The notes: generated by a model not told the origin, from the letters alone. 64,000 bases of DNA from an uncultured Bacteroidota bacterium (GCA_937871435.1 CALMQM010000102.1:62001-126000), one strand, 5' to 3'; shown: positions 1 through 64,000, numbered from the stretch's first letter. Translations and numbers: made by a program.

Positions 1-1383
1 TTCCTGAAAAAGCGAATTCCGGCAACAGCTGCCGCTCTTTCAATGACAGCCTTGTGCCTTGTTGCTGTACCGGCCGTTATGGCAAAAGCTGAATGGAATG
101 ACCACGATCGTTCTGACCGTTATACTTCCCGTGATTTTGCAACGGATTATCTCAATTCCTGTGAACGCAATGCGATCCTGTTTACGAATGGCGACAATGA
201 CACATTCCCTCTGTGGTATGTGCAGGAAGTTGAAGGAGTAAGAACTGATGTCCGTGTAGTAAACCTGAGTCTACTCAATACTGACTGGTACGTTGATCAG
301 CTGAAACGTAAATACTATGATTCAGATCCGATCAATATCAGCTGGGCGCAGGATAAATACATGCTGGGTCGCCGTGATTATATTCCGTTTTATGATCGCG
401 GACTGAAAGAAGCTGTAGAGCTTAAAGAAATGGTGGATTTCATGGGTAGTGATGATGCTCAGGCGAAAGCCCGCACCAATTCAGGTGAAGAAGTAAATTA
501 TTTCCCGACGAAGAATGTGAAGCTCACAGTGAATAGAGAAGAAGTTCTTGCCAATGGTGTTGTTTCCAAAGATGAAGCGGATAAAATTGTTCCGGTAATG
601 ACATGGAGTCTCGATGGAAATTACCTCATGAAGAATGACCTCATGATTCTGAACATCCTCGCGAACAATCACTGGAAACGTCCGATTTATTTTGCGACAA
701 CAGTTGGTTCTGAAAATTATCTCAACCTCGAACCTTACTTCCAACTGGAAGGTCTCACTTACAGAATTGTTCCAATTCGTACAGATTCGAAAAGCGATAT
801 GGTTCCCGGTCGTGTCAATACAAACATCATGTACAACAACGTGATGACAAAATTCGCCTGGGGTAATATGAATAAACCGGAAGTTTATCTGGATGAAAAC
901 AACATGCGGATGACAACGAATTTCCGCATTAACTTCAGCCGTCTCGCCGAAGAACTCATGAATGAGAACAAACGGGATTCCGCGATCAAGGTTCTGGATA
1001 AATGCCTGGAAGTGATGCCCGACAAGACCATTCCTTACAACTATTTCATGACTAAAATTGCCGAGCTGTATTACAGAGCTGCCGGAGCATATAACCGTCA
1101 GGATACACTGATGGCGAATGACATGGAATTAACCAAAAAGAATGAACTTATCGCGAAAGCCAATTCTATTTCTGAAAGAATAACTCAGATCTATGGTGAC
1201 AACATAAAATATTATTTGTCTTTGAAGGGAACAAAATACTTCAAACTCATCGATCAGGATATGAATCAGGCATTGTATATCATGCAATCCATGACCAGTA
1301 TTCTGAAACAAACGAATCAGAAGGAAATTGCAGATAAGACTGAAAAGAAATTCCTTGAGTACGCCAAAGAATCAGGCTATTGA
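1..1383 (+). CDS. DUF2723 family membrane protein, C-terminal part (5' end outside window)
   Basis: The reading frame is open from base 1, so the gene begins upstream; 460 residues are visible. The first ~30 residues look like the last membrane helix. A soluble domain follows with the stretch NGDNDTFPLWYVQEVEGVRT and the segment ENYLNLEPYFQLEGL, which I recognise from Bacteroidota DUF2723 proteins, large multi-spanning proteins related to protein O-mannosyltransferases. The last ~150 residues are helical and TPR-like. By family the protein would sit in the inner membrane with a periplasmic C-terminal domain and may transfer sugars to proteins or lipids; that role is inference. A strong terminator follows 20 bases after the stop. 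Confidence 0.85.
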   Translation, partial: FLKKRIPATAAALSMTALCLVAVPAVMAKAEWNDHDRSDRYTSRDFATDYLNSCERNAILFTNGDNDTFPLWYVQEVEGVRTDVRVVNLSLLNTDWYVDQLKRKYYDSDPINISWAQDKYMLGRRDYIPFYDRGLKEAVELKEMVDFMGSDDAQAKARTNSGEEVNYFPTKNVKLTVNREEVLANGVVSKDEADKIVPVMTWSLDGNYLMKNDLMILNILANNHWKRPIYFATTVGSENYLNLEPYFQLEGLTYRIVPIRTDSKSDMVPGRVNTNIMYNNVMTKFAWGNMNKPEVYLDENNMRMTTNFRINFSRLAEELMNENKRDSAIKVLDKCLEVMPDKTIPYNYFMTKIAELYYRAAGAYNRQDTLMANDMELTKKNELIAKANSISERITQIYGDNIKYYLSLKGTKYFKLIDQDMNQALYIMQSMTSILKQTNQKEIADKTEKKFLEYAKESGY

Positions 1384-1401
1384 TCAGGACTAATTTTTAT
1401 C

Positions 1402-1432
1402 AAGGCTGCCCAATTCAGGCAGCCTTTTTTTT
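1402..1432 (+). terminator. Rho-independent terminator after the DUF2723 gene
   Basis: A 9-bp stem (AAGGCTGCC / GGCAGCCTT) with a short loop is followed directly by a run of T. It lies 20 bases after the stop codon. Confidence 0.9.
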
Positions 1433-1499
1433 ATCTGCTAACTTTCCTCATTGGAATGCAAATTCAATTGAATAATTTTGTGCATTGCGCAATTCAGGT

Positions 1500-2123
1500 A
1501 TGTATCGTTGGTTGTCCTTATTATATCCTTCACTACTTTGGCATGTTCCGGTCAAAGAGAAAATTCTGTACCTGACTTTTGATGACGGCCCGATTCCGGA
1601 AGTCACACCCTGGGTACTTCGTGAATTGTCTAAACGAAATGCGAAAGCCACGTTCTTTTGTGTAGGAAACAATGTCAAAAAAAATCCGGAAGTATACGCA
1701 CAAATTCTTGCCGAAGGTCATGAAGTAGGGAATCACACCTTTCATCATTTGAATGCATGGAAAAATTCCAATCAGGATTACTATACAGACATAGAATTAA
1801 CAGAAAAAATTGTTGCATCTTCCCTCTTTCGTCCGCCGTATGGTAAAATCAAACTTTCCCAAATTAAAACCCTGAAAAAAAGATTTCGAATTGTCATGTG
1901 GGATGTGCTGAGTAAGGATTATGACAAAGACCTAACAGCAGAAGATTGCCTGAAACGCATTCTGCGATCTGCGAGACCCGGTTCCATTGTTGTATTTCAC
2001 GACAGTCTGAAAGCAGAAAATCGTTTGCGACTTTTGCTGCCAAAGGTGCTGGATCATTATCAGTCATTGGGCTACACTTTTCATTCATTGGCAGAATTTA
2101 ATACTGTACAAAAATCCGTCTAA
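1500..2123 (+). CDS. Polysaccharide deacetylase (NodB homology, CE4)
   Basis: A 207-residue protein with the CE4 motifs in order: TFDDGP at 26-31 (catalytic and metal Asp), a His-x3-His metal pair at 79-83 in GNHTFHH, RPPYG at 111-115, a WD pair at 134-135 and VFHDS around 165-169. It is a metal-dependent N- or O-deacetylase acting on a GlcNAc-type polymer such as peptidoglycan or an exopolysaccharide. I chose the ATG at 1500; a TTG five codons upstream is possible. There is no clear signal peptide, only a short hydrophobic N-terminus (LSLLYPSLLW), so the location is uncertain. The deacetylase fold is near certain, the substrate unknown. Confidence 0.9.
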   Translation: MYRWLSLLYPSLLWHVPVKEKILYLTFDDGPIPEVTPWVLRELSKRNAKATFFCVGNNVKKNPEVYAQILAEGHEVGNHTFHHLNAWKNSNQDYYTDIELTEKIVASSLFRPPYGKIKLSQIKTLKKRFRIVMWDVLSKDYDKDLTAEDCLKRILRSARPGSIVVFHDSLKAENRLRLLLPKVLDHYQSLGYTFHSLAEFNTVQKSV

Positions 2124-2160
2124 TCATATTTTCACTACATTAATCCATAATTTACTTCTT

Positions 2161-3045
2161 GTGCCAGGACGTATTCTGTTGATCCTAATTTTTCTTGTCT
2201 CTACTGTACCGGTCAATGCACAGGAACAACGCGGAGTGATTGGTGTTGGACTATCGGCAGGTGCTTCAAATTATGCAGGAGAGCTGGATGATAATTTCAC
2301 TCTTATTTTTACCAGACCCGGATTCGGAGCGCACATCAACTTCCTGTTTTTTTCCCGTTTGCATGTAAGACTGGCAGCTTTTCACGGACGTATCACCGCG
2401 AGTGATTCCAAAGGAGTAAACTTTTCCGGAAACCAATACAGAAATCTGAGTTTCTATTCTGACATTGATGAAGGAGGCATTCATATCCTCTATACTTTGC
2501 AAAGCAGAAGAAAAGGTTTCAGTAAACGAAACAGAATTGCTCCGTATCTCTTTGCAGGGTTCGCCTATTTTCAATTCAATCCTAAAAGAAATTTGAACGG
2601 GAAAACAATTGAGTTGCAAAAAGTAGGTACCGAAGGGCAATACCTCAACGGGCCATACCCAAAACCGTATTCTCTCAAAGAGTTTTCAATTCCGTTTGGA
2701 TTAGGTTTTATGCTCAAACTTACGGATCAATTTGATGTTGGAGGGGAAATCGGATTCAGAAAAACATTCACAGATTACCTCGATGATGTAAGTACACGTT
2801 ACCCGGACAAACAGCAGCTTCTTGCCGCTCAGGGCCCGGAAGCGGTTTATTTATCAGACCCATCCAATGACCCTGATTTTCCCGGAGGAAAAAACAATTT
2901 CAGTAAGCGAGGCAATTCCGGCAATCTCGACTGGTATGTGTATACCAATATTCATTTTACATACTATTTTACAACTGCCCTTTTCAAAGCCTATAAACCC
3001 AAAAATAAATTCAAAGGGGATACATGTAAAGGCCTGATGTTTTAA
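2161..3045 (+). CDS. DUF6089-like outer-membrane beta-barrel protein
   Basis: A 294-residue protein starting at GTG, with a signal peptide (residues 1-20, ending VNA before QEQ). The mature part alternates short beta strands and turns (VIGVGLSAGASNYAGELDD, YRNLSFYSDIDEGGIHILYT) and ends with a barrel-like strand (YVYTNIHFTYYFTT). This pattern matches the small Bacteroidota outer-membrane barrel family annotated as DUF6089. No enzymatic motif is visible. It follows the deacetylase by 37 bases on the same strand, so the two may be cotranscribed. It ends five bases before the convergent gene at 3050. The function is unknown; surface structure or transport is a guess. Confidence 0.75.
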   Translation: MPGRILLILIFLVSTVPVNAQEQRGVIGVGLSAGASNYAGELDDNFTLIFTRPGFGAHINFLFFSRLHVRLAAFHGRITASDSKGVNFSGNQYRNLSFYSDIDEGGIHILYTLQSRRKGFSKRNRIAPYLFAGFAYFQFNPKRNLNGKTIELQKVGTEGQYLNGPYPKPYSLKEFSIPFGLGFMLKLTDQFDVGGEIGFRKTFTDYLDDVSTRYPDKQQLLAAQGPEAVYLSDPSNDPDFPGGKNNFSKRGNSGNLDWYVYTNIHFTYYFTTALFKAYKPKNKFKGDTCKGLMF

Positions 3046-3049
3046 TTCC

Positions 3050-4513
3050 TTAGACAGACAATTTTTCTTTCAGCCAGGCTTTGTAATTGAGAATCTCAGA
3101 ATCACTTCCATCTTCTTCTTCTGTGCCGAAAATAAGTTGCTTCACTTTTTGAAGAAGTTGTTTCTCCTGTTTGAGAGAATCCAGCTCAATTAGTTTCGTA
3201 ATCACACTAATCATCAGAATTTCTCTGCTGTTCACTTGCCTTGTAATAAACTCACGAAAGTCTTTCTTTACCTGCCTGATTTTACTTTCCAACACATCAA
3301 AGTCTTTCAGCTCATACCGGATCATCAATTCCGCAATGGCGATTTTGAATTGCAGAGAACGGTCAGCGCTCGCATAGCCATTCAGCACATACAGTTTGTT
3401 CAAATTCCGAATCGATTGATGGAAATCTTTTTTGTCGAACCACGAAACCGCGAGATTGAGATATACAAACATCTCGTAAAACGGGTTGGATCTGATTTTT
3501 TCATTTCCCTTCATCTCATCAAGAATTTCAATTGCTTTGTTTCGGTCCAGTCTCGAATAGTTAATCACCAAAGAGTTGTAATAAAAGAAAAGGTATTTAT
3601 CGTAATACAATCGCTGAAATTCTTCCATTGACTGTTGCAATAATGTCGTGTACTTCAGCGACTCTTTCAATTTATTGTTTTTGAAAAGTGAGTTAATGAG
3701 GTAAACCAACATCTGCAGTTTCGTATCGTGATTGGTACGTGTGAATAATTTTTCATCTCGGAATTCAGTGAATACGCTCAACAAATATTCTTCAAGCGCT
3801 TTGTAATCGCGCTTCTGCAATAAAATTTGTGTTACTGCATGATAAATTTTAAATCTGAGTTTCGCGCTTCGAATGAGTTCTTTGTCATTGGAATAATGTT
3901 CAACCGTTTGCTGAAGCAATGGAAGAATAGGATTTTCATCGCCTGCAAAATTTTGTGTCAATTTCATCTTGTAAGAAACTACCGCGAGAATATCATCAAT
4001 CGTTCTCAATTGGCGAATTTGTTCCTGATTCTCTTTTCTTCGCTCTATATACTCTTCCGGATTGATGGATAACAATTCATGCGACAGGCGAATGAAATCG
4101 CCATATACAATATCCAGCAGTTCAAAATTTTCAGCACGGCGGGCTTCTGCTTCCGCTTTTTTTAAAAAATAAAATGCAACCCGGGTGTTGTTCCTGCTAT
4201 AATAAAATTTCCCAAGCGCAATCAGGTGTAAGGTGTAACTGGTTTCGTCATCGTTGTAATGCTGGATCATCGTACTCTTGTTCAGATCCTGCAATAGCCG
4301 GTTTCGCAATCTGTAAAAAGAATTTTTATCGTCAGTGCTGTAAAGTTTTCTGAAGATCTTCTCCTCATCATACTCTTCCCCTGACTTACGCATATAATCG
4401 AAGAGCTGAATATCCATACGGTCGTCACGGTCATGACTGCGACTCAGGTATACTTTGAAAAAACGTACCTGATCCTTACTCATACCGGAAACTATCAAAT
4501 TCAGAATATCCAT
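3050..4513 (-). CDS. Uncharacterised 487-residue helical-repeat protein
   Basis: I do not recognise a named family. The protein is cytoplasmic by composition (no signal peptide or membrane segment), rich in charged residues and almost entirely helical. Repeated A/Y/F patterns such as ALGKFYYSRNNTRVAFYFLKKAEAEARR resemble TPR repeats across roughly residues 90-440. The N-terminal 80 residues (MSKDQVRFFKVYLSR, DEEKIFRKLYSTDDKNSFYRLRNRL) could be a separate helical domain. The ATG at 4513 is supported by the conserved-looking start MDILNLIVSGM. A scaffold or regulatory role would be typical of such repeats, but nothing here shows a partner. It is divergent from the T9SS gene at 4609. Confidence 0.7.
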   Translation of the reverse strand: MDILNLIVSGMSKDQVRFFKVYLSRSHDRDDRMDIQLFDYMRKSGEEYDEEKIFRKLYSTDDKNSFYRLRNRLLQDLNKSTMIQHYNDDETSYTLHLIALGKFYYSRNNTRVAFYFLKKAEAEARRAENFELLDIVYGDFIRLSHELLSINPEEYIERRKENQEQIRQLRTIDDILAVVSYKMKLTQNFAGDENPILPLLQQTVEHYSNDKELIRSAKLRFKIYHAVTQILLQKRDYKALEEYLLSVFTEFRDEKLFTRTNHDTKLQMLVYLINSLFKNNKLKESLKYTTLLQQSMEEFQRLYYDKYLFFYYNSLVINYSRLDRNKAIEILDEMKGNEKIRSNPFYEMFVYLNLAVSWFDKKDFHQSIRNLNKLYVLNGYASADRSLQFKIAIAELMIRYELKDFDVLESKIRQVKKDFREFITRQVNSREILMISVITKLIELDSLKQEKQLLQKVKQLIFGTEEEDGSDSEILNYKAWLKEKLSV

Positions 4514-4535
4514 TTTCGCGATTTTGAACGGGTAA

Positions 4536-4556
4536 GAAATATATAAAATATATTTC
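4536..4556. promoter_or_regulatory. AT-rich inverted repeat between divergent genes
   Basis: The arms GAAATATA and TATATTTC are separated by five bases. The repeat lies 23 bases upstream of the minus-strand gene and 53 upstream of the plus-strand gene. It could be an operator or simply AT-rich promoter DNA. Confidence 0.3.
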
Positions 4557-4608
4557 GATTCCGAAATAGATTTGAATACATTTGATTCAGTAATTAAAAA
4601 GGATACGT

Positions 4609-5295
4609 ATGAAAAGATGTCATTTTATTCCGGTACTGATTTTTTGGCTCTTCAGTCATGCCTCAATGGCCGTGAATGGCTATCTGACCATTACACAACT
4701 AAACGGATTTCCGATCGCCAACGGTGATACAGCTTATGACTCACGGACCTATGATTCCGTTCAGGTAATGATCAGGAACATCGGAAATCAGGCGATAACT
4801 GATCAATACGATGTGTTGATTCGGGGCAATACAGGAATAACAGATACTCTTTATTCTGACACCTCCAGTGCTCAACTCTTAAACCCGGGAGATTCCCTCC
4901 AGTTAAACCCGTCGCCTTATCTCTTTGATATTGTTCATTACGATGATGGCGACAATATTGTTGTTGTTTGGCCTGTGGCCCGTACAACGCCCAATATCCA
5001 GGTCGACACAATGAGCTTCCATGTGTATTTCGTAAGACTTTCAGGTATTCATGAAACTCCGGAATCTGCGCTAACAGTCTATCCCAACCCGGCAAGCGAT
5101 TATTTACGCCTTGAATTTCCGGAAAAAAACAGGCTTAGATACGTAAGAATTTTTAACTCCTACGGGCAATTGGTTCTTCATTCCAAAGTGGATAGCAACC
5201 TGATTCCGATTTCAGATTTGTCCAAAGGCGTTTATCTGATTGAACTCACAGGATCAGACGGAAAAGCATACTTCGCTAAAATCATTAAGAATTAA
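4609..5295 (+). CDS. Secreted protein with T9SS type A sorting domain
   Basis: A 228-residue protein. Residues 1-22 form a signal peptide (FIPVLIFWLFSHASMA). Residues ~30-140 form a beta-rich domain with a CARDB-like look (SVQVMIRNIGNQAITDQYDV, then a GDSLQL turn). Residues ~153-228 are a type A C-terminal sorting domain: VYPNPASDYLRLEF, VRIFNSYGQLVL, ISDLSKGVYLIELTG and a final KIIKN. By family knowledge the protein is exported by Sec, then crosses the outer membrane through the type IX system and is anchored or released. Its own function is unknown. A terminator follows. Confidence 0.85.
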   Translation: MKRCHFIPVLIFWLFSHASMAVNGYLTITQLNGFPIANGDTAYDSRTYDSVQVMIRNIGNQAITDQYDVLIRGNTGITDTLYSDTSSAQLLNPGDSLQLNPSPYLFDIVHYDDGDNIVVVWPVARTTPNIQVDTMSFHVYFVRLSGIHETPESALTVYPNPASDYLRLEFPEKNRLRYVRIFNSYGQLVLHSKVDSNLIPISDLSKGVYLIELTGSDGKAYFAKIIKN

Positions 5296-5318
5296 ATTCC
5301 CTGTGTTTTGTATTCGTG

Positions 5319-5347
5319 AAAATGCCGGCAATGCCGGCATTTTCATT
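5319..5347 (+). terminator. Rho-independent terminator hairpin
   Basis: An 11-bp perfect stem AAAATGCCGGC / GCCGGCATTTT with a three-base loop (AAT), 24 bases after the T9SS gene. The T stretch is inside the stem plus TTTC, so it may work in both directions. Confidence 0.8.
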
Positions 5348-5381
5348 TGACACCCTTTTCTTTTCCTGAACTTGTTTTCAA

Positions 5382-5389
5382 TATCTTTG
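5382..5389 (+). promoter_or_regulatory. Bacteroidota -7 element before ispG
   Basis: TATCTTTG fits the TAnnTTTG -7 consensus. No good TTG -33 element is seen at 17-23 bases. The start codon is 13 bases downstream, implying a leader of about 9 nt. Confidence 0.5.
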
Positions 5390-5401
5390 TTTGACTGTTT
5401 T

Positions 5402-7480
5402 ATGGCAACACTTTCTTCATTCCCTGGATATTGCAATAGTATCACCGGATACTCACGTTTGTTTACTCGTGAAGTCAAAGTGGGTGATATAGGAATTGGC
5501 GGGTTCAATCCAATCCGGGTACAATCGATGACCACAACAGACACCATGAATACTTTGGCTACTGTTGAACAAAGTATCCGTATGATAGAAGCCGGTTGTG
5601 AACTGGTGCGTATTACGGCTCCAAGTATCAACGACGCGAAAAATCTGGAGAACATCAAAAATGAATTACTGAAGAAAGGATACTCTACCCCTTTGGTTGC
5701 TGATATTCATTTCACCCCGAATGCAGCGGAATGGGCGGCTCGTATAGTTGAAAAAGTTCGGGTAAATCCCGGCAACTACGCGGACAAAAAAAAGTTTGAA
5801 AACATAGAGTATACTGATTCAGCTTACGATGCAGAACTTGAAAGGATCCGTGAGCGATTTACTCCGCTTGTAAAAATTTGCAAGGAATACGGAACAGCCA
5901 TGCGCATCGGAACCAACCATGGTTCGCTTAGCGACCGAATCATGAGTCGCTATGGAGATTCTCCATTGGGTATGGTTGAATCCGCTCTGGAATTTCTGAG
6001 GATCTGCGAAGAAAATGATTACAGGAATATTGTCTTGTCGATGAAAGCAAGCAATACTCAAATCATGGTGCAAGCGTATCGTTTGCTGATTCAAAAAATG
6101 CATGCGGAAAACATGTATTACCCATTACACCTTGGAGTAACGGAGGCAGGTGAAGGTGAAGACGGACGAATCAAATCAGCTGTCGGTATCGGAACATTAC
6201 TGGAAGATGGAATTGGTGATACGATTCGTGTTTCATTGACAGAAGATCCGGAATTTGAAATTCCTGTGGCGATGGATCTGGTTTCAAGATATACTCATCG
6301 TAATAAACTGCAATCTGTTATTCCTTCTCTGAAAAATCAAGGCAAAGAGAAATCGCATCTCATTGATCCGATGAAGAGTGAACAGTTTTCCATCGGTCAA
6401 AATCCGGGTTACGCAACCAATCACCAGATTCAAAATATCCAGCTGCCTTATTCTCCTTATGAATACAACAGAAGATATTCAGAAAAAATTCTGAATATCG
6501 GAGGTCACGAAGTACCACGGATTATTGCAGACTTTAGTCACAAAGACAAACTTACTCCGGCTTCATTTTTTCCTGTTGGTTATAACTATTCAGTCGCTAC
6601 CGATAAATGGAATTTGAGTGATCAGGCTTGCGACTTTATTTATACGGGCAACAAATGTGTTGAATTTGAACTTCCCGGTACTTTGGGAATAATTGTGGAT
6701 GCAAAGGTTTGGGCAAATAATAAAAACAAACAAAGGCATTATCCATTGCAAACTGCAGTAGCTTTTATCAACGGAGGTTCTGCCTCTGAGCAATTGAATT
6801 TTATTTTAGTCTCAGTGAATGATTGTTTAAATGAAAACTTCCTGAACAAAATTAAAGGAAATCAGGGAAATGTATTGGTTCTCGAAACAAGCAATGAACA
6901 TGGAATGGCGGAACAACGCAGAGCGTTTATAGCTTTGGAAGAAACTGATTGTTCCATACCTGTTATTATCAAAAGAAATTATTCCGGAATATCTCCTGAG
7001 CAATTTCAACTTCATGCATCAACAGATGCCGGTGCTCTTTTGCTTGATGGTTTTGGCGACGGACTCTGGATTAGTGCCTCCGGTATTGCATCAGAAAAAT
7101 CCATCAATGCTACCGCATTTGGTATTCTTCAGGCAACACGAACACGAATTTCAAAAACAGAATACATCAGTTGCCCGAGTTGTGGCAGAACACTTTTTGA
7201 TCTGCAGGAAACGACAGCGAAAATCCGTTCCCGTACCGATCATCTGAAAGGAGTAAAAATCGGCATCATGGGATGTATCGTAAATGGTCCCGGAGAAATG
7301 GCAGATGCTGACTACGGATATGTTGGTACCGGTCCTGGTAAAATAACTCTTTACAAAGGTAAAGAAGTAGTGGAACGCAACATCGACGAGCACAAGGCTG
7401 TGGATGCATTGATTGAACTCATCCGTAAGCACGGTGACTGGCAAGAAGCCAATTCTGCATTTACAGAACTGACTTCATGA
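5402..7480 (+). CDS. ispG: 4-hydroxy-3-methylbut-2-enyl diphosphate synthase, large-form IspG
   Basis: IspG reductively converts methylerythritol cyclodiphosphate to HMBPP in the MEP isoprenoid pathway. The 692-residue protein starts with the TIM-barrel domain (GFNPIRVQSMTTTDT, VADIHFTPNAA, VRVNPGNYADKKKFEN). The C-terminal domain carries the 4Fe-4S ligands C591, C594 and C625 plus E632 in CPSCGR and GCIVNGPGE. Between them lies an insertion of roughly 250 residues, which makes this the long three-domain form seen in plants, Chlamydia and Bacteroidota rather than the ~370-residue E. coli form. I chose the ATG at 5402 over an upstream TTG (5372), because the latter overlaps the -7 element. Confidence 0.97.
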   Translation: MATLSSFPGYCNSITGYSRLFTREVKVGDIGIGGFNPIRVQSMTTTDTMNTLATVEQSIRMIEAGCELVRITAPSINDAKNLENIKNELLKKGYSTPLVADIHFTPNAAEWAARIVEKVRVNPGNYADKKKFENIEYTDSAYDAELERIRERFTPLVKICKEYGTAMRIGTNHGSLSDRIMSRYGDSPLGMVESALEFLRICEENDYRNIVLSMKASNTQIMVQAYRLLIQKMHAENMYYPLHLGVTEAGEGEDGRIKSAVGIGTLLEDGIGDTIRVSLTEDPEFEIPVAMDLVSRYTHRNKLQSVIPSLKNQGKEKSHLIDPMKSEQFSIGQNPGYATNHQIQNIQLPYSPYEYNRRYSEKILNIGGHEVPRIIADFSHKDKLTPASFFPVGYNYSVATDKWNLSDQACDFIYTGNKCVEFELPGTLGIIVDAKVWANNKNKQRHYPLQTAVAFINGGSASEQLNFILVSVNDCLNENFLNKIKGNQGNVLVLETSNEHGMAEQRRAFIALEETDCSIPVIIKRNYSGISPEQFQLHASTDAGALLLDGFGDGLWISASGIASEKSINATAFGILQATRTRISKTEYISCPSCGRTLFDLQETTAKIRSRTDHLKGVKIGIMGCIVNGPGEMADADYGYVGTGPGKITLYKGKEVVERNIDEHKAVDALIELIRKHGDWQEANSAFTELTS

Positions 7481-7508
7481 CTTCTAACTTCTTCAACTTT
7501 TTGAAAAA

Positions 7509-7796
7509 TTATTTAGGACCAAGATACCCTCTGATATTTTCCACATATTTTTCGAAAGCAGTTACTCCCTCACTTGTGATTTTACAGGTTGTAAGAGGAT
7601 AATTATCTCTGAAACTTTTTGTGACGAGAATATAATTTGCTTCGGCCAATTTACTGATCTGCACACTGAGATTTCCGGCAGTGGCTCCCGTTTTTTCCTT
7701 TAGAAAAGCAAATTCCGCTTCCTTCACTGCAATGAGCAAGGACATTATCGCAAGACGTAATTGCGAATGAAGGAGCGGATCTAAGTCTTTAAACAT
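7509..7796 (-). CDS. Winged-helix transcriptional regulator (HTH_34/MarR-like)
   Basis: A 95-residue protein with a full winged-helix core: LHSQLRLAIMSLLIAVKEAEFAFLKEKTGATAGNLSVQISKLAEANYI, followed by the wing YPLTTCKITSEGVTAFEKYVE. The recognition helix is GNLSVQISKL. This layout matches the small one-domain regulators (HTH_34, PF13601) that Bacteroidota usually encode beside a membrane protein. It lies 32 bases downstream of the 7829-8428 gene on the same strand, so the two form an operon, and it may autoregulate through the palindrome at 8549-8563 (inference). Confidence 0.85.
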   Translation of the reverse strand: MFKDLDPLLHSQLRLAIMSLLIAVKEAEFAFLKEKTGATAGNLSVQISKLAEANYILVTKSFRDNYPLTTCKITSEGVTAFEKYVENIRGYLGPK

Positions 7797-7828
7797 AAAA
7801 ATCTGATTAGGCAGTGGTAAACCTGAGA

Positions 7829-8428
7829 TCAGGCTGTAAGCGCTTTATTTTCTCTGCTGAATTTCGCACGCAACAGATATCCCGGTATAATGTAACCTAA
7901 CAATACAGCAATCGCCAACAGAATCAGTTGTGTTTCAAAATTCACAAAAACAGCTATACAGGCTATTATCCAATTTATTACTCCGCCAATAATGAGCGGA
8001 TTAAACTTCATTGCTCCGCCGGAGATAAACAACCACATCCCATACACCACTAGAACCATTGGGTAAGTATACAGACCAAGTTTTTGCATGAAGACCAGCA
8101 CAAAAGTGAGTGAAAATAAAAACGCTCCGAGTACATACATCATGACTTCGTCAAGATAACTTTTGTAAACCTGTTTCTTGCCTTGCCAGCGTCCATACAC
8201 TGCGCTGATAACACCACCCGCCGGCATCAGAATCATCCATGCAAGCCAGGGCTTGTCGTAATTTATTTCAAGGAGGAAATAGTTAGACACACAAGAGATG
8301 AACACCAACCATCCCCAGAGTAAATAGAAGAAACCATTGTCTTCAAATTGTTTCTTTGCCGAGTAAATCATTTTGTGAATCAAAGCAAGGCTTTCAGCTT
8401 CGCTAAGTGGTTGTTCTTTGGATTCCAT
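7829..8428 (-). CDS. Multi-spanning membrane protein paired with winged-helix regulator
   Basis: A 199-residue protein with a short polar N-terminus (residues 1-35, ALIHKMIYSAKKQFEDNG) and five or six hydrophobic helices: about 36-55, 64-80, 93-115, 120-137, 145-165 and 168-187. Residue patterns such as FYLLWGWLVFISCVSNYF are typical of the uncharacterised Bacteroidota membrane protein found with an HTH_34 regulator. I see no transport or enzyme motif. The regulator gene follows on the same strand. It could sense or respond to membrane state, but the sequence does not say. Confidence 0.75.
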   Translation of the reverse strand: MESKEQPLSEAESLALIHKMIYSAKKQFEDNGFFYLLWGWLVFISCVSNYFLLEINYDKPWLAWMILMPAGGVISAVYGRWQGKKQVYKSYLDEVMMYVLGAFLFSLTFVLVFMQKLGLYTYPMVLVVYGMWLFISGGAMKFNPLIIGGVINWIIACIAVFVNFETQLILLAIAVLLGYIIPGYLLRAKFSRENKALTA

Positions 8429-8535
8429 TTTTTTGAGAGTTTGAAAGATAATTTTCGGAGATATTTTTTTTTGTGATCAGATAAATCGAATGAAGAGTGT
8501 GAGTAAATCGTGCATTCTATTTTCTGTTCATTGCA

Positions 8536-8563
8536 CAAACATAAAGTAGTTTATATTATAAAC
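8536..8563 (-). promoter_or_regulatory. Predicted promoter with overlapping palindromic operator
   Basis: On the minus strand TATGTTTG (8543-8536) fits the TAnnTTTG -7 element. Just upstream lies the palindrome GTTTATATTATAAAC (8549-8563), with 7-bp arms around one base. Its position between the -33 and -7 sites would suit a repressor, most simply the winged-helix protein of this operon. Function is inferred. Confidence 0.4.
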
Positions 8564-8684
8564 CATAATAATATGAGATAAATATTCATATAGTTCTCAT
8601 TTTCAATTAAATAATTTTAGTTAAGGGTAGTTTCTGTTTTCAAAATTTCCGGAGAAACACCAAAAATGGATTATTTTGAAAGAC

Positions 8685-9644
8685 CTACATCCCAAAAACT
8701 TCACGGGCTACCCAGCCTTTTCCCCAGTTCTCCATCTCTTCTGCATTCCAGAGTGCAGGGTAAAAAACACGTTTTTGAAAACGTGGTGGGAGATATTTCT
8801 GCCAGTTCGTTCCACCCGTCGCTTTGATATCCTCAGGATCTTTTTGCAAATAACGAACGGCAGATTTGTAATGACTCAATGGCCAGTTGACATTGACATT
8901 TGTATCCAACATCTTTAAGGCATTGATGATTTGCTGATTGCTCTGATCTGCTTCAGGAAGTAATTTATAAAGCTGCCACAAATTGCAGGAATTGAATTTC
9001 CTTGCAAGCTCAATTAAGTCTTTTGAATATTTTTCTTCGAATTGTTGAAGAGTTAGTGTCTTTTTTCCGGTTGCAAGTTCTGTTGCACCTGCTTTCCAAT
9101 AAATTTTTTCAAACATCTGTGGAATAGATGCATTCCTGCTTTCAAATTCTGCTCTGGAATTTTTATCAACGAGGTGAATAAAATCCGTAGAACAAATTTC
9201 GATCATACGGTATTGAGCACTTTGAAAACCACTTGCCGGAAGTAAACTCATTCTGAATTTCAGAAACTGCTCCGGTTCCATTCCGGTGACCATGATGTCG
9301 AAGGAACGAACAAGGTTTTCGAAATAGCTGTTGATACGATTTACACGTGATAAAAAATAGTTGCCCTCGAGAGCAGAATTTCCTGCCAGTTGATTGTATT
9401 CATGTAAACTAAGTTTGAAATACAACTCGGTAATCTGATGGTACATGATGAAAATTTCCTCATCCGGAAAACTGGTCTTGGGATTTTGTAGGGATAGTAA
9501 GGTATCCACGTGGATATAATCCCAATAGGTCAGATAATCCGCGTACAGCAATCCATCCAGATAAGACAGGATATCTTGTCCCATTGCGCTAAATTTCTTT
9601 TCCAGAGCTTCCAGCTTTTGGACCAGTTCGGGTTTCATTTCCAT
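8685..9644 (-). CDS. Tryptophan 2,3-dioxygenase family protein
   Basis: A 319-residue protein. Family signatures seen: YLTYWDYIHVDTLLSLQ at 37-53, YHQITELYFKL at 68-78 (the distal His region), FRMSLLPASGFQSAQYR at 130-146 with the substrate-binding Arg131, LSHYKSAVRYL at 256-266 (His258 as candidate haem ligand) and ATGGTNWQKYL at 275-285. The enzyme opens the indole ring of L-tryptophan with O2 to give N-formylkynurenine, so it points to aerobic life. The frame is open further upstream, but those bases are repeat DNA (see 9698); the ATG at 9644 gives the normal length. No other kynurenine-pathway gene is adjacent. Confidence 0.88.
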   Translation of the reverse strand: MEMKPELVQKLEALEKKFSAMGQDILSYLDGLLYADYLTYWDYIHVDTLLSLQNPKTSFPDEEIFIMYHQITELYFKLSLHEYNQLAGNSALEGNYFLSRVNRINSYFENLVRSFDIMVTGMEPEQFLKFRMSLLPASGFQSAQYRMIEICSTDFIHLVDKNSRAEFESRNASIPQMFEKIYWKAGATELATGKKTLTLQQFEEKYSKDLIELARKFNSCNLWQLYKLLPEADQSNQQIINALKMLDTNVNVNWPLSHYKSAVRYLQKDPEDIKATGGTNWQKYLPPRFQKRVFYPALWNAEEMENWGKGWVAREVFGM

Positions 9645-9697
9645 GGGTGTAAGGTCGGAAACTCTGAGGAAATAGCAAACAGGCAAGGGCTTTCTTT

Positions 9698-9741
9698 GCA
9701 AAGGGAAAATAGTTCGCGCAAAGGCGCAAAGGGCGCAAAGG
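9698..9741. repeat. CGCAAAGGCGCAAAG intergenic repeat, copy A
   Basis: Contains three short GCGCAAAG-type units after TTCGCGCAAAGG. The same layout recurs at 9880-9925. It sits in the gap between the dioxygenase and pyruvate oxidoreductase genes. Confidence 0.6.
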
Positions 9742-9879
9742 AAATTGAAAAACTCGAGGGGATAACTCAGCAATCTTAGCCTGAGCCAAGAGATCCCTCA
9801 TTCTCGGGAGAACGAAGCATTGGCAGGGCAGAAATGTATTGAGGAATGTGTGCGTTCCCAAAAAAACTTAGCGCTCTCT

Positions 9880-9925
9880 GCGTCTTTGCGAGAAATAATT
9901 TCGCGCAAAGGCGCACAGGCGCAAA
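9880..9925. repeat. CGCAAAGGCGCAAAG intergenic repeat, copy B, with hairpin
   Basis: CTTTGCG (9894-9900) pairs with CGCAAAG (9904-9910), followed by further CGCAAAG units. It ends eight bases before the 3' end of the pyruvate oxidoreductase gene, so it may also form the end of that transcript. Confidence 0.6.
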
Positions 9926-9932
9926 GAGGATA

Positions 9933-12900
9933 TTACATTCCCTTCAGCATTTCAAGTCTTGACCAACGGTCTTTGATTTCTTCGCTGGCGTGGTTCATGA
10001 AACTCAAGGCGAGCTCGGGGTCTTTGGTTTTGACTACGGTGAAACGTGTTTCGCCGTCAAGGAAGACACTGAGTGGCAGAGAAGGTTCTTTGGAATCCAA
10101 CACGAAGCGTTCGCCTTTGGGTTTGGATGGGTTGTAATGGAACAATGGCCAGTATCCGGTCTTCACCGCGTTTTGTTGATGTGTCGGGCCCATACACATG
10201 TCGTAACCGTGCGCGATACAATGACTGTAGGCAATGACGATGGATGGTCCCGGATAAGCTTCGGCCTCCCGAAGAATTCGTACAGTCTGAGCATCATTGG
10301 CACCGATTGCAATTTGCGCCACGTAAGCTTTTTCATGCGCAATCGCCTGCCATGCAAGATCTTTTTTTCCGGTAGTTTTTCCGTTGATAGAAAATTTCGC
10401 GCTTGCGCCGAGTGGTGATGCTTTGGATTTTTGTCCGCCTGTATTGGAATACACTTCTGTATCCAATACCAGGATATTTACATTTTCACCTGTAGAAAGG
10501 ACGTGGTCAAGTCCGCTGAAACCGATATCGTAAGCCCATCCATCACCACCGACAATCCAGATGGATTTTTCACTGAGATAATCTGCGAGTTCAAAAAGAT
10601 TTTTCGCTTCAGGTGTTCCGATTTCTTTCAGCTTATCTTTCAATGTCGCGATCTGGTGTCTTTGCAACTGAATTGCTTTCTCATCGGTTTCTTTCGTATT
10701 GATGATGGCCTCACTGAGATCCGCTCCAACTTTATCTTTCATTTTGTTCAGCAGATATGTCGCCAGCTCACGTTTCTTATCAGTTGCCAGTTTTATTCCC
10801 AATCCGAATTCCGCATTGTCTTCGAACAATGAATTTGCCCAAGCTGGTCCCCTGCCCTCTTCGTTTACAGTCCACGGTGTAGTCGGAAGATTTCCGCCAA
10901 AGATGGATGAACAACCCGTAGCGTTCGCGATGATCATTTTTTCTCCATACATCTGAGAGAGCAGTTTGAGATACGGAGTTTCTCCACATCCTGCACAGGC
11001 GCCGGAGAATTCAAAGAGTGGTTGCAACAACTGTGTTCCTTTGACAGTGTTTTGATTCACACGGGAACGATCTATTTCAGGCAAGCCAAGGAAGAATTCC
11101 CAATTTTTCTTTTCTTTTTCTTCGAGTGCAAGTTTGTCGACCATGTTGATGGCCTTGTGTCCGGGCTCTTTCTTGCTTTCAACAGGACAGAACTCCACAC
11201 AAAGATTGCAACCGGTACAATCCTCTACAGAAACCTGGAGAGTATACGCTTCATTCTCTTTCACAAATTCTTTTCCAATCGGATCTATATGCATAAATCC
11301 ATCAGGAGCAGAAGACAAATTTGATTTATCGTACACTTTGGCACGTATCGCCGCATGCGGACAAATAAGATAACATTTACCACATTGAGAACAAAGCTCC
11401 GCATCCCAAACCGGAATTTCATCAGCGATGTTTCTCTTTTCCCATTGTGAAGTGGCCGTTGGAAAAATTCCATCAGCAGGGAAAGCACTGACAGGAAGCT
11501 GATCTCCTTCACCCGCAATGATGCGGGCAATCACGCTATTGACAAACTCCGGTGATTTGGAAAATAAAGTTGTGTGCATATGTTGATTGCCAATAGGCAA
11601 ATCAGCGTAATTGATTTCATGAAGGTTTTCGATGGCTTTGTCGACCGCTTCATAATTTTTATTGACGACAGCTTCTCCCTTTTTCCAATAGGTTTTATAG
11701 ATTGCCTGTTTGATTTCGGCAATAGCTTCGTCTTTCGGAATCACATTGCTGATGGCGAAGAAGCAAGTTTGCAGAATGGTGTTGATCCGGCTACCCATAC
11801 CGGTTTCGCGTGCAACCTTTCCAGCATTGACGACATAAAACTTCAGTTCTTTGTGTTTGATTTCTTCCTGGATTTCCACCGGAAGTTTGTTCCAGACGTC
11901 TTCATGAGAATAAGGCGCATTCAGAAGAAAAGTAGCACCCTTTTCCGCATCTTTCAGAATATCGTATTTGATCAGGTAATTGAAATGATGACAGGCAATG
12001 AAATTTGCTGAGTTGATCAGATAAGCCGAACGAATCGGATTTTTTCCTGAACGCAAATGCGAAACCGTTAGTGATCCAGATTTTTTTGAATCGTACACAA
12101 AATAACCCTGGACATAATCATTGGTTTTGTCGCCAATAATTTTGATAGAGTTTTTATTCGCACTAACGGTGCCATCTGCGCCAAGACCGAAGAAGAGTCC
12201 GCTGAAAGAATGTTGTTTCTCTATTGAAAATGAAGGATCGTAGTCAAGGCTGGTAAAAGTGACATCGTCTTCAATTCCTATCGTAAAATGATTCTTTGGT
12301 TCTGATTTATTTAATTCAGAAAAAATAGACATCACCATTGCCGGTGTAAATTCTTTGGATGCCAATCCGTATCGACCTCCGATAATGTCAACTTGTTGTG
12401 ATTTTCTTCCTTCGCGGAAAGCATTCACTGTATCCATGTACAATGGTTCACCGATGCTTCCGGGTTCTTTGTAGCGATCAAGTACAGCGATTCGTTTTAC
12501 TGTTTTCGGAATCGCCTGAATGAAATCTTTCACCGAGAATGGTCTATACAACCTTACTTTTAGTACTCCAACTTTTTCTCCTCTTGGATTGAGGTAATCC
12601 ACAATTTCATGCACTGTACCGGCACCTGAACCCATGATAATAATTATGCGGTCTGCTTCCGGATGACCGTGGTATTCGTACATCTCATAATTTCTTCCGG
12701 TGAGTTTTCCAAATTCTTTCATGGTGGCTTGCACCACATGCGGAACGTTCATGTAATAAACATTTGCAGCTTCCCGGCTTTGAAAAAACACATCCGGGTT
12801 TTGAGCGGTTCCTTTGAGAGAAGGGTGATCCGGTGAGAGTGAACGATTACGGTGCGCACTTACAGCATCCTTATCGATCATTTCATCGATGATCTCATCA

Positions 12901-13508
12901 GAAATAATTTCTACTGCTGACAATTCGTGTGAAGTACGAAACCCATCGAAGACATTTAGAAATGGAATACGGGAATGCAATGTTGCAGCATGTGAAATCA
13001 ATGCCATGTCCATTGCCTCCTGAGCGTTGTTTCCAAAAAGCATTGCCCATCCGGTGGAGCGAACGGCCATTACATCACTGTGATCACCAAAGATAGAAAG
13101 TGCATGTGTAGATAAAGCACGTGCTGCGATATGAAAAACTGTAGGAGTAAGTTCGCCTGCGATCTTGTACATGTTCGGAATCATCAGCAACAATCCCTGT
13201 GAACATGTAAATGTGGAAGAAAGTGCACCACCTTGCAAAGCCCCATGGATGGCACCGGCAGCTCCGGCTTCACTTTGCATTTCGATTACTTTCGGGATCT
13301 GTCCGAAGATATTTGCTTGTCCTTTTGCCGACCATTCATCGACCCACTCGCCCATTGCAGAGCTCGGAGTGATTGGATAGATCGCACAAACTTCACTGGT
13401 CTTGTATGCTATGTAAGCTGCAGCTTCGTTTCCATCCATGATGGAAACATTTTTGCTTTGTTTTAATCCACTCTTTGATTCAGTTACTTTTTCAACATCT
13501 GGTTTCAT
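9933..13508 (-). CDS. nifJ: Pyruvate:ferredoxin (flavodoxin) oxidoreductase
   Basis: A single-chain enzyme of 1191 residues, the usual length. Domains in order: the N-terminal pyrimidine-binding domain (YPITPSSAMGE near residue 40), the transketolase-C-like domain, the EKR linker, a two-cluster ferredoxin domain with CSQCGKCYLICP near 705 and CTGCNLCVEFCPV near 765, then the TPP domain with CAGCGETPY near 840, GDGWAYDIGF near 988 and the final lobe. It interconverts pyruvate plus CoA and acetyl-CoA plus CO2, reducing ferredoxin or flavodoxin. Finding it with an O2-using tryptophan dioxygenase suggests a facultative or low-oxygen lifestyle. No partner ferredoxin gene is nearby. Confidence 0.95.
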   Translation of the reverse strand: MKPDVEKVTESKSGLKQSKNVSIMDGNEAAAYIAYKTSEVCAIYPITPSSAMGEWVDEWSAKGQANIFGQIPKVIEMQSEAGAAGAIHGALQGGALSSTFTCSQGLLLMIPNMYKIAGELTPTVFHIAARALSTHALSIFGDHSDVMAVRSTGWAMLFGNNAQEAMDMALISHAATLHSRIPFLNVFDGFRTSHELSAVEIISDEIIDEMIDKDAVSAHRNRSLSPDHPSLKGTAQNPDVFFQSREAANVYYMNVPHVVQATMKEFGKLTGRNYEMYEYHGHPEADRIIIIMGSGAGTVHEIVDYLNPRGEKVGVLKVRLYRPFSVKDFIQAIPKTVKRIAVLDRYKEPGSIGEPLYMDTVNAFREGRKSQQVDIIGGRYGLASKEFTPAMVMSIFSELNKSEPKNHFTIGIEDDVTFTSLDYDPSFSIEKQHSFSGLFFGLGADGTVSANKNSIKIIGDKTNDYVQGYFVYDSKKSGSLTVSHLRSGKNPIRSAYLINSANFIACHHFNYLIKYDILKDAEKGATFLLNAPYSHEDVWNKLPVEIQEEIKHKELKFYVVNAGKVARETGMGSRINTILQTCFFAISNVIPKDEAIAEIKQAIYKTYWKKGEAVVNKNYEAVDKAIENLHEINYADLPIGNQHMHTTLFSKSPEFVNSVIARIIAGEGDQLPVSAFPADGIFPTATSQWEKRNIADEIPVWDAELCSQCGKCYLICPHAAIRAKVYDKSNLSSAPDGFMHIDPIGKEFVKENEAYTLQVSVEDCTGCNLCVEFCPVESKKEPGHKAINMVDKLALEEKEKKNWEFFLGLPEIDRSRVNQNTVKGTQLLQPLFEFSGACAGCGETPYLKLLSQMYGEKMIIANATGCSSIFGGNLPTTPWTVNEEGRGPAWANSLFEDNAEFGLGIKLATDKKRELATYLLNKMKDKVGADLSEAIINTKETDEKAIQLQRHQIATLKDKLKEIGTPEAKNLFELADYLSEKSIWIVGGDGWAYDIGFSGLDHVLSTGENVNILVLDTEVYSNTGGQKSKASPLGASAKFSINGKTTGKKDLAWQAIAHEKAYVAQIAIGANDAQTVRILREAEAYPGPSIVIAYSHCIAHGYDMCMGPTHQQNAVKTGYWPLFHYNPSKPKGERFVLDSKEPSLPLSVFLDGETRFTVVKTKDPELALSFMNHASEEIKDRWSRLEMLKGM

Positions 13509-13636
13509 GAATATCGCGCTGTTTTAATTTCCAGCAATACGAAAAGTACGCTGAGAAGCGCGTATAAAACATGATGTAAATCAATGAAAATTAGAGGGGA
13601 ATTGAGAGAAATATGAGAACTATCAGTTAGTTTCGC

Positions 13637-13690
13637 GTTTTGGGTTTCGGCTAATTCCCTTTACTCTTCACCATTCACTCTTCACTAATA
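13637..13690. repeat. Low-complexity intergenic element (GGGTTTCGG and TTCACCATTCACTCTT)
   Basis: Holds GGGTTTCGG and, at 13667-13682, a 16-mer that recurs exactly at 18808-18823. It lies in the 290-base gap between nifJ and the DUF3108 gene, which otherwise holds only the DUF3108 terminator. Confidence 0.5.
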
Positions 13691-13735
13691 ATAAACTGTA
13701 GCTGTATCATCATTTGATTCCACAAATATTTTTAC

Positions 13736-13782
13736 AAAAAAAATCGGTCTTTGGTAAAAAGGAAATTTTCTCTCAAAGACCG
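13736..13782 (-). terminator. Rho-independent terminator of the DUF3108 gene
   Basis: On the minus strand, arms CGGTCTTTG and CAAAGACCG (13782-13774 and 13753-13745) with a 20-base loop are followed by ATTTTTTTT. It lies 17 bases after the stop. Confidence 0.8.
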
Positions 13783-13798
13783 AATGACTGGAAACAAG

Positions 13799-14581
13799 TT
13801 ATTTTACTAACGCAGGTTCGTTGGCAAGATTTTCAAAGCCCACGAGATCCATTTTTATAGAACCAATCAATATGTCAGTTTGTACTCGTACCGGAATCCG
13901 GTTTTTGTCATCGCTGATCCAAACGGTCATGTCTTCCTGATCTTTGAAGACACGTCCTTCCTGCAGCATCGGCCGGAATTTAACACAACGGAATGTTCCC
14001 TTTTTCGATTTGATTTCTTCACGACCAAGAAACTTCAGGTTAAGAGGGATGGTGGCATCGTCGAGATAACCCATAATCGGAAACACATCACCTTCTTTGG
14101 CATTTGTAAAATCCAGGGTTCTCGCATAATAAAAAGCGGAGATTAAATCCTGAGTATTTTCAGGTATCGCGATGGTTTTCTTTTCGCTGTAAGCAGAATC
14201 CTTGTAATGATTGAAACTTACATTTTGGTTGATGATATATCCTCCTTCATTCACACGTCGGATAAACATCCAGGGAAGGATGGCATCTTTGTCGACAATA
14301 CTTTCATAACGATCACGGACTTTAAAAAACCAATCGAAAGCTCCAACAGTATTACCGGTTCCAACAACATGGTAACAATCCCGGCCTCCAAAATTTTTCA
14401 TGTCTTGTTTTACTTCGAGGATCGCTTCACCGGCATCCATAATTCCGTAGTGAATTCTGAACTTGAGAATTTCTCCCGGTTTGAAAGATTCATTTTTGAT
14501 TGATCTTAATTGTTTCTGTGCCGCGACAACTGTAGAGCCACCGATGGAAAGCAAAAGGAGAAAAATGCTTATTTTTTTCAT
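13799..14581 (-). CDS. DUF3108 domain-containing exported protein
   Basis: A 260-residue protein with a signal peptide (residues 1-20, ISIFLLLLSIGGSTVVAA). The mature part opens FKPGEILKFRIHYGIMDAGEAILEV, the hallmark start of DUF3108, and continues with YHVVGTGNTVGAFDWFFKVRDRYES and MTVWISDDKNRIPVRVQTDI, both typical of the family. It is a periplasmic beta-rich protein of unknown biochemical role. In other phyla relatives are found near cell-wall or lipid genes. It has its own predicted promoter (14658-14692) and terminator (13736-13782), so it is probably transcribed alone. Confidence 0.85.
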   Translation of the reverse strand: MKKISIFLLLLSIGGSTVVAAQKQLRSIKNESFKPGEILKFRIHYGIMDAGEAILEVKQDMKNFGGRDCYHVVGTGNTVGAFDWFFKVRDRYESIVDKDAILPWMFIRRVNEGGYIINQNVSFNHYKDSAYSEKKTIAIPENTQDLISAFYYARTLDFTNAKEGDVFPIMGYLDDATIPLNLKFLGREEIKSKKGTFRCVKFRPMLQEGRVFKDQEDMTVWISDDKNRIPVRVQTDILIGSIKMDLVGFENLANEPALVK

Positions 14582-14657
14582 GATTGGGAGCCAGTCAATA
14601 ACCAGACCAAGAAATAACCTGAACGGAATTTGTTTATTAAGACCAGAATTTCTGAAG

Positions 14658-14692
14658 CAAATTTACTGTTTAAGTATGATGATAAGATTCAA
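14658..14692 (-). promoter_or_regulatory. Predicted promoter of the DUF3108 gene
   Basis: On the minus strand TTG (14692-14690, in a TTTTTG run) and TAAATTTG (14665-14658) are 24 bases apart, close to the Bacteroidota -33/-7 spacing. The leader would be about 70 nt. Confidence 0.4.
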
Positions 14693-14814
14693 AAACTCAC
14701 TTGAGATTACAAAATTACATTGATTTTCATTGAGATGCATACAGTGGAGAAAACTGCTTCCATGAAGCCAATGAATGCAATTTTTTTGACAATCAAAACC
14801 TTACATAAACAGTG

Positions 14815-14856
14815 AAGCCGGCTGATTTATCGTTTCAAACGAAAACCGGCCGGCTT
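14815..14856. other. GC-rich hairpin downstream of scpB
   Basis: AAGCCGGC (14815-14822) pairs with GCCGGCTT (14849-14856); an inner CGTT/AACG pair can stack in the loop. No T run follows on the minus strand, so it is at best a weak terminator or an mRNA 3'-end stabiliser for scpB. Confidence 0.4.
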
Positions 14857-14878
14857 TAGTGTTTTCTCTATGGATTTC

Positions 14879-15844
14879 TCAGGAAGGATCGGCTTCCCCG
14901 CGGAAATCGGGCTTTTCTTCGGAAATATTTTCATCCGATGGATCGACCTGGTTCTCCATGAAAATGCTCTTCCGATCCGGAATCTGCAGGTCTTCCTCCT
15001 CCCCCATTACCGGTGGGAGTATTTCATCAGCAAGTTGATTATTTTCTTCAGCCATGATGACTGCATTCAATTCCTCTGAATGCTCTTCAGAACCATCCAT
15101 CAAAATTTCTGAATTGCGAGTCTCTTCCGTAGTCGATTCACTTTCTTCAGCATTTACACCATTGCCCACTTCATTATTGACTTCATGCAAATCTGTTTCA
15201 GCGGAAATTTCTGATGGAAGTGACTCATCAGAATTCATTTCTGATTCTGAAAGAGAGATATTTTCATCCGATTCTAAATCAGCGTATTCACTGGAAGAAC
15301 CGATTTCATTTTGTTCCAGGTGAAGATCTTTCAATTGAGGAAGATCTTTAACAGATTTTATTCCGAAATAATCCATGAAACTCTGACTGGTTGAATACAG
15401 CACAGGGCGTCCTGGACCTTCACTTTTTCCTGAGATAGAAATCAAATCCTTTTCCAACAATTTCTGAATCGCATAATCGCAACTAACGCCACGAATATGC
15501 TCCATTTCAGATTTGGTGATCGGCTGTCGGTAAGCAATAATGGAAAGTGTTTCCATTTGTGGTACCGACAATTTTTTCTTCGATTTATGTTGAATCAATG
15601 CGTTGATTGTCGCATGGTATTCTTTCTTAGTCATGAACTGATAGCCTTCTGAAATCTCTACCAGTTGAAAAGAAAATTCTTCTCCTTCGTACTTGGCTTT
15701 TATCTCTTCGATGGCACGAAGGATGGCTGCTTCTGCCGGCTCCCAGTCAAAAGTAAGTTTCAATGAAGCGGCAATTTCTTCCAGTTCTATGCTTTGTTCA
15801 GAACAAAAGATCAGGGCTTCAATATGCTGATTTAATTGATTCAT
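14879..15844 (-). CDS. scpB: Segregation and condensation protein ScpB with acidic C-terminal tail
   Basis: ScpB dimers bind ScpA and the SMC ATPase to form bacterial condensin, which compacts and separates chromosomes. Residues 1-~180 are the two winged-helix domains: HIEALIFCSEQSIELEEIA at the start, then SVPQMETLSIIAYRQPITKSEMEHIRG and GRPVLYSTSQSFMDYFGI, all classic. Residues ~185-321 form a tail very rich in Glu, Asp and Ser with no hydrophobic core, predicted disordered. Typical ScpB is about 180-200 residues, so the tail adds some 120-140. Unlike in many genomes, scpA is not adjacent; leuS lies 115 bases upstream on the same strand. Confidence 0.93.
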   Translation of the reverse strand: MNQLNQHIEALIFCSEQSIELEEIAASLKLTFDWEPAEAAILRAIEEIKAKYEGEEFSFQLVEISEGYQFMTKKEYHATINALIQHKSKKKLSVPQMETLSIIAYRQPITKSEMEHIRGVSCDYAIQKLLEKDLISISGKSEGPGRPVLYSTSQSFMDYFGIKSVKDLPQLKDLHLEQNEIGSSSEYADLESDENISLSESEMNSDESLPSEISAETDLHEVNNEVGNGVNAEESESTTEETRNSEILMDGSEEHSEELNAVIMAEENNQLADEILPPVMGEEEDLQIPDRKSIFMENQVDPSDENISEEKPDFRGEADPS

Positions 15845-15959
15845 AATGAGTTAAAGGGGAGAATGTTGAATGATGTCGCAAATTAGATTTTTTTGCAGAA
15901 ACTGCCCAAAAAATCAATTCACAATCAGAATAAACTCCTGTAAGTAAAGGTAATATATT

Positions 15960-18716
15960 TTACACAACGATGTTGACGATTCTTCCGGGGACTACCACAA
16001 CTTTTTTAGGGGTCGATCCGGCCAAAAGCTTCTTCACTTCATCGGCATTCATCACTTCACGTTCGATTTCTTCTTTTGAAAGTGACAAGGCAATATTCAA
16101 GTTGAATTTGGTTTTCCCATTCACTGAAATAGGATAATCGAATGCGTCTTCTGTCATGAATTCTTCCCTGAATTCTGGGAAAGATGCCTTGGTTATACTT
16201 TCCTTATGACCCAGTTTTTCCCAAAGTTCTTCTGCGATATGCGGAGAATAAGGAGAAACAATAATTGCCAGAGGTTCAAGGATCGCGCGTTTGTTGCATT
16301 TCAAATCAGTAAGTTCGTTTACACAAATCATGAAATTACTTACTGAAGTATTGAATGAATAACGATCAATATCCTCCACAATTTTCTTAATTGTTTTGTG
16401 GAGAGCTTTCAATTCAGCTTTTGTTGGTTCAGCATCTGAAACATCCCATACAAGATCACGGGAATTTGAGTCCTGACGATGATAGAGTTTCCACAATTTG
16501 CGAATGAAATTGGAAGTCCCGCTGATTCCATTGGTATTCCACGGTTTTGAAAGTTCGAGTGGACCGAGGAACATTTCATACAAACGAAGACAATCGGCTC
16601 CGTAACGATTCACCATATCATCCGGATTGACCACATTGTGCCAGCGTTTCGACATTTTCTCAATTTCACTACCACATATGTATCTTCCATTTTCCAAAAT
16701 GAATTCAGCATTTTCAAATTCCGGTCTCCATCCTTTGAACTGATCAAGATTCAATTCATCATTCTCCACCATGTTCACATCTATATGTATCGGTGTTGTA
16801 TCGTACTGCTTTTTCAAATTAAAGGAGACATACTTGTTGCTATCTTTAATACGATAAACAAAATTAGACCGGCCCTGAATCATTCCCTGATTGATCAGTT
16901 TTTTTGCCGGTTCCTGCACAGGGATAAAACCTAAATCATAGAGAAACTTTGTCCAGAAACGAACATAGAGAAGGTGACCTGTTGCATGCTCAGCTCCACC
17001 CATATACAGATCAACATCCTGCCAGTAGTTCAATGCTTCTTTGGAAGCAAATTCTTTGTCGTTGTGTGCGTCCATATAACGCAGGAAATACCATGAAGAA
17101 CCAGCCCATCCCGGCATGGTAGTAAGTTCATAGTCGTACTGTCCTTTGTATTTCCATTGTCTTGCTCTTGCCAGTGGTGGTTCTCCATCTTCAGTCGGGA
17201 GATATGCATCGACTTCCGGAAGAACTAAAGGAAGATCTTTTTCTTCCAAAGGATAAGGAATCCCGTCTTTGTAATAGATCGGAATCGGTTCGCCCCAATA
17301 ACGCTGACGTCCGAAAATTGCATCTCTCAGTCTGAAATTCACTTTGCCTGAACCTATGCCTTTCTTTTCAATTTCTTCTATCGCTTTGCGAATTGCCCTC
17401 TTTACTTCAAGACCATTCAGAAAATCTGAATTGATGCATTTCCCTTCTTTTGCATCAAAGGATTGTTCCATGATATCAATACTTGCAGGAGCTTCCACAA
17501 CCTGGAGAATTGGTAATGAAAAATGTTTTGCAAAAGCATGATCACGTTCATCATGTCCGGGAACAGCCATCACTGCTCCTGTTCCGTAACCGGCGAGCAC
17601 ATAATCACCGATCCAGATTGGAATTGTTTTTTTTGTGAAAGGATGTTCCGCATAAGCTCCTGTGAACACTCCGGAAATACGTTTCACTTCTGTCATCCTT
17701 TCGCGATCGCTGCGATTTTTTGCTTCCTCAACATAATTTTGAACTGCAGATTTTTGTTCCGCCGTTGTGATTTCATTCACCAATGCATGTTCAGGCGCAA
17801 GCGTCATGAAGGAGACACCAAAAATTGTATCCGGACGTGTTGTAAATACTTCGAACGATTTTGTAGAATTCATTACTTTGAATTCGAGCTGTGCTCCTTC
17901 GCTCCTGCCTATCCAGTTACGTTGCTGTTCTTTCAAAGAATCCGTCCAGTCAATGGTATCCAGATCATCAAGGAGTCGTTGTGCATAAGCTGTGATCCGC
18001 AAGCTCCATTGCTTCATGAGTTTCCGTTCCACTGGATATCCTCCGCGTTCACTGACACCGTCTTTCACTTCTTCATTGGCAAGCACGGTTCCAAGAGCAG
18101 GACACCAGTTTACAGTTGTCTCACTCAAAAAAGCAAGACGATAATTTTGCAAAATCTCCTGTTGTTCAGCCTCTGAAAGTTCTTCCCATTTTTTATTCGT
18201 CTGAATGGAAATTTTATTTGACTTTATTTTTTCAATCAGCGTTTCGATAGGTTCCGCTTTGTCGCTTTCCTGGTTGTACCATGAATTAAACAGCTGAATA
18301 AAAATCCACTGTGTCCATTTATAATAGGAAGGATCACTGGTTCGCACTTCGCGACTCCAATCGAATGAAAAACCAATGTTATCAAGCTGTTCACGGTATC
18401 GTGCAATATTCTGTTCAGTAGTAATGGCAGGGTGTTGCCCGGTTTGGATTGCATATTGTTCAGCCGGCAAACCGAAGGCATCATAACCCATCGGATGAAG
18501 CACATTAAATCCTTTTAATCTTTTGTATCGACTATAAATATCAGAAGCGATGTAACCCAAAGGATGTCCGACATGCAAACCGGCACCGGAGGGATATGGA
18601 AACATATCCAACACATAGTATTTGGGTTTGGAAGAATCAATTTCCGCTTTGTAAATCTGCTGCTCTCTCCAGCGATTCTGCCATTTTTTTTCTACTTCTT
18701 TAAAATTGTACTCCAT
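15960..18716 (-). CDS. leuS: Leucyl-tRNA synthetase
   Basis: A class I aminoacyl-tRNA synthetase of 918 residues. The HIGH-type signature is HVGH at 48-51 in [15 protein letters not shown]; the CP1 editing domain shows [13 protein letters not shown] and [17 protein letters not shown]; the second signature is KMSKR near residue 687, in [12 protein letters not shown]. The anticodon-binding helical domain and the C-terminal domain (ending [15 protein letters not shown]) are complete. It charges tRNA-Leu and edits misactivated amino acids. The frame is open 33 codons further upstream, but that stretch is low-complexity repeat DNA, so the ATG at 18716 ([16 protein letters not shown]) is the true start. 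Confidence 0.97.
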
Positions 18717-18717
18717 G

Positions 18718-18845
18718 GGTGAGGGTTTCGGGTTTCGGGTTCCTGACTTGGGGTTGGGGGTTGGGGTTTGGAGGTTGATTTTAGTGTTGACTATTTTCAA
18801 TTTACTATTCACCATTCACTCTTTACTCATCACTTTTCACTATTT
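18718..18845. repeat. Low-complexity G/T-rich and TTCACCATTCACTCTT element
   Basis: A run of GGGTTTCGGGTTTCGGG and GGGGTTGGGGGTTGGGG units starts two bases upstream of leuS, followed by the 16-mer at 18808-18823 shared with 13667-13682. The rest of the gap up to ftsX (19007) holds a possible -7 element TACTTTCG at 18985-18992 and nothing else I can name. Confidence 0.55.
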
Positions 18846-19006
18846 GAATGATAGGTAAGTTAAAGTACGAAACAATTTACTGTTACATTTTACTTTAAAT
18901 GGCCATCGAAACTGCCAACATGCGAATGTAGAAAAATAAGATGAGAGCTCGTTTTTAGAGCAGGTGAACGGGAAATTCTTTTAGTACTTTCGTCCATCAG
19001 AATTCA

Positions 19007-19882
19007 ATGCAACAGGACCCTCAAAAAGACAATAACAAGCGTTTACGAACCTCTTATGTTTCGGCGATCATCAGCATTTCACTGGTGCTTTTTATGCTTG
19101 GAATACTTGGACTGTTGATTATTGATGCCCGGAAAATTTCCGACTATGTCAGGGAGCATGTTGAGCTGAATGTGTTTCTACAGGACGGGATTCCGGATAC
19201 AGAAGTCAATGCATACCGTGAGCAACTGCAATCCTTATCCTTTGTGCGCTCCACACGTTATGTTTCGAAGGAAGAAGCACTGGACAGTTTAAAGAAGGAA
19301 TTGGGGGAAGGTGCGGTAAGTATGCTGGAATCAAATCCACTTCCGGCTACCATTGATATCGGATTGAAGGCGGAATATGCTCACCCGGACAGTCTGCGTC
19401 TCATTCGTGAATTGCTGTCACAGAATAAAATGGTTCGTGATGTGATTTATCAGGAAACTGAGATCAGCAGGATGAATAAAAATTTCAGGACAGTTGCCCT
19501 GATTATTTTGTTCTTTAGCGCTTTGTTATTTTTTGTTGCTATCGCGTTAATCCATAATACCATCCGGCTATCAATACATTCGAGAAGATTTTTGATCAAG
19601 AGTATGCAATTAGTCGGTGCAACAAAAAACTTTATTCGTTGGCCATTTATTAAAAAAGGAATCCTGCATGGATTGTATGCAGGTATAATAGCAAGCTTGC
19701 TGTTGGGTGCAATTATTTATATGGTAGAAACCCGCTTCCCATTGCTTGGTCAACTTTCAGACTTAAAAATCCTGTCGATACTTTTTGCCTGTATTGTATT
19801 GCTGGGTTTATTACTCAGCGGATTGAGTACTTTTTTTGCTGTCAACAAATACCTGAGATTGCGCAGTGAAGAATTGTACTGA
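19007..19882 (+). CDS. ftsX: Cell division protein FtsX
   Basis: A 291-residue protein with the FtsX plan: a membrane helix at ~18-40, an extracytoplasmic domain at ~45-160 (VELNVFLQDGIPDTEVNAYREQL, EALDSLKKELGEGAV, NPLPATIDIGLK), then three helices at ~165-190, 220-245 and 255-280 with the FtsX core RRFLIKSMQLVGATKNFIRWPF. With the ATPase FtsE it forms an ABC-type complex at the septum that activates peptidoglycan hydrolases. ftsE is not adjacent, which is common in Bacteroidota. It heads the run ftsX, DUF3098, uppP, truB, queA. Confidence 0.95.
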   Translation: MQQDPQKDNNKRLRTSYVSAIISISLVLFMLGILGLLIIDARKISDYVREHVELNVFLQDGIPDTEVNAYREQLQSLSFVRSTRYVSKEEALDSLKKELGEGAVSMLESNPLPATIDIGLKAEYAHPDSLRLIRELLSQNKMVRDVIYQETEISRMNKNFRTVALIILFFSALLFFVAIALIHNTIRLSIHSRRFLIKSMQLVGATKNFIRWPFIKKGILHGLYAGIIASLLLGAIIYMVETRFPLLGQLSDLKILSILFACIVLLGLLLSGLSTFFAVNKYLRLRSEELY

Positions 19883-20028
19883 TGTATCAGAGGCAGGCCT
19901 ATTTATCTCAATATCAGGCCACTAATCAGGTTTCTCAAGAGATATTTTCTATTTATTCTAAGGAATATTCAGCTGGAATTCATGGAAAAGAGTATACTTG
20001 CATTCCCAATTTGATTGTCCACAGATTT

Positions 20029-20274
20029 ATGGCTAAGAAAGAAAACAAACCCTCAATTGACTTTGCATTTGGCAAAGAGAATTATGTTCTTGTAATCATT
20101 GCAATTGCCCTGATCTTTATTGGATTTGTTTGCATGTCAGGAGGCGGATCAAAAGATCCTGCAGTTTGGGATCCTTCTATCTTCAGTTTCCGCAGAATCA
20201 CCCTTGCTCCCATTCTTGTGATCGGAGGATTTGTAGTGGCTGTAGTTGCAGTACTTAAAAAATCGAAGGAATAA
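20029..20274 (+). CDS. DUF3098 small membrane protein
   Basis: An 81-residue protein with two membrane helices at ~18-38 and ~57-77, separated by the short loop SGGGSKDPAVWDPSIFSFRR; the start is MAKKENKPSIDFAFGKENY. This is the DUF3098 pattern, a Bacteroidota family that sits between ftsX and uppP. The frame is open back to 19882, but the added 49 residues are not protein-like and the ATG at 20029 matches the family start. Its position suggests a link to cell division or wall synthesis; no experiment is known to me. Confidence 0.85.
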   Translation: MAKKENKPSIDFAFGKENYVLVIIAIALIFIGFVCMSGGGSKDPAVWDPSIFSFRRITLAPILVIGGFVVAVVAVLKKSKE

Positions 20275-20292
20275 TATTTCAACTATTCATAG

Positions 20293-20338
20293 ATGTGCAG
20301 ACAAAGGAGAATCACTTCATGTCTGCACATTTTTTTTA
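20293..20338 (+). terminator. Rho-independent terminator after DUF3098
   Basis: A 10-bp perfect stem ATGTGCAGAC / GTCTGCACAT with an 18-base loop is followed by eight T. It separates the ftsX-DUF3098 transcript from uppP. Confidence 0.88.
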
Positions 20339-20396
20339 TCCCGTAGTGAATTAACGATTGATTAATCCACTGTTTTAATCAATCTAAATCCAACAA

Positions 20397-21215
20397 ATGA
20401 ACTATCTACAGGCAATCATCCTCGCAATTATTGAAGGACTTACAGAATTTTTACCTGTATCGTCAACAGGCCACATGATCATCGGTTCTTCCATTATGGG
20501 AATAGCCAAAGAAGATTTTACCAAGACATTCACTGTAGTGATTCAATTCGGAGCGATTCTCTCGGTACTGGTACTATACCGGAGAAAATTTATTCCGACT
20601 GACAAAGACTGGAAAAAGATTTTTACTTTTTATGTCCGCCTTGCTTTTGCATTTCTTCCGGCCGTTGTTTTTGGTTTACTTTTAAAAAAGTACATCGATA
20701 TCATGTTGGAGAATGTGTTGGTCGTGGCAATTTCATTATTGATCGGAGGAATTATTTTTCTGCTACTGGATAAATGGTTCGCCACCGCGGAAGAAAACGG
20801 GACGTCTGAATTGTCATCCAATACAAAAGCGGTAAAAATTGGTCTGTTCCAGGTGATCGCAATGATTCCCGGAGTTTCCAGATCTGCGGCAACTATAATC
20901 GGTGGTTTAACACAAGGATTGAATAAGAAAGCAGCCGCCGAATTTTCATTTTTCCTTGCTGTTCCAACCATGTTTGCAGCGACTGTCAAGGATCTTTACG
21001 ATTTGTATAAAGCAGGAGGAGGATTTGAAGGAAATCAACTGCAACTTTTATTGATCGGAAATCTTGTCGCATTTGTTGTTGCTTTACTCGCCATTCGTTC
21101 GTTCATCGGATTTCTGACAAAGCATGGATTTAAAGTGTTCGGTTATTACCGGATTGTTGTTGGTGGCGCTATTCTGATTTTGTATTTGCTCGGCTATGAG
21201 CTTTCGATGATGTAA
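20397..21215 (+). CDS. uppP: Undecaprenyl-diphosphatase UppP (BacA)
   Basis: This integral membrane enzyme dephosphorylates undecaprenyl diphosphate to recycle the lipid carrier of cell-wall and glycan synthesis, and often gives bacitracin tolerance. The 272-residue sequence carries both signature motifs: [14 protein letters not shown] at 13-26 and PGVSRSAAT at about 158-166, and about eight membrane helices. The C-terminal helix [11 protein letters not shown] is intact. truB begins three bases after its stop, so the two are cotranscribed. Confidence 0.97.
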
Positions 21216-21218
21216 AGA

Positions 21219-21962
21219 ATGGAAGAAAGTTTTCTTGAAAATCCGGAATTGCTTATCAGTGGACAGGTTTTTTTAATCAATAAACCTTTGACCTGGACTT
21301 CATTTGATGTGGTCAAAAAATTAAAAGGAGCTCTGATTGCATTTTATAAACGTGCACATTCCGGCGAGAAAGAAATCCGAAAATTGAAAATCGGACATGC
21401 CGGTACACTGGATCCTCTGGCAAGTGGACTATTAATTCTGTGTACAGGATCATGGACGAAAAAAATCTCCATAATTCAGGATGCTGAAAAGGAGTATACT
21501 GGTACGATGGTATTAGGAGCAAACACTGCTTCACATGATCTTGAGACTGCAATTGTTCCAAGAGATAATTTTCAGTTTCCTGATTCTCAGAAGATTCATC
21601 AAATCGCGAATAGTTTTGTAGGTATACAATTGCAAACGCCTCCTGCACATTCTGCTGTTAAAGTCGGAGGAAAAAGAGCCTATGCCTTGGCAAGACAAGG
21701 AAAGGAAGTGGAGATTAAACCAAAGGAAATTGAGATCAGAGCCATTGAAATAACGCGAATACAATCTCCTGAAATTGATTTTCGTATTGTTTGTACCAAA
21801 GGAACTTACATCCGGACTTTAGCATTTGATTTCGGAGAAAAGGCCGGAACAGGAGCCTATCTTTCGGCGCTTTGCAGGACCAGAATTGGCGAACACAGAC
21901 TGGATAATGCAATGAATCCGCTTGAATTTGTGAAGCAAATTGCTGAAAAGCAGGCACTTTAG
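21219..21962 (+). CDS. truB: tRNA pseudouridine(55) synthase
   Basis: A 247-residue protein that isomerises U55 in the T loop of tRNAs. The N-terminal strand GQVFLINKPLTWTSFDVVKKLK and the catalytic motif GHAGTLDPLASGLL (catalytic Asp65) are clear, as are GTMVLGANTASHDLE, PPAHSAVKVGGKRAYALARQG and the KL motif CTKGTYIRTLAFDFG. The PUA extension is short, as in other Bacteroidota. It follows uppP by three bases. Confidence 0.96.
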   Translation: MEESFLENPELLISGQVFLINKPLTWTSFDVVKKLKGALIAFYKRAHSGEKEIRKLKIGHAGTLDPLASGLLILCTGSWTKKISIIQDAEKEYTGTMVLGANTASHDLETAIVPRDNFQFPDSQKIHQIANSFVGIQLQTPPAHSAVKVGGKRAYALARQGKEVEIKPKEIEIRAIEITRIQSPEIDFRIVCTKGTYIRTLAFDFGEKAGTGAYLSALCRTRIGEHRLDNAMNPLEFVKQIAEKQAL

Positions 21963-22024
21963 TGTCATGTTAGTGGATGAAAATTTTTATTCATAAACCC
22001 TTTACAAGGGGGGTAGTGGTATAT

Positions 22025-22032
22025 TATCTTTG
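22025..22032 (+). promoter_or_regulatory. Bacteroidota -7 element before queA
   Basis: TATCTTTG matches TAnnTTTG; a weak -33 candidate TTTA lies at 22001-22004. The leader would be about 40 nt. Confidence 0.5.
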
Positions 22033-22076
22033 CCGCCCCTTATTGATTTTCAAAGGGTTTTACATATCGACCAAAA

Positions 22077-23126
22077 ATGAAATTATCACAATTTAAAATT
22101 AACATTCCCGATTCACTTATTGCGACACACCCGGCGAAAAATCGTGAAGATGCACGCCTGATGGTTTTGGACAGAAAGACGGGAAAAATTGAACACAAAC
22201 ATTTCAAAGACATTCTCGGATATTTTAATGAAGGGGATGTGATGGCTGTAAATAATACACGTGTGTTTCCTGCCCGTTTGTATGGAAATAAAGAAAAAAC
22301 CGGAGCAAAAATTGAAGTGTTTTTGCTTCGCGAACTGAACCGTGAAAGTCGTTTGTGGGATGTACTGGTGGACCCTGCCCGTAAAATTCGTATCGGAAAC
22401 AAATTGTATTTTGGAGAAGATGATTTGCTTGTCGCGGAAGTCATTGACAATACCACTTCCAGGGGTCGTACATTGAGATTTCTTTTCGATGGTCCTTACG
22501 AAGAATTTAAAAAAGCCATCACTCAACTGGGAAACACTCCTTTGCCGAAATACATCAAGCGTAAAGCGGAACCGGATGATGTGGAAAGATACCAAACTGT
22601 GTTTGCCCGTCACGAAGGTGCAGTAGCTGCACCAACTGCAGGTTTGCATTTTAGCTTACCTCTTGTAAAAAGACTTGAACTGAAAGGAGTTCACTTTGCT
22701 GAATTGACTTTGCACGTCGGACTCGGAACATTCCGTCCGGTAGAAGTGGAAGATCTCACCAAACACAAAATGGATTCTGAACAGGTGATCATACCGAAAG
22801 AATGTTGTGAGATTGTGAACAAAGCGAAGGCTGGAAAGAAGAAAATTTGTGCTGTTGGAACTACTGTAATGCGTGGAATTGAAACTTCCGTGTCAACGCA
22901 GGGAGAATTGAAACCATTTGACGGCTGGACAAACAAATTCATTTTCCCTCCTTATGAATTCAGTGTTGCGAATACGATGATCACCAACTTCCATATGCCT
23001 GAATCCACTCTGTTGATGATGGTTGCAGCATTTGGCGGATATGATCACGTGATGCATGCATACAAAGTTGCTATAAAGGAGAAATACAGATTTTACAGTT
23101 ATGGTGACGCGATGCTGATCATTTGA
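22077..23126 (+). CDS. queA: S-adenosylmethionine:tRNA ribosyltransferase-isomerase
   Basis: QueA moves the ribosyl part of SAM onto 7-aminomethyl-7-deazaguanine in tRNA, making epoxyqueuosine. The 349-residue protein is full length. Family segments seen: [102 protein letters not shown] and [17 protein letters not shown]. It has its own predicted promoter and a strong terminator, and closes the ftsX-to-queA block. Other queuosine genes are not in the window. Confidence 0.97.
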
Positions 23127-23144
23127 TTTCATCATTGACACAAA

Positions 23145-23178
23145 AAAACGGCTGTCTTTCTCAAGGCAGCCGTTTTTT
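23145..23178. terminator. Bidirectional terminator between queA and glutamate dehydrogenase
   Basis: An 11-bp stem AAAAACGGCTG / CAGCCGTTTTT with a 12-base loop, with A and T runs on both sides. It serves both converging genes. Confidence 0.9.
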
Positions 23179-23194
23179 TATGATGTTGATTTAC

Positions 23195-24619
23195 TTATGG
23201 GAAAATACCGAGGTTTTGGTATGCAACGCCTAACTTCCTGATACCACACACAAATGCAGCGGTACGGAAATCAGCGATACGTTTGTCCTGACGACGGATT
23301 TCACGAATTTCATTGTAAGCGTGAATCATTGTTTCTTCCAGACCTGAACGAACGATGTCTATTTCATCCGCTCCATGAGTCAGAATTTTACGCTGTTTCG
23401 CCTCGAGATTCTTTCCGGTGATTTTTTCAACGGCGCCGATCAGTTCAGAGTTGGACATTTCCTGGAATCTTTTTTCCATTCTTCCAAAGTGAACGTGTGA
23501 AAGGTTTTTCAACCACTCGAAATAGGAAACAGTTACACCACCGGCATTGAGGTAAAGATCCGGAATGATCATTACTTTTTTCTGCAGCAGAATTTGTTCT
23601 GCATTCGGTGTTACCGGACCATTGGCTCCTTCAGCAATAATTTTTGCTTTGATTCTTGGAGCATTGTCTTTGGTAATTTGATTTTCGAGGGCAGCCGGAA
23701 CCAGAATGTCACATTCCGCTTCGAGCACTTCGAGGGAATTGGTGAAGTTCCTGGCACCGGGATAATTGAGGATGGATTTGGTAGCTTTTCTGTGTTTGAA
23801 AACAGCTTCTACATCCAGACCATTTTCATTGTAAATACCACCTTCATATTCTGCAATTCCAACGATGATACCACCGCCTTCAGAACAGAATTTAGCAGCA
23901 TAATATCCAACGTTACCCAAACCCTGCACAATAATTTTTTTGCCTTGGATACCGGGAGTCAAGCCAATTTCCTTCATGTCTTCAGTGTTGTTCAGTGCCT
24001 CGCGCAATCCGAAATAAAGACCTTGTCCGGTTGCTTCTGTTCTTCCGTGGATACCACCCTGTCCGAGCGGTTTACCTGTAACACAACCCATTGCATTCAG
24101 ATCATCGTATTTGAATGTAGCATAGGTATCTGCAATCCAGGCCATTTCACGTGAACTGCTTCCATAATCCGGTGCAGGTACATCGATCGCTGCTCCGATC
24201 ATGCTTTTCTTAATCAGTTCTGTAGTGTAGCGGCGGGTGATGCGCTCTAACTGACGATCTGTGTAATTCCTTGGGTTGACTTTAATGCCACCTTTGGCAC
24301 CACCGAAGGGCAGATCTACTACTGCGCATTTGAAGGTCATGAGTGTGGCCAGAGCCTTCACTTCATCTTCGTTCACAAATTCACTGTAACGGATACCACC
24401 TTTTGTAGGCGTACTGTGGTGACTGTGCTGCACACGAATTCCTTCTATAACTTCCAGTTTTCCATCTACTTCCAATGGAAAATAAAACTTGTAAATGGAA
24501 TTACAGATTTTAATCTGGTTTAATAATCCCGGCTCAAAATCCGTAAACGCGGCTGCTTTATCAAAAGAAGAAAGCACACCATCATAGAATTTCCGGCCAT
24601 TTTCAACATCATTGCTCAT
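23195..24619 (-). CDS. Glu/Leu/Phe/Val dehydrogenase (glutamate dehydrogenase)
   Basis: A 474-residue protein that reversibly deaminates an amino acid, most likely glutamate, to the 2-oxo acid with NAD(P). The substrate domain shows PTKGGIRYS (Lys73), MTFKCAVVDLPFGGAKGGI with catalytic Lys109, and DVPAPDYGSSSREMAW with catalytic Asp151. The Rossmann motif VQGLGNVG is at 231-238, followed by ILVPAALENQIT and EGANGPVTPNAE. A small point is DYGSSS where most relatives have DVGT or DMNT. The ATG at 24619 gives the usual family length. It has its own -7 element and terminator. Confidence 0.92.
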   Translation of the reverse strand: MSNDVENGRKFYDGVLSSFDKAAAFTDFEPGLLNQIKICNSIYKFYFPLEVDGKLEVIEGIRVQHSHHSTPTKGGIRYSEFVNEDEVKALATLMTFKCAVVDLPFGGAKGGIKVNPRNYTDRQLERITRRYTTELIKKSMIGAAIDVPAPDYGSSSREMAWIADTYATFKYDDLNAMGCVTGKPLGQGGIHGRTEATGQGLYFGLREALNNTEDMKEIGLTPGIQGKKIIVQGLGNVGYYAAKFCSEGGGIIVGIAEYEGGIYNENGLDVEAVFKHRKATKSILNYPGARNFTNSLEVLEAECDILVPAALENQITKDNAPRIKAKIIAEGANGPVTPNAEQILLQKKVMIIPDLYLNAGGVTVSYFEWLKNLSHVHFGRMEKRFQEMSNSELIGAVEKITGKNLEAKQRKILTHGADEIDIVRSGLEETMIHAYNEIREIRRQDKRIADFRTAAFVCGIRKLGVAYQNLGIFP

Positions 24620-24644
24620 TTCTGATTTTTTTTAAAGAAGGCTG

Positions 24645-24652
24645 CAAATTTA
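24645..24652 (-). promoter_or_regulatory. -7 element before glutamate dehydrogenase
   Basis: Minus-strand TAAATTTG fits TAnnTTTG and would give a leader of about 20 nt. No clear TTG -33 element. Confidence 0.35.
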
Positions 24653-24753
24653 GGTAAGTTTTCTTGCTCCTGATTCACTTTTCCTCTACTAATTTTTAAC
24701 CCTGAAATGGGGAAAAAAGGAAGAATCTTCATAATTTCAACAAAAATTTGAAG

Positions 24754-25101
24754 ATGGAATTCTTAGGAAGACTTTTCATGAGTGCTCTTGCGGTGATTGT
24801 ATCCTCGCTGGTATTGCCCGGGGTACATATTGACGGAGCTATCACGGCATTAATTGTAGCCGCTGTACTGGCGGTACTCAATGCCATTGTCAAACCTGTG
24901 TTGGTATTGTTTACCATACCAATCACCATTTTTACTTTGGGATTATTTTTATTGGTGATCAATGCGGTGATGATACTTCTGGTAGATAAACTCGTGGATG
25001 GTTTTTCTGTGGAAGGATTCTGGACCGCACTTTTGTTCAGTATTATTTTGTCGGCGGTAACATCAGTGTTTAGTTCACTGAATTCAAAAGACCAGAAATA
25101 G
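24754..25101 (+). CDS. Small four-helix membrane protein (phage holin family IV / PF04020-like)
   Basis: A 115-residue protein with four hydrophobic helices: ~5-24, 29-48, 55-77 and 88-107. The pattern LFMSALAVIVSSLVLPGVHIDGAITALIVAAVLAVLNAIVKPVLVLFTIPITIFTLGLF is the signature of the family annotated as mycobacterial phage holin superfamily IV, which is widespread in bacteria without any phage. There are no phage genes nearby, so lysis is unlikely; the real function is unknown. I chose the ATG at 24754 over the TTG at 24748. Confidence 0.85.
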   Translation: MEFLGRLFMSALAVIVSSLVLPGVHIDGAITALIVAAVLAVLNAIVKPVLVLFTIPITIFTLGLFLLVINAVMILLVDKLVDGFSVEGFWTALLFSIILSAVTSVFSSLNSKDQK

Positions 25102-25149
25102 TTATCAATGAAAAACACGAAACGTTCGGGAAAATAAAACCAGAAAAGT

Positions 25150-26874
25150 TTATTTCATCCGGAGATCTTTCACATTCATCTGGATATTTGTTTTTCCATT
25201 GAATGTATTTTCTTCCAGGTTATAGCAAATGTCAAAAGGAATACGGCGGGAAATAAACGCGTAATACTGACCCATTTGAAACGCGATTCCATCCAGGCCG
25301 AATCGGGTTGTTTCATCCTCCGCAAGGTTTAACTTAAGGTGATTATTCCCTACTATTCTGGACAAACCTGTGTCGCGAACATTTTCGGTACGGAAAACCG
25401 GATTCATATTTCCGGGTCCGAAAGGAGCAAATTGTTTCAGCACATTAAAAAACGAAGAAGATATTTCACTCAATTTGAGAACCGAATCAATTTCGATTTC
25501 CTGTGTGAGTGATTTTTCATCAATTGTAGCCGCAACGATTTCTTCAAAACGTTCAGAAAATTTTTCGAGATTTTCCAGCTTTAGAGTAAGTCCTGCGGCA
25601 TACATGTGTCCGCCAAACTGCTCAAGCAAATCACTGCAGGATTCGATGGCGTTATAGATATCGAAATCCTTGACAGACCGGGCCGAACCGGTGGCAAGTC
25701 CATTGGATTCAGTGAGAATAATAGTGGGCCGATAATATTTCTCGGTCAGTCTGGAAGCAACGATTCCAATAACACCTTTGTTCCATTCCGGATGAAAGAG
25801 TACTGTTGATTTTCTTTTGGAGAAAAGTGAATCTTCCTGAATGATACGAAGGGCGTGCTCGGTGATATTCAGGTCGAGATTTCGTCTTTCAACATTTTTC
25901 TCATCGATATTTTTGCCTTCGAACAATGCCTGAGCGGCATTCGCTGAGATCAGCAGATCAACTGCCTGTCTGGCATCCTGAATTCTGCCTGCAGCATTGA
26001 TTCGCGGACCGATGATAAAAACGATATCATTCACGGTGAGTTCTCTTTTCACCTGCGCGAGATCGAGAATTGCTTTGATCCCGGGACGCGGATTTTTATT
26101 CAGCCATTGTAATCCATGATAAACAAGCACTCTGTTTTCTCCGACAATGGGAACTATATCCGCAGCGGTACTTACAGCAACCAAATCGAGGTACACTTCG
26201 ATTGTTTCAAAAGGCATGTTGTGACGCTGGGCATAAGCCTGAATCAGTTTAAATCCGATTCCGCAACCTGACAACTCATTAAACGGATAAGTATCATCTT
26301 CTCTCTTCGGATCAAGCACAGCGCTTGCTTCAGGAAGAGTATCTCCCGGACGGTGGTGATCACAGATAACAAAATCAATTCCTTTATCTTTTGCATATCT
26401 GATTTTATCATTTGCTTTGATTCCACAATCAAGCGCGATTATCAGGCTAAAACCATTTTCTTTCGCGTGATCTATTCCCGCGAAAGAAATTCCATACCCT
26501 TCTTTGTGGCGATCTGGCAGATAATAATCCAGTTCATTATAAAAAGTTTTGAAGAAGGAATAGACTAAAGCGACGGCAGTAGTTCCATCTACATCATAAT
26601 CACCATACACAAGAATTTTTTCTTTGTTCTTCAGCGCATGTTCTATACGATTGATGGCTTTGTCCATGTCCTTCATCAGGAATGGATCGTGAAGATCATT
26701 CAGACTGGGACGGAAAAAGGTTTTGGCATCATTGAAATTAGTGATACCACGTTGCACGAGGAGGTTCGCAAGGGTTGGGCTAACATTCAGCTCCTTTGCC
26801 AATGCCTGCACCAACGAAGGTTCTCCTTGTGGTTTAAGAGCCCAACGTTTTTCTCTAATCTCTACGTCCAACAT
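25150..26874 (-). CDS. recJ: Single-stranded-DNA-specific exonuclease RecJ
   Basis: RecJ degrades single-stranded DNA 5' to 3' in recombination and mismatch repair. The 574-residue protein has the DHH phosphoesterase motifs: DYDVDGTTA at 92-100, ALDCGI at 148-152, CDHHRPG at 171-177 and PRINAAGR. The DHHA1 domain carries QFGGHMYAAGLTL, and the C-terminal OB-like domain has FAPFGPGNMNPVF. All metal ligands are present. The gene converges with the holin-like gene, with 48 bases between them. Confidence 0.95.
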   Translation of the reverse strand: MLDVEIREKRWALKPQGEPSLVQALAKELNVSPTLANLLVQRGITNFNDAKTFFRPSLNDLHDPFLMKDMDKAINRIEHALKNKEKILVYGDYDVDGTTAVALVYSFFKTFYNELDYYLPDRHKEGYGISFAGIDHAKENGFSLIIALDCGIKANDKIRYAKDKGIDFVICDHHRPGDTLPEASAVLDPKREDDTYPFNELSGCGIGFKLIQAYAQRHNMPFETIEVYLDLVAVSTAADIVPIVGENRVLVYHGLQWLNKNPRPGIKAILDLAQVKRELTVNDIVFIIGPRINAAGRIQDARQAVDLLISANAAQALFEGKNIDEKNVERRNLDLNITEHALRIIQEDSLFSKRKSTVLFHPEWNKGVIGIVASRLTEKYYRPTIILTESNGLATGSARSVKDFDIYNAIESCSDLLEQFGGHMYAAGLTLKLENLEKFSERFEEIVAATIDEKSLTQEIEIDSVLKLSEISSSFFNVLKQFAPFGPGNMNPVFRTENVRDTGLSRIVGNNHLKLNLAEDETTRFGLDGIAFQMGQYYAFISRRIPFDICYNLEENTFNGKTNIQMNVKDLRMK

Positions 26875-27049
26875 GTTTATAACCCGAAAAATTGATTCGC
26901 AAGGTAGCTAAATTGGTGGTACACGCTATCCTCATAAATTAAAAAATTATCAGGCATGGATAAGAGTATCCACCCTGTTAAATGCTGCATTCACCCAATG
27001 AAAAAAGCGAAGCTTACAATAAATTTTAACAATCTCCTGAAGTTTCCTT

Positions 27050-28228
27050 TTATTCAAAAGCACTGATACCGGTAATATCCATTCCTGTGATGAGAAGATG
27101 AATATCGTGTGTTCCTTCGTAGGTGATCACTGACTCGAGGTTCATCATGTGTCGCATGATTGGATATTCGCCGGTGATACCCATTCCGCCATGAATCTGA
27201 CGGGCTTCCCGGGCAATCTGGAGGGCCATATTCACATTGTTTCTTTTCGCCATGGATATTTGTGATGGTGTAGCACGATTTTCATTTTTCAATACTCCCA
27301 ATCTCCAGGTAAGAAGTTGTGATTTCGTAATTTCAGTAATCATTTCGGCCAGCTTTTTCTGTGTGAGCTGGAATGCGCCGATTGGTTTACCAAACTGAAT
27401 ACGTTCTTTAGAATAACGCAACGCAGAATCATAACAATCGAGAGCTGCTCCAATGGCTCCCCAACTGATTCCGTAGCGAGCTGAATTCAGACAACCAAGC
27501 GGGCCTTTCAGTCCTTTGACATTTGGCAGAATATTTTCCTTCGGAACTTTTACATTATCAAATACCAATTCACCGGTTGCGCTTGCACGCAACGACCATT
27601 TACCATGTGTTTCAGGAGTACTGAATCCGGGCATCCCTCGTTCGAGAATCATTCCACGGATAATTCCTGCTTCATCCTTAGCCCATACGACAGCAATGTC
27701 AGCAAAAGGAGCATTGGATATCCACATTTTTGCTCCGTTAAGTACATAATGATCTCCTTTGTCTTTGATGTTGGACAACATTCCGCTTGGGTTCGAACCG
27801 TGATCAGGTTCAGTAAGACCGAAGCATCCCATCCATTCACCCGATGCTAATTTTGGGAGATATTTTTTTCTTTGTTCTTCGCTTCCATAAGTGTAGATCG
27901 GATACATCACGAGAGAACTCTGAACCGATGCAGTAGAACGCAAACCGGAGTCACCTCTTTCCAATTCCATCATGATTAATCCGTATGCAATCTGATCCAG
28001 TCCTCCACCTCCATATTCAGCAGGAATGTATGGTCCAAATGCACCAATTTCAGCAAGTCCTTTGATCCATTGTTTTGGGAATGTCGCGGTTTGGCAAGCT
28101 TCTTCTACGATTGGTGAAACTTCCTTTTTTACCCATTCGCGAACGCTGTTGCGTATTAGTTTATGTTCTTCGCTTAATAATTCGTCAACGAGATAATAAT
28201 CGTGGTATTGAAAACGGTCTGTAGCCAT
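27050..28228 (-). CDS. Acyl-CoA dehydrogenase, glutaryl-CoA dehydrogenase-like
   Basis: A 392-residue FAD enzyme. Acyl-CoA dehydrogenase signatures: CFGLTEPDHGSNPSGM, AKMWISNAPFADIAVVWAKDE, NSARYGISWGAIGAALDCYD, ERIQFGKPIGAFQLTQKKLAEM and, at the C-terminus, the catalytic base Glu371 in TYEGTHDIH. The Arg and Glu environment (GDSGLRSTASVQSSLVMYPIY) is that of glutaryl-CoA dehydrogenase, which oxidises and decarboxylates glutaryl-CoA to crotonyl-CoA in lysine and tryptophan breakdown. The ATG at 28228 (MATDRFQYHDYY) is preferred to one 12 codons upstream, which adds only a short atypical leader. It is transcribed alone; the radical SAM region starts on the other strand 167 bases away. Confidence 0.9.
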   Translation of the reverse strand: MATDRFQYHDYYLVDELLSEEHKLIRNSVREWVKKEVSPIVEEACQTATFPKQWIKGLAEIGAFGPYIPAEYGGGGLDQIAYGLIMMELERGDSGLRSTASVQSSLVMYPIYTYGSEEQRKKYLPKLASGEWMGCFGLTEPDHGSNPSGMLSNIKDKGDHYVLNGAKMWISNAPFADIAVVWAKDEAGIIRGMILERGMPGFSTPETHGKWSLRASATGELVFDNVKVPKENILPNVKGLKGPLGCLNSARYGISWGAIGAALDCYDSALRYSKERIQFGKPIGAFQLTQKKLAEMITEITKSQLLTWRLGVLKNENRATPSQISMAKRNNVNMALQIAREARQIHGGMGITGEYPIMRHMMNLESVITYEGTHDIHLLITGMDITGISAFE

Positions 28229-28395
28229 GAATAGATGAATTGATTGCGTGTTTACAAATTTCAAGTGGTACCGGAAAAGGAATATTCAGATGAGCAATAA
28301 AAGCTTGTGTCTGAGTCACAATTTCCGATGAAAGCACCGGAAGCCTTTTTCTTTCCCGCTGCGAATTTAGTAAATATTCATTCCTTTGTTTTTAA

Positions 28396-29676
28396 ATGCA
28401 ATTCGCGGAAGACTTACTTTTCAGAACAAGCAAAAAATCTATTGGTCTGCTTTTGATTTTGAGCTTATTTCCATTTGTCTATGGTATTATTCCCGGTTGG
28501 AAAAAAATGCAAAGCGACTTTCCCAATTACTATGTATCCGCAAATTTGATTGCAAATGGAAAGGCGGTAGACAGTTTATATCATGCAGATTGGTTTCAAA
28601 ATCAGATTTATTCACATGGAATATCTGAGCAGGGAAAATTTTCTCCATTCCCGCCCCCTACCGCTTTGATTCTCACTCCTATTGCGGGATTTGACGCCCT
28701 TAGTGCGAAGCGCATCTGGTTAGTATTCAATATTTTGTTGCTTCTGCCAATAGTTTTGCTGCTTCACCGGATATCAGGTTTGTCAATTTCCGGCAGCCTC
28801 ATCCTGTTGCTTTCATGTGGAGTCGGATTGGTGAATAATTTTATGCTCGGGCAGATGTATTTGTTGCTTCTCTTTATACTGTTGAGCGCGTACTTTTTTT
28901 TACTCCGAGGAAATGCAGGCAGTACAGGATTATTATTGGGTGGAGGAATCGCGGTAAAATATTTTCCACTTGTATTTGCTCCAACTCTGATCGCTGAAAA
29001 AAGATGGAAGAGTCTCGCAAGTACAGCAGTAATGATTGCATTGATACATTCCGTTTGTATGGGGATTATGGGTTTACAGGTATATAAGGAGTATATTCTG
29101 GATGTTTTATTCCAGCATTTAAATGGAAATTTATCCGGACAGTCTTCCTGGTCAGCCAGTTTTCAATCATGGAATTCACTTGGGCATCAGTTGTTTTTAA
29201 GCCATGACGTTTTCAATCCTAAACCATTGATGAACTCTTTGGTTTGTTTCTATTTTGTCAAATACGGAATACCTTTACTTGTGGGCATTTTCACTGCAAG
29301 ACTTTTTTTCCTTTATAAAAAACAGGTTGACTTTATTGAAGCTTCTTTGGCAATGGTATCTGTAGCTGTGTTATTGTGTTCACCAGCCGGAGCGACTTAT
29401 CACGGAATTTTACTACTCTTCCCTCTCGGACTCCAATGTCGGATATTGATTGACCGTAAAATGACAAACGGAATTCTGTTGGTGTTGTTCAATTTACTGT
29501 TGATTGGTTACCTTCCACCTTTGCTGGAAAAATTAACTGTTGCTCAGTACAATTTATTCTTTACTTACACCCGCTTATGGCTCTACATGTCATTATATAT
29601 ATTGATGCATTGGCAATTGCATAAGATAAGCAGAATGTCAGAAGTAAAAAATGAATCATTCGTTTCCCCTGCCTGA
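28396..29676 (+). CDS. GT87-family (DUF2029) polyprenol-linked glycosyltransferase-like protein
   Basis: A 426-residue membrane protein with about ten hydrophobic helices from residue 15 to 415. The first loop carries the family pattern FPNYYVSANLIANG and KFSPFPPPTALILTPI, with the Asp normally found (as D-F/L-x-x-Y) in QSDFPNYY. GT87 enzymes use a polyprenyl-phosphate sugar and transfer it outside the membrane, as in mannosylation of glycolipids. It opens the run of same-strand genes that includes the flippase and the radical SAM enzymes. The flippase starts on the base after its stop codon, showing tight coupling. Confidence 0.82.
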   Translation: MQFAEDLLFRTSKKSIGLLLILSLFPFVYGIIPGWKKMQSDFPNYYVSANLIANGKAVDSLYHADWFQNQIYSHGISEQGKFSPFPPPTALILTPIAGFDALSAKRIWLVFNILLLLPIVLLLHRISGLSISGSLILLLSCGVGLVNNFMLGQMYLLLLFILLSAYFFLLRGNAGSTGLLLGGGIAVKYFPLVFAPTLIAEKRWKSLASTAVMIALIHSVCMGIMGLQVYKEYILDVLFQHLNGNLSGQSSWSASFQSWNSLGHQLFLSHDVFNPKPLMNSLVCFYFVKYGIPLLVGIFTARLFFLYKKQVDFIEASLAMVSVAVLLCSPAGATYHGILLLFPLGLQCRILIDRKMTNGILLVLFNLLLIGYLPPLLEKLTVAQYNLFFTYTRLWLYMSLYILMHWQLHKISRMSEVKNESFVSPA

Positions 29677-30873
29677 ATGAATAGTGATAAAATAGCCAAA
29701 CGGGTTCAGATTGTCGTCTTAAATGCTTTTGCCAACATGTCGGCACCAATGGTGAACATGTTGTGCTCCCTGCTGGTAATCCGCCTGATTTCACCGGAGC
29801 TATGGGGCGCGTACACCAAAATTTTACTATGGTTTCTTCTCGGCCTTCAGCTGGTAGGTTTTGGCAACAAAGAATTCCTGTTGAGAGAATTCAGCAAAAG
29901 GCCGACTGACATAATACATCTTTGGGCAAATTCTCTTCGGTGGAGAGCTTTGCTCATGTTTGCAGGAGCGATCGTAGTTTTTTTTCTTCCTTTCGATTCT
30001 TCCATCCGCATAATTCTCGCAGCATGGTTTGTGGTGCGGTTTCTCTACAGCAGTTTTGATGCATTGGTGTTATTTCAAAAAAAATTTCTCCTTACCGTGA
30101 TGCTGGAACTTTTTGGTTTTATTGCATTCTGTATTTTACTCTATCTACGATCTGATTCATCCGGCTTACTCTGGCTGCTGAGCACATTTTTAACTCTTGA
30201 CATACTGAAAACCCTTGTGCTTGTCAGTGCTTTTTTCACGGAGCTGAAGGGAATCAAAAGCAGTACTCATGAATTTTCTTTTTACGAAGGAGCTTTCCCT
30301 TTTTTCCTGCTTTCAATCAGTGGAATGATTGGCTCGAGAACTGACATGTATATGGTATCTGTATATCTTGACAAAGTACAAATTGCTCAATACAGTGTCT
30401 TGCTTAATTTCCTGATTTATCTACAGGCTTTGAGCAATTTTATTTTTCAACCATTTATAAAAAACATTTATCGAATCAACATACAAAGTACACGGAAACT
30501 TTCAAGACAATTATTCGGAACAGGTATACTTGTCGCGGGTTTTGGAGTTCCTCTCGTATGGTGGGTTTGCGCGTATTTATTTAAAATACAATTTAACCTC
30601 TGGATGACGCTGACCGGCATTTTCTATGTACTTCCTGTGTTTTATTATTTGCCTCGAATATATTTTCTATACAAAACCGGAAAGGAACAATGGGTTTTGT
30701 ATGTCAACCTTGGAGGAATTATTCTCAACTTTCTTTTGAATTTATTCTGGCTTCCATCATTTGGAATCAGTGGGGCACTGATGGCGGCAACAGTAGTTCA
30801 ATTAGCGAGTCTGCTTATGTATTCTATCCTCGAAAAAAAACTGCTCAGAGATGTTGCATTTGAAATGTCCTGA
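29677..30873 (+). CDS. Polysaccharide/lipid flippase of the MOP superfamily (Wzx-like)
   Basis: A 398-residue protein with about twelve hydrophobic helices and few charged loops. The N-terminal motif NAFANMSAPMVNMLCSLLVIRLISPELWGAYTK is the usual start of Wzx/RfbX flippases (helix 1 ending in SPEXXGAY). The family moves undecaprenyl-linked glycans or other amphiphiles across the inner membrane. Here it sits between a GT87 enzyme and methyltransferases, so its cargo may be the product of this cluster. Its 3' end overlaps the next gene by 23 bases. Confidence 0.85.
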   Translation: MNSDKIAKRVQIVVLNAFANMSAPMVNMLCSLLVIRLISPELWGAYTKILLWFLLGLQLVGFGNKEFLLREFSKRPTDIIHLWANSLRWRALLMFAGAIVVFFLPFDSSIRIILAAWFVVRFLYSSFDALVLFQKKFLLTVMLELFGFIAFCILLYLRSDSSGLLWLLSTFLTLDILKTLVLVSAFFTELKGIKSSTHEFSFYEGAFPFFLLSISGMIGSRTDMYMVSVYLDKVQIAQYSVLLNFLIYLQALSNFIFQPFIKNIYRINIQSTRKLSRQLFGTGILVAGFGVPLVWWVCAYLFKIQFNLWMTLTGIFYVLPVFYYLPRIYFLYKTGKEQWVLYVNLGGIILNFLLNLFWLPSFGISGALMAATVVQLASLLMYSILEKKLLRDVAFEMS

Positions 30874-31705
30874 GTGCAGGAAACCTTTGATTCCAACAGA
30901 GCAGGTATGCTCTTGCGGTTTTCAATTGAAAATTACGGATGGTATTGTGGAATTGTATTCTTATACATTTCGCCGGCGATTGGAAAATTTTCTGCTTGAT
31001 TACGATCGGGTTTACAGAGCAGAAAACGCTACTATTTCAGAGGATGAACTGACACGCTCGCCTTTTGTGTATTCCGGACCTTTAAAAAAAGACTGGGCGT
31101 ACAGAAGAAGAAGTCTGGATGTCCTACGTCCACAACTTTCAATAAATAAAAAATTGTCAGTGCTTGAAATTGGTCCATGGAATGGCTGGTTGAGCAAACA
31201 GATCATTGGGGCCGGACACCGGTTGGTTGCTGTAGACTATTTTAGAACGCCTCCATACGGTTTGCAGACTTACAAAAGTGATTCTCCTGAGCACACAAAG
31301 ATCCAGCTCGACCTACATGATCTCTCCGTACTTGATGAAAAGTTCGATTTACTGATACTCAATCATTGTCTTCAATTTTTTCCGGATCCAATTGCATATA
31401 TAGAGCAGTGTATTCAAAAGTTAAACAAGGAAGGCAAACTTTTTATAATCGGGTCACCGATATATCATGCTTCTGTAAAAAAAGCTTCACAGATTCAGAA
31501 ACAAAAAATCTATTACAAAGAGAAGTATAACTTTGATTTGTTCTTTCAGGCCGGTAAAGGATATCTGGATTCTTCCGATCTTAGGGAGATGATAAAATCT
31601 GGTGTTCAATTTCATTCGTATCCGGGAAGCTGGTTAAAAAATTTAGTTGCTGAAATAAATCCCTCCAGGGCGAAGTATCTCTTCGGCACTTATCTTCATT
31701 GTTAA
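30851..31705 (+). CDS. SAM-dependent methyltransferase with N-terminal zinc ribbon
   Basis: A 284-residue protein. Residues 6-22 hold a four-Cys knuckle (C6, C9, C20, C22) like that of Trm112-type zinc ribbons. Residues ~100-215 are a class I Rossmann methyltransferase: motif I LEIGPWNGW at 105-113, AVDYF as motif II, LDLHDLSVLDEKFDLLILNHCLQFF as motif IV and post I. The 111-residue C-terminal part is unassigned. The substrate is unknown; zinc-ribbon methyltransferases of this type often act on sugars, lipids or natural products. The start overlaps the flippase gene, so the two are translationally coupled. Confidence 0.82.
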   Translation: MLHLKCPECRKPLIPTEQVCSCGFQLKITDGIVELYSYTFRRRLENFLLDYDRVYRAENATISEDELTRSPFVYSGPLKKDWAYRRRSLDVLRPQLSINKKLSVLEIGPWNGWLSKQIIGAGHRLVAVDYFRTPPYGLQTYKSDSPEHTKIQLDLHDLSVLDEKFDLLILNHCLQFFPDPIAYIEQCIQKLNKEGKLFIIGSPIYHASVKKASQIQKQKIYYKEKYNFDLFFQAGKGYLDSSDLREMIKSGVQFHSYPGSWLKNLVAEINPSRAKYLFGTYLHC

Positions 31706-31727
31706 ATTATTGTCAAAAAAAATGAGA

Positions 31728-31811
31728 ATGTTAACATGCACTCCTGCACTGTATTCATTTTAAGGCACAATTAAACGTTCTTTAACAAAATACAACGCTG
31801 TTAAAATGAAT
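31728..31811. promoter_or_regulatory. Nested inverted repeats in the gap before the small ORFs
   Basis: Three features: the perfect palindrome ATGTTAACAT (31728-31737); an 11-bp inverted repeat ATTCATTTTAA / TTAAAATGAAT (31753-31763 and 31801-31811); and inside it TTTAACA / TGTTAAA (31781-31787 and 31799-31805). The half-site TGTTAA/TTAACA recurs three times. The last arm runs into the ATG at 31806. It could be an operator cluster or an mRNA structure covering the start. Confidence 0.4.
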
Positions 31812-31889
31812 GCCAATAAAAAAATGAAATGGTTGATAAATTTATCTGTATGTTTCATTTCTCTGAATTACATTCGCTGCCATAAATAA
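31806..31889 (+). CDS. Candidate 27-residue peptide (unsupported small ORF)
   Basis: An ATG-started frame encodes a basic N-terminus (NANKKMK), then a hydrophobic stretch (WLINLSVCFISLNYI) and an end with RCHK. It looks like a signal-peptide-like or membrane peptide and carries two Cys. It ends six bases before the start of the next gene, a typical operon spacing. Nothing beyond layout supports expression; a chance frame of this length is quite likely in AT-rich DNA. Confidence 0.25.
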   Translation: MNANKKMKWLINLSVCFISLNYIRCHK

Positions 31890-31895
31890 TAAATC

Positions 31896-32258
31896 ATGTT
31901 GTCTGTTGATCTTAGTCCGACCGAAGAAAAAATTATCCGTCATCTGTGTGACGTCCAAATAGAATCATTCACAAAGCTTAAAGAAAAAGACAGCAGCGCG
32001 GAGGTGGATTCGCATCTTGCAGCCGAACAGGTAAGCGCTTCTGAATTTATGGATATTGTGAATGCAGAGTTGGAAAAGTATCATCTCGTTCGCGACACTC
32101 CTGCGAAAATGTTTAGTCTGGAGCACATGCTGTTTAATACTCTGAAAGAAATGACGATTAACTATGAAGCAGAGCTTACGGAGCTATTTGAAGCAGAGCT
32201 TCCTGATTTTTGGAAAAAACTATTCCTGGCTGAATACATTTGGAGCAATATGAATTGA
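31896..32258 (+). CDS. Uncharacterised 120-residue acidic helical protein
   Basis: I recognise no family. The protein has no signal peptide or membrane segment, is acidic (many Glu) and almost wholly helical. It starts LSPTEEKIIRHLCDVQIESF and ends WKKLFLAEYIWSNMN. The first helix shares the pattern LSPTE-x2-IIR-x-L with the N-terminal winged-helix part of the nucleotidyltransferase gene at 35021, which may be chance or may mean a related fold. It lies between the zinc-ribbon methyltransferase and the first radical SAM gene, in the same direction, and could be a small partner protein of the cluster. Confidence 0.6.
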   Translation: MLSVDLSPTEEKIIRHLCDVQIESFTKLKEKDSSAEVDSHLAAEQVSASEFMDIVNAELEKYHLVRDTPAKMFSLEHMLFNTLKEMTINYEAELTELFEAELPDFWKKLFLAEYIWSNMN

Positions 32259-32323
32259 TCACTTTGAATCAGTTCATTTGTTTCTTTTCTGTAAATTTTT
32301 TTGAGAGGGATTTTATTCTCCTG

Positions 32324-32350
32324 TTGGTCGGTCATGAATTTGTATCTTCG
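32324..32350 (+). promoter_or_regulatory. Possible promoter before the first radical SAM gene
   Basis: TTG (32324-32326), 16 bases, then TATCTTCG (32343-32350), one mismatch from TAnnTTTG. The leader would be about 14 nt. Confidence 0.35.
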
Positions 32351-32367
32351 TACAAAGGTGCAGAAAG

Positions 32368-33921
32368 ATGAATCCCACAGTGCTGTTTTTTAATCCAAGA
32401 GCCGCGAGATCGAAGCCTCGCTTGCCTAACAGCATATTGTCTGTTGCCGCTTCAATAGACGATTCGTACTCATGGGCTTTTGTGGATGGTAATCTTGAAG
32501 AAGATCCCTGGCCGAAATTATCTGCATATTTAAAAACCGGTTCTGTACGTTTTTTTGCCTGTACGGTCATGCCAGGGCCACAACTTCGTCAGGCGATTCC
32601 ACTAACAAAAAAAATCAAAGAAAATTTTCCCGAAGTTTTTGTGATTTGGGGAGGATATTTCCCTTCGAATCAATATGAAGTTGTGTTGAACTCCGGCATC
32701 GTGGATGTAGTGGTAAATGGTCCCGGCGACAAAGCATTTCCATTATTACTAAAATCCATTGACACAGGGTCTCCTTCACCGGCAAGCATCGGCAACCTGA
32801 TTTTCAGGGCCGATAAGTTTTCTGGTTCCGGAGCGATTAAAACCAAGTCAGGTATCGACACAGAGAAATTCATTGTAACGAGAAAAGATGATTTGTATGA
32901 ACAGGATGAATTGCCTCCTCTCCCCTATGAAAAGCTGAATTCATTTTATCCGATTGGTCGTTATTTGGGTAAGACTTACCTCGGAACAAAAACGATTGCT
33001 TATCATTCCAGTGTTGGTTGTCCGTTTACCTGTTCATTCTGTGCCGTAGTACCAATTTACCAGGCTCGATGGAAAGGAAAATCAGCTGAGTCCATCTTTA
33101 AAGACATTCTCTTTTTAAAAAATCACTATGGAGGAAACGCAATAGAGTTTCACGACAATAATTTTTTTGTTTCTGAAAGAAGAACGGTGGAATTCGCCCG
33201 GTTAATTGAACCGTATGATATGATCTGGTGGGGTGAAGGAAGGATTGATACCATTTCAAAATACAGTGATGAGTCATTGTCAGCTATGAGAAAGTCAGGA
33301 TGCAAAATGATATTCTTTGGCGCTGAAACAGGTAATGACGAAGTCTTGAAAAAAATGGACAAGGGCGGAACACAAACGGGAAAACAGATCCGTGAGTTCG
33401 CAGCGCGGATGAAAAAATTCGACATCATTCCGGAATATTCCTTTGTGCTCGGAATTCCGGGTGATTCGGAAGAGCAGGTCTGGAAACAAATTAAGGAAGA
33501 CATCGCGTTTATAAGGGAAATCAAGGAGATCAACCCACAAACAGAAATCATTATTTATCTCTATAGTCCGGTTCCAACACCGGGAAGCGAAATGTATTCG
33601 AAAGTTCTTGCATCAGGATTTCGTTTTCCTGAAACACTGGAAGAATGGATTAGCCCTCATTGGGAAAATTTTGATCTGAGAAAGAATCCGCTTACTCCGT
33701 GGCTTACTCCGGCTATGATAGATTACATTAAAAATTTCGAGACCGTCCTGAATGGGTACTTTCCAACTGTTTCGGATATTCGATTCTCCTCCATTCAAAC
33801 AAAGACCTTGCGTCGGTTGAGTCGTTTCCGCTATGTGAATAAATTATATTCATATCCTTTTGAAATAAAAGCTTTGCAAAAGATCTGGAAGTACAGACAA
33901 CCGGAGATAGAAGGATTTTAG
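32368..33921 (+). CDS. B12-binding-domain radical SAM enzyme (first of three)
   Basis: A 517-residue protein. Residues ~5-150 look like a cobalamin-binding Rossmann domain (VLFFNPRAARSKPRLPNSIL, VIWGGYFPSNQYEVVLNSGIVDVVVNGPGD, with GPGD where relatives have GEGE). The radical SAM core starts with the 4Fe-4S cluster motif C218-x3-C222-x2-C225 in GCPFTCSFC, then EFHDNNFFVSERRTVEFARLI and FFGAETGNDEVLKKMDKGGT. A ~120-residue C-terminal region follows. Such enzymes typically methylate or rearrange unactivated carbons. It is more distant from the other two enzymes of the cluster than they are from each other. The substrate is unknown. Confidence 0.88.
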   Translation: MNPTVLFFNPRAARSKPRLPNSILSVAASIDDSYSWAFVDGNLEEDPWPKLSAYLKTGSVRFFACTVMPGPQLRQAIPLTKKIKENFPEVFVIWGGYFPSNQYEVVLNSGIVDVVVNGPGDKAFPLLLKSIDTGSPSPASIGNLIFRADKFSGSGAIKTKSGIDTEKFIVTRKDDLYEQDELPPLPYEKLNSFYPIGRYLGKTYLGTKTIAYHSSVGCPFTCSFCAVVPIYQARWKGKSAESIFKDILFLKNHYGGNAIEFHDNNFFVSERRTVEFARLIEPYDMIWWGEGRIDTISKYSDESLSAMRKSGCKMIFFGAETGNDEVLKKMDKGGTQTGKQIREFAARMKKFDIIPEYSFVLGIPGDSEEQVWKQIKEDIAFIREIKEINPQTEIIIYLYSPVPTPGSEMYSKVLASGFRFPETLEEWISPHWENFDLRKNPLTPWLTPAMIDYIKNFETVLNGYFPTVSDIRFSSIQTKTLRRLSRFRYVNKLYSYPFEIKALQKIWKYRQPEIEGF

Positions 33922-33964
33922 TTTTTCCATTAGCAAATTACAGCGAAAGCTGTTTTCAACCCCT

Positions 33965-34141
33965 ATGAGTTTAGTGGATTATCTCCTTCATTTAAGGAAA
34001 GAAGGAGATATTAGTATTCGCAATGGGAACATTTCCGGATTTCCCCTGCCGGATCATCCGGATCGTCTTCCCGTTCAAGGTTGTTTTATACCGGTTCAGC
34101 AACAAAAACTCCCAACTGTACTCAAAATCAATCATTTTTAG
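33965..34141 (+). CDS. Candidate 58-residue small protein
   Basis: An ATG-started frame between the first radical SAM gene (43 bases upstream) and a methyltransferase (40 bases downstream). The N-terminus MSLVDYLLHLRKEGDISIR, then NGNISGFPLPDHPDRL, has a protein-like pattern weakly reminiscent of the TubC-type docking domains that start some NRPS chains (LxxLRxxG...GN-I...P). The C-terminal half (GCFIPVQQQKLPTVLKINHF) does not fit that family well. It could be a real small gene, a peptide substrate, a remnant or a chance frame. Confidence 0.35.
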   Translation: MSLVDYLLHLRKEGDISIRNGNISGFPLPDHPDRLPVQGCFIPVQQQKLPTVLKINHF

Positions 34142-34181
34142 CCTAAATTCTGAATTCGTTAGTTCATCTTCCTCTTTTGAA

Positions 34182-34904
34182 ATGCAAAATATACACAGCC
34201 CTCAATTGCGAAAAAACCCTATCCGGACCGTCGAAAAGAAAATTCTGGACACTTTTTATAAGCCAATTGTAAAATGGTATACGGGTCGTGAAAGACCCTA
34301 CACGTATAAAAACATCCCGATTACTGTTCTTCCAGGAGTTTTTCATCCCGGACTTTTTTACAGCACTCGAATTTTACTCGAATACCTTGAGTTTGTGAAT
34401 TTGCAACGAAAAAAAGTTCTTGAATTAGGCGCCGGCAGTGGATTAATTTCTGTGATGGCAGCTACTGAAGGAGGAATGGTGACTGCTACAGATATTAATC
34501 GTACATCGGTTATGAATATCCGGATTAACCGGGACCGTAATTTGAACAACATTGAAAAAAATCAGGGTACTTTAGAAGTAGTTCAATCGGATTTATTTCA
34601 GGGAATTCAAGGAAGAACCTACGATGTAATTGTGATCAATCCGCCCTATTACAAAGGGAAAGTAACGCGTACAGAAGATCATGCCTGGTATTGCGGTGAA
34701 GAATTCGAATATTTCGAACATTTGTTTAGCGGAATCAAAGAATTCATGCACCGTGAAACAGAATCGATAATGATTCTATCTGATGATTGCGATCTCGATC
34801 GCATTAAAAAAATCGCGGAACAATTCGGACTCAGATTAAGTCTAAAACTGACACGTCGGAATCTGATTGAAAAGAACTTTATTTTTCAGATCAAAGTTGC
34901 TTAA
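34182..34904 (+). CDS. SAM-dependent methyltransferase with NPPY motif
   Basis: A 240-residue protein with class I motif I ELGAGSG at 81-87, ATDIN as motif II and motif IV NPPYYKG at 153-159. NPPY is the signature of N-methyltransferases acting on nitrogen in planar groups or amides (HemK/RsmC and MTS families). The N-terminal part (PYTYKNIPITVLPGVFHPGLFYSTRILLEYL) resembles the PrmC-like lead-in. The frame is open to 34023, but the extra 53 residues look non-coding, so I place the start at 34182. It is the second methyltransferase of the radical SAM cluster. Confidence 0.82.
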   Translation: MQNIHSPQLRKNPIRTVEKKILDTFYKPIVKWYTGRERPYTYKNIPITVLPGVFHPGLFYSTRILLEYLEFVNLQRKKVLELGAGSGLISVMAATEGGMVTATDINRTSVMNIRINRDRNLNNIEKNQGTLEVVQSDLFQGIQGRTYDVIVINPPYYKGKVTRTEDHAWYCGEEFEYFEHLFSGIKEFMHRETESIMILSDDCDLDRIKKIAEQFGLRLSLKLTRRNLIEKNFIFQIKVA

Positions 34905-34930
34905 TTTTTATCTTTCTAATTAAGAACCGA

Positions 34931-34949
34931 TCTCCGGAAATCGGAGATG
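34931..34949. other. Short hairpin after the NPPY methyltransferase gene
   Basis: ATCTCCG (34931-34937) pairs with CGGAGAT (34943-34949) around GAAAT. No T run follows, so it is a weak candidate terminator. Confidence 0.3.
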
Positions 34950-35008
34950 TTGTTGCTACATAGTTCTGTAAAATTCCCTTCAATTCTTAAACATAAGGCA
35001 GTTTGATC

Positions 35009-35016
35009 TATCTTTG
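35009..35016 (+). promoter_or_regulatory. -7 element immediately before the nucleotidyltransferase gene
   Basis: TATCTTTG matches TAnnTTTG and ends five bases before the ATG at 35021, which would give an almost leaderless transcript. No TTG -33 element is seen. Confidence 0.45.
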
Positions 35017-35020
35017 GTAA

Positions 35021-35989
35021 ATGAATATTGCCATTGCTTCTGCTATTCATCCCCAGGATACAGAAGTCTGTTTATCCCCTACTGAATCCGCCATCATCCG
35101 GACTCTGCTATATTTTGAAATTTTCAGTCACCCCCTGACTCTTGATGACATTATAAATTGTCTTTCTATTCCGGTTACGGATCGAACTTACATAGTAAGG
35201 GTTATTGAAGAATTGGTTCAGCAGGGATACATTAAAAAATGCGACGGCTATTATCTCATTCATGGTTCTCCTGAAATTATTGAAAGACGAAAAAACGGAG
35301 AAAAGCTTGCGCGAAAATCTTTGAAGACAGCGAAACGATTTTCTTCCCTGATCGCGCATTTTCCTTTTGTCAGGGCTATCTGCTTATCCGGATCTATTTC
35401 TAAATATTACATGGATGAGAAATCAGATATAGATTATTTCATCATCACTACCGCAGGAAGGATGTGGGTTGCAAGAACTCTTTTAGTACTTTTTAAGAAA
35501 ATATTTCTGTTGAACTCGAAAAAATATTTCTGCGTTAACTACTTTATCACGGAGGAATCATTGTATGTGAGTACTCAAAATATTTACGCTGCTATGGAAA
35601 TGAGTTCCATTGTCCCTACATACAACTACCCATTGTACAAATCGCTTCTTAGAGAAAATAATTGGATAAAAAAATATTACCCGAATTTTCCAATACGCGG
35701 GAAGGAATGGGTCATTCAAAAAAGAAAATATTTCCTGAAACCCGTTCTTGAGAAAATATTTGGTGGCAAAACAGGAGAACGATTGGATAAATTCTGCTAT
35801 CGTCTTACTTTGAATCACTGGAAGAAAAAATTCAGTCATTTCGACGAATCCACTTTTGATCACAGGTTGAGAAACGGAAGGAATGAATCCAAACATCATC
35901 CATTGGGATATCAACAAAAAGTATTGGAGAAGCTGGAACAGAAAATTCGTCAGTTTGAAGTAGCAAACGGTCTCATTTTGAGTGAATGA
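35021..35989 (+). CDS. Winged-helix / nucleotidyltransferase-fold protein
   Basis: A 322-residue protein. Residues ~18-80 look like a winged helix (LSPTESAIIRTLLYFEIFSHPLTLDDI, VIEELVQQGYIKKCDGYYLI). Residues ~115-145 hold the Pol-beta-type nucleotidyltransferase signature LSGS at 122-125 followed by D136 and D138 in SDIDYFII. Residues ~150-322 are basic and helical. Proteins of this fold transfer nucleotides to proteins, small molecules or RNA, so the catalytic role is likely but the target unknown. The stop overlaps the start of the next radical SAM gene by four bases (ATGA), which ties it to that enzyme. Confidence 0.78.
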   Translation: MNIAIASAIHPQDTEVCLSPTESAIIRTLLYFEIFSHPLTLDDIINCLSIPVTDRTYIVRVIEELVQQGYIKKCDGYYLIHGSPEIIERRKNGEKLARKSLKTAKRFSSLIAHFPFVRAICLSGSISKYYMDEKSDIDYFIITTAGRMWVARTLLVLFKKIFLLNSKKYFCVNYFITEESLYVSTQNIYAAMEMSSIVPTYNYPLYKSLLRENNWIKKYYPNFPIRGKEWVIQKRKYFLKPVLEKIFGGKTGERLDKFCYRLTLNHWKKKFSHFDESTFDHRLRNGRNESKHHPLGYQQKVLEKLEQKIRQFEVANGLILSE

Positions 35990-37467
35990 AAAAAATCCTT
36001 TTCACCCATAGTTATTTTCTTCGATTTGATCCGAAGCAATGGAAACTGCAGCAGGCATATCCACCATTGGGCACTTTGTATGCGGCGGCTTTTACGCGCA
36101 ACGCGGGTTATGAAGTAAGTTTATTTGATACCATGTTTCTTCAGGACGCACAAGAAATCTCTCCTGTTCTGAAAAGTGAAAAACCTGATGTACTGGTTAT
36201 TTACGATGACGGGTTTAACTACCTCACTAAAATGTGTCTCACGAATATGCGTGAAGCCGCATTTGTGATGATCGGACTTGCCAAAAAAAGCGGCATACAT
36301 GTCATTGTTTCCGGTAGTGATGCAAGTGATCAGAGTGAAAAATATTTAGATGCGGGAGCTGATTACGTGTTGGCAGGAGAAGGAGAAATTACGCTGCTGG
36401 AAGTGCTGAATTCGATGAGTGAATCCGGAGATAAAAAGTCAGATATACCGGGAACAATTTTGAAATCTTCCAATGGAATTATCCGAAATAAAAAACGGGA
36501 AGTTGTACGCGAACTGGATACTTTTCCTCACCCTGCATGGAACCTGATCGATGTGAAAGAATACAAGTCACGATGGATGAAACAACATGGTTATTTTTCT
36601 CTGAACATCAGCACTACACGTGGATGCCCTTTTCATTGTAACTGGTGTGCTAAACCTATTTACGGAAACAGGTACAATGTTCACAGCCCGGATTGGGTGG
36701 TGGAAGAATTAAAATTTCTGATAGCTACATATGGAGTTTCTCATTTCTGGATGACAGATGACATCTTCGGTTTAAAGCCTGGTTGGATTGCCCGTTTTGC
36801 TGAATTGGTAAAGCGTGAAAAATTGCAGTTCAGATTTAAAATTCAGTCGCGCGTGGATTTACTGCTTGAAGAAAATGCGATTGCATTGTTGGCAGAAATT
36901 GGCTGTGATACGATTTGGGTGGGTGCTGAAAGTGGTTCTCAAAAAATCCTGGATGCGATGGATAAAGGAACCAAAGTGGAGCAGATTTTTACAGCTACCA
37001 GACTGATGAAAAAACATGGGATAAAGCCGGCATTTTTTCTTCAGTTCGGATATCCCGGAGAAAACGCGGATGACATTCAGGCTACAATTTCAATGGTGAA
37101 ATCATTGATGCCTGACGATATCGGAATCTCTGTCAGCTATCCACTGCCCGGGACGAAGTTTTTTGAAAAAGTAAAAGAAGAATTGAAAGATAAATCCAAC
37201 TGGACTGACAGCGATGAGCTTGCCATGATGTTCAGCAATACTTATCCTTCATCATTCTATAAAGTGCTGCAGCGATATGTTCACCGTACCTACCGTACAC
37301 GACAAGGAATCACGGAGATGAAAAATTTATTCAGTTCTCCTGTTCAGATATCATTTCGTCAACTGAAGAGAATCGCCGCGATTCCTGTTCATGCCACAGG
37401 AAGCGCATACTATAAATCAAAGTTGGAAATTATCAGTGGCGAACACGGTTTAGTTGGAATAAATTGA
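35986..37467 (+). CDS. B12-binding-domain radical SAM enzyme (second of three)
   Basis: A 493-residue protein. The N-terminal ~150 residues form a cobalamin-binding-type domain (THSYFLRFDPKQWKLQQAYP, LGTLYAAAFTRNAGYEVSLFD, VIVSGSDASDQ, YVLAGEGEITLLEVL). The radical SAM core has the cluster motif C214-x3-C218-x2-C221 in GCPFHCNWC, then FWMTDDIFGLKPGW and VGAESGSQKILDAMDKG. The layout recalls BchE/HpnJ-type enzymes. It is clearly paralogous to the third enzyme (38445): both share the opening TH-x-YFL...YPPLG and AESGSQ-x-ILDAMD. It overlaps the nucleotidyltransferase gene by four bases. Confidence 0.9.
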   Translation: MKKILFTHSYFLRFDPKQWKLQQAYPPLGTLYAAAFTRNAGYEVSLFDTMFLQDAQEISPVLKSEKPDVLVIYDDGFNYLTKMCLTNMREAAFVMIGLAKKSGIHVIVSGSDASDQSEKYLDAGADYVLAGEGEITLLEVLNSMSESGDKKSDIPGTILKSSNGIIRNKKREVVRELDTFPHPAWNLIDVKEYKSRWMKQHGYFSLNISTTRGCPFHCNWCAKPIYGNRYNVHSPDWVVEELKFLIATYGVSHFWMTDDIFGLKPGWIARFAELVKREKLQFRFKIQSRVDLLLEENAIALLAEIGCDTIWVGAESGSQKILDAMDKGTKVEQIFTATRLMKKHGIKPAFFLQFGYPGENADDIQATISMVKSLMPDDIGISVSYPLPGTKFFEKVKEELKDKSNWTDSDELAMMFSNTYPSSFYKVLQRYVHRTYRTRQGITEMKNLFSSPVQISFRQLKRIAAIPVHATGSAYYKSKLEIISGEHGLVGIN

Positions 37468-37495
37468 ATTTTTTCAAAGGAATGTATTTGATATC

Positions 37496-38305
37496 ATGTT
37501 TATGATGCCGGAAACTGATTCACTTTTTGATTTGCTGGCATCTGATTATGATGACACTTTTACGCATTCTGAAATTGGTAAACTTCAGCGGGGCAAAGTC
37601 TGGGAATATCTTGATTCGCTTTCTCTTCCATCAGCCAGAGTATTGGAACTGAATTGTGGTACAGGAGAAGATGCATTGCTTCTTGCACAGAAAGGACACA
37701 ATGTAATCGCTACAGATGTTTCATCCAACATGATAGTTAAGGCGGAAGAAAAAATGAAGAGAGCAGGCGCGAAGAATATTACTTTCTTCGTAAGCGATAT
37801 GCGGGAATTGAAGAAACAATTTTCCGGTCAGCGTTTCGATTTTATCTTTTCCAATTTTGGTGGACTAAATTGTTTGTCGGAAAACGAACTGAATGCTCTA
37901 TCGCAAGATTTGCTTTCGCTTCTAAAACCCGGAGGCAGGCTGGTGCTTGTTATGATGAGCAGAAAATGTGTGTGGGAAAATTTCTATTTTCTTTTAAAGG
38001 GAAATTTTTCCAGTATATTCAGAAGGAGAAAAAGAGGGGGAATTGAATTCAAAGCAGGCAATACAATTTTGCAAACATATTATTATTCACCTCGGGAAAT
38101 AATGTCACTTTTTGGTTATGGGTGGCAAATGAAAAAACAACTTCCCGTCGGATTCTTTGTCCCTCCATCCTATTTGCAGACTTTTTTTCAACGACATCCG
38201 AAACTGCTTCGTTTTTTAGCCTCAATGGACCGGCATTTCTCGGCCTTCAGTTTTCTTGCTGATTATGCAGATCATTTTATTCTGCATCTTGAACGGGAAA
38301 AATGA
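37496..38305 (+). CDS. Class I SAM-dependent methyltransferase
   Basis: A 269-residue protein. It opens FDLLASDYDDTFTHSEIGKLQR, a lead-in common to ubiquinone/biotin-type small-molecule methyltransferases. Motif I VLELNCGTGED is at 49-59, motif II ATDVSSNMI, motif III VSDMREL and post I LSLLKPGGRLVLVM. The acceptor substrate cannot be told; O- or C-methylation of a small molecule or lipid is most usual. It lies 28 bases after the second radical SAM gene. Confidence 0.85.
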   Translation: MFMMPETDSLFDLLASDYDDTFTHSEIGKLQRGKVWEYLDSLSLPSARVLELNCGTGEDALLLAQKGHNVIATDVSSNMIVKAEEKMKRAGAKNITFFVSDMRELKKQFSGQRFDFIFSNFGGLNCLSENELNALSQDLLSLLKPGGRLVLVMMSRKCVWENFYFLLKGNFSSIFRRRKRGGIEFKAGNTILQTYYYSPREIMSLFGYGWQMKKQLPVGFFVPPSYLQTFFQRHPKLLRFLASMDRHFSAFSFLADYADHFILHLEREK

Positions 38306-38444
38306 ATCCTGTTATTACATCCGGCAGAAAACAATCCTGAAATTCAAATTGCAGTGACTATATTAAAATTACGATTAAAGACTTTAGGTCGCCTTTAGTA
38401 AAAGATTGATGTAGTATTTGTACATTCGTGTCATCCCTCACTCC

Positions 38445-39866
38445 ATGTCTCCTATTTTTCTTACTCACGCATATTTCCTTCAGGAGGATCCTAAGGAACT
38501 GGAGATCATGAAGCCTTATCCTCCGCTGGGTATCCTGTATATATCAGCATATCTCGAAGAGCATGGTTTCAATTCACGTGTTTTTGATTCTACCTTTTCG
38601 ACTTTTGAAAAATTATGTGCTGAATTGATTTCTGTCAAACCTGAAATTCTCGGAATTTATACCAACCTCATGACAAAATTGAATGTCCTGAGAATTATAC
38701 AGTTTGTAAAAACTTCTTCCGAGCTTAAACATACCAGGATAATTTTAGGTGGCCCTGAAGTCCGCAATCATTCCGAAAAATTTCTACGGTATGGCGCTGA
38801 TGTAATTGTTGTTGGTGAGGGAGAAGAGACAATGCTTGAGTTGGTAACTCATTTTACAGAAAATAAAAGTGGGGAAGCGGATTCAACAAACGGGTTGAAA
38901 ACGATTTCCGGCATTTCATTTATTGACTCTGAAAAAAATGCAGTAACAACGCCAGGGAGAAGTCTGCTCAGAGACATGGATCAACTGCCTTTCCCGAACA
39001 GAAAAAAAATTGATCTGCACTTGTATTTCGATGCCTGGAAAAATCGTCACGGAGAAAGTACGATTTCAGTCAGCACCATGCGCGGATGTCCCTATACATG
39101 CAAGTGGTGCAGTCGGGCTGTATACGGACAAAGTTACCGCCGAAGAAGTGCAGTGAAGGCGGTGGATGAACTGCAAACTTTACAGTCTGCTTACCAATTT
39201 GACACAATCTGGTTTGTGGATGATGTATTTACAATCAGTCATGTCTGGTTGCAGGAATTCCGGGATGAAATTGTAAGGCGAAAAATCGCTGTTCGTTTTG
39301 AATGCATCACGCGAGCAGACAGGATGAATGATCTGGCCATTCGTTTACTCAAAGAAAGCGGATGTTTCCGGGTTTGGATCGGAGCTGAAAGCGGATCACA
39401 AACAATTCTTGACGCGATGGACAGGAGAGTAAAAGTGGAACAGGTAGGAGAAATGATCCGGAAAAGTAAGTCAGCAGGAATTCAGACAGGAACTTTTATC
39501 ATGGTAGGATACCCCGGTGAAACTGAATCAGATATTGAATCGACAATTGCGCATCTGAAATCTTCGGATCCTGATTTGTATACCATTACGGTTGCGTATC
39601 CGATAAAAGGGACGGAATTGTATGCGCAAACCGAGTCTGGTTTCAGAGAACAATTGCCATGGGAAACGAGCACAGACAGACAAATAGATTTTGCACGTAC
39701 CTATTCCCGAAGGTATTACGAATTTGCCATTAGAAGGGTTTACAATGAAGTCGCTTTTTTTAAAACTCAAAAAAATAATAAAGCGAAGTTCTTTAGATTG
39801 ACAAAATTCAAATTGAAATCGCTGCTCGCCAAAGGAGGAATGTTGTGGGAAAGAAGTTTCTCTTAA
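38445..39866 (+). CDS. B12-binding-domain radical SAM enzyme (third of three)
   Basis: A 473-residue protein. The N-terminal domain (THAYFLQEDPKELEIMKPYP, LGILYISAYLEEHGFNSRVFD, IILGGPEVRNHSE, IVVGEGEETMLELV) has the usual shape of a cobalamin-binding domain. The core motif is C215-x3-C219-x2-C222 in GCPYTCKWC, followed by WFVDDVFTISHVWL and IGAESGSQTILDAMD. It is a close paralogue of the 35986 enzyme, most likely by duplication and specialisation. I chose the ATG at 38445 (MSPIFLTHAYF) over a TTG nine codons upstream. An ECF sigma gene starts 69 bases after its stop. Confidence 0.9.
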   Translation: MSPIFLTHAYFLQEDPKELEIMKPYPPLGILYISAYLEEHGFNSRVFDSTFSTFEKLCAELISVKPEILGIYTNLMTKLNVLRIIQFVKTSSELKHTRIILGGPEVRNHSEKFLRYGADVIVVGEGEETMLELVTHFTENKSGEADSTNGLKTISGISFIDSEKNAVTTPGRSLLRDMDQLPFPNRKKIDLHLYFDAWKNRHGESTISVSTMRGCPYTCKWCSRAVYGQSYRRRSAVKAVDELQTLQSAYQFDTIWFVDDVFTISHVWLQEFRDEIVRRKIAVRFECITRADRMNDLAIRLLKESGCFRVWIGAESGSQTILDAMDRRVKVEQVGEMIRKSKSAGIQTGTFIMVGYPGETESDIESTIAHLKSSDPDLYTITVAYPIKGTELYAQTESGFREQLPWETSTDRQIDFARTYSRRYYEFAIRRVYNEVAFFKTQKNNKAKFFRLTKFKLKSLLAKGGMLWERSFS

Positions 39867-39883
39867 GCGAAAAGCATCTTTGT

Positions 39884-39891
39884 TATTTTTG
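39884..39891 (+). promoter_or_regulatory. -7 element before the ECF sigma gene
   Basis: TATTTTTG fits TAnnTTTG; a CATCTTTG lies just upstream (39875-39882). No convincing -33 site. Confidence 0.3.
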
Positions 39892-39935
39892 TTTCTTTAC
39901 GTCTGGTAAGAATTCACCCCTGCATTTCCATTCAC

Positions 39936-40487
39936 TTGGTTCGACGAATTAAAATAACTGAAGAGGAACTCATCCGGTTGCTTTCCAATCGGGAAGAAAA
40001 AGGCATTGAAATTCTATACGATAATTATTCCGCCGCGTTATATGGGGTGATCCACAGGATTGTGCAACAGGATGAAATTGCAGAAGATGTTTTGCAGGAA
40101 ACGTTCCTGAAAATCTGGAACAATTTCGGGCAATATGATTCAGCGAAAGGCCGTTTATTCAGCTGGATGATCAATATTGCCAGAAATGCTTCAATTGATA
40201 AGGTGAGATCGAAGGAATTTGTGAACCGAAACAAAAACCAGAACATTGAAAAGGCCGTATTTTCGGCTGGAGAAGACTTGCAATCAGGCTTCAATCCGGA
40301 AACTATCGGAATCAAAAAAATGGTTCAGGAACTGGAACCGGAATATCGTCAGGTTATCGAATTGTTGTTCTTCGGGGGCTATTCTCAATCTGCTGCCGCG
40401 GAGAAATTGAATATTCCACTTGGGACTGTAAAAACACGTTCTCGGGCAGCATTGCAAAAGTTGAAAAATTATTTTGAAAGAATTTAG
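39936..40487 (+). CDS. RNA polymerase sigma-70 factor, ECF family
   Basis: A 183-residue protein. Region 2 (~20-95) contains ILYDNYSAALYGVIHRIV, EDVLQETFLKIWNNF and GRLFSWMINIARNASIDKVR; region 4 (~125-180) contains LEPEYRQVIELLFFGGYSQSAAAEKLNIPLGTVKTRSRAALQKLK. It would direct RNA polymerase to a specific stress-type promoter set. There is no ATG before region 2; the frame is open to the previous stop and the TTG at 39936 (VRRIKITEEEL) is the best start. Its anti-sigma partner starts nine bases after the stop. Confidence 0.93.
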   Translation: MVRRIKITEEELIRLLSNREEKGIEILYDNYSAALYGVIHRIVQQDEIAEDVLQETFLKIWNNFGQYDSAKGRLFSWMINIARNASIDKVRSKEFVNRNKNQNIEKAVFSAGEDLQSGFNPETIGIKKMVQELEPEYRQVIELLFFGGYSQSAAAEKLNIPLGTVKTRSRAALQKLKNYFERI

Positions 40488-40495
40488 TTCAATCA

Positions 40496-41302
40496 ATGGA
40501 TATTAAAGATTACATAGCATCAGGTGTCGTTGAGATGTATGCGATGGGAACTCTTTCTCCTGAGGAAAAGAAGGAGTTTGAGCAGAAGATGCTTGTGTAC
40601 CCTGAAGTGGCTGCAGAATTAAGAAGTGTCCAGGAGACTCTGGAAAATTTTGCGGAGAGTCACAGTCGAAATCCGAGGCCGGAATTACGTGGCGAAGTTT
40701 TGGAGAAAGTTATCGGAAAAGGAAGCGCAGGAAAAGATAAGGGAAATATCATCCCACTTGATCCTACCCACAGGCTCACCTACAAATATCTCATTGCTGC
40801 GAGTCTCGCCGCTTTGCTGATCAGTACTTTCGCCTCCTGGTTTTTCTATAACAACTGGAACGATGCAGAGGATCGTTATGTAGCTGTTTTGAAAGAAAAA
40901 AATCAGATGGCCGAAAATTACAATCAGGTTAAAAATTCTTTTGAACACACCTATTCTGATCTCCTGGTAATGCGCGATGGAGATGCGAAAGTGATGATGT
41001 TAATGCCAATCGACAGTACGAAACGTTATCAGATGCGTGTGTATTGGAATCAATATACCAGCGAGACGTACATTGACGTGTTGGCACTTCCTGATCCGGG
41101 TGAAGGAAAACAATATCAGCTTTGGGCGATAGCAGGCGGCATTCCTACTGATGCAGGCGTCTTCAGTATCCCGGAAGATCAAAGTATGATGCGTGTAAAA
41201 AACATCAATGTTGCAGAACAGTGGGCTGTGACCATTGAACCCAAAGGTGGAAGTGTAAGTCCGACTATGGATCAGATGATTCTGATTAGCAAAAACAGTT
41301 GA
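40496..41302 (+). CDS. Anti-sigma factor, RskA family
   Basis: A 268-residue membrane protein. Residues 1-~75 form the cytoplasmic sigma-binding domain (YIASGVVEMYAMGTLSPEEKKEFEQ). A membrane helix spans ~97-117 (YLIAASLAALLISTFASWFF). A short coiled coil follows (~120-150). The outer RskA domain (~150-268) holds MLMPIDSTKRYQMRVYWNQ, GKQYQLWAIAGGIPTDAGVF and AVTIEPKGGSVSPT, typical of PF10099. It holds the ECF sigma factor inactive until an envelope signal releases it. The sigma gene is directly upstream, as expected. Confidence 0.92.
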   Translation: MDIKDYIASGVVEMYAMGTLSPEEKKEFEQKMLVYPEVAAELRSVQETLENFAESHSRNPRPELRGEVLEKVIGKGSAGKDKGNIIPLDPTHRLTYKYLIAASLAALLISTFASWFFYNNWNDAEDRYVAVLKEKNQMAENYNQVKNSFEHTYSDLLVMRDGDAKVMMLMPIDSTKRYQMRVYWNQYTSETYIDVLALPDPGEGKQYQLWAIAGGIPTDAGVFSIPEDQSMMRVKNINVAEQWAVTIEPKGGSVSPTMDQMILISKNS

Positions 41303-41563
41303 TGCTTAAAAATAAAAGTTGAAACAAACGCTTTTTGTATTTGAACTTCGTGAATCTTTTTCTGACTTTTAACATCCGGAGCATTCAGAATTCTTGTTGA
41401 AGTGCAATAATCAATTTGAATCAACACAAAAGATTCAGTGAAAATCTGATCTTTTTTCAATATTTACTTGTTCATCAGTCTGATACTCATCAATAGTAAA
41501 ATTCTTAGTGACTTATTTTTCAAAATCAGGATTACCAATTCATGAATCAGTCTTGAGATTATG

Positions 41564-41595
41564 TTGCAGAAGGTTTCGGAATATTTTTATATTTG
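41564..41595 (+). promoter_or_regulatory. Predicted promoter of the lipoprotein-YceI-DUF5777 operon
   Basis: TTG (41564-41566), 21 bases, then TATATTTG (41588-41595): a full Bacteroidota -33/-7 pair with the right spacing, the best in the window. The leader would be about 12 nt. The 309-base gap upstream (41303-41611) holds no other feature I can support. Confidence 0.6.
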
Positions 41596-41611
41596 CTAAT
41601 CAGATAAAGCC

Positions 41612-41974
41612 ATGAAGTATCCCCTTTTACTTTTCATCGTTGTGGTGATTTTTTCCTGTTCCAAGGATGTTCAGGTGCAGGTACTTGTACCACCGAATGG
41701 TTGTGACAGTACCCAAATGCATTATGGCTCGGACATCAAACCAATCATTAGTTCCTACTGCAGTTTTTCAGGATGTCACAGTCCGGGAGGAGAAGGAGCA
41801 TTCGATTATACCACCTACGAAGGAATTGCGAATCGTCTCCGTGCCGGTCGCGTGCTGGATCGTCTGGCTTTGCCTGTTGAAGATCCATTACATATGCCTG
41901 AACATACAGAAATGTTGCCTTGCGATTTGTACAAGCTGAGACTCTGGATCATCCAGGGCTTTCCTGATAACTAA
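41612..41974 (+). CDS. Lipoprotein with cytochrome-c-like CX4CH motif
   Basis: A 120-residue protein. The signal peptide (LLLFIVVVIFS) ends at a lipobox Cys16 (FSCSK). The mature part carries DIKPIISSYCSFSGCHSPGG at 41-60: C50-x4-C55-H56. This resembles Bacteroidota c-type-cytochrome-like domains, where the first Cys is followed by four instead of two residues before the CH. If haem is bound it would be a non-canonical site; it could instead be a disulfide. A Met85-like distal ligand (PEHTEML, PLHMPEH) is available further on. It starts an operon with YceI and DUF5777 (four-base gap). Confidence 0.75.
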   Translation: MKYPLLLFIVVVIFSCSKDVQVQVLVPPNGCDSTQMHYGSDIKPIISSYCSFSGCHSPGGEGAFDYTTYEGIANRLRAGRVLDRLALPVEDPLHMPEHTEMLPCDLYKLRLWIIQGFPDN

Positions 41975-41978
41975 TTCT

Positions 41979-42539
41979 ATGCGTATGCTCCTCCGCTTTT
42001 TTCTTCCGGGATTATTTTGCCTGTCACTTGCTACCAACGCCCAAAATGTGTTGATCAGCAAATCAGCGGAGATTACTTTTTTCTCAGAAGCGCCTGTAGA
42101 AAACATTTCGGCGAAAAATAACAGTGTAAATTCTATTTTGAATACTGTCACCAATGACATTGCTTTTATTGTCTCTATCCGTGGGTTCAAGTTTGAAAAA
42201 GAACTGATGGAAGAACATTTCAATGAAAAGTATCTGGAAAGCGACAAGTATCCTCAGGCAACATTCAAAGGAAAAATCCAGGACAGTATCGACTGGAAAA
42301 AAGACGGTGTTTATCCTGTCTCGGCCACCGGAACTTTGTCTATGCATGGTGTTGACAAGACAGTAACTGAAAAAGGAAATATTGAAATCAAAGGGAAAGA
42401 AGCACATTTGTCCGGAAGTATGACAATTGCTATTTCAGATTTTAAAATTTCCATTCCAAAATTATTATTTCAAAATATTGCTGACACAATCAAAGTAGAA
42501 TACAAAACCGATTACATTCCTTATCAGAAAAAAGATTGA
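41979..42539 (+). CDS. YceI family lipid-binding-type protein
   Basis: A 186-residue exported protein with signal peptide residues 1-21 (LLRFFLPGLFCLSLATNA). The mature part is the YceI barrel: FIVSIRGFKFEKELMEEHFNEKYLESDKYPQATFKG and GTLSMHGVDKTVTEKGNIEIKG, both hallmarks. The family binds isoprenoid or other lipid-like ligands in the periplasm; some members bind quinones or haem-linked lipids. The stop overlaps the start region of the DUF5777 frame, so the operon is tight. The role with a CX4CH lipoprotein and an outer-membrane barrel suggests a periplasmic redox or lipid-handling chain (inference). Confidence 0.9.
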   Translation: MRMLLRFFLPGLFCLSLATNAQNVLISKSAEITFFSEAPVENISAKNNSVNSILNTVTNDIAFIVSIRGFKFEKELMEEHFNEKYLESDKYPQATFKGKIQDSIDWKKDGVYPVSATGTLSMHGVDKTVTEKGNIEIKGKEAHLSGSMTIAISDFKISIPKLLFQNIADTIKVEYKTDYIPYQKKD

Positions 42540-42565
42540 TACACCCGTTGTTATCATTCCAGCTT

Positions 42566-43450
42566 ATGAAAAAAAATATACCTGCCATTCTTTTTTTCCT
42601 GCTTCTTTCTTCTTCACTGTTTGCACAGGATGATTTGCTGAAACAACTTCAGGCGGAAGCACCTGCTCCAAAAAAAGAAGCTGTGTTGGCAACATTCAAA
42701 GGGAATAAAATCATCAATGTGCAGACTAATGAAACTGTGAAAAAAAACAATTTAGATATCCGAATCAATCATCTTTTTGGTAGTATCGGAAAAGAAAGTG
42801 GTGGGACATTTCACAATTTATACGGATTCGATCAAAGTCAGGATATTCGAATAGGCGCGCATTATGGTATCACCGATCGACTGATGACCGGATTCAGTCG
42901 TTCCAAGCGACAGGAGAATCTCGAATTGTTATTAAAATTTAAATTGCTTGAGCAGACCACCAACCAGAAGGTTCCGATTGGTATTACGCTTTATGGAAAC
43001 ACCACCTATTCCACGAAAGATGATATACTTATTGAAAAGGATGTTCACCGATTAACTTATTTCGGACAAATTATTTTTACCAGAAAATTTTCTCCCAAAT
43101 TTTCTCTTGATGTTGCGGGAGGTTTTCTGCACAGAAACTATGTTCTTTACAATGACGAAAGCGATGTAATGAATGTCAGTGGAGGTTTCAGGTGGAAATT
43201 TACCCCGAGTGCATCATTCATTGCAGATTATTCACACACATTTGGTCGGGATGCATTTAAAAAAAATGTGGATGTGTATGATGTGGCCGGTGCGGGGATA
43301 GAAATTGAAACGGGCGGACACGTTTTTTCAATCATGTTTACAAACGCCTCCGGTATTCTCGAAAATGACTTCATGGTAAATACAGAGGATTCCTGGTCGA
43401 AGGGAGGAATGAAATTCAGTTTCATTATTTCGAGGATGTTTAAATTTTAA
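42566..43450 (+). CDS. DUF5777-like outer-membrane beta-barrel protein
   Basis: A 294-residue protein with a signal peptide (residues 1-20, IPAILFFLLLSSSLFA before QDD). The mature protein shows long amphipathic strands (LDIRINHLFGSIGKESGGTFHNLYGFDQSQDIRIGAHYGITDRL, GMKFSFIISRMFKF at the end) as in the Bacteroidota barrel family annotated DUF5777. Function unknown; in other genomes it occurs beside YceI and cytochrome-like genes, as here. A start ten codons upstream overlaps yceI by four bases and is possible, but the ATG at 42566 gives a normal signal peptide. Confidence 0.78.
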   Translation: MKKNIPAILFFLLLSSSLFAQDDLLKQLQAEAPAPKKEAVLATFKGNKIINVQTNETVKKNNLDIRINHLFGSIGKESGGTFHNLYGFDQSQDIRIGAHYGITDRLMTGFSRSKRQENLELLLKFKLLEQTTNQKVPIGITLYGNTTYSTKDDILIEKDVHRLTYFGQIIFTRKFSPKFSLDVAGGFLHRNYVLYNDESDVMNVSGGFRWKFTPSASFIADYSHTFGRDAFKKNVDVYDVAGAGIEIETGGHVFSIMFTNASGILENDFMVNTEDSWSKGGMKFSFIISRMFKF

Positions 43451-43511
43451 TTCCGCTGATTAAATTGTTAGTAATCAGTTGAAACATGTCAATCGTGATT
43501 TTCAATTCATG

Positions 43512-43519
43512 TATCTTTG
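43512..43519 (+). promoter_or_regulatory. -7 element just before the DUF4271 gene
   Basis: TATCTTTG matches TAnnTTTG and ends four bases before the GTG at 43524, so that start would be leaderless; otherwise translation starts at the downstream ATG 43608. Confidence 0.4.
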
Positions 43520-43523
43520 ACGT

Positions 43524-44480
43524 GTGAGTAATTTCCAGGACACAACCCAATTCACTCAACCGGCTTTGGCTACCGACAGCCAGCGTGTGTTCGGGACAGA
43601 CAGTGTCATGCACCGTCCGGTGAGACGAATGATCCCGATGCATGCCGACAGTTTGTCGAGGATGCGTTCCGGGTTACAGGCCGGAAAAGACAGTACAGGA
43701 GATTCGTTAAATACTTCGGGCCCTCTGCAATTATTTACATCGCCGATTGTTCCTGCTCATCCGACGAGTAAGTTTCTGGACCTGTATAAGGGACATGCTT
43801 TGACTCCACGGAACCAGGGTCCGGAAATCCGGAAAGATGTTTCTCCTGACTGGTTATTTCCGGTCATTATTTTGGTTATTCTTGTTTTCACCTGGCTCAG
43901 AATTTTTTATTCCAAATATTTCAGTCAGATGATTCAGGCACTTCTGAATAATAATCTGACGAATCAAATTGTCAGGGATGAAAATATTCTTGTTCAACGC
44001 GCATCTGTTTTTCTGAGTGTGGCCTTCCACTTAATTGGAGCGTTGTTTTTGTATTTGGTGAGTATTGATTTAGGCTGGAATCTTGGAGGACTAACTGCAG
44101 GCTTTTCCCGATTTCTGTTTTTTACGATAATAGTTACCGCCATTTATTCTCTTAAATTTCTTTTGCTGAAAATTTGCGGATGGTTGTTTGACCTTGACAG
44201 GGAAATGTCGACTTATATTTTCAATATTTTCCTGATCAATAATGCCGTTGGAATAATCTTACTTCCAATAATCGCATTACTGGCTTACAATCAATGGCTT
44301 TCGTCATCATTGCTCATCCTTTGCGGAGTTATAACGATTTCTATTGGACTTTTATACAGGACGATAAGAGGTGTGATGATTGGATTTTCGACTCCGGGAT
44401 TTTCGCTTATATATCTGCTTATTTTCCTGCTCACATTTGAAATAGGGCCTTTACTGGTGGTGGTAAGATTGATTCTTTAG
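43524..44480 (+). CDS. DUF4271 membrane protein
   Basis: A 318-residue protein. Residues 1-~110 are polar and low in structure (many Ser, Pro, Asp). Residues ~112-310 hold six to seven membrane helices, including WLFPVIILVILVFTWLRIFYSKYFSQM and the C-terminal LIYLLIFLLTFEIGPLLVVVRLIL, typical of DUF4271. In Bacteroidota it usually precedes a uroporphyrinogen-III synthase gene, as here. The biochemical role is unknown. The start is a GTG; an ATG at 43608 would shorten the polar part by 28 residues. Confidence 0.82.
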   Translation: MSNFQDTTQFTQPALATDSQRVFGTDSVMHRPVRRMIPMHADSLSRMRSGLQAGKDSTGDSLNTSGPLQLFTSPIVPAHPTSKFLDLYKGHALTPRNQGPEIRKDVSPDWLFPVIILVILVFTWLRIFYSKYFSQMIQALLNNNLTNQIVRDENILVQRASVFLSVAFHLIGALFLYLVSIDLGWNLGGLTAGFSRFLFFTIIVTAIYSLKFLLLKICGWLFDLDREMSTYIFNIFLINNAVGIILLPIIALLAYNQWLSSSLLILCGVITISIGLLYRTIRGVMIGFSTPGFSLIYLLIFLLTFEIGPLLVVVRLIL

Positions 44481-44641
44481 AGAAAAAGACCAACAATTTT
44501 AAAATTTCACATTTATTTACCGGATAACAAGAATCTACAATGGTTTTTGATTTGATTCAGGTAAAAATTTGCTATCGGTTGACTTATCGGGGATCCCCAA
44601 CATATAGAATCGACTCAGGCATTAAAAAAGAGATTTTTTCA

Positions 44642-44649
44642 TATCTTTG
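44642..44649 (+). promoter_or_regulatory. -7 element before hemD
   Basis: TATCTTTG matches TAnnTTTG. The leader would be ~90 nt. The rest of the 262-base gap after DUF4271 shows a GGGGATCCCC palindrome (44589-44598) and no other recognisable site. Confidence 0.45.
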
Positions 44650-44742
44650 CACCCTGAAAATTAGCCCTGTTGGTAATGTCGGCGTTGCCGTCGTTACTGA
44701 TCTGTGCAACTGATATTTTACTCAAGAAACGGTAATTCCTGC

Positions 44743-45492
44743 ATGAGTTTGAAAGTTAAAAGTATCCTGGTTACACAGCCGAAACCTGAAACTGATAAGT
44801 CCCCTTATTACGACCTTTCCAAAAAGTTCAGTGTGAAGATTGACTTCCGTCCATTCATTCACGTGGAGCCAATTTCTGCAAAGGATTTCAGAAAGGACAG
44901 AGTAAATTTACAGGACCACACAGCTGTAATTCTGACCAGCCGAAATGCGGCGGATCATTTTTTCCGCATTTGTAACGAGATGAGAATTACGGTTCCTGAG
45001 ACACTTAAATACTTTTGTATCTCTGAATCCACGGCCTATTATCTTCAAAAATTTGTCGTTTACAGAAAACGAAAAATCTTTTTCGGGAAACAGACCATCA
45101 ATGATCTGATGGATTTGATTAAGAAACACAAAAAGGAGAAATTCCTTGTTCCTTGTACGGATATTCACAAGCAGGAGATCTTTGAAACTCTTGATGCTCA
45201 ATCCATTGACTACACCAAAGCCGTCATTTACAAGACTGTAGCCAGTGATTTAAGTGACCTTGCAAATGTGAACTATGATGTTCTGGTTTTTTTCAGTCCA
45301 TCCGGAATAACTTCGCTTTTCAAAAATTTCCCAAAGTTCAAACAGAACAATACCCGCATTGCAGCATTTGGTCCGACCACTGCGCAGGCAGTATTGGATG
45401 CCGGTTTACGCCTTGATATTCAGGCACCGGTACCGGCGGCTCCATCCATGACTATGGCATTGGAGCAATACATTAAGAAGGCGAATAAATAA
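44743..45492 (+). CDS. hemD: Uroporphyrinogen-III synthase family protein
   Basis: A 249-residue protein with the two-domain fold of HemD, which cyclises and isomerises hydroxymethylbilane to uroporphyrinogen III in haem and B12 synthesis. Family features: SILVTQPKPE at the N-terminus, AVILTSRNAADHFF, VPCTDIHKQEIFETLDA, VIYKTVASDL, DVLVFFSPSGITSLFKNF and AFGPTTAQAVLDAG, which holds the conserved Thr/Gly-rich turn. The sequence is divergent, as usual for this family. I chose the ATG at 44743 over one 13 codons upstream. rnpA follows nine bases later. Confidence 0.88.
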   Translation: MSLKVKSILVTQPKPETDKSPYYDLSKKFSVKIDFRPFIHVEPISAKDFRKDRVNLQDHTAVILTSRNAADHFFRICNEMRITVPETLKYFCISESTAYYLQKFVVYRKRKIFFGKQTINDLMDLIKKHKKEKFLVPCTDIHKQEIFETLDAQSIDYTKAVIYKTVASDLSDLANVNYDVLVFFSPSGITSLFKNFPKFKQNNTRIAAFGPTTAQAVLDAGLRLDIQAPVPAAPSMTMALEQYIKKANK

Positions 45493-45501
45493 TTTTCCAA
45501 A

Positions 45502-45918
45502 ATGAACAGGGGGGATTTTCCTGTCATCCGCCATACTTTCCGGAAACCGGAACGGCTTGTCAGTCGTAAAATCATCGAGCAACTTATAGCGAAAGGGCGA
45601 TCCGTGCAGGGAAATGCATTCCGGATCGTTTGGTCTGTTCATGCATTAGGCGTACCGTTCCCGGTGCAGATTGCATTCAGTGTACCGAAAAGAAATTTTC
45701 GATCGGCTGTAGACAGGAACAGAATCAAGCGACTGATGAGAGAATATTACCGGCAGAATAAAGAAGAGATCTATTCGTTGGTAAAAGGAAAAGATCTGCA
45801 GGTGGCTTTGTTGCTTGTGTATACCGGGAAAACAATTCCGGGATATCAGGATGTAGTTCAAAAAATGTCGCAAACCCTTAAACATTTTGTGGAAGATTTT
45901 CAAAAACATTCTGGCTAA
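45502..45918 (+). CDS. rnpA: Ribonuclease P protein component
   Basis: A 138-residue basic protein that binds the RNase P RNA and helps mature tRNA 5' ends. The RNR-type motif [23 protein letters not shown] lies at ~59-81, with the N-terminal [16 protein letters not shown]. It is slightly longer than the usual ~115-120. yidD starts inside its 3' end (32-base overlap), a common and probably coupled arrangement. In many phyla rnpA sits next to rpmH near the origin; here it is between hemD and yidD. Confidence 0.93.
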
Positions 45919-46120
45919 GCTGTTCATTGGTTTGATCCGGTTTTACCAGGGGGCTTTGTCACCATTGCTTCGGCCATCTTGTCGGTTTACTCCAACATGC
46001 TCTGCGTATGGCATTCAAGCCATTCGAAAGTACGGGCCCTTCAAAGGCGGTTACCTGACGATACGAAGAATTCTGAGATGTCATCCCTGGGGTGGACATG
46101 GTTATGATCCTGTTCCCTGA
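45887..46120 (+). CDS. yidD: Membrane protein insertion efficiency factor YidD
   Basis: A 77-residue protein with the signature [30 protein letters not shown] and [13 protein letters not shown], including both conserved Cys clusters. YidD helps insert inner-membrane proteins together with YidC. The frame starts at TTG 45887 inside rnpA (MWKIFKNIL); no ATG fits, so translation is probably coupled to rnpA. yidC is not in the window. Confidence 0.9.
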
Positions 46121-46130
46121 AAAAAAAATT

Positions 46131-47819
46131 ATGATGAAAATGAAAATGAAGAATTACAAACTGTGGCTCCTGGTGATAGCAACATCAGTGGTTTCTGTTA
46201 TCAGCTTTAGTTTTGTAGACGAATATTTTGAGGTATCCAAAAACCTGGATATTTTTTCAAGTGTATATCGTGAAGTCAACATGTTTTATGTTGATACCAC
46301 TGATCCGGGAAAGCTGATGAAGAAGGGAATTGATTCCATGCTTGAGTCACTGGATCCATACACCAATTTTATTCCTGAATCGGATATTGAAGACTATCGG
46401 TTTTTGACTACAGGTCAGTATGGAGGTATTGGCGCGTTAATTAAGCAAAAGGGAGATGCAGTAATTATCAGCGACCCTTACGAAGGATATCCTGCACAGA
46501 AATCCGGATTACTCGCAGGGGATCAGATTCTGGAGATCGATGGGAATTCAACGAAGAATAAAAAAACAGATGACATCAGTCGACTGTTGAAAGGCTCCCC
46601 AAAAACTCAGGTGCGATTGCTGATTCAGAGAGACGGAGAAAAAAATCCATTCGAAAAAACAATTGTGAGGGAAGAAATTAAAGTTAAAAGTGTTCCGTAT
46701 TATGGAATGGTGGGAGAAGACATAGGATACATCCGATTGAACAGTTTTACTGAAAATGCGGGAAAGGATGTCGGTGCTGCGATGAAAGATTTACAGTCGA
46801 AGCATACATTGAAAGGTTTGGTATTCGACCTGCGGAATAATCCGGGTGGATTGCTGAATGAAGCCGTGAACGTTTCCAATTTATTTGTTGAACGCGGGCA
46901 GGATATCGTGAGTACCAAAGGAAGGTACAAAGACATGGATAAAACGTACAAAGCTCTGAACGAAGCCATTGATCCGAATCTTCCGTTAGCCTTATTGGTG
47001 AACAGTGGTTCAGCCTCCGCATCTGAAATTGTTTCCGGCTCATTACAGGATCTGGATCGTGCAGTGATAGTCGGACAAAGAACATTTGGAAAAGGGCTTG
47101 TACAAACAACACGTCCGCTTTCTTACAATACACAAATGAAAATCACCACAGCAAAATATTATATCCCGAGCGGTCGCTGTATTCAGGCATTGGATTACAC
47201 TCACAGAAATGAAGATGGCAGTGTAGGAAAAGTTCCGGACTCACTGGTTTCCGCTTTCAATACGAGGGCAGGAAGAAAGGTGTATGATGGAGGGGGCATC
47301 CTTCCTGACCTTGTGACTGAACCACAAAAGCTGAGCAACATCAGTCAGAGTTTGATTTCCAAAAACATTCTCTTTGATTATGCGACACGTTACAGACGTT
47401 TGCATCCTGAAATTGCTTCTGTGAATAATTTTGAACTCACGGATTCAGACTTCAACGATTTCGTCTCTTACATTTCCGATAAAGAATACGATTATTCTAC
47501 CAAGAGCGAAAAAGCGATGGAAGATCTGAAGAAGAACAGTGAAGACGAAAAGTATTTCCAGGATATACGAACCGAGTACGATGCACTGAAAAACAAACTC
47601 GCTCACAACAAGCAGGCAGATGTTGAGAAAAATAAAAGTGAGATTCTGCAACTGTTGAAAGAAGAAATCATTGCACGATATTATTTCCAAAGCGGAAGAA
47701 TTGAAGTCAGTTTAAAAAATGATCCGGATTTGAAGAACGCCGTTGATGTGATTCAGGATAAAGTCCGGTATACCGGAATTCTGAACGGATCATTGAAGGC
47801 AGATGCAGGGAAAAAATAA
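46131..47819 (+). CDS. S41-family carboxy-terminal processing protease (CtpA-like)
   Basis: A 562-residue periplasmic serine protease. An N-terminal anchor (LWLLVIATSVVSVISFSF) precedes a helical segment. The PDZ domain (~85-170) shows GQYGGIGALIKQKGDAVIISDPYEGYPAQKSGLLAGDQILEIDG. The protease core has IGYIRLNSFTENAG, FDLRNNPGGLLNEAV, the catalytic Ser296 in NSGSASASEIVSGSLQD and Lys321 in TFGKGLVQ; their 25-residue spacing is that of the family. A C-terminal helical region follows. The ATG at 46131 is the first of several close Met codons; an upstream in-frame ATG (46092) overlaps yidD and is less likely. Confidence 0.92.
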   Translation: MMKMKMKNYKLWLLVIATSVVSVISFSFVDEYFEVSKNLDIFSSVYREVNMFYVDTTDPGKLMKKGIDSMLESLDPYTNFIPESDIEDYRFLTTGQYGGIGALIKQKGDAVIISDPYEGYPAQKSGLLAGDQILEIDGNSTKNKKTDDISRLLKGSPKTQVRLLIQRDGEKNPFEKTIVREEIKVKSVPYYGMVGEDIGYIRLNSFTENAGKDVGAAMKDLQSKHTLKGLVFDLRNNPGGLLNEAVNVSNLFVERGQDIVSTKGRYKDMDKTYKALNEAIDPNLPLALLVNSGSASASEIVSGSLQDLDRAVIVGQRTFGKGLVQTTRPLSYNTQMKITTAKYYIPSGRCIQALDYTHRNEDGSVGKVPDSLVSAFNTRAGRKVYDGGGILPDLVTEPQKLSNISQSLISKNILFDYATRYRRLHPEIASVNNFELTDSDFNDFVSYISDKEYDYSTKSEKAMEDLKKNSEDEKYFQDIRTEYDALKNKLAHNKQADVEKNKSEILQLLKEEIIARYYFQSGRIEVSLKNDPDLKNAVDVIQDKVRYTGILNGSLKADAGKK

Positions 47820-47890
47820 TTTCAGATTCTTTTGTGTAACCAGCAAGGGAATTGGGACAATCCTTTCTTCAATTTAAGATTCCATTCAGC

Positions 47891-49492
47891 ATGCAAATTT
47901 TTCCCCGACTAAGACAGTCTAATTATCTTTTTTTCTTCGGGCTCTGTCTGCTTGTTGCCGGACTTCCGGTTTCATTATTCCTTACGAGTTTATCACAATT
48001 TTTTATTGCAGGATCTTTCTTTCTGGAAGGAGATCTTTCAACAAAAATAAAACGATACATTTCGAACCGAAGTGCTTTGCTGTTGACAGGTATCTGGTTG
48101 CTTCATGTTGCAGGTTTATTGTGGACAACAGATATACAAGAAGGGCTAAAGGATATTCGGATTAAACTTCCTCTGTTGATTTTGCCATTGGTGATGTCCG
48201 GATCTGCACCATTGAGTACAAAACAATTTCGCTTTATTCTCTACCTTTTTGTCTTTTCAGTTTTTAGCGGATCACTGGTATCCATAGCGGTTCTGAATGG
48301 ACTTATTCCGACAAAGGCGCCGATCTATGATATTCGGGAGATTTTCATTCTGGGTGTTTCACATATTCGTTTTGCGCTTTTCACCTGTCTTGCAGTGATC
48401 GTCGTAGGTTGGTTAATGTACACACGAGAACAAAAAACGTTTGGTTCAAAACTTTTATTGAGCGCACTCATGCTTTGGTTGTCGATATTTCTCTTCATCA
48501 TTGAATCCATAACAGGTATATCCATCCTTATCATCTGTGGACTGCTATTCCTGTGGTACAATGTGATCCGGCATCAGTCAAAATGGTTACGTTTTGCATC
48601 GGCTGTTTTGGTGATTGCGATACCACTTTCTTTGTTCTTCTATCTGAAAAACTTTGTCCAAACCTACTCTCCTGCTCCTCCACAGGAATTGGATTTTACT
48701 AAAAAAACAAACCGAGGAAACGCGTATTTTTTTGATACAACAAATACGCAGGTAGAAAACGGTTACAGGGTATATGCTTATGTATGTGAATATGAAATGC
48801 GCGAGGAGTGGAACAAAAGAAGCTCTATTCCTTTTGACTCATTGGATCAGCGGAAACAACCGGTGAAATCCACTCTGATTCGATTTCTTGCTTCGAAAGG
48901 AGAAACAAAAGATGGTGACGCGGTTTTAAGACTGAGTGATGAAGAAGTTCATTCAATAGAAAGAGGAATTGCGAATGTGTATTATGAACACATTTCAAGC
49001 ATTAAAAGCAGATTGTTGCAGATACTTTGGGAATATCATGAATACATGCGCGGTGGTGATCCAAGCGGGCATTCGGTTACGCAACGTCTTGAATTCTGGA
49101 GAGCGGCCGCTGCCATCATTGCCGATCATCCCTGGACAGGAGTAGGTACAGGAGATATGCCTGAAGCTTATGGTGAAGAATATCAGAAAATGAATACGCA
49201 GTTGATGCAGAAATACCGTTTGCGTGCGCACAATCAGTACCTTGCGATTGCCGTGGCATTTGGAATTCCTGCTCTGATTTATTTTCTTTTCACTCTGTTC
49301 TATCCGATCAGGAAGGCACTACGAAACCAAAATATTCTTTTTATTAGTTTCTGGGTGATTGCATTTTTTTCCATGTTTACAGAGGACACACTGGAGACAC
49401 AGGCTGGCGCAACATTTGTCGCTTTGTTTTGGTCACTGTTTTTATTTTCTTCTGATGCCGCAGAAATTGAAGATGTGAAAAATCAATTCTGA
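47891..49492 (+). CDS. O-antigen ligase (WaaL/RfaL-like) family protein
   Basis: A 534-residue membrane protein with about ten helices and one large outer loop (~275-395). The loop is followed by the family signature TQRLEFWRAAAAIIADHPWTGVGTGDMPEAYGEEY and the catalytic-type His in RLRAHNQYLAIAVAFG. WaaL-type enzymes join polyprenyl-linked polysaccharide to lipid A-core or to proteins. The start at ATG 47891 gives a cytoplasmic basic N-terminus before helix 1; the earlier TTG is not needed. It lies 72 bases after the S41 protease gene. Confidence 0.85.
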   Translation: MQIFPRLRQSNYLFFFGLCLLVAGLPVSLFLTSLSQFFIAGSFFLEGDLSTKIKRYISNRSALLLTGIWLLHVAGLLWTTDIQEGLKDIRIKLPLLILPLVMSGSAPLSTKQFRFILYLFVFSVFSGSLVSIAVLNGLIPTKAPIYDIREIFILGVSHIRFALFTCLAVIVVGWLMYTREQKTFGSKLLLSALMLWLSIFLFIIESITGISILIICGLLFLWYNVIRHQSKWLRFASAVLVIAIPLSLFFYLKNFVQTYSPAPPQELDFTKKTNRGNAYFFDTTNTQVENGYRVYAYVCEYEMREEWNKRSSIPFDSLDQRKQPVKSTLIRFLASKGETKDGDAVLRLSDEEVHSIERGIANVYYEHISSIKSRLLQILWEYHEYMRGGDPSGHSVTQRLEFWRAAAAIIADHPWTGVGTGDMPEAYGEEYQKMNTQLMQKYRLRAHNQYLAIAVAFGIPALIYFLFTLFYPIRKALRNQNILFISFWVIAFFSMFTEDTLETQAGATFVALFWSLFLFSSDAAEIEDVKNQF

Positions 49493-49526
49493 GCGATTCG
49501 TTGGTAAACAAAAATAACGGGAAAAA

Positions 49527-50285
49527 TTATTTTCCTTTCTCATTCAATTCTTTTAAACGCGCATACTTAAGATAATTGTATTGAGCGGTAATTTTCGCGA
49601 TACGAAAACCGGAAAGTCCATCAAGGAATCCAGCGAGAAAAATATAATCTCTTAAAAAGCGCAATGCCGGTCTCCATAAAAGTGTGAAGTTATTTGCTTT
49701 CTTACCTGCACGGTATGCAGCCATCGCGCCGATCTCAGCAAATTTTTTTCCCTGGGCAATATGTCCTTCTACTGAATAATATGAATAATGAAGTATGTCG
49801 CCTTTCAGATGACGGATGCGAACCTGGCTATCCGGTATGAAACGATCATGAGGGTTGTTGCCGCCCCATTTCCCCTGATCGCGTCTGAACAATCGTACTT
49901 TTCGATCAGGATACCATGCACCATGACGAATCCAATGACCACAGTAATTTGTCAATCGATTCATCCGGAATGCATCATTATTCCAATCGGATTTCACTTT
50001 AAGAATACTCTCTTTTAATTCCGGAGAAAGTGCTTCATCGGCATCAAGGGAAAGAATGTAATTGTGCTGAGCTTGGGTCAGCGCATAATTTTTCTGTTCA
50101 ATATATCCTTCGAAAGAATGCTCAATAAAACGGGCGGAAAAAGATGCTGCAATTTCTTTCGTTCTATCAATAGAAAAAGAATCCACGATAAGGATTTCGT
50201 CGGCGACACCTGTTACCGATTCAAGACATCGGGCAAGGTTTCGTTCTTCATTGTAGGTGATGATGACGACAGACAGCTGAACCAT
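49527..50285 (-). CDS. Glycosyltransferase family 2 (WaaE/KdtX-like)
   Basis: A 252-residue enzyme. The N-terminal GT2 nucleotide-sugar domain shows LSVVIITYNEERNLARCLESV, ADEILIVDSFSIDRTKEIA and the DXD-type LSLDADEALSPEL. The middle holds NYCGHWIRHGAWYPDRKVRLFRRD and NPHDRF, the signature of the WaaE/KdtX-like lipopolysaccharide-core glucosyltransferases. The C-terminal half has a membrane-associated helix (FLRDYIFLAGFLDGLSGF). It likely adds a hexose to LPS core. It converges with the O-antigen-ligase gene (34 bases apart), in keeping with a surface-glycan role. Confidence 0.9.
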   Translation of the reverse strand: MVQLSVVIITYNEERNLARCLESVTGVADEILIVDSFSIDRTKEIAASFSARFIEHSFEGYIEQKNYALTQAQHNYILSLDADEALSPELKESILKVKSDWNNDAFRMNRLTNYCGHWIRHGAWYPDRKVRLFRRDQGKWGGNNPHDRFIPDSQVRIRHLKGDILHYSYYSVEGHIAQGKKFAEIGAMAAYRAGKKANNFTLLWRPALRFLRDYIFLAGFLDGLSGFRIAKITAQYNYLKYARLKELNEKGK

Positions 50286-50328
50286 AACTTTTCAACGTCT
50301 GCAAGTTAGGTATATTTATATTCTCATT

Positions 50329-50358
50329 TTGTTTCAGTCTCTCTTTCTTGTTTCTTTG
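50329..50358 (+). promoter_or_regulatory. Possible promoter of meaB
   Basis: TTG (50329-50331), 19 bases, then TTTCTTTG (50351-50358), one mismatch from TAnnTTTG. Spacing fits the consensus. Confidence 0.4.
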
Positions 50359-50381
50359 TCCGAAACATTGTAGACAAAACA

Positions 50382-51290
50382 GTGAGCCAGTCAAGCATAC
50401 TACTGCAACAACTCATACAAGGCGACAGAAAAGCGTTGGCCAGGGCTATCACTATTGTGGAGAATGATGTGGATGGCTGCACTGAAATTCTTTTCTCACT
50501 TCCCAGGAAAAATACGGTTCCTGTAATTGGTATTACGGGACCACCGGGCGCAGGGAAGAGTACATTAATTAATGCTTTAGTGAGAAGCTACAGCGAGTCC
50601 GGAAAACAGGTTGCCGTTGTAGCTGTGGATCCAACATCCCCTTTTAATTATGGATCTTTGCTCGGCGACAGATTAAGAATGTCCGAACATTTTACCAATC
50701 CAAACGTATTCATCCGTTCATTGGCTACCCGTGGATCATTGGGAGGGTTGTCGGAGAAGATAATCGAGATCACAGATGTCATTCGTGCTGCAGGATTTGA
50801 TCTGATTATTGTTGAAACGGTAGGAGTTGGTCAGAGTGAAGTTGAAATTGCCGGTCTGGCTGATACTACAGTAGTTGTAGTTGTACCTGAATCAGGTGAT
50901 GAAGTTCAAACGTTGAAATCCGGAATCATGGAGATCGCGGATATTTTTGTGGTAAATAAATCAGACCGGGAAGGAGCTGAACATTTACAACAGAACTTGA
51001 AAAAACTGATGTCACATCCCAAACATGAAAACTGGACGGTTCCGGTTATTAAATGTGCGGCAACACAAAATCAGGGCGTGGACGAATTGATTGCAAAAAT
51101 TGCGGAACATGCACAGTCCGGTGCGATGCAAACCAAGAAAACGTATTTGTTGGCTGAAAAAGCGTACCGACTGATTCAACAAAGAAGGATGAAATCAATA
51201 CAGAAAAAAGCCTTGTTTGAGGCTTTAGCGGAGCAAGCTTCAGACCCTCAATTTAACCTGTATCGATTTGCAGATCAATTCAATAACTGA
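50382..51290 (+). CDS. meaB: Methylmalonyl-CoA mutase-associated GTPase MeaB
   Basis: A 302-residue G protein that guards loading and repair of the B12 cofactor of methylmalonyl-CoA mutase. The P loop GPPGAGKST is at 53-61; other features are AVDPTSPFNYGSLLGDRLRMSEHF, IRSLATRGSLGGLSEK, IVETVGVGQSEVEI and the NKSD base-recognition motif with SD instead of AD. The start is a GTG at 50382. The mutase genes are not in the window. It shows that this organism handles cobalamin, which the radical SAM cluster would also need. Confidence 0.94.
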   Translation: MSQSSILLQQLIQGDRKALARAITIVENDVDGCTEILFSLPRKNTVPVIGITGPPGAGKSTLINALVRSYSESGKQVAVVAVDPTSPFNYGSLLGDRLRMSEHFTNPNVFIRSLATRGSLGGLSEKIIEITDVIRAAGFDLIIVETVGVGQSEVEIAGLADTTVVVVVPESGDEVQTLKSGIMEIADIFVVNKSDREGAEHLQQNLKKLMSHPKHENWTVPVIKCAATQNQGVDELIAKIAEHAQSGAMQTKKTYLLAEKAYRLIQQRRMKSIQKKALFEALAEQASDPQFNLYRFADQFNN

Positions 51291-51341
51291 AAAATTGCGA
51301 TATTCTAAAATAGTCGTAAATTGACTCGCTTTTTACATCGT

Positions 51342-53402
51342 ATGACCAAACGATACGACGACGGATATATATTTCATTTCCTTGGCAGCCTGCTTATCGC
51401 CGGAATTCTTGTCATGACTGCAGGTTCCAATCCGGCGCATGCTCAAGCTTTCTGGGTTGAGACATTTGGCAACACCGCTGCCGGTAGTTGTGATCAGGGT
51501 ACATTGGCAAATGGATTCGTTTCCACCAATGGAACCTGGACGGTTACAGCTGTTGGTCCTGAAGGGCCGACTCCGAATCAATGGTATATCAGTGCAACTG
51601 AGCCGGGAAGAGCAGCGGGCGATTGCTCTACACAAGGATGTTATATCAATCCTCAATACACTGACAGAACGTTACATGTTGGTAATTTAGCTTCGTCTCC
51701 AAATGCCGGCACATTGTGTCCATTGGGAGATTGTGGTGCGATTTACGATGCAGGCGGATTTCAACCTACAGCTGTACAAACCAATTCAAGAGCAGAGTCT
51801 CCGACAATAGATTGCAGTGGTCAGAATGGAATTATTCTCTATTTCTCATATTTCAAAAATGCGGATGATCCAACAGGGAATGATGATGTATCAGTAGAAT
51901 ATTTTGATGGAACTACATGGACGACCATTGCTGATCCTCCGCAAACCGATCCGGGTTGTGGACAAGGATTTGGAATGTGGACACAGTATGCAGTAGCACT
52001 TGGCGCCAGCGCGGACAACAATCCGAATGTTAAAATCGGATTTACATGGATTAATGACGAAGGTGGCGTGGGTGTAAATCCATCATTTGCTGTTGACAGT
52101 ATTGCACTGATAGGAACACTTGCTCCCGTTGCTGATTTTACTGCAAGCGACACGGTGTTGTGTACAGGTGATTGCATTGATTTTACAGATCTGAGTAACA
52201 ACTTCCCTACTGCCTGGGCATGGAGTTTTATTGGAGGGAATCCTGCCACTTCATCTGTTCAGGATCCTACGACTGTTTGTTTCCTCAATCCCGGTACATA
52301 TACAGTTCAGTTGATCGTCAGCAATGGAACGGGCATAGATACTCTCACCAAAACAGATTACATCACTGTGAATGCCTGTACTCCGCCAACCGCGGGATTC
52401 AGTGCAGACAGTACAAATTTCTGTGAGCGTACCTGCATCAATTTCACAGATGAAAGCATCAACGGCGCGAATGCCTGGAAATGGTTATTTCCGGGAGGAA
52501 CTCCGAACACTTCAACTGATCAGAATCCGCAACAAATTTGTTACTACACTCCGGGATTGTATTCCGTTACACAAATTGTGTACAACCAATTTGGTTCTGA
52601 TACATTGGTTTTAACTGACTACATCAATGTGAACACTTGTCCACTACCGGTAGCAGATTTTGCCACGTTTACTCCTTCATTTTGTTCAAATACCTGCATT
52701 AACTTTTTTGATCAGTCAACATTTAGCCCCACATCATGGAGTTGGTATTTCCCGGGAGCTACACCGGATACTTCCACCGCGCAAAATCCAACAGGAATTT
52801 GTTATCCGGCGGATGGATTTTATGATGTAGAACTTATCGTTTCCAATGCGAACGGATCGGACACCACAGTAAAATATTCCTATATCCATGTTGAGAGTGT
52901 TCCGAATGCTTTTGTAAGTCCGGATACAGCAATGTATTTCGGCGGAACGTATCAATTGATTGCAGGTGGAGGAATGACGTATACATGGTCTCCTGCTGCC
53001 GGTCTTGACACGATCGGAGGAAGCAATCCAATTGCAACACCGGATGAAACCACTACCTATACAGTTGTAATCACAGATGCAAGCGGATGTTCAACGACCC
53101 GTCAGGTAACAGTTACTATTTTGCATAACAACAATTTCTTTGTACCAAACAGTTTCTCACCAAACAACGATGGCTACAATGATTATTTGTTTGTGAGAGG
53201 AAACAATTTATATGGAATACGTTTCACTGTATTTGATCGCTGGGGTGAAAAAGTATGGGAGACAGTGAATCAAACTGAAGGATGGGATGGAAGATATAAA
53301 GGAAAGGAGCTGGATCCCGCTGTATTCACTTATGTGCTGACCATCATTTACGATGACAGTAAAAATGTCACACAAACAGGCACTATCACTTTGCTTCGAT
53401 AA
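51342..53402 (+). CDS. PKD-repeat surface protein with T9SS type B (gliding-type) sorting domain
   Basis: A 686-residue exported protein. The signal peptide (IAGILVMTAGSNPAHA) precedes an N-terminal Cys-containing domain (~40-270) resembling a lectin/CBM fold. Three tandem PKD-like repeats follow, each about 87 residues (starting VADFTASDTVLC, TAGFSADSTNFC and VADFATFTPSFC), with a conserved Cys pattern and WSFIGG or WYFPGA cores. Then comes an Ig-like domain with YTWSPAAGL and a C-terminal domain NNFFVPNSFSPNNDGYNDY / VFDRWGEKVWE / FTYVLTIIYDD, the type B gliding-motility-associated sorting signal. The porP/sprF gene directly downstream is typical: type B cargo uses a dedicated SprF-like partner. 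Confidence 0.93.
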   Translation: MTKRYDDGYIFHFLGSLLIAGILVMTAGSNPAHAQAFWVETFGNTAAGSCDQGTLANGFVSTNGTWTVTAVGPEGPTPNQWYISATEPGRAAGDCSTQGCYINPQYTDRTLHVGNLASSPNAGTLCPLGDCGAIYDAGGFQPTAVQTNSRAESPTIDCSGQNGIILYFSYFKNADDPTGNDDVSVEYFDGTTWTTIADPPQTDPGCGQGFGMWTQYAVALGASADNNPNVKIGFTWINDEGGVGVNPSFAVDSIALIGTLAPVADFTASDTVLCTGDCIDFTDLSNNFPTAWAWSFIGGNPATSSVQDPTTVCFLNPGTYTVQLIVSNGTGIDTLTKTDYITVNACTPPTAGFSADSTNFCERTCINFTDESINGANAWKWLFPGGTPNTSTDQNPQQICYYTPGLYSVTQIVYNQFGSDTLVLTDYINVNTCPLPVADFATFTPSFCSNTCINFFDQSTFSPTSWSWYFPGATPDTSTAQNPTGICYPADGFYDVELIVSNANGSDTTVKYSYIHVESVPNAFVSPDTAMYFGGTYQLIAGGGMTYTWSPAAGLDTIGGSNPIATPDETTTYTVVITDASGCSTTRQVTVTILHNNNFFVPNSFSPNNDGYNDYLFVRGNNLYGIRFTVFDRWGEKVWETVNQTEGWDGRYKGKELDPAVFTYVLTIIYDDSKNVTQTGTITLLR

Positions 53403-53426
53403 GCTTTGAAGCCAAAAGAGAATTGA

Positions 53427-54476
53427 ATGAAAAAAGTACTACATAGCTTTCTTTTTGTGTTGCTGACCCTGAGCGGGGAATTAATCCATGCTCAGGATGT
53501 ACATTTTTCACAGTTCTATTCCACGCCTTTGCAGGTAAATCCTGCGATGACCGGTGTCTACGATGGTAAACTTCGTTTCACCAACAATTACCGCACACAA
53601 TGGACTTCTCTTGGAAAAGGATATAAGACGATTCATTCTTCATTGGATGTGCCTGTTGGAAAATCGGATGTAAAGAATAATTACTTCGGTGTAGGCGCGA
53701 TGGTGTATCAGGACAAAGCCGGTGATGCTGGTTTTACTTCCACAATTATTGAAGGAAGTTTGTCTTACGTGACCGCACTGGACGATATTGGTGATCATTA
53801 TTTCTCGATTGGTTTTCAGGGTGGATTAAATCAAAACAGTATTGATCTTTCGAAGACAACCTGGGATACTCAATGGAATGGAGATACGTATGATCCCTCA
53901 TTGCCATCATTTGAGTCGATTCAGTTACAGCAATTCGCCTACCTCGACTTCAATGCTGGTCTGATGTATTTTTATGTTCCTGACGGAAATAATTCACTTG
54001 CTCTTGGCGCGAGTATGTCGCACGTGGGTAGTCCGAATGTGAGTTTTGTGATACGTCAGGATGCGCCACTCAGAAAAAAATTCAATATTCACGGAAGCGG
54101 TGATTTGTCTTTGAACAAAGAAAATCTCACCTGGCTTCAACCCAGATTCCTTGTCAGTCTGCAGGGTTCACAAAAAGAAATTGTAGCCGGTGGATTTTTG
54201 AAAAACAAAGTACAGTTTAAATCACGCTATACGAATTACAAGAAAGAAGCGTATTTTCTTTTTGGCGGATTTTACCGGTACAAAGACGCAGCAATTCTTG
54301 CGGCACGCTTTGAATACAACACGGTCGGCTTAGGTATCAGTTACGATCTGAATACATCCAATCTTTCCAACCTTGCTGGTTCTGCAAGTGCTTTTGAGAT
54401 CAACTTTTCTTATGTGATGTATGTGAAACGCGGGGAGCGTGCGAAGAACTTCAACAAAATGCCTCGCTTCCTGTAA
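53427..54476 (+). CDS. Type IX secretion system membrane protein, PorP/SprF family
   Basis: A 349-residue outer-membrane barrel with a signal peptide (LFVLLTLSGELIHA before QDVHFSQFY). The start of the mature protein, VHFSQFYSTPLQVNPAMTGVYDGKLRFTNNYRTQW, is the textbook PorP/SprF opening; the middle has FGVGAMVYQDKAGDAGF and the C-terminal strand INFSYVMYVKR. The family places or holds T9SS type B proteins at the surface, and the gene lies 24 bases after its likely client, so the two form a cargo-partner pair. Confidence 0.94.
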   Translation: MKKVLHSFLFVLLTLSGELIHAQDVHFSQFYSTPLQVNPAMTGVYDGKLRFTNNYRTQWTSLGKGYKTIHSSLDVPVGKSDVKNNYFGVGAMVYQDKAGDAGFTSTIIEGSLSYVTALDDIGDHYFSIGFQGGLNQNSIDLSKTTWDTQWNGDTYDPSLPSFESIQLQQFAYLDFNAGLMYFYVPDGNNSLALGASMSHVGSPNVSFVIRQDAPLRKKFNIHGSGDLSLNKENLTWLQPRFLVSLQGSQKEIVAGGFLKNKVQFKSRYTNYKKEAYFLFGGFYRYKDAAILAARFEYNTVGLGISYDLNTSNLSNLAGSASAFEINFSYVMYVKRGERAKNFNKMPRFL

Positions 54477-54480
54477 GAGT

Positions 54481-56982
54481 TTATTCCTGATAATAAATTC
54501 GTTTTACTCTCTGCGAAACTCCTGCTAAAATTTCATAAGGTATAGTTCCGAGTGCGTTTGCAATTTCCGTAACTGTTGGATCTGCACCGAATACGATCAC
54601 TTCATCCCCTTCTTTTGCTGGAATATCGGTGATGTCAAGCATACACATGTCCATACACACATTGCCGATGATTGGCGCTTTTTTCCCGTTTACCAGCATT
54701 GATCCCACGCCGTTTCCGAGTCGGCGGTTGATACCATCAGCATATCCGATTGCCACTGTCGCGATCAGAGAATCACGCGTGAGTTTTCCTTTTCTGCTGT
54801 AACCAATGGTTTCATTTGAAGGAACAGATTTAATTTGTGAAATGGTCGTTTTGAGAGTGGCTACATGTTGCAGCTGTTGTTGTTCGTTGTTAGTGGCAGC
54901 GAATCCATACAAACCGATCCCCAGTCGAACCATATCCATTTGAGCTTCACTGAAACGGAGAATACCGGATGAGTTCAGAATATGTCGTGTAATCGGATAT
55001 TCAAATTCCTGCTGAATTGCTTTGCTCATTTTTACAAAACGATCCAATTGCAATTGAGTGAATCCATCGTGTTCCGCTTCATCACTTGCAGCCAGATGAG
55101 AAAAGACAGATTCTACACGGATGTTTTTATTGTTTCTCAGACGAACAACGAGCTCATTGATTTCTGATTCTTCAAATCCGAGCCGGCGCATTCCGGTGTC
55201 CAGTTTGATATGGATACGAAACGGATCTCCATCGTGTTTTCTCAGAACTTCGTTCAACTGATTCAGGAGTCTGAAATTATACATCTCCGGTTCGAGGCGA
55301 TAGCGAATCATCGCTTCAAAACTTTGCACTTCCGGATTCATCACCATGATCGGAAGGGTGATGCCGGCTTCACGGAGTTCGACACCTTCATCTGTGTATG
55401 CAACAGCAAGGTAATCGACATGATGAAACTGAAGGATATTGGCAATCTCAAAACTTCCGCTTCCGTATGACATGGCTTTTACCATAGCCATTAATTTGGT
55501 TGTCGGTTTAATTCTTGAGCGATAATAATTGAGGTTATGTACGAGCGCATTGAGATTAATCTCCATTACTGTTTCATGCGCTTTCTGCTGAAGCATTTTT
55601 CCGATCTTTTCAAATCCGAATGGTCTTGCTCCTTTCAACAGAATGGTTTCATCACGGAAATCTGAAATGCTGCTTTCGCGTAAAAAATCATCTGTTGATG
55701 CGAAAAATTTAGCCGGCAGTTTGAACATCTGTTGTTGCCGAACAATAGCTTCACCGATCCCGATCATTTTATCGACACCTTTAGCAGACAGAAGCTGAGC
55801 AACTTCGCGGTAGAGGTTTTCTTCATTCCTTCCGCTTTGAAGAATATCTGAAAGAATGATTGTCCTGACATTGTGTTGCTTTTGCTGATTTAAAAAATCC
55901 AAAGCAATCGTCAGTGAGCCTATATCTGAATTGTAACTGTCGTTGATGACAGAAGTATTGTTAATGCCGTTTTTCATCTCCAGGCGCATGGCCACAGGAT
56001 TGAGAAAATGCATACGTTCACGAATTACATCCTGATCATAGCCAAGATTAATCATGAGCGCCCAGCAGTGAATCGCGTTGTCAACGGATGCATCGTCTGT
56101 GAACGGAATCCGGATGGTATGAAACTGGTTGTTGTAAACACCCTGGATTTCCGATTCATCGGTGCTTTTCGTGATGCGGCCAATCTGTAAATCCGCTTTT
56201 GACTTTTTCGACCAGGTAAAAAAGCGCAGTTTTTCCTGATCAAAAAGTGTGCGTTGAATGGTATCGTGGATCAGGCTAAAATCTTTGCAATAAATTAACG
56301 TGTCAACTCCCAGAAAAAGCTTGAGTTTCTCTTCGACCTTTTGTTGAGAGCCGAGAAAATTCTCATCGTGTGCCGAACCGATATTTGTAAAAATACCGAT
56401 AGTTGGCTTGATCATGTTCTGCAGCTTCTCCATTTCTCCCGGTCTGGAAATTCCGGCTTCAATCAAAGCAAGCTGATGTTCATCGTTCATCAGCCAAAGA
56501 GACAAGGGAACACCTACCTGAGAATTGAAACTCTTCGGACTGCGCACAATATTTTTATCTGAACGAAGAAGCTGGTACAACCATTCTTTTACAATTGTTT
56601 TTCCGTTACTCCCTGTAATGCCCACTACAGGGATATGAAAACGCTGACGATGAAAAGCAGCGAGCTTCTGCATTGCAGCAAGCGCTTCGTTTACGACAAT
56701 AAAATTCGCTTTGAGGACATTGTAATTCTCGCGGTATTCGGAAACGATGAAATTGCGTACTCCCTGTACAACTAATTCCTGAATGAATTTGTGTCCATCG
56801 TGGCGTTCACCTACGATAGCAAAAAACAAAGAGTTTTCCGGGTGAACAATTTTTCTGCTGTCGGTAAGCAGATCAGAAATACGATTGTCCCCGGCATCAT
56901 TCAGGATGAGCTGTCCACCGACAATTTCAGCAATCTGTTCAATTGAATAATATGTCTCAGAAATTCCTGTATTCAACATCAC
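54481..56982 (-). CDS. murF-alr: Fused MurF ligase / alanine racemase
   Basis: An 833-residue fusion. The N-terminal half (~1-450) is MurF (UDP-MurNAc-tripeptide:D-Ala-D-Ala ligase) with P loop GITGSNGKT near 122-130, [16 protein letters not shown] and [12 protein letters not shown]. The C-terminal half (~460-833) is a fold-type III alanine racemase: [17 protein letters not shown], the PLP-binding Lys near residue 501 in [31 protein letters not shown], the catalytic Tyr near 727 in IGYSRKG, and [10 protein letters not shown]. It thus makes D-Ala and uses D-Ala-D-Ala in wall synthesis. The fusion is known in Bacteroidota. Its ATG overlaps tdk by four bases. Confidence 0.95.
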
Positions 56983-57563
56983 ATATTTTTTTCCCGCTCT
57001 TCATTAAAACAAGCGCGGCACAAAGGGACATAACTTTCCTGTTCACCTAATAATATTCTGGAAGAATTTGCAACGGTCCGGTGAGAGTAATTTGCCAGGT
57101 TGCCACATTTCATACATATCGCATGTACTTTGGTCACAAATTCCGCAATGGCAACCAGGCCGGGAATCGGGCCGAAAGGTTTTCCAAGATAGTCCATGTC
57201 CAGACCGGCAACCATTACACGGATTCCGCGGTTGGCCAGTTTTTCACAGACGGAAGGAAGTTCTTCATCAAAAAACTGTGCTTCATCAATTCCTACTACT
57301 TCCACATCATTGGCAAGTAATAGAATTTGAGAAGATGAATCCACCGGCGTACTTGGGATAAAGTTCGCATCGTGCGAAACCACATTTTCTTCGTGGTAGC
57401 GGGTATCGACTTTAGGTTTAAATATTTCTACTTTTTGTTTTGCGATGCGTGCTCTTTTCAACCGGCGGATCAACTCTTCTGTTTTACCGGAAAACATTGA
57501 CCCGCAAATCACTTCTATGTGACCGCGGTGAGGATCGCCGGCATTTAAATTCTCTAAAAACAT
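56979..57563 (-). CDS. tdk: Thymidine kinase
   Basis: A 194-residue type II thymidine kinase for the nucleotide salvage pathway. The P loop is [18 protein letters not shown] near residues 22-39, the DEAQFF catalytic motif is seen, and the zinc knuckle has CMKCGN with CRACFNEE near the C-terminus. The lasso segment holds YVPLCRACF and GEQESYV. It starts 20 bases downstream of a -7 element (57583-57590) and its stop overlaps the murF-alr start, so the two are coexpressed. Confidence 0.95.
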
Positions 57564-57582
57564 GAAGTAATAATTTGTTGAG

Positions 57583-57590
57583 CAAAGCTA
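57583..57590 (-). promoter_or_regulatory. -7 element before tdk
   Basis: Minus-strand TAGCTTTG fits TAnnTTTG; the leader would be about 16 nt. The rest of the 263-base gap to 57827 shows no clear site. Confidence 0.4.
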
Positions 57591-57826
57591 TGCGTTTTGA
57601 TGGGATATTACCTGTGTAAGCGAAAAAGTGGTGATAAAAAATTCAAAAGAAATTACGGTTTCGCGAGGTCGACGGGAGTTCGCGAATTCACCAATTCTGA
57701 ACCTGAATATTGATTTTTTCAAATTTCTTAAAAAATAAAGGTTTCATTTTCACATAAAAATATAGTTACATCAGTCCCGGATGATTTCTTACAACATTTT
57801 CCCTAAAGCTCCGTTTAAACCTGCAT

Positions 57827-58738
57827 ATGGCAACTCAAGAATTACACCGACAGATAGAAAGTCGTCTGAAACATCTACTTGATCTACAGACTGAAATGCA
57901 GCAGCACGCATCTTCGATTCCGTATGCGGAGATTGATCTTTTTCTACAGAAAGTAAGGCAACTTTATGAGGCTTCACTCCTCCTCCACCATCACAATGCG
58001 CTAAGGACAATGGAAGAGTTGGAAGCTGCCATCGCTGAGAGATATGCAAGACAAACGGAAGCTGTTAAAGTTGCAAGCGTCGGGACTGACAATAACCGAA
58101 TTTCTCAGGTAGAAACTGTTTCCGAAATACAAAATACGACTGTCGTACCTCAACAGGAAAAACCTGTTGTGCAAGTCTCTGCTAACTTGCCGAAAGAAGT
58201 GACCAAAGAGGAAAAACCGGAAATCATACTTCCGCCTGTAGCGGAAAAAACGATCCGGCAGGAAGTTTCTCCTGTTCAACAGGCAATACAAGAGCTGATA
58301 TCGGATAGAGGGATCAAACAAGATCCTGAATCCGCGACGCAATCAATTCCAAAACCGAAAAAAATCAGTGGGGACTTGCACGAGATGTTCGATGAAGTAC
58401 CAACGCTTGCAGGAAAATTCGAGGAGCATGAAACATTAGGTGAACGGATTGCCACATCCGCAACTCCAACACGCGTCGGCGAAAAGATGCAACGTAAAGC
58501 AGTGAAAGATCTGAAAGCGGCAATTGGTTTAAATGAGAAATTTCAGTTCATCAATCAATTATTTGGCGGAGATGCAGGCACCTACCATCATTCCATTGAA
58601 CTACTGAATTCCTGTGCGAGTGTTGATGCAGCAAAAAACTATGTCAATTCTACTCTGCAACCCAAATATCAATGGGATATGAACAGCAGTCCGGTTACTC
58701 TGTTCATTGATTTGGTTGAAAGAAGGTTTCTCACCTAA
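57827..58738 (+). CDS. Uncharacterised 303-residue protein upstream of rsmI
   Basis: I recognise no named family. Residues 1-75 are helical (MATQELHRQIESRLKHLLDLQTEMQQ, IDLFLQKVRQLYEASLLLHHHNALRTMEEL). Residues ~80-195 are polar, Pro- and Gln-rich and likely disordered. Residues ~210-303 look like a conserved helical domain (LKAAIGLNEKFQFINQLFGGDAGTYHHSIELLNSC, NSSPVTLFIDLVERRF). The shape is like a small adaptor with flexible middle. It has no signal peptide or membrane helix. It is ten bases upstream of rsmI on the same strand, an arrangement that could mean shared expression. Confidence 0.7.
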   Translation: MATQELHRQIESRLKHLLDLQTEMQQHASSIPYAEIDLFLQKVRQLYEASLLLHHHNALRTMEELEAAIAERYARQTEAVKVASVGTDNNRISQVETVSEIQNTTVVPQQEKPVVQVSANLPKEVTKEEKPEIILPPVAEKTIRQEVSPVQQAIQELISDRGIKQDPESATQSIPKPKKISGDLHEMFDEVPTLAGKFEEHETLGERIATSATPTRVGEKMQRKAVKDLKAAIGLNEKFQFINQLFGGDAGTYHHSIELLNSCASVDAAKNYVNSTLQPKYQWDMNSSPVTLFIDLVERRFLT

Positions 58739-58747
58739 TTAAGGGTC

Positions 58748-59419
58748 ATGTCGATACTCTATCTGGTTCCGACACCGATTGGAAACCTGGAAGATATTAC
58801 TTTACGCGCCATCCGAATTTTGAAGGAGGTGGATCTCATCCTCGCTGAAGATACACGCACAAGTGGTTTTCTTCTCAAACATCTTGGTATTGAAAAGCGG
58901 ATGCAATCGTATCATGCCCACAATGAACACAAAGTGGTGGAAGATATTGTTGCAAGAATTTCCGCCGGAGAAAAAATAGCACTCATCACCGATGCAGGAA
59001 CACCGGGAATTTCAGATCCCGGTTTTTTAATTGCCCGTGAATGTGTTCGTCAGGATGTTCCTTTTGAAACGCTGCCCGGACCAACAGCATTGATTCCTGC
59101 TCTTGTTAATTCAGGCTTACCGGGTGATCGTTTCTGCTTTGAAGGATTTCTTCCTCAGAAAAAAGGACGTCATACTCGTTTGACCTCATTACAAGCAGAG
59201 GAAAGAACGATGATTTTTTATGAATCTCCTTTTCGCCTTGTGAAGACTCTTGAACAATTTTCTGAATATTTCGGAGAAGAACGAAAAGTAAGCGTCACAC
59301 GTGAGTTAAGTAAATTACACGAAGAGAATTACCATGGTACCTTAAAAGAAGCGCACGCCCATTTCTCAGCTAAAACTGTGAAAGGGGAAATCGTGATTGT
59401 GTTGGGTGGGAAGGAGTGA
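58748..59419 (+). CDS. rsmI: 16S rRNA (cytidine(1402)-2'-O)-methyltransferase
   Basis: A 223-residue tetrapyrrole-methylase-fold enzyme that, with RsmH, makes m4Cm1402 at the ribosomal P site. Features: LYLVPTPIGNLEDITLRAIRIL, AEDTRTSGFLLKHLGI, LITDAGTPGISDPGFLIAREC, LPGPTALIPALVNSGLP, FEGFLPQKKGRH, YESPFRLVKTLEQF and the final GEIVIVLGG. The sequence is slightly short but complete. The stop is followed at once by repeat DNA. Confidence 0.95.
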   Translation: MSILYLVPTPIGNLEDITLRAIRILKEVDLILAEDTRTSGFLLKHLGIEKRMQSYHAHNEHKVVEDIVARISAGEKIALITDAGTPGISDPGFLIARECVRQDVPFETLPGPTALIPALVNSGLPGDRFCFEGFLPQKKGRHTRLTSLQAEERTMIFYESPFRLVKTLEQFSEYFGEERKVSVTRELSKLHEENYHGTLKEAHAHFSAKTVKGEIVIVLGGKE

Positions 59420-59473
59420 TTGGGTTATTGGTTTCAGGTTTCGGGATTCGTGTTTCGTGTTTCGGGTTTCGTG

Positions 59474-59733
59474 TTTCGTGTTCATGATTTGTAGGATGTA
59501 ACCAACAACCATCAACCATCAACCAACAACTTATTTCAGGTTTCGTGTTCATGATTTGTAGGATGTAACCAACAACCATCAACCAACAACTTATTTCGGG
59601 TTTCGTGTTCATGATTTGTAGGATGTAACCAACAACCGACAACAATCAACCAACAACTTATTTCAGGTTTCGTGTTCATGATTTGTAGGATGTAACCAAC
59701 AACCGACAACCATCAACCAACAACTTATTTCTT
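59474..59733. repeat. Tandem repeat, four copies of a 60/67-base unit
   Basis: Units start at 59474, 59541, 59601 and 59668 (spacing 67, 60, 67), each with TTTCGTGTTCATGATTTGTA, GGATGTAACCAACAACC and CAACAACTTATTTC. The 7-base difference comes from an extra AACCATC-type sub-unit. It fills much of the 564-base gap between rsmI and the next gene and is preceded (59430-59473) by GTTTCGGG-type runs as near leuS. Confidence 0.9.
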
Positions 59734-59744
59734 GTTTCGTGTTT

Positions 59745-59880
59745 CGAGTACTTGGTACCTGAAGCATCGTCCCTAGTCCCCCGTCCTATGTCCCTACTTT
59801 TGGATTCCTAATACCTCGTACCTAATACTTTGTACCTAATACCTGGTACCAAGTGCCTAGTACCTAATACATAGTAGCAA
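59745..59880. repeat. Degenerate array based on GTACCTAATAC
   Basis: GTACCTAATAC recurs exactly at 59818, 59832 and 59860, within similar near-copies (GGTACC, CTAATAC, CCTAGT). It directly follows the tandem repeat. The remaining ~100 bases up to 59984 hold no site I can name. Confidence 0.75.
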
Positions 59881-59983
59881 ATGCCCACAACCATTCACCA
59901 TTTCCTAACTTTTGTAAACAATCCATTTCTTCACGACATAGCCAATATCATTCTCGAAATTAGGGGTCAGAATCGAGGGGGTT

Positions 59984-61216
59984 ATGCGATTTTTATGGGG
60001 GTTTTCATTTGTCTGGGTGATTTCAGTGATTGGAGTCAATGGACAGAATTTGTGTACAAACGGCGATTTTGACACTTTCACCACCCTGCCCAATAATTAC
60101 GCACAGGTCTGCTATGCTAACGGATGGACCAGTCCCAGCGGTATTTGCGCGCTGGTTGTTGGCACAGGAAGTCCTGACTATTATAATGTCGGTGGAACCG
60201 GAGGATGTAAACCACCAGCGACATGGTGGGCGACAGTTTCTCCTCACAGCGGAACCGGCATGGAGGGTTTTGCAGCATGGTACAGCGGTAATTACCGGGA
60301 ATATATTTCCAGACAATTAAGCAGCCCTTTAATCGTTGGGCAGTTATATACAGTCTCATTCTGGTATACCAATGGAGTGAGTACGATCCACGGCTATGGA
60401 TGTAATAACCTTGGAGTATCGTTTTCTTCTGCTCCACTCACCCAATCCGGAGGCAACCCAATTTCATATGTTCCTCAACTTGAATCATCGGCTATCCTCT
60501 ACTCAACAACCTGGCAACGTCTCGCATTTTTATACACACCTGCTACAGCAGATCAATACATAACTATTGGCAATTTCAGAACGAATGCTCTTACAAGCAT
60601 TTCCCTTCTCGGTACAGGAACAACTGGTGCATATTATTACATTGATGATGTGTCTGTGAGTCCGGGAAACAGTTTACCTGTTGAACTGATAGCATTCACT
60701 GCAGAAAAGAAAGATCAACATATAGATCTTCACTGGACAACCGCTTCTGAAATTCAAAATCAATATTTTTCGATTGAAAGAAGTAAGGATGGAACTTCTT
60801 TTGAAGCCATCGGTCGTATGAACGGTGCAGGAAACAGTACAACCTTGAAAGAATATTCATTCAGTGATGAACAGTCTTGGAAGGGAATAAATTATTATCG
60901 CCTTGCACAAACAGATATCGATGGCACAGTGAATTACAGTAGGATCGTAGCATGCAGAATGAAAGGTGACAGGAATATTTCCTGGAATTATCAGGAGCAT
61001 GAACACTTACTTAAATTTTTCTTTAATGAATTATATAACAACAGACCGCAGGTGCGCTTATACGATATGACCGGAAAAATTGTGTATGCATCACAGGCTT
61101 TGAGCAATCAAAATCTTGAAATCTCTACTCTTGAATTCACATCCGGTTTATATGGAATAGCTGTCGATTCCGAAGATGAACATTGTAGCGGAACATTTTT
61201 TGTAAGTCACAACTAA
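59984..61216 (+). CDS. Secreted protein with T9SS type A sorting domain
   Basis: A 410-residue protein with a signal peptide (FLWGFSFVWVISVIGVNG). Residues ~22-225 form a Cys-containing beta domain like a carbohydrate-binding jelly roll (LCTNGDFDTFTTLPNNYAQVCYANGW, YTVSFWYTNGV, YYIDDVSVSPGN). Residues ~230-320 resemble a linker domain (PVELIAFTAEKKDQHIDLHWTTASEIQNQYFSIERSKDG, YYRLAQTDIDG) common before the C-terminal signal, and ~335-410 is a type A sorting domain (RLYDMTGKIVYA, LEFTSGLYGIAV). Only the delivery route is known; the ligand is not. A strong low-complexity repeat block lies upstream. Confidence 0.85.
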   Translation: MRFLWGFSFVWVISVIGVNGQNLCTNGDFDTFTTLPNNYAQVCYANGWTSPSGICALVVGTGSPDYYNVGGTGGCKPPATWWATVSPHSGTGMEGFAAWYSGNYREYISRQLSSPLIVGQLYTVSFWYTNGVSTIHGYGCNNLGVSFSSAPLTQSGGNPISYVPQLESSAILYSTTWQRLAFLYTPATADQYITIGNFRTNALTSISLLGTGTTGAYYYIDDVSVSPGNSLPVELIAFTAEKKDQHIDLHWTTASEIQNQYFSIERSKDGTSFEAIGRMNGAGNSTTLKEYSFSDEQSWKGINYYRLAQTDIDGTVNYSRIVACRMKGDRNISWNYQEHEHLLKFFFNELYNNRPQVRLYDMTGKIVYASQALSNQNLEISTLEFTSGLYGIAVDSEDEHCSGTFFVSHN

Positions 61217-61449
61217 TCAATTCAGGAGAGTATTTTCGATTTCCAATAAACGCTATTAATATTGTCTGCTTAGAGGAAATTCCTGTCAAGCTTGTTTCAA
61301 TTTCCTGCTTTCGTAGAATACTATTCAGCTGTACTGTTAATCGATAAAGGGTAAACTGACATAGGTCATGAACACTGAACCGAAATTTTTAATTACATTT
61401 CATGTTCGAAACTGTTCATTTCATCATTTTCAGACAGGTTAATGATCCT

Positions 61450-63123
61450 ATGAATCGATCTATGCTTCCGCAAAAATCATTTATAAATTTTGTCATCTGC
61501 TTAGTTATTTTATTTCTTATCCAGTTGCTGGTAACATTCAACACGGAACTTTTTCACGATGAAGCATACTATTGGATGTATTCTCAGTATCCGGATTGGG
61601 GATATTTTGACCACCCGCCGATGGTGGCGATTCTTATCAGGCTTGGAAACAATTTATTCGCTGGTGAAGGCGGAAACCGAATCCTCTTTTTGATCCTTAA
61701 CTTCTCTTCCATCTTTCTCTTGTATCGTCTGCTACAACCAAAAAATCTCTTGCTGTTTACATTCCTGATTGGTTCCTGTTCTTTCTTCCTCTTGTATGGC
61801 TTTTTAACTTTCCCGGATACACCGCTGGTATTTTTCAGTTTATTGTTTTTCCTGAGTTATAAAAAATACCTGCAAAATGATTCCGTAAGCAATTCACTGT
61901 GGATGGTAATTTCCATGACAGGAATGCTCTACAGTAAATACCATGGAATACTGATCCTCGTGTTTACACTTTTATCCAATCTCCGTTTATTGAAAAACCT
62001 GTCCTTTTATTGGATCGTATTCATTACAACCCTGGTTTATATTCCGCATTTGTACTGGCAATACACTCACTCCTGGGCAGCGGTAAAATTTCAATTGATA
62101 GACAGAACTCAAAGCGTATACAAAATCTCCTATTTTTTTTCTTACCTGTTGCAGCCATTTATCCTTTTCGGCTTATCAGGAATTCCGATCTTCTATGCAG
62201 CGTGGAAAACCAGAGCTGATTCCGGTTTTGAGAAATCACTAAAATGGAACATTGCCGGAGTTTTGTGCTTTTTCCTGTTGTTTTCTTTTTCAAGAAGAAT
62301 TGAAGCGAACTGGACAAACATTTTGTCAGGGCCGTTCATTTGCCTGGCTTATGGTGAATTGCAAAATAATCTTCGTCTCGTACAAAAATATTTTCGTTTC
62401 CTTTTCATCCCAACTTTTGCAACCTATTTGTTTGCATTGAGTTGTTTTGTATTTGACATACTTCCCTCCGGCTGGAACCTTTCTTCCGAAATTCATCATC
62501 AGAAATTGTGGTCATCACAAATTGAAAACGCGACACGACATCGTCCGGTAGTGTTTTTCAATTCTTATCAGATGGCAGCCAAATATCAATTCTACAGCGG
62601 AATTGTTTCCTATACATTAAACGACAATAAATTCAGAAACAATCAATACAGTTTTTGGCCAATAGAAGACTCATTACTTGGAAAAGAAGTTGCAATCATT
62701 CCAAACTGGAATGAAAGATCTTTCGACAGCGTACAAACTGTAAGGGGAAAATATTCCTTCCGGATCATGGACCACTTTGTTTCATTTGGAAGAATAAAAA
62801 TAATCCCGGAACACTCATCGTATTCTTTTCAGGCCGGAAAAACATCCGAACTGGATTTTCAACTTGTTGTTCCGGACACATTGTACATTCCATACATGCG
62901 TACAACGGATGCGACAATGTGTTATAGTTTTTTCAAAAATGGAAAAGAATTTCAAACCAAAAGATCAGAACTTTTCATGAGTAATTTGTCAACCAACAAA
63001 TCAAATACTATTCACATCGATTCACCTGCTGAACCGGGAGAATATCAACTCAATTTGTCTATTCAGACCGGCATACTGCAACCGACAATGAATAGTGATC
63101 CGATTGGAATTAGAATTTATTAA
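61450..63123 (+). CDS. Glycosyltransferase family 39 (ArnT/PMT-like) membrane protein
   Basis: A 557-residue protein with about ten to twelve membrane helices in residues ~10-345 and a soluble beta-rich C-terminal part (~360-557). The first outer loop holds the catalytic motif FHDEAYYWMYSQYPDWGYFDHPPM (the conserved Asp-Glu and Asp-His), and helix 4-5 has TFPDTPLVFFSLLF. The family transfers a sugar from a polyprenyl-phosphate donor to lipid A or proteins in the periplasm. The acceptor is unknown. I chose the ATG at 61450 over one 16 codons upstream. No partner gene is adjacent. Confidence 0.88.
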   Translation: MNRSMLPQKSFINFVICLVILFLIQLLVTFNTELFHDEAYYWMYSQYPDWGYFDHPPMVAILIRLGNNLFAGEGGNRILFLILNFSSIFLLYRLLQPKNLLLFTFLIGSCSFFLLYGFLTFPDTPLVFFSLLFFLSYKKYLQNDSVSNSLWMVISMTGMLYSKYHGILILVFTLLSNLRLLKNLSFYWIVFITTLVYIPHLYWQYTHSWAAVKFQLIDRTQSVYKISYFFSYLLQPFILFGLSGIPIFYAAWKTRADSGFEKSLKWNIAGVLCFFLLFSFSRRIEANWTNILSGPFICLAYGELQNNLRLVQKYFRFLFIPTFATYLFALSCFVFDILPSGWNLSSEIHHQKLWSSQIENATRHRPVVFFNSYQMAAKYQFYSGIVSYTLNDNKFRNNQYSFWPIEDSLLGKEVAIIPNWNERSFDSVQTVRGKYSFRIMDHFVSFGRIKIIPEHSSYSFQAGKTSELDFQLVVPDTLYIPYMRTTDATMCYSFFKNGKEFQTKRSELFMSNLSTNKSNTIHIDSPAEPGEYQLNLSIQTGILQPTMNSDPIGIRIY

Positions 63124-63227
63124 TTGTCCGGAAAATTAAAGACGCGGAAATAAAAACAGCGTACATTATCATTCTATTTTTCATTCCCAAAGAACAGAAT
63201 GAAAGTAAAAAGTCCACCGTATCAGGC

Positions 63228-64000
63228 TTACAAAAAAAGATCTGACGCGATCCTGTCGGCAAAGAATTTTCCTCTTCGGGTAAGCACAAGATTTTCTCCC
63301 TGTAATTCAATCTGCTCATCGTCGAGCAGGGGAATAATATTTCGCTGAAATTCCATCGCGGATTTTTCTCCGAATTCAAGAAACAGTTTACGCAAACTGA
63401 TACCCCAGATCGTGCGAAGTGAAGTCAGAATATATTCATTGAATTTTTCTTCATCTGATAATTCTTCACGTTCAAAAGGAACGATGCCTTCATCAATGTT
63501 GCGGATGTATTGAGGATTATTTGAAATGTTCCACTGACGACTTACTTTATTGTAAGAATGAGCAGAAGGGCCAATTCCAAGATAGGGCTCACCGTTCCAG
63601 TAACTGGTATTGTGCCTTGAATAACTTCCGGGCTTGGCAAAGTTTGAGATTTCATAATGTTCATACCCCGACCATGCAGCACGATCCATCAGCATTGCAA
63701 AATGGATAGCGGACAGTTCATCGTCGACTTCTTTAATTTTTCTATCACGAATAAGTTTTGCAAGAGCAGTTCTGGGTTCAACGGTTAATGAATAACAGGA
63801 AAGATGTTTTACATTTAATGAGAAAGCAGTATCCATATTTTTCTCCCAGGTTTCTTCACTGAGAGTCGGGATACCGTAAATCAAGTCAATAGAGATATTA
63901 TCGAATCCTCGATCCTGCGCGAGTCTGACCACATCATAAGCCTGCATCGCATTGTGCACTCTGTTCAGGTATTTCAGGTCTTCATCCGAAAAGCTTTGTA
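63228..64000 (-). CDS. hemW: HemW-like radical SAM haem chaperone, C-terminal part (5' end outside window)
   Basis: The minus-strand frame is open to the window edge; about 257 residues are visible. The in-window start reads QSFSDEDLKYLNRVHNAMQ, the known HemW motif that follows the radical SAM cluster domain, then ISIDLIYGIPTLSEETWEKN, LTVEPRTALAKL, YEHYEISNFAKPG, YSRHNTSYWNGEPYLGIGPSAHSY and the C-terminal winged-helix-like tail with LRTIWGISLRKL and LTRRGKFFADRI. HemW carries haem to respiratory enzymes; it was formerly annotated as oxygen-independent coproporphyrinogen oxidase. The cluster Cys motif is outside the window. Confidence 0.92.
   Translation of the reverse strand, partial: QSFSDEDLKYLNRVHNAMQAYDVVRLAQDRGFDNISIDLIYGIPTLSEETWEKNMDTAFSLNVKHLSCYSLTVEPRTALAKLIRDRKIKEVDDELSAIHFAMLMDRAAWSGYEHYEISNFAKPGSYSRHNTSYWNGEPYLGIGPSAHSYNKVSRQWNISNNPQYIRNIDEGIVPFEREELSDEEKFNEYILTSLRTIWGISLRKLFLEFGEKSAMEFQRNIIPLLDDEQIELQGENLVLTRRGKFFADRIASDLFL

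Follow-up and report, generated by a model that had tools for sequence, protein, structure and literature searches.

A conserved Bacteroidota gene cassette combining B12-type radical SAM enzymes with a nucleotidyltransferase-fold protein, and its possible role in surface glycan modification

Antibiotics, cofactors and lipids are the settings in which most known cobalamin radical SAM enzymes occur. The class 1 members OxsB, TokK and TsrM combine a Rossmann-type B12-like domain at the N-terminus with a downstream radical SAM domain bearing CxxxCxxC, and they lack the DxHxxG motif; their structures show cobalamin bound base-off without a histidine (PMC13331322). Both methylating and rearranging members are known in this enzyme group (PMC13142503). 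AprD4 (PDB 6fd2), an apramycin-type aminosugar radical SAM dehydratase, acts on a carbohydrate and belongs to an aminoglycoside cluster. The nucleotidyltransferases of the MNT and aminoglycoside type (MntA, ANT(4'') and AadA) are characterized by the NT fold and a GS...DxD signature, and Wzx/Wzy-dependent O-antigen and exopolysaccharide loci contain a Wzx-type flippase, Wzy_C, sugar transferases and GT2, GT4 or GT9 glycosyltransferases. The cassette described here resembles each of these systems in part. We know of no Wzx/Wzy-dependent locus with several conserved B12-type radical SAM enzymes and an NT-fold protein, which is the set that distinguishes this cassette.

The window, i.e., the whole 64-kb stretch of DNA analysed, contains a run of ten called genes on the + strand between positions 28396 and 39866, which we designated A to J. 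Gene A (28396-29676) encodes a GT87 family membrane glycosyltransferase (PF09594, 1.8e-21) and B (29677-30873) a Wzx/MurJ-type MOP flippase, both accessory, while C (30851-31705) encodes a class I methyltransferase (PF13489, 1.7e-10) with an N-terminal CPEC...CSCG zinc ribbon. The orphan ORF D (31896-32258, 120 aa) has no Pfam or NCBIfam match and is perhaps not a member, because no homolog was found in any fetched locus; it is probably irrelevant to the cassette. Outside the module, the left flank is an acyl-CoA dehydrogenase gene on the - strand (27050-28264), and the right flank is an ECF sigma factor gene with its anti-sigma gene on the + strand (39936-41302). Based on the starts of homologs, the start of F was moved from 34023 to approximately 34182 and that of J from 38418 to approximately 38445. 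All of the genes named in the initial annotation were recovered on the + strand and in the expected place. Its count of eleven to twelve genes does not apply to positions 28396-39866, and twelve are reached only when the ECF sigma and anti-sigma genes are included; similarly, its description of short gaps or overlaps holds for G and H, which overlap by 4 bp, but not for the intergenic gaps of 190, 109, 257, 116 and 139 bp.

The three radical SAM genes are E (32368-33921; PF04055, 1e-13), whose product has a B12-binding-like N-terminus (PF02310, 3.7e-07), H (35986-37467; PF04055, 5.7e-22; PF02310, 3.8e-10) and J (38445-39866; PF04055, 3.1e-21; PF02310, 9.1e-17), the last two with a B12-binding domain. 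Relative to the PF02310 cut-off of 32.1 bits, H (40.1) and J (61.4) score above and E (30.5) just below. In a tree of 207 E, H and J proteins, the 69 E proteins and the 23 J proteins each formed one clade with a support of 1.0, and 113 of the 115 H proteins fell into a further clade; E, H and J each represent an orthologous family of their own. The CxxxCxxC cluster motif is present in all 207 proteins (CPFTCSFC at position 218 of E), and DxHxxG is found in one of the 207 and in none of the three window proteins. The missing DxHxxG does not exclude cobalamin, since OxsB, TokK and TsrM bind it base-off without a histidine, and the domain composition suggests that E, H and J probably use this cofactor. 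Given that the group holds both methylating and rearranging members, the reaction of E, H and J is not readable from their sequences. CobS is absent from the host genome, thus the host probably imports its corrinoid.

The best solved relatives of E, H and J are 9ccb, AprD4, OxsB, CysS and TokK. The best NCBIfam scores (85.6 for E, 140.8 for H and 154 for J) fall short of the curated cut-offs, which range from 251 to 775, so membership in PhpK, BchE, HpnJ, HpnR, AprD4 and the other named B12 radical SAM families was rejected. In contrast to OxsB, TokK and TsrM, they constitute three families far under every NCBIfam cut-off that occur together in one cassette. Among solved structures, AprD4 ranks second in similarity to both H and J; nevertheless, H scores 69.6 against the AprD4 cut-off of 500, no AprD3-like partner was seen at the cassette, and the setting of the cassette is surface polysaccharide instead of an aminoglycoside cluster.

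Protein G (35021-35989), a core member, was modelled with a pLDDT of 93 as a winged helix, an NT domain and helices, which bears out the nucleotidyltransferase-fold identity initially proposed. The closest folds of its NT domain are MntA, ANT(4'') and AadA, with which it shares the pol-beta-type fold and the GS...DxD motif, and its winged-helix N-terminus has IclR-like matches. In an alignment of 33 G homologs, residues G124, D136, D138, C171 and N173 are invariant, and S125 is kept in 26. The strand that usually provides the third catalytic acid (a position assigned by eye) carries the invariant C171 and N173 instead; because the invariant Asn replaces the usual acid, nucleotidyl transfer by G is uncertain. 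Besides this replacement, G differs from MntA, ANT(4'') and AadA in its extra winged helix and in its genomic setting, beside radical SAM genes and without a toxin partner.

The flippase B has no Pfam match, and its profile found nothing among PDB sequences; only the comparison of folds gave matches. Its model (pLDDT 83) matched WzxE (9g95, 1.6e-06) and MurJ (6nc6, 2.2e-06) as best folds in Foldseek, with a probability of 1.00, which gives B the MOP fold, in agreement with its earlier assignment as a flippase and making it a candidate flippase of lipid-linked saccharides. B homologs occur in seven other loci (L081, L082, L104, L122, L135, L148 and L160). The remaining two methyltransferases are both of class I. 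I (37496-38305; PF13649, 3.2e-20) belongs to the core, and F (34182-34904; PF05175, 2.6e-16) contains the NPPY motif, a mark of N-methyltransferases, with N154, P155 and P156 invariant in 21 homologs; the nearest solved relatives of F are MJ0882, RsmC and HemK.

To evaluate the conservation of the set, G was used as the probe because it was the most specific member. It was found in 5 of 11 family genomes, in 10 of 42 order genomes (including one with only a broken fragment) and in 32 of 395 phylum genomes. Profiles for H and E showed that the order genomes with H are the very nine that have full-length G; E and J, present in six of the 42 apiece, occurred only inside these nine. An H scan of 84,980 species genomes yielded at least 538 relatives; the best 80, which were kept, belong to Chitinophagales, Sphingobacteriales, Flavobacteriales, Cytophagales, Ignavibacteria and Kapabacteria. 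Overall, 109 distinct loci with full-length H were compared, mostly from Bacteroidota and some from Ignavibacteria, with counts that ignore kinship. G is near H in 101 of these loci and I in 98, with I fused in three more (101 of 109), and I directly follows H in 89; E is nearby in 68, F in 31, J in 24, GT87 in 13 and the flippase in 7. Since G and I accompany H, nearby or fused, at 101 of the 109 loci, the near-universal core is G-H-I, to which an E branch and variable glycan-handling genes are added; GT87, the flippase, C, F and J are variable members. H-I fusions were found in three genomes (L053, L055 and L074) and a GT4-G fusion in L082. These observations agree with the earlier proposal of a gene set conserved as a unit away from the housekeeping flanks of this window, although its composition was too broad, given the G-H-I core, the variable members and the probably irrelevant D.

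In three relatives (G006, G009 and G010), the cluster lies between the acyl-CoA dehydrogenase gene and the ECF sigma pair, as in the window, and three others (G002, G007 and G008) lack the cluster and have the two flanks no more than a few hundred bases apart. The acyl-CoA dehydrogenase gene is close to the sigma and anti-sigma genes in L177, L182 and L183, where there is no cluster; the ECF sigma and anti-sigma genes are retained in relatives without it. In this family, the cluster is a discrete insert that is present or absent as a whole. A recent foreign origin found no support in its G+C content, which is 39.3% compared with 40.8-41.0% in the flanks.

Beside E, F was found in 26 of 64 loci and an amidohydrolase together with a further methyltransferase, MT7, in 32, while both alternatives together were found in none (Fisher p 1.5e-12, uncorrected for relatedness). 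On the E tree, the two alternatives switch approximately six times, at least four of them on supported branches; a pair-based sign test on the switches, with only three supported pairs, was not significant by itself. The exchange is seen directly in two close relatives, L081 and L082, with 82% identity between their E proteins and a gene order that is otherwise the same: one has F, and the other has MT7 and the amidohydrolase at the same place. F and MT7 are not alignable. The amidohydrolase keeps its metal ligands (HxH, H, H and D) in 38 sequences and resembles aminofutalosine deaminase, below the cut-off. It could be a mere 5'-deoxyadenosine clean-up enzyme; nevertheless, its strict alternation with F speaks against this role and in favour of a step in the pathway. 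Based on this alternation, we infer a nitrogen group on the product of E, for which there would be two alternative routes of processing. The choice between F and amidohydrolase with MT7 provides a direct handle on the product, and close relatives allow a comparison of the two chemotypes.

The genomic company of the cassette is that of polysaccharide biosynthesis. The context test asked for at least one of nine queried gene types (Wzy_C, sugar transferase, Wzx and GT2/GT4/GT9-type genes) within 20 kb, and such genes were present at 15 of 29 module loci in the phylum sample and at 42 of 48 in the species scan, compared with 0 of 40 control segments from the same genomes; the query genes were themselves taken from module loci, a bias for which the controls compensate only partly. 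At the other 14 of the 29 evenly sampled loci, none of the nine types was found within 20 kb. In G028, E is on a different contig from G-H, near GT4, Wzy-like and Wzz-like proteins. In the window, a Wzy_C protein (47852-49489) and a GT2 (49530-50285) are encoded 8-10 kb downstream of the cluster, which itself contains no cytoplasmic glycosyltransferase. No substrate-defining gene, such as one of a nucleotide-sugar pathway, is constant across the loci. The context test, the counts over the 109 loci and the fold of B together place the flippase and glycosyltransferases in the neighbourhood of the cassette, as had been suggested.

Because the cassette is usually beside surface-polysaccharide genes, it probably performs unusual chemistry on a cell-surface glycan. 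Specifically, we lean slightly towards the reading that its substrate is a lipid-linked surface glycan of the O-antigen or exopolysaccharide type, which would be modified while still in the cytoplasm and then exported, in two chemotypes. The putative order of steps would be as follows. Glycosyltransferases encoded outside the cluster in this genome would make the glycan or an activated sugar, and E, H and J would attack its unreactive carbons with SAM and probably cobalamin, by C-methylation or rearrangement. I would act at the same site to finish what H produces, which would explain the H-I fusions, and G may act with H, perhaps passing a nucleotidyl group to the saccharide. F would methylate a planar nitrogen on the product of E, its place being taken in other lineages by the amidohydrolase and another methyltransferase. 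Finally, the WzxE/MurJ-like B may flip the lipid-linked product, and GT87 may add a sugar on the outer face. More tentatively, and with somewhat more doubt than belief, these steps could represent a previously undescribed pathway, spread across the phylum Bacteroidota, whose several cobalamin radical SAM enzymes act one after another to yield a branched or C-methylated, nitrogen-bearing glycan sugar, with two interchangeable chemotypes (N-methylation by F, or amidohydrolase and MT7). If true, the occurrence of two or three such enzymes in one conserved cassette, beside surface-polysaccharide genes of common soil and water Bacteroidota (Mucilaginibacter, Niastella and Flavobacterium), would mean that unusual sugar chemistry is widespread on bacterial surfaces, which would matter for enzyme discovery and for recognition by phages and predators.

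The initial annotation envisaged an exported modified small molecule or lipid. The export neighbourhood was found, but a surface glycan is likelier than a free small molecule because the chromosomal company of the cassette is polysaccharide and O-antigen biosynthesis. We judge it unlikely that the product of the cluster is a free small molecule or lipid, glycosylated and exported, with the polysaccharide genes being chance or regulatory neighbours. The window genes do stand apart from the main polysaccharide genes, B12-domain radical SAM enzymes often serve natural products and lipids, and F and the amidohydrolase are suggestive of a product containing nitrogen; against this, polysaccharide genes are strongly enriched at module loci, the fold of B is that of lipid-linked oligosaccharide flippases, and no polyketide, peptide-synthetase, fatty-acid or precursor-peptide gene was recognised in the recurrent neighbour families.

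We consider it quite improbable that a polyprenyl or other membrane lipid carrier, and not a sugar, is modified by hopanoid- or ladderane-like chemistry. E, H and J have below-cut-off NCBIfam similarity to HpnJ and to the B12 radical SAM family of lipid biosynthesis, but they reach just 85-150 bits where the cut-offs are 360-600, and this similarity is generic because PhpK and BchE score as well. Moreover, the host genome has no squalene-hopene cyclase domain (PF13249; control positive), which led us to reject the hopanoid pathway. Peptides and McrA are among the targets of other B12 radical SAM enzymes, and the MNT-type relatives of G modify proteins; together with the IclR-like matches of its winged helix, this could suggest that E, H and J modify a protein or an RNA while G serves a regulatory role. 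Such a target is highly improbable, given that, among ORFs of at least 70 aa, the loci showed no small precursor gene that recurs and that the glycosyltransferase and flippase neighbourhood and the GT4-G fusion favour glycans. Consistent with the earlier statement that no named pathway of this composition was known to its author, none was matched in the curated families, the hopanoid check or the literature searched, which was mostly outside subscription journals and contained no description of the cassette. The components are all of known kinds, and it is their combination that is without a match in curated families or the searched literature.

Regarding the regulatory regions, matches to the Bacteroidota -7/-33 promoter pattern were no commoner than expected by chance, and a general promoter and terminator scan was not informative. 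Methyltransferases weakly related to C (the MTc6 group) recur in other module loci, and in L073, I runs on into a weak GT29-like domain.

A remnant of G, the gene of the winged-helix and nucleotidyltransferase-fold protein, is located at positions 15236-15493 of contig C137 in the relative G037 (locus L018), where it is interrupted by several stops; this genome carries no H radical SAM gene. The remnant represents a copy of the module's G gene that has decayed.

Among the module loci, L135 includes three H-like radical SAM genes together with GT9, GT87 and flippase genes (9602-13782), and two of the three H-like proteins were placed outside the supported H clade. A family of 312-aa proteins (e.g., L114, 2447-3382) was found in 16 module loci, and its comparison with Pfam gave no credible match. 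In G009, the stretch between F/E and GT87 (L051, 12865-15941) contains genes assigned by eye to a DUF692-like protein of the MNIO type and its DUF2063-like partner, together with one for a small ECF sigma factor; these possibly form a separate peptide-modification locus nested inside the cluster.

In the window, 8-10 kb downstream of the cluster, the gene of a Wzy_C O-antigen ligase-like protein adjoins a GT2 gene on the opposite strand (47852-50285).
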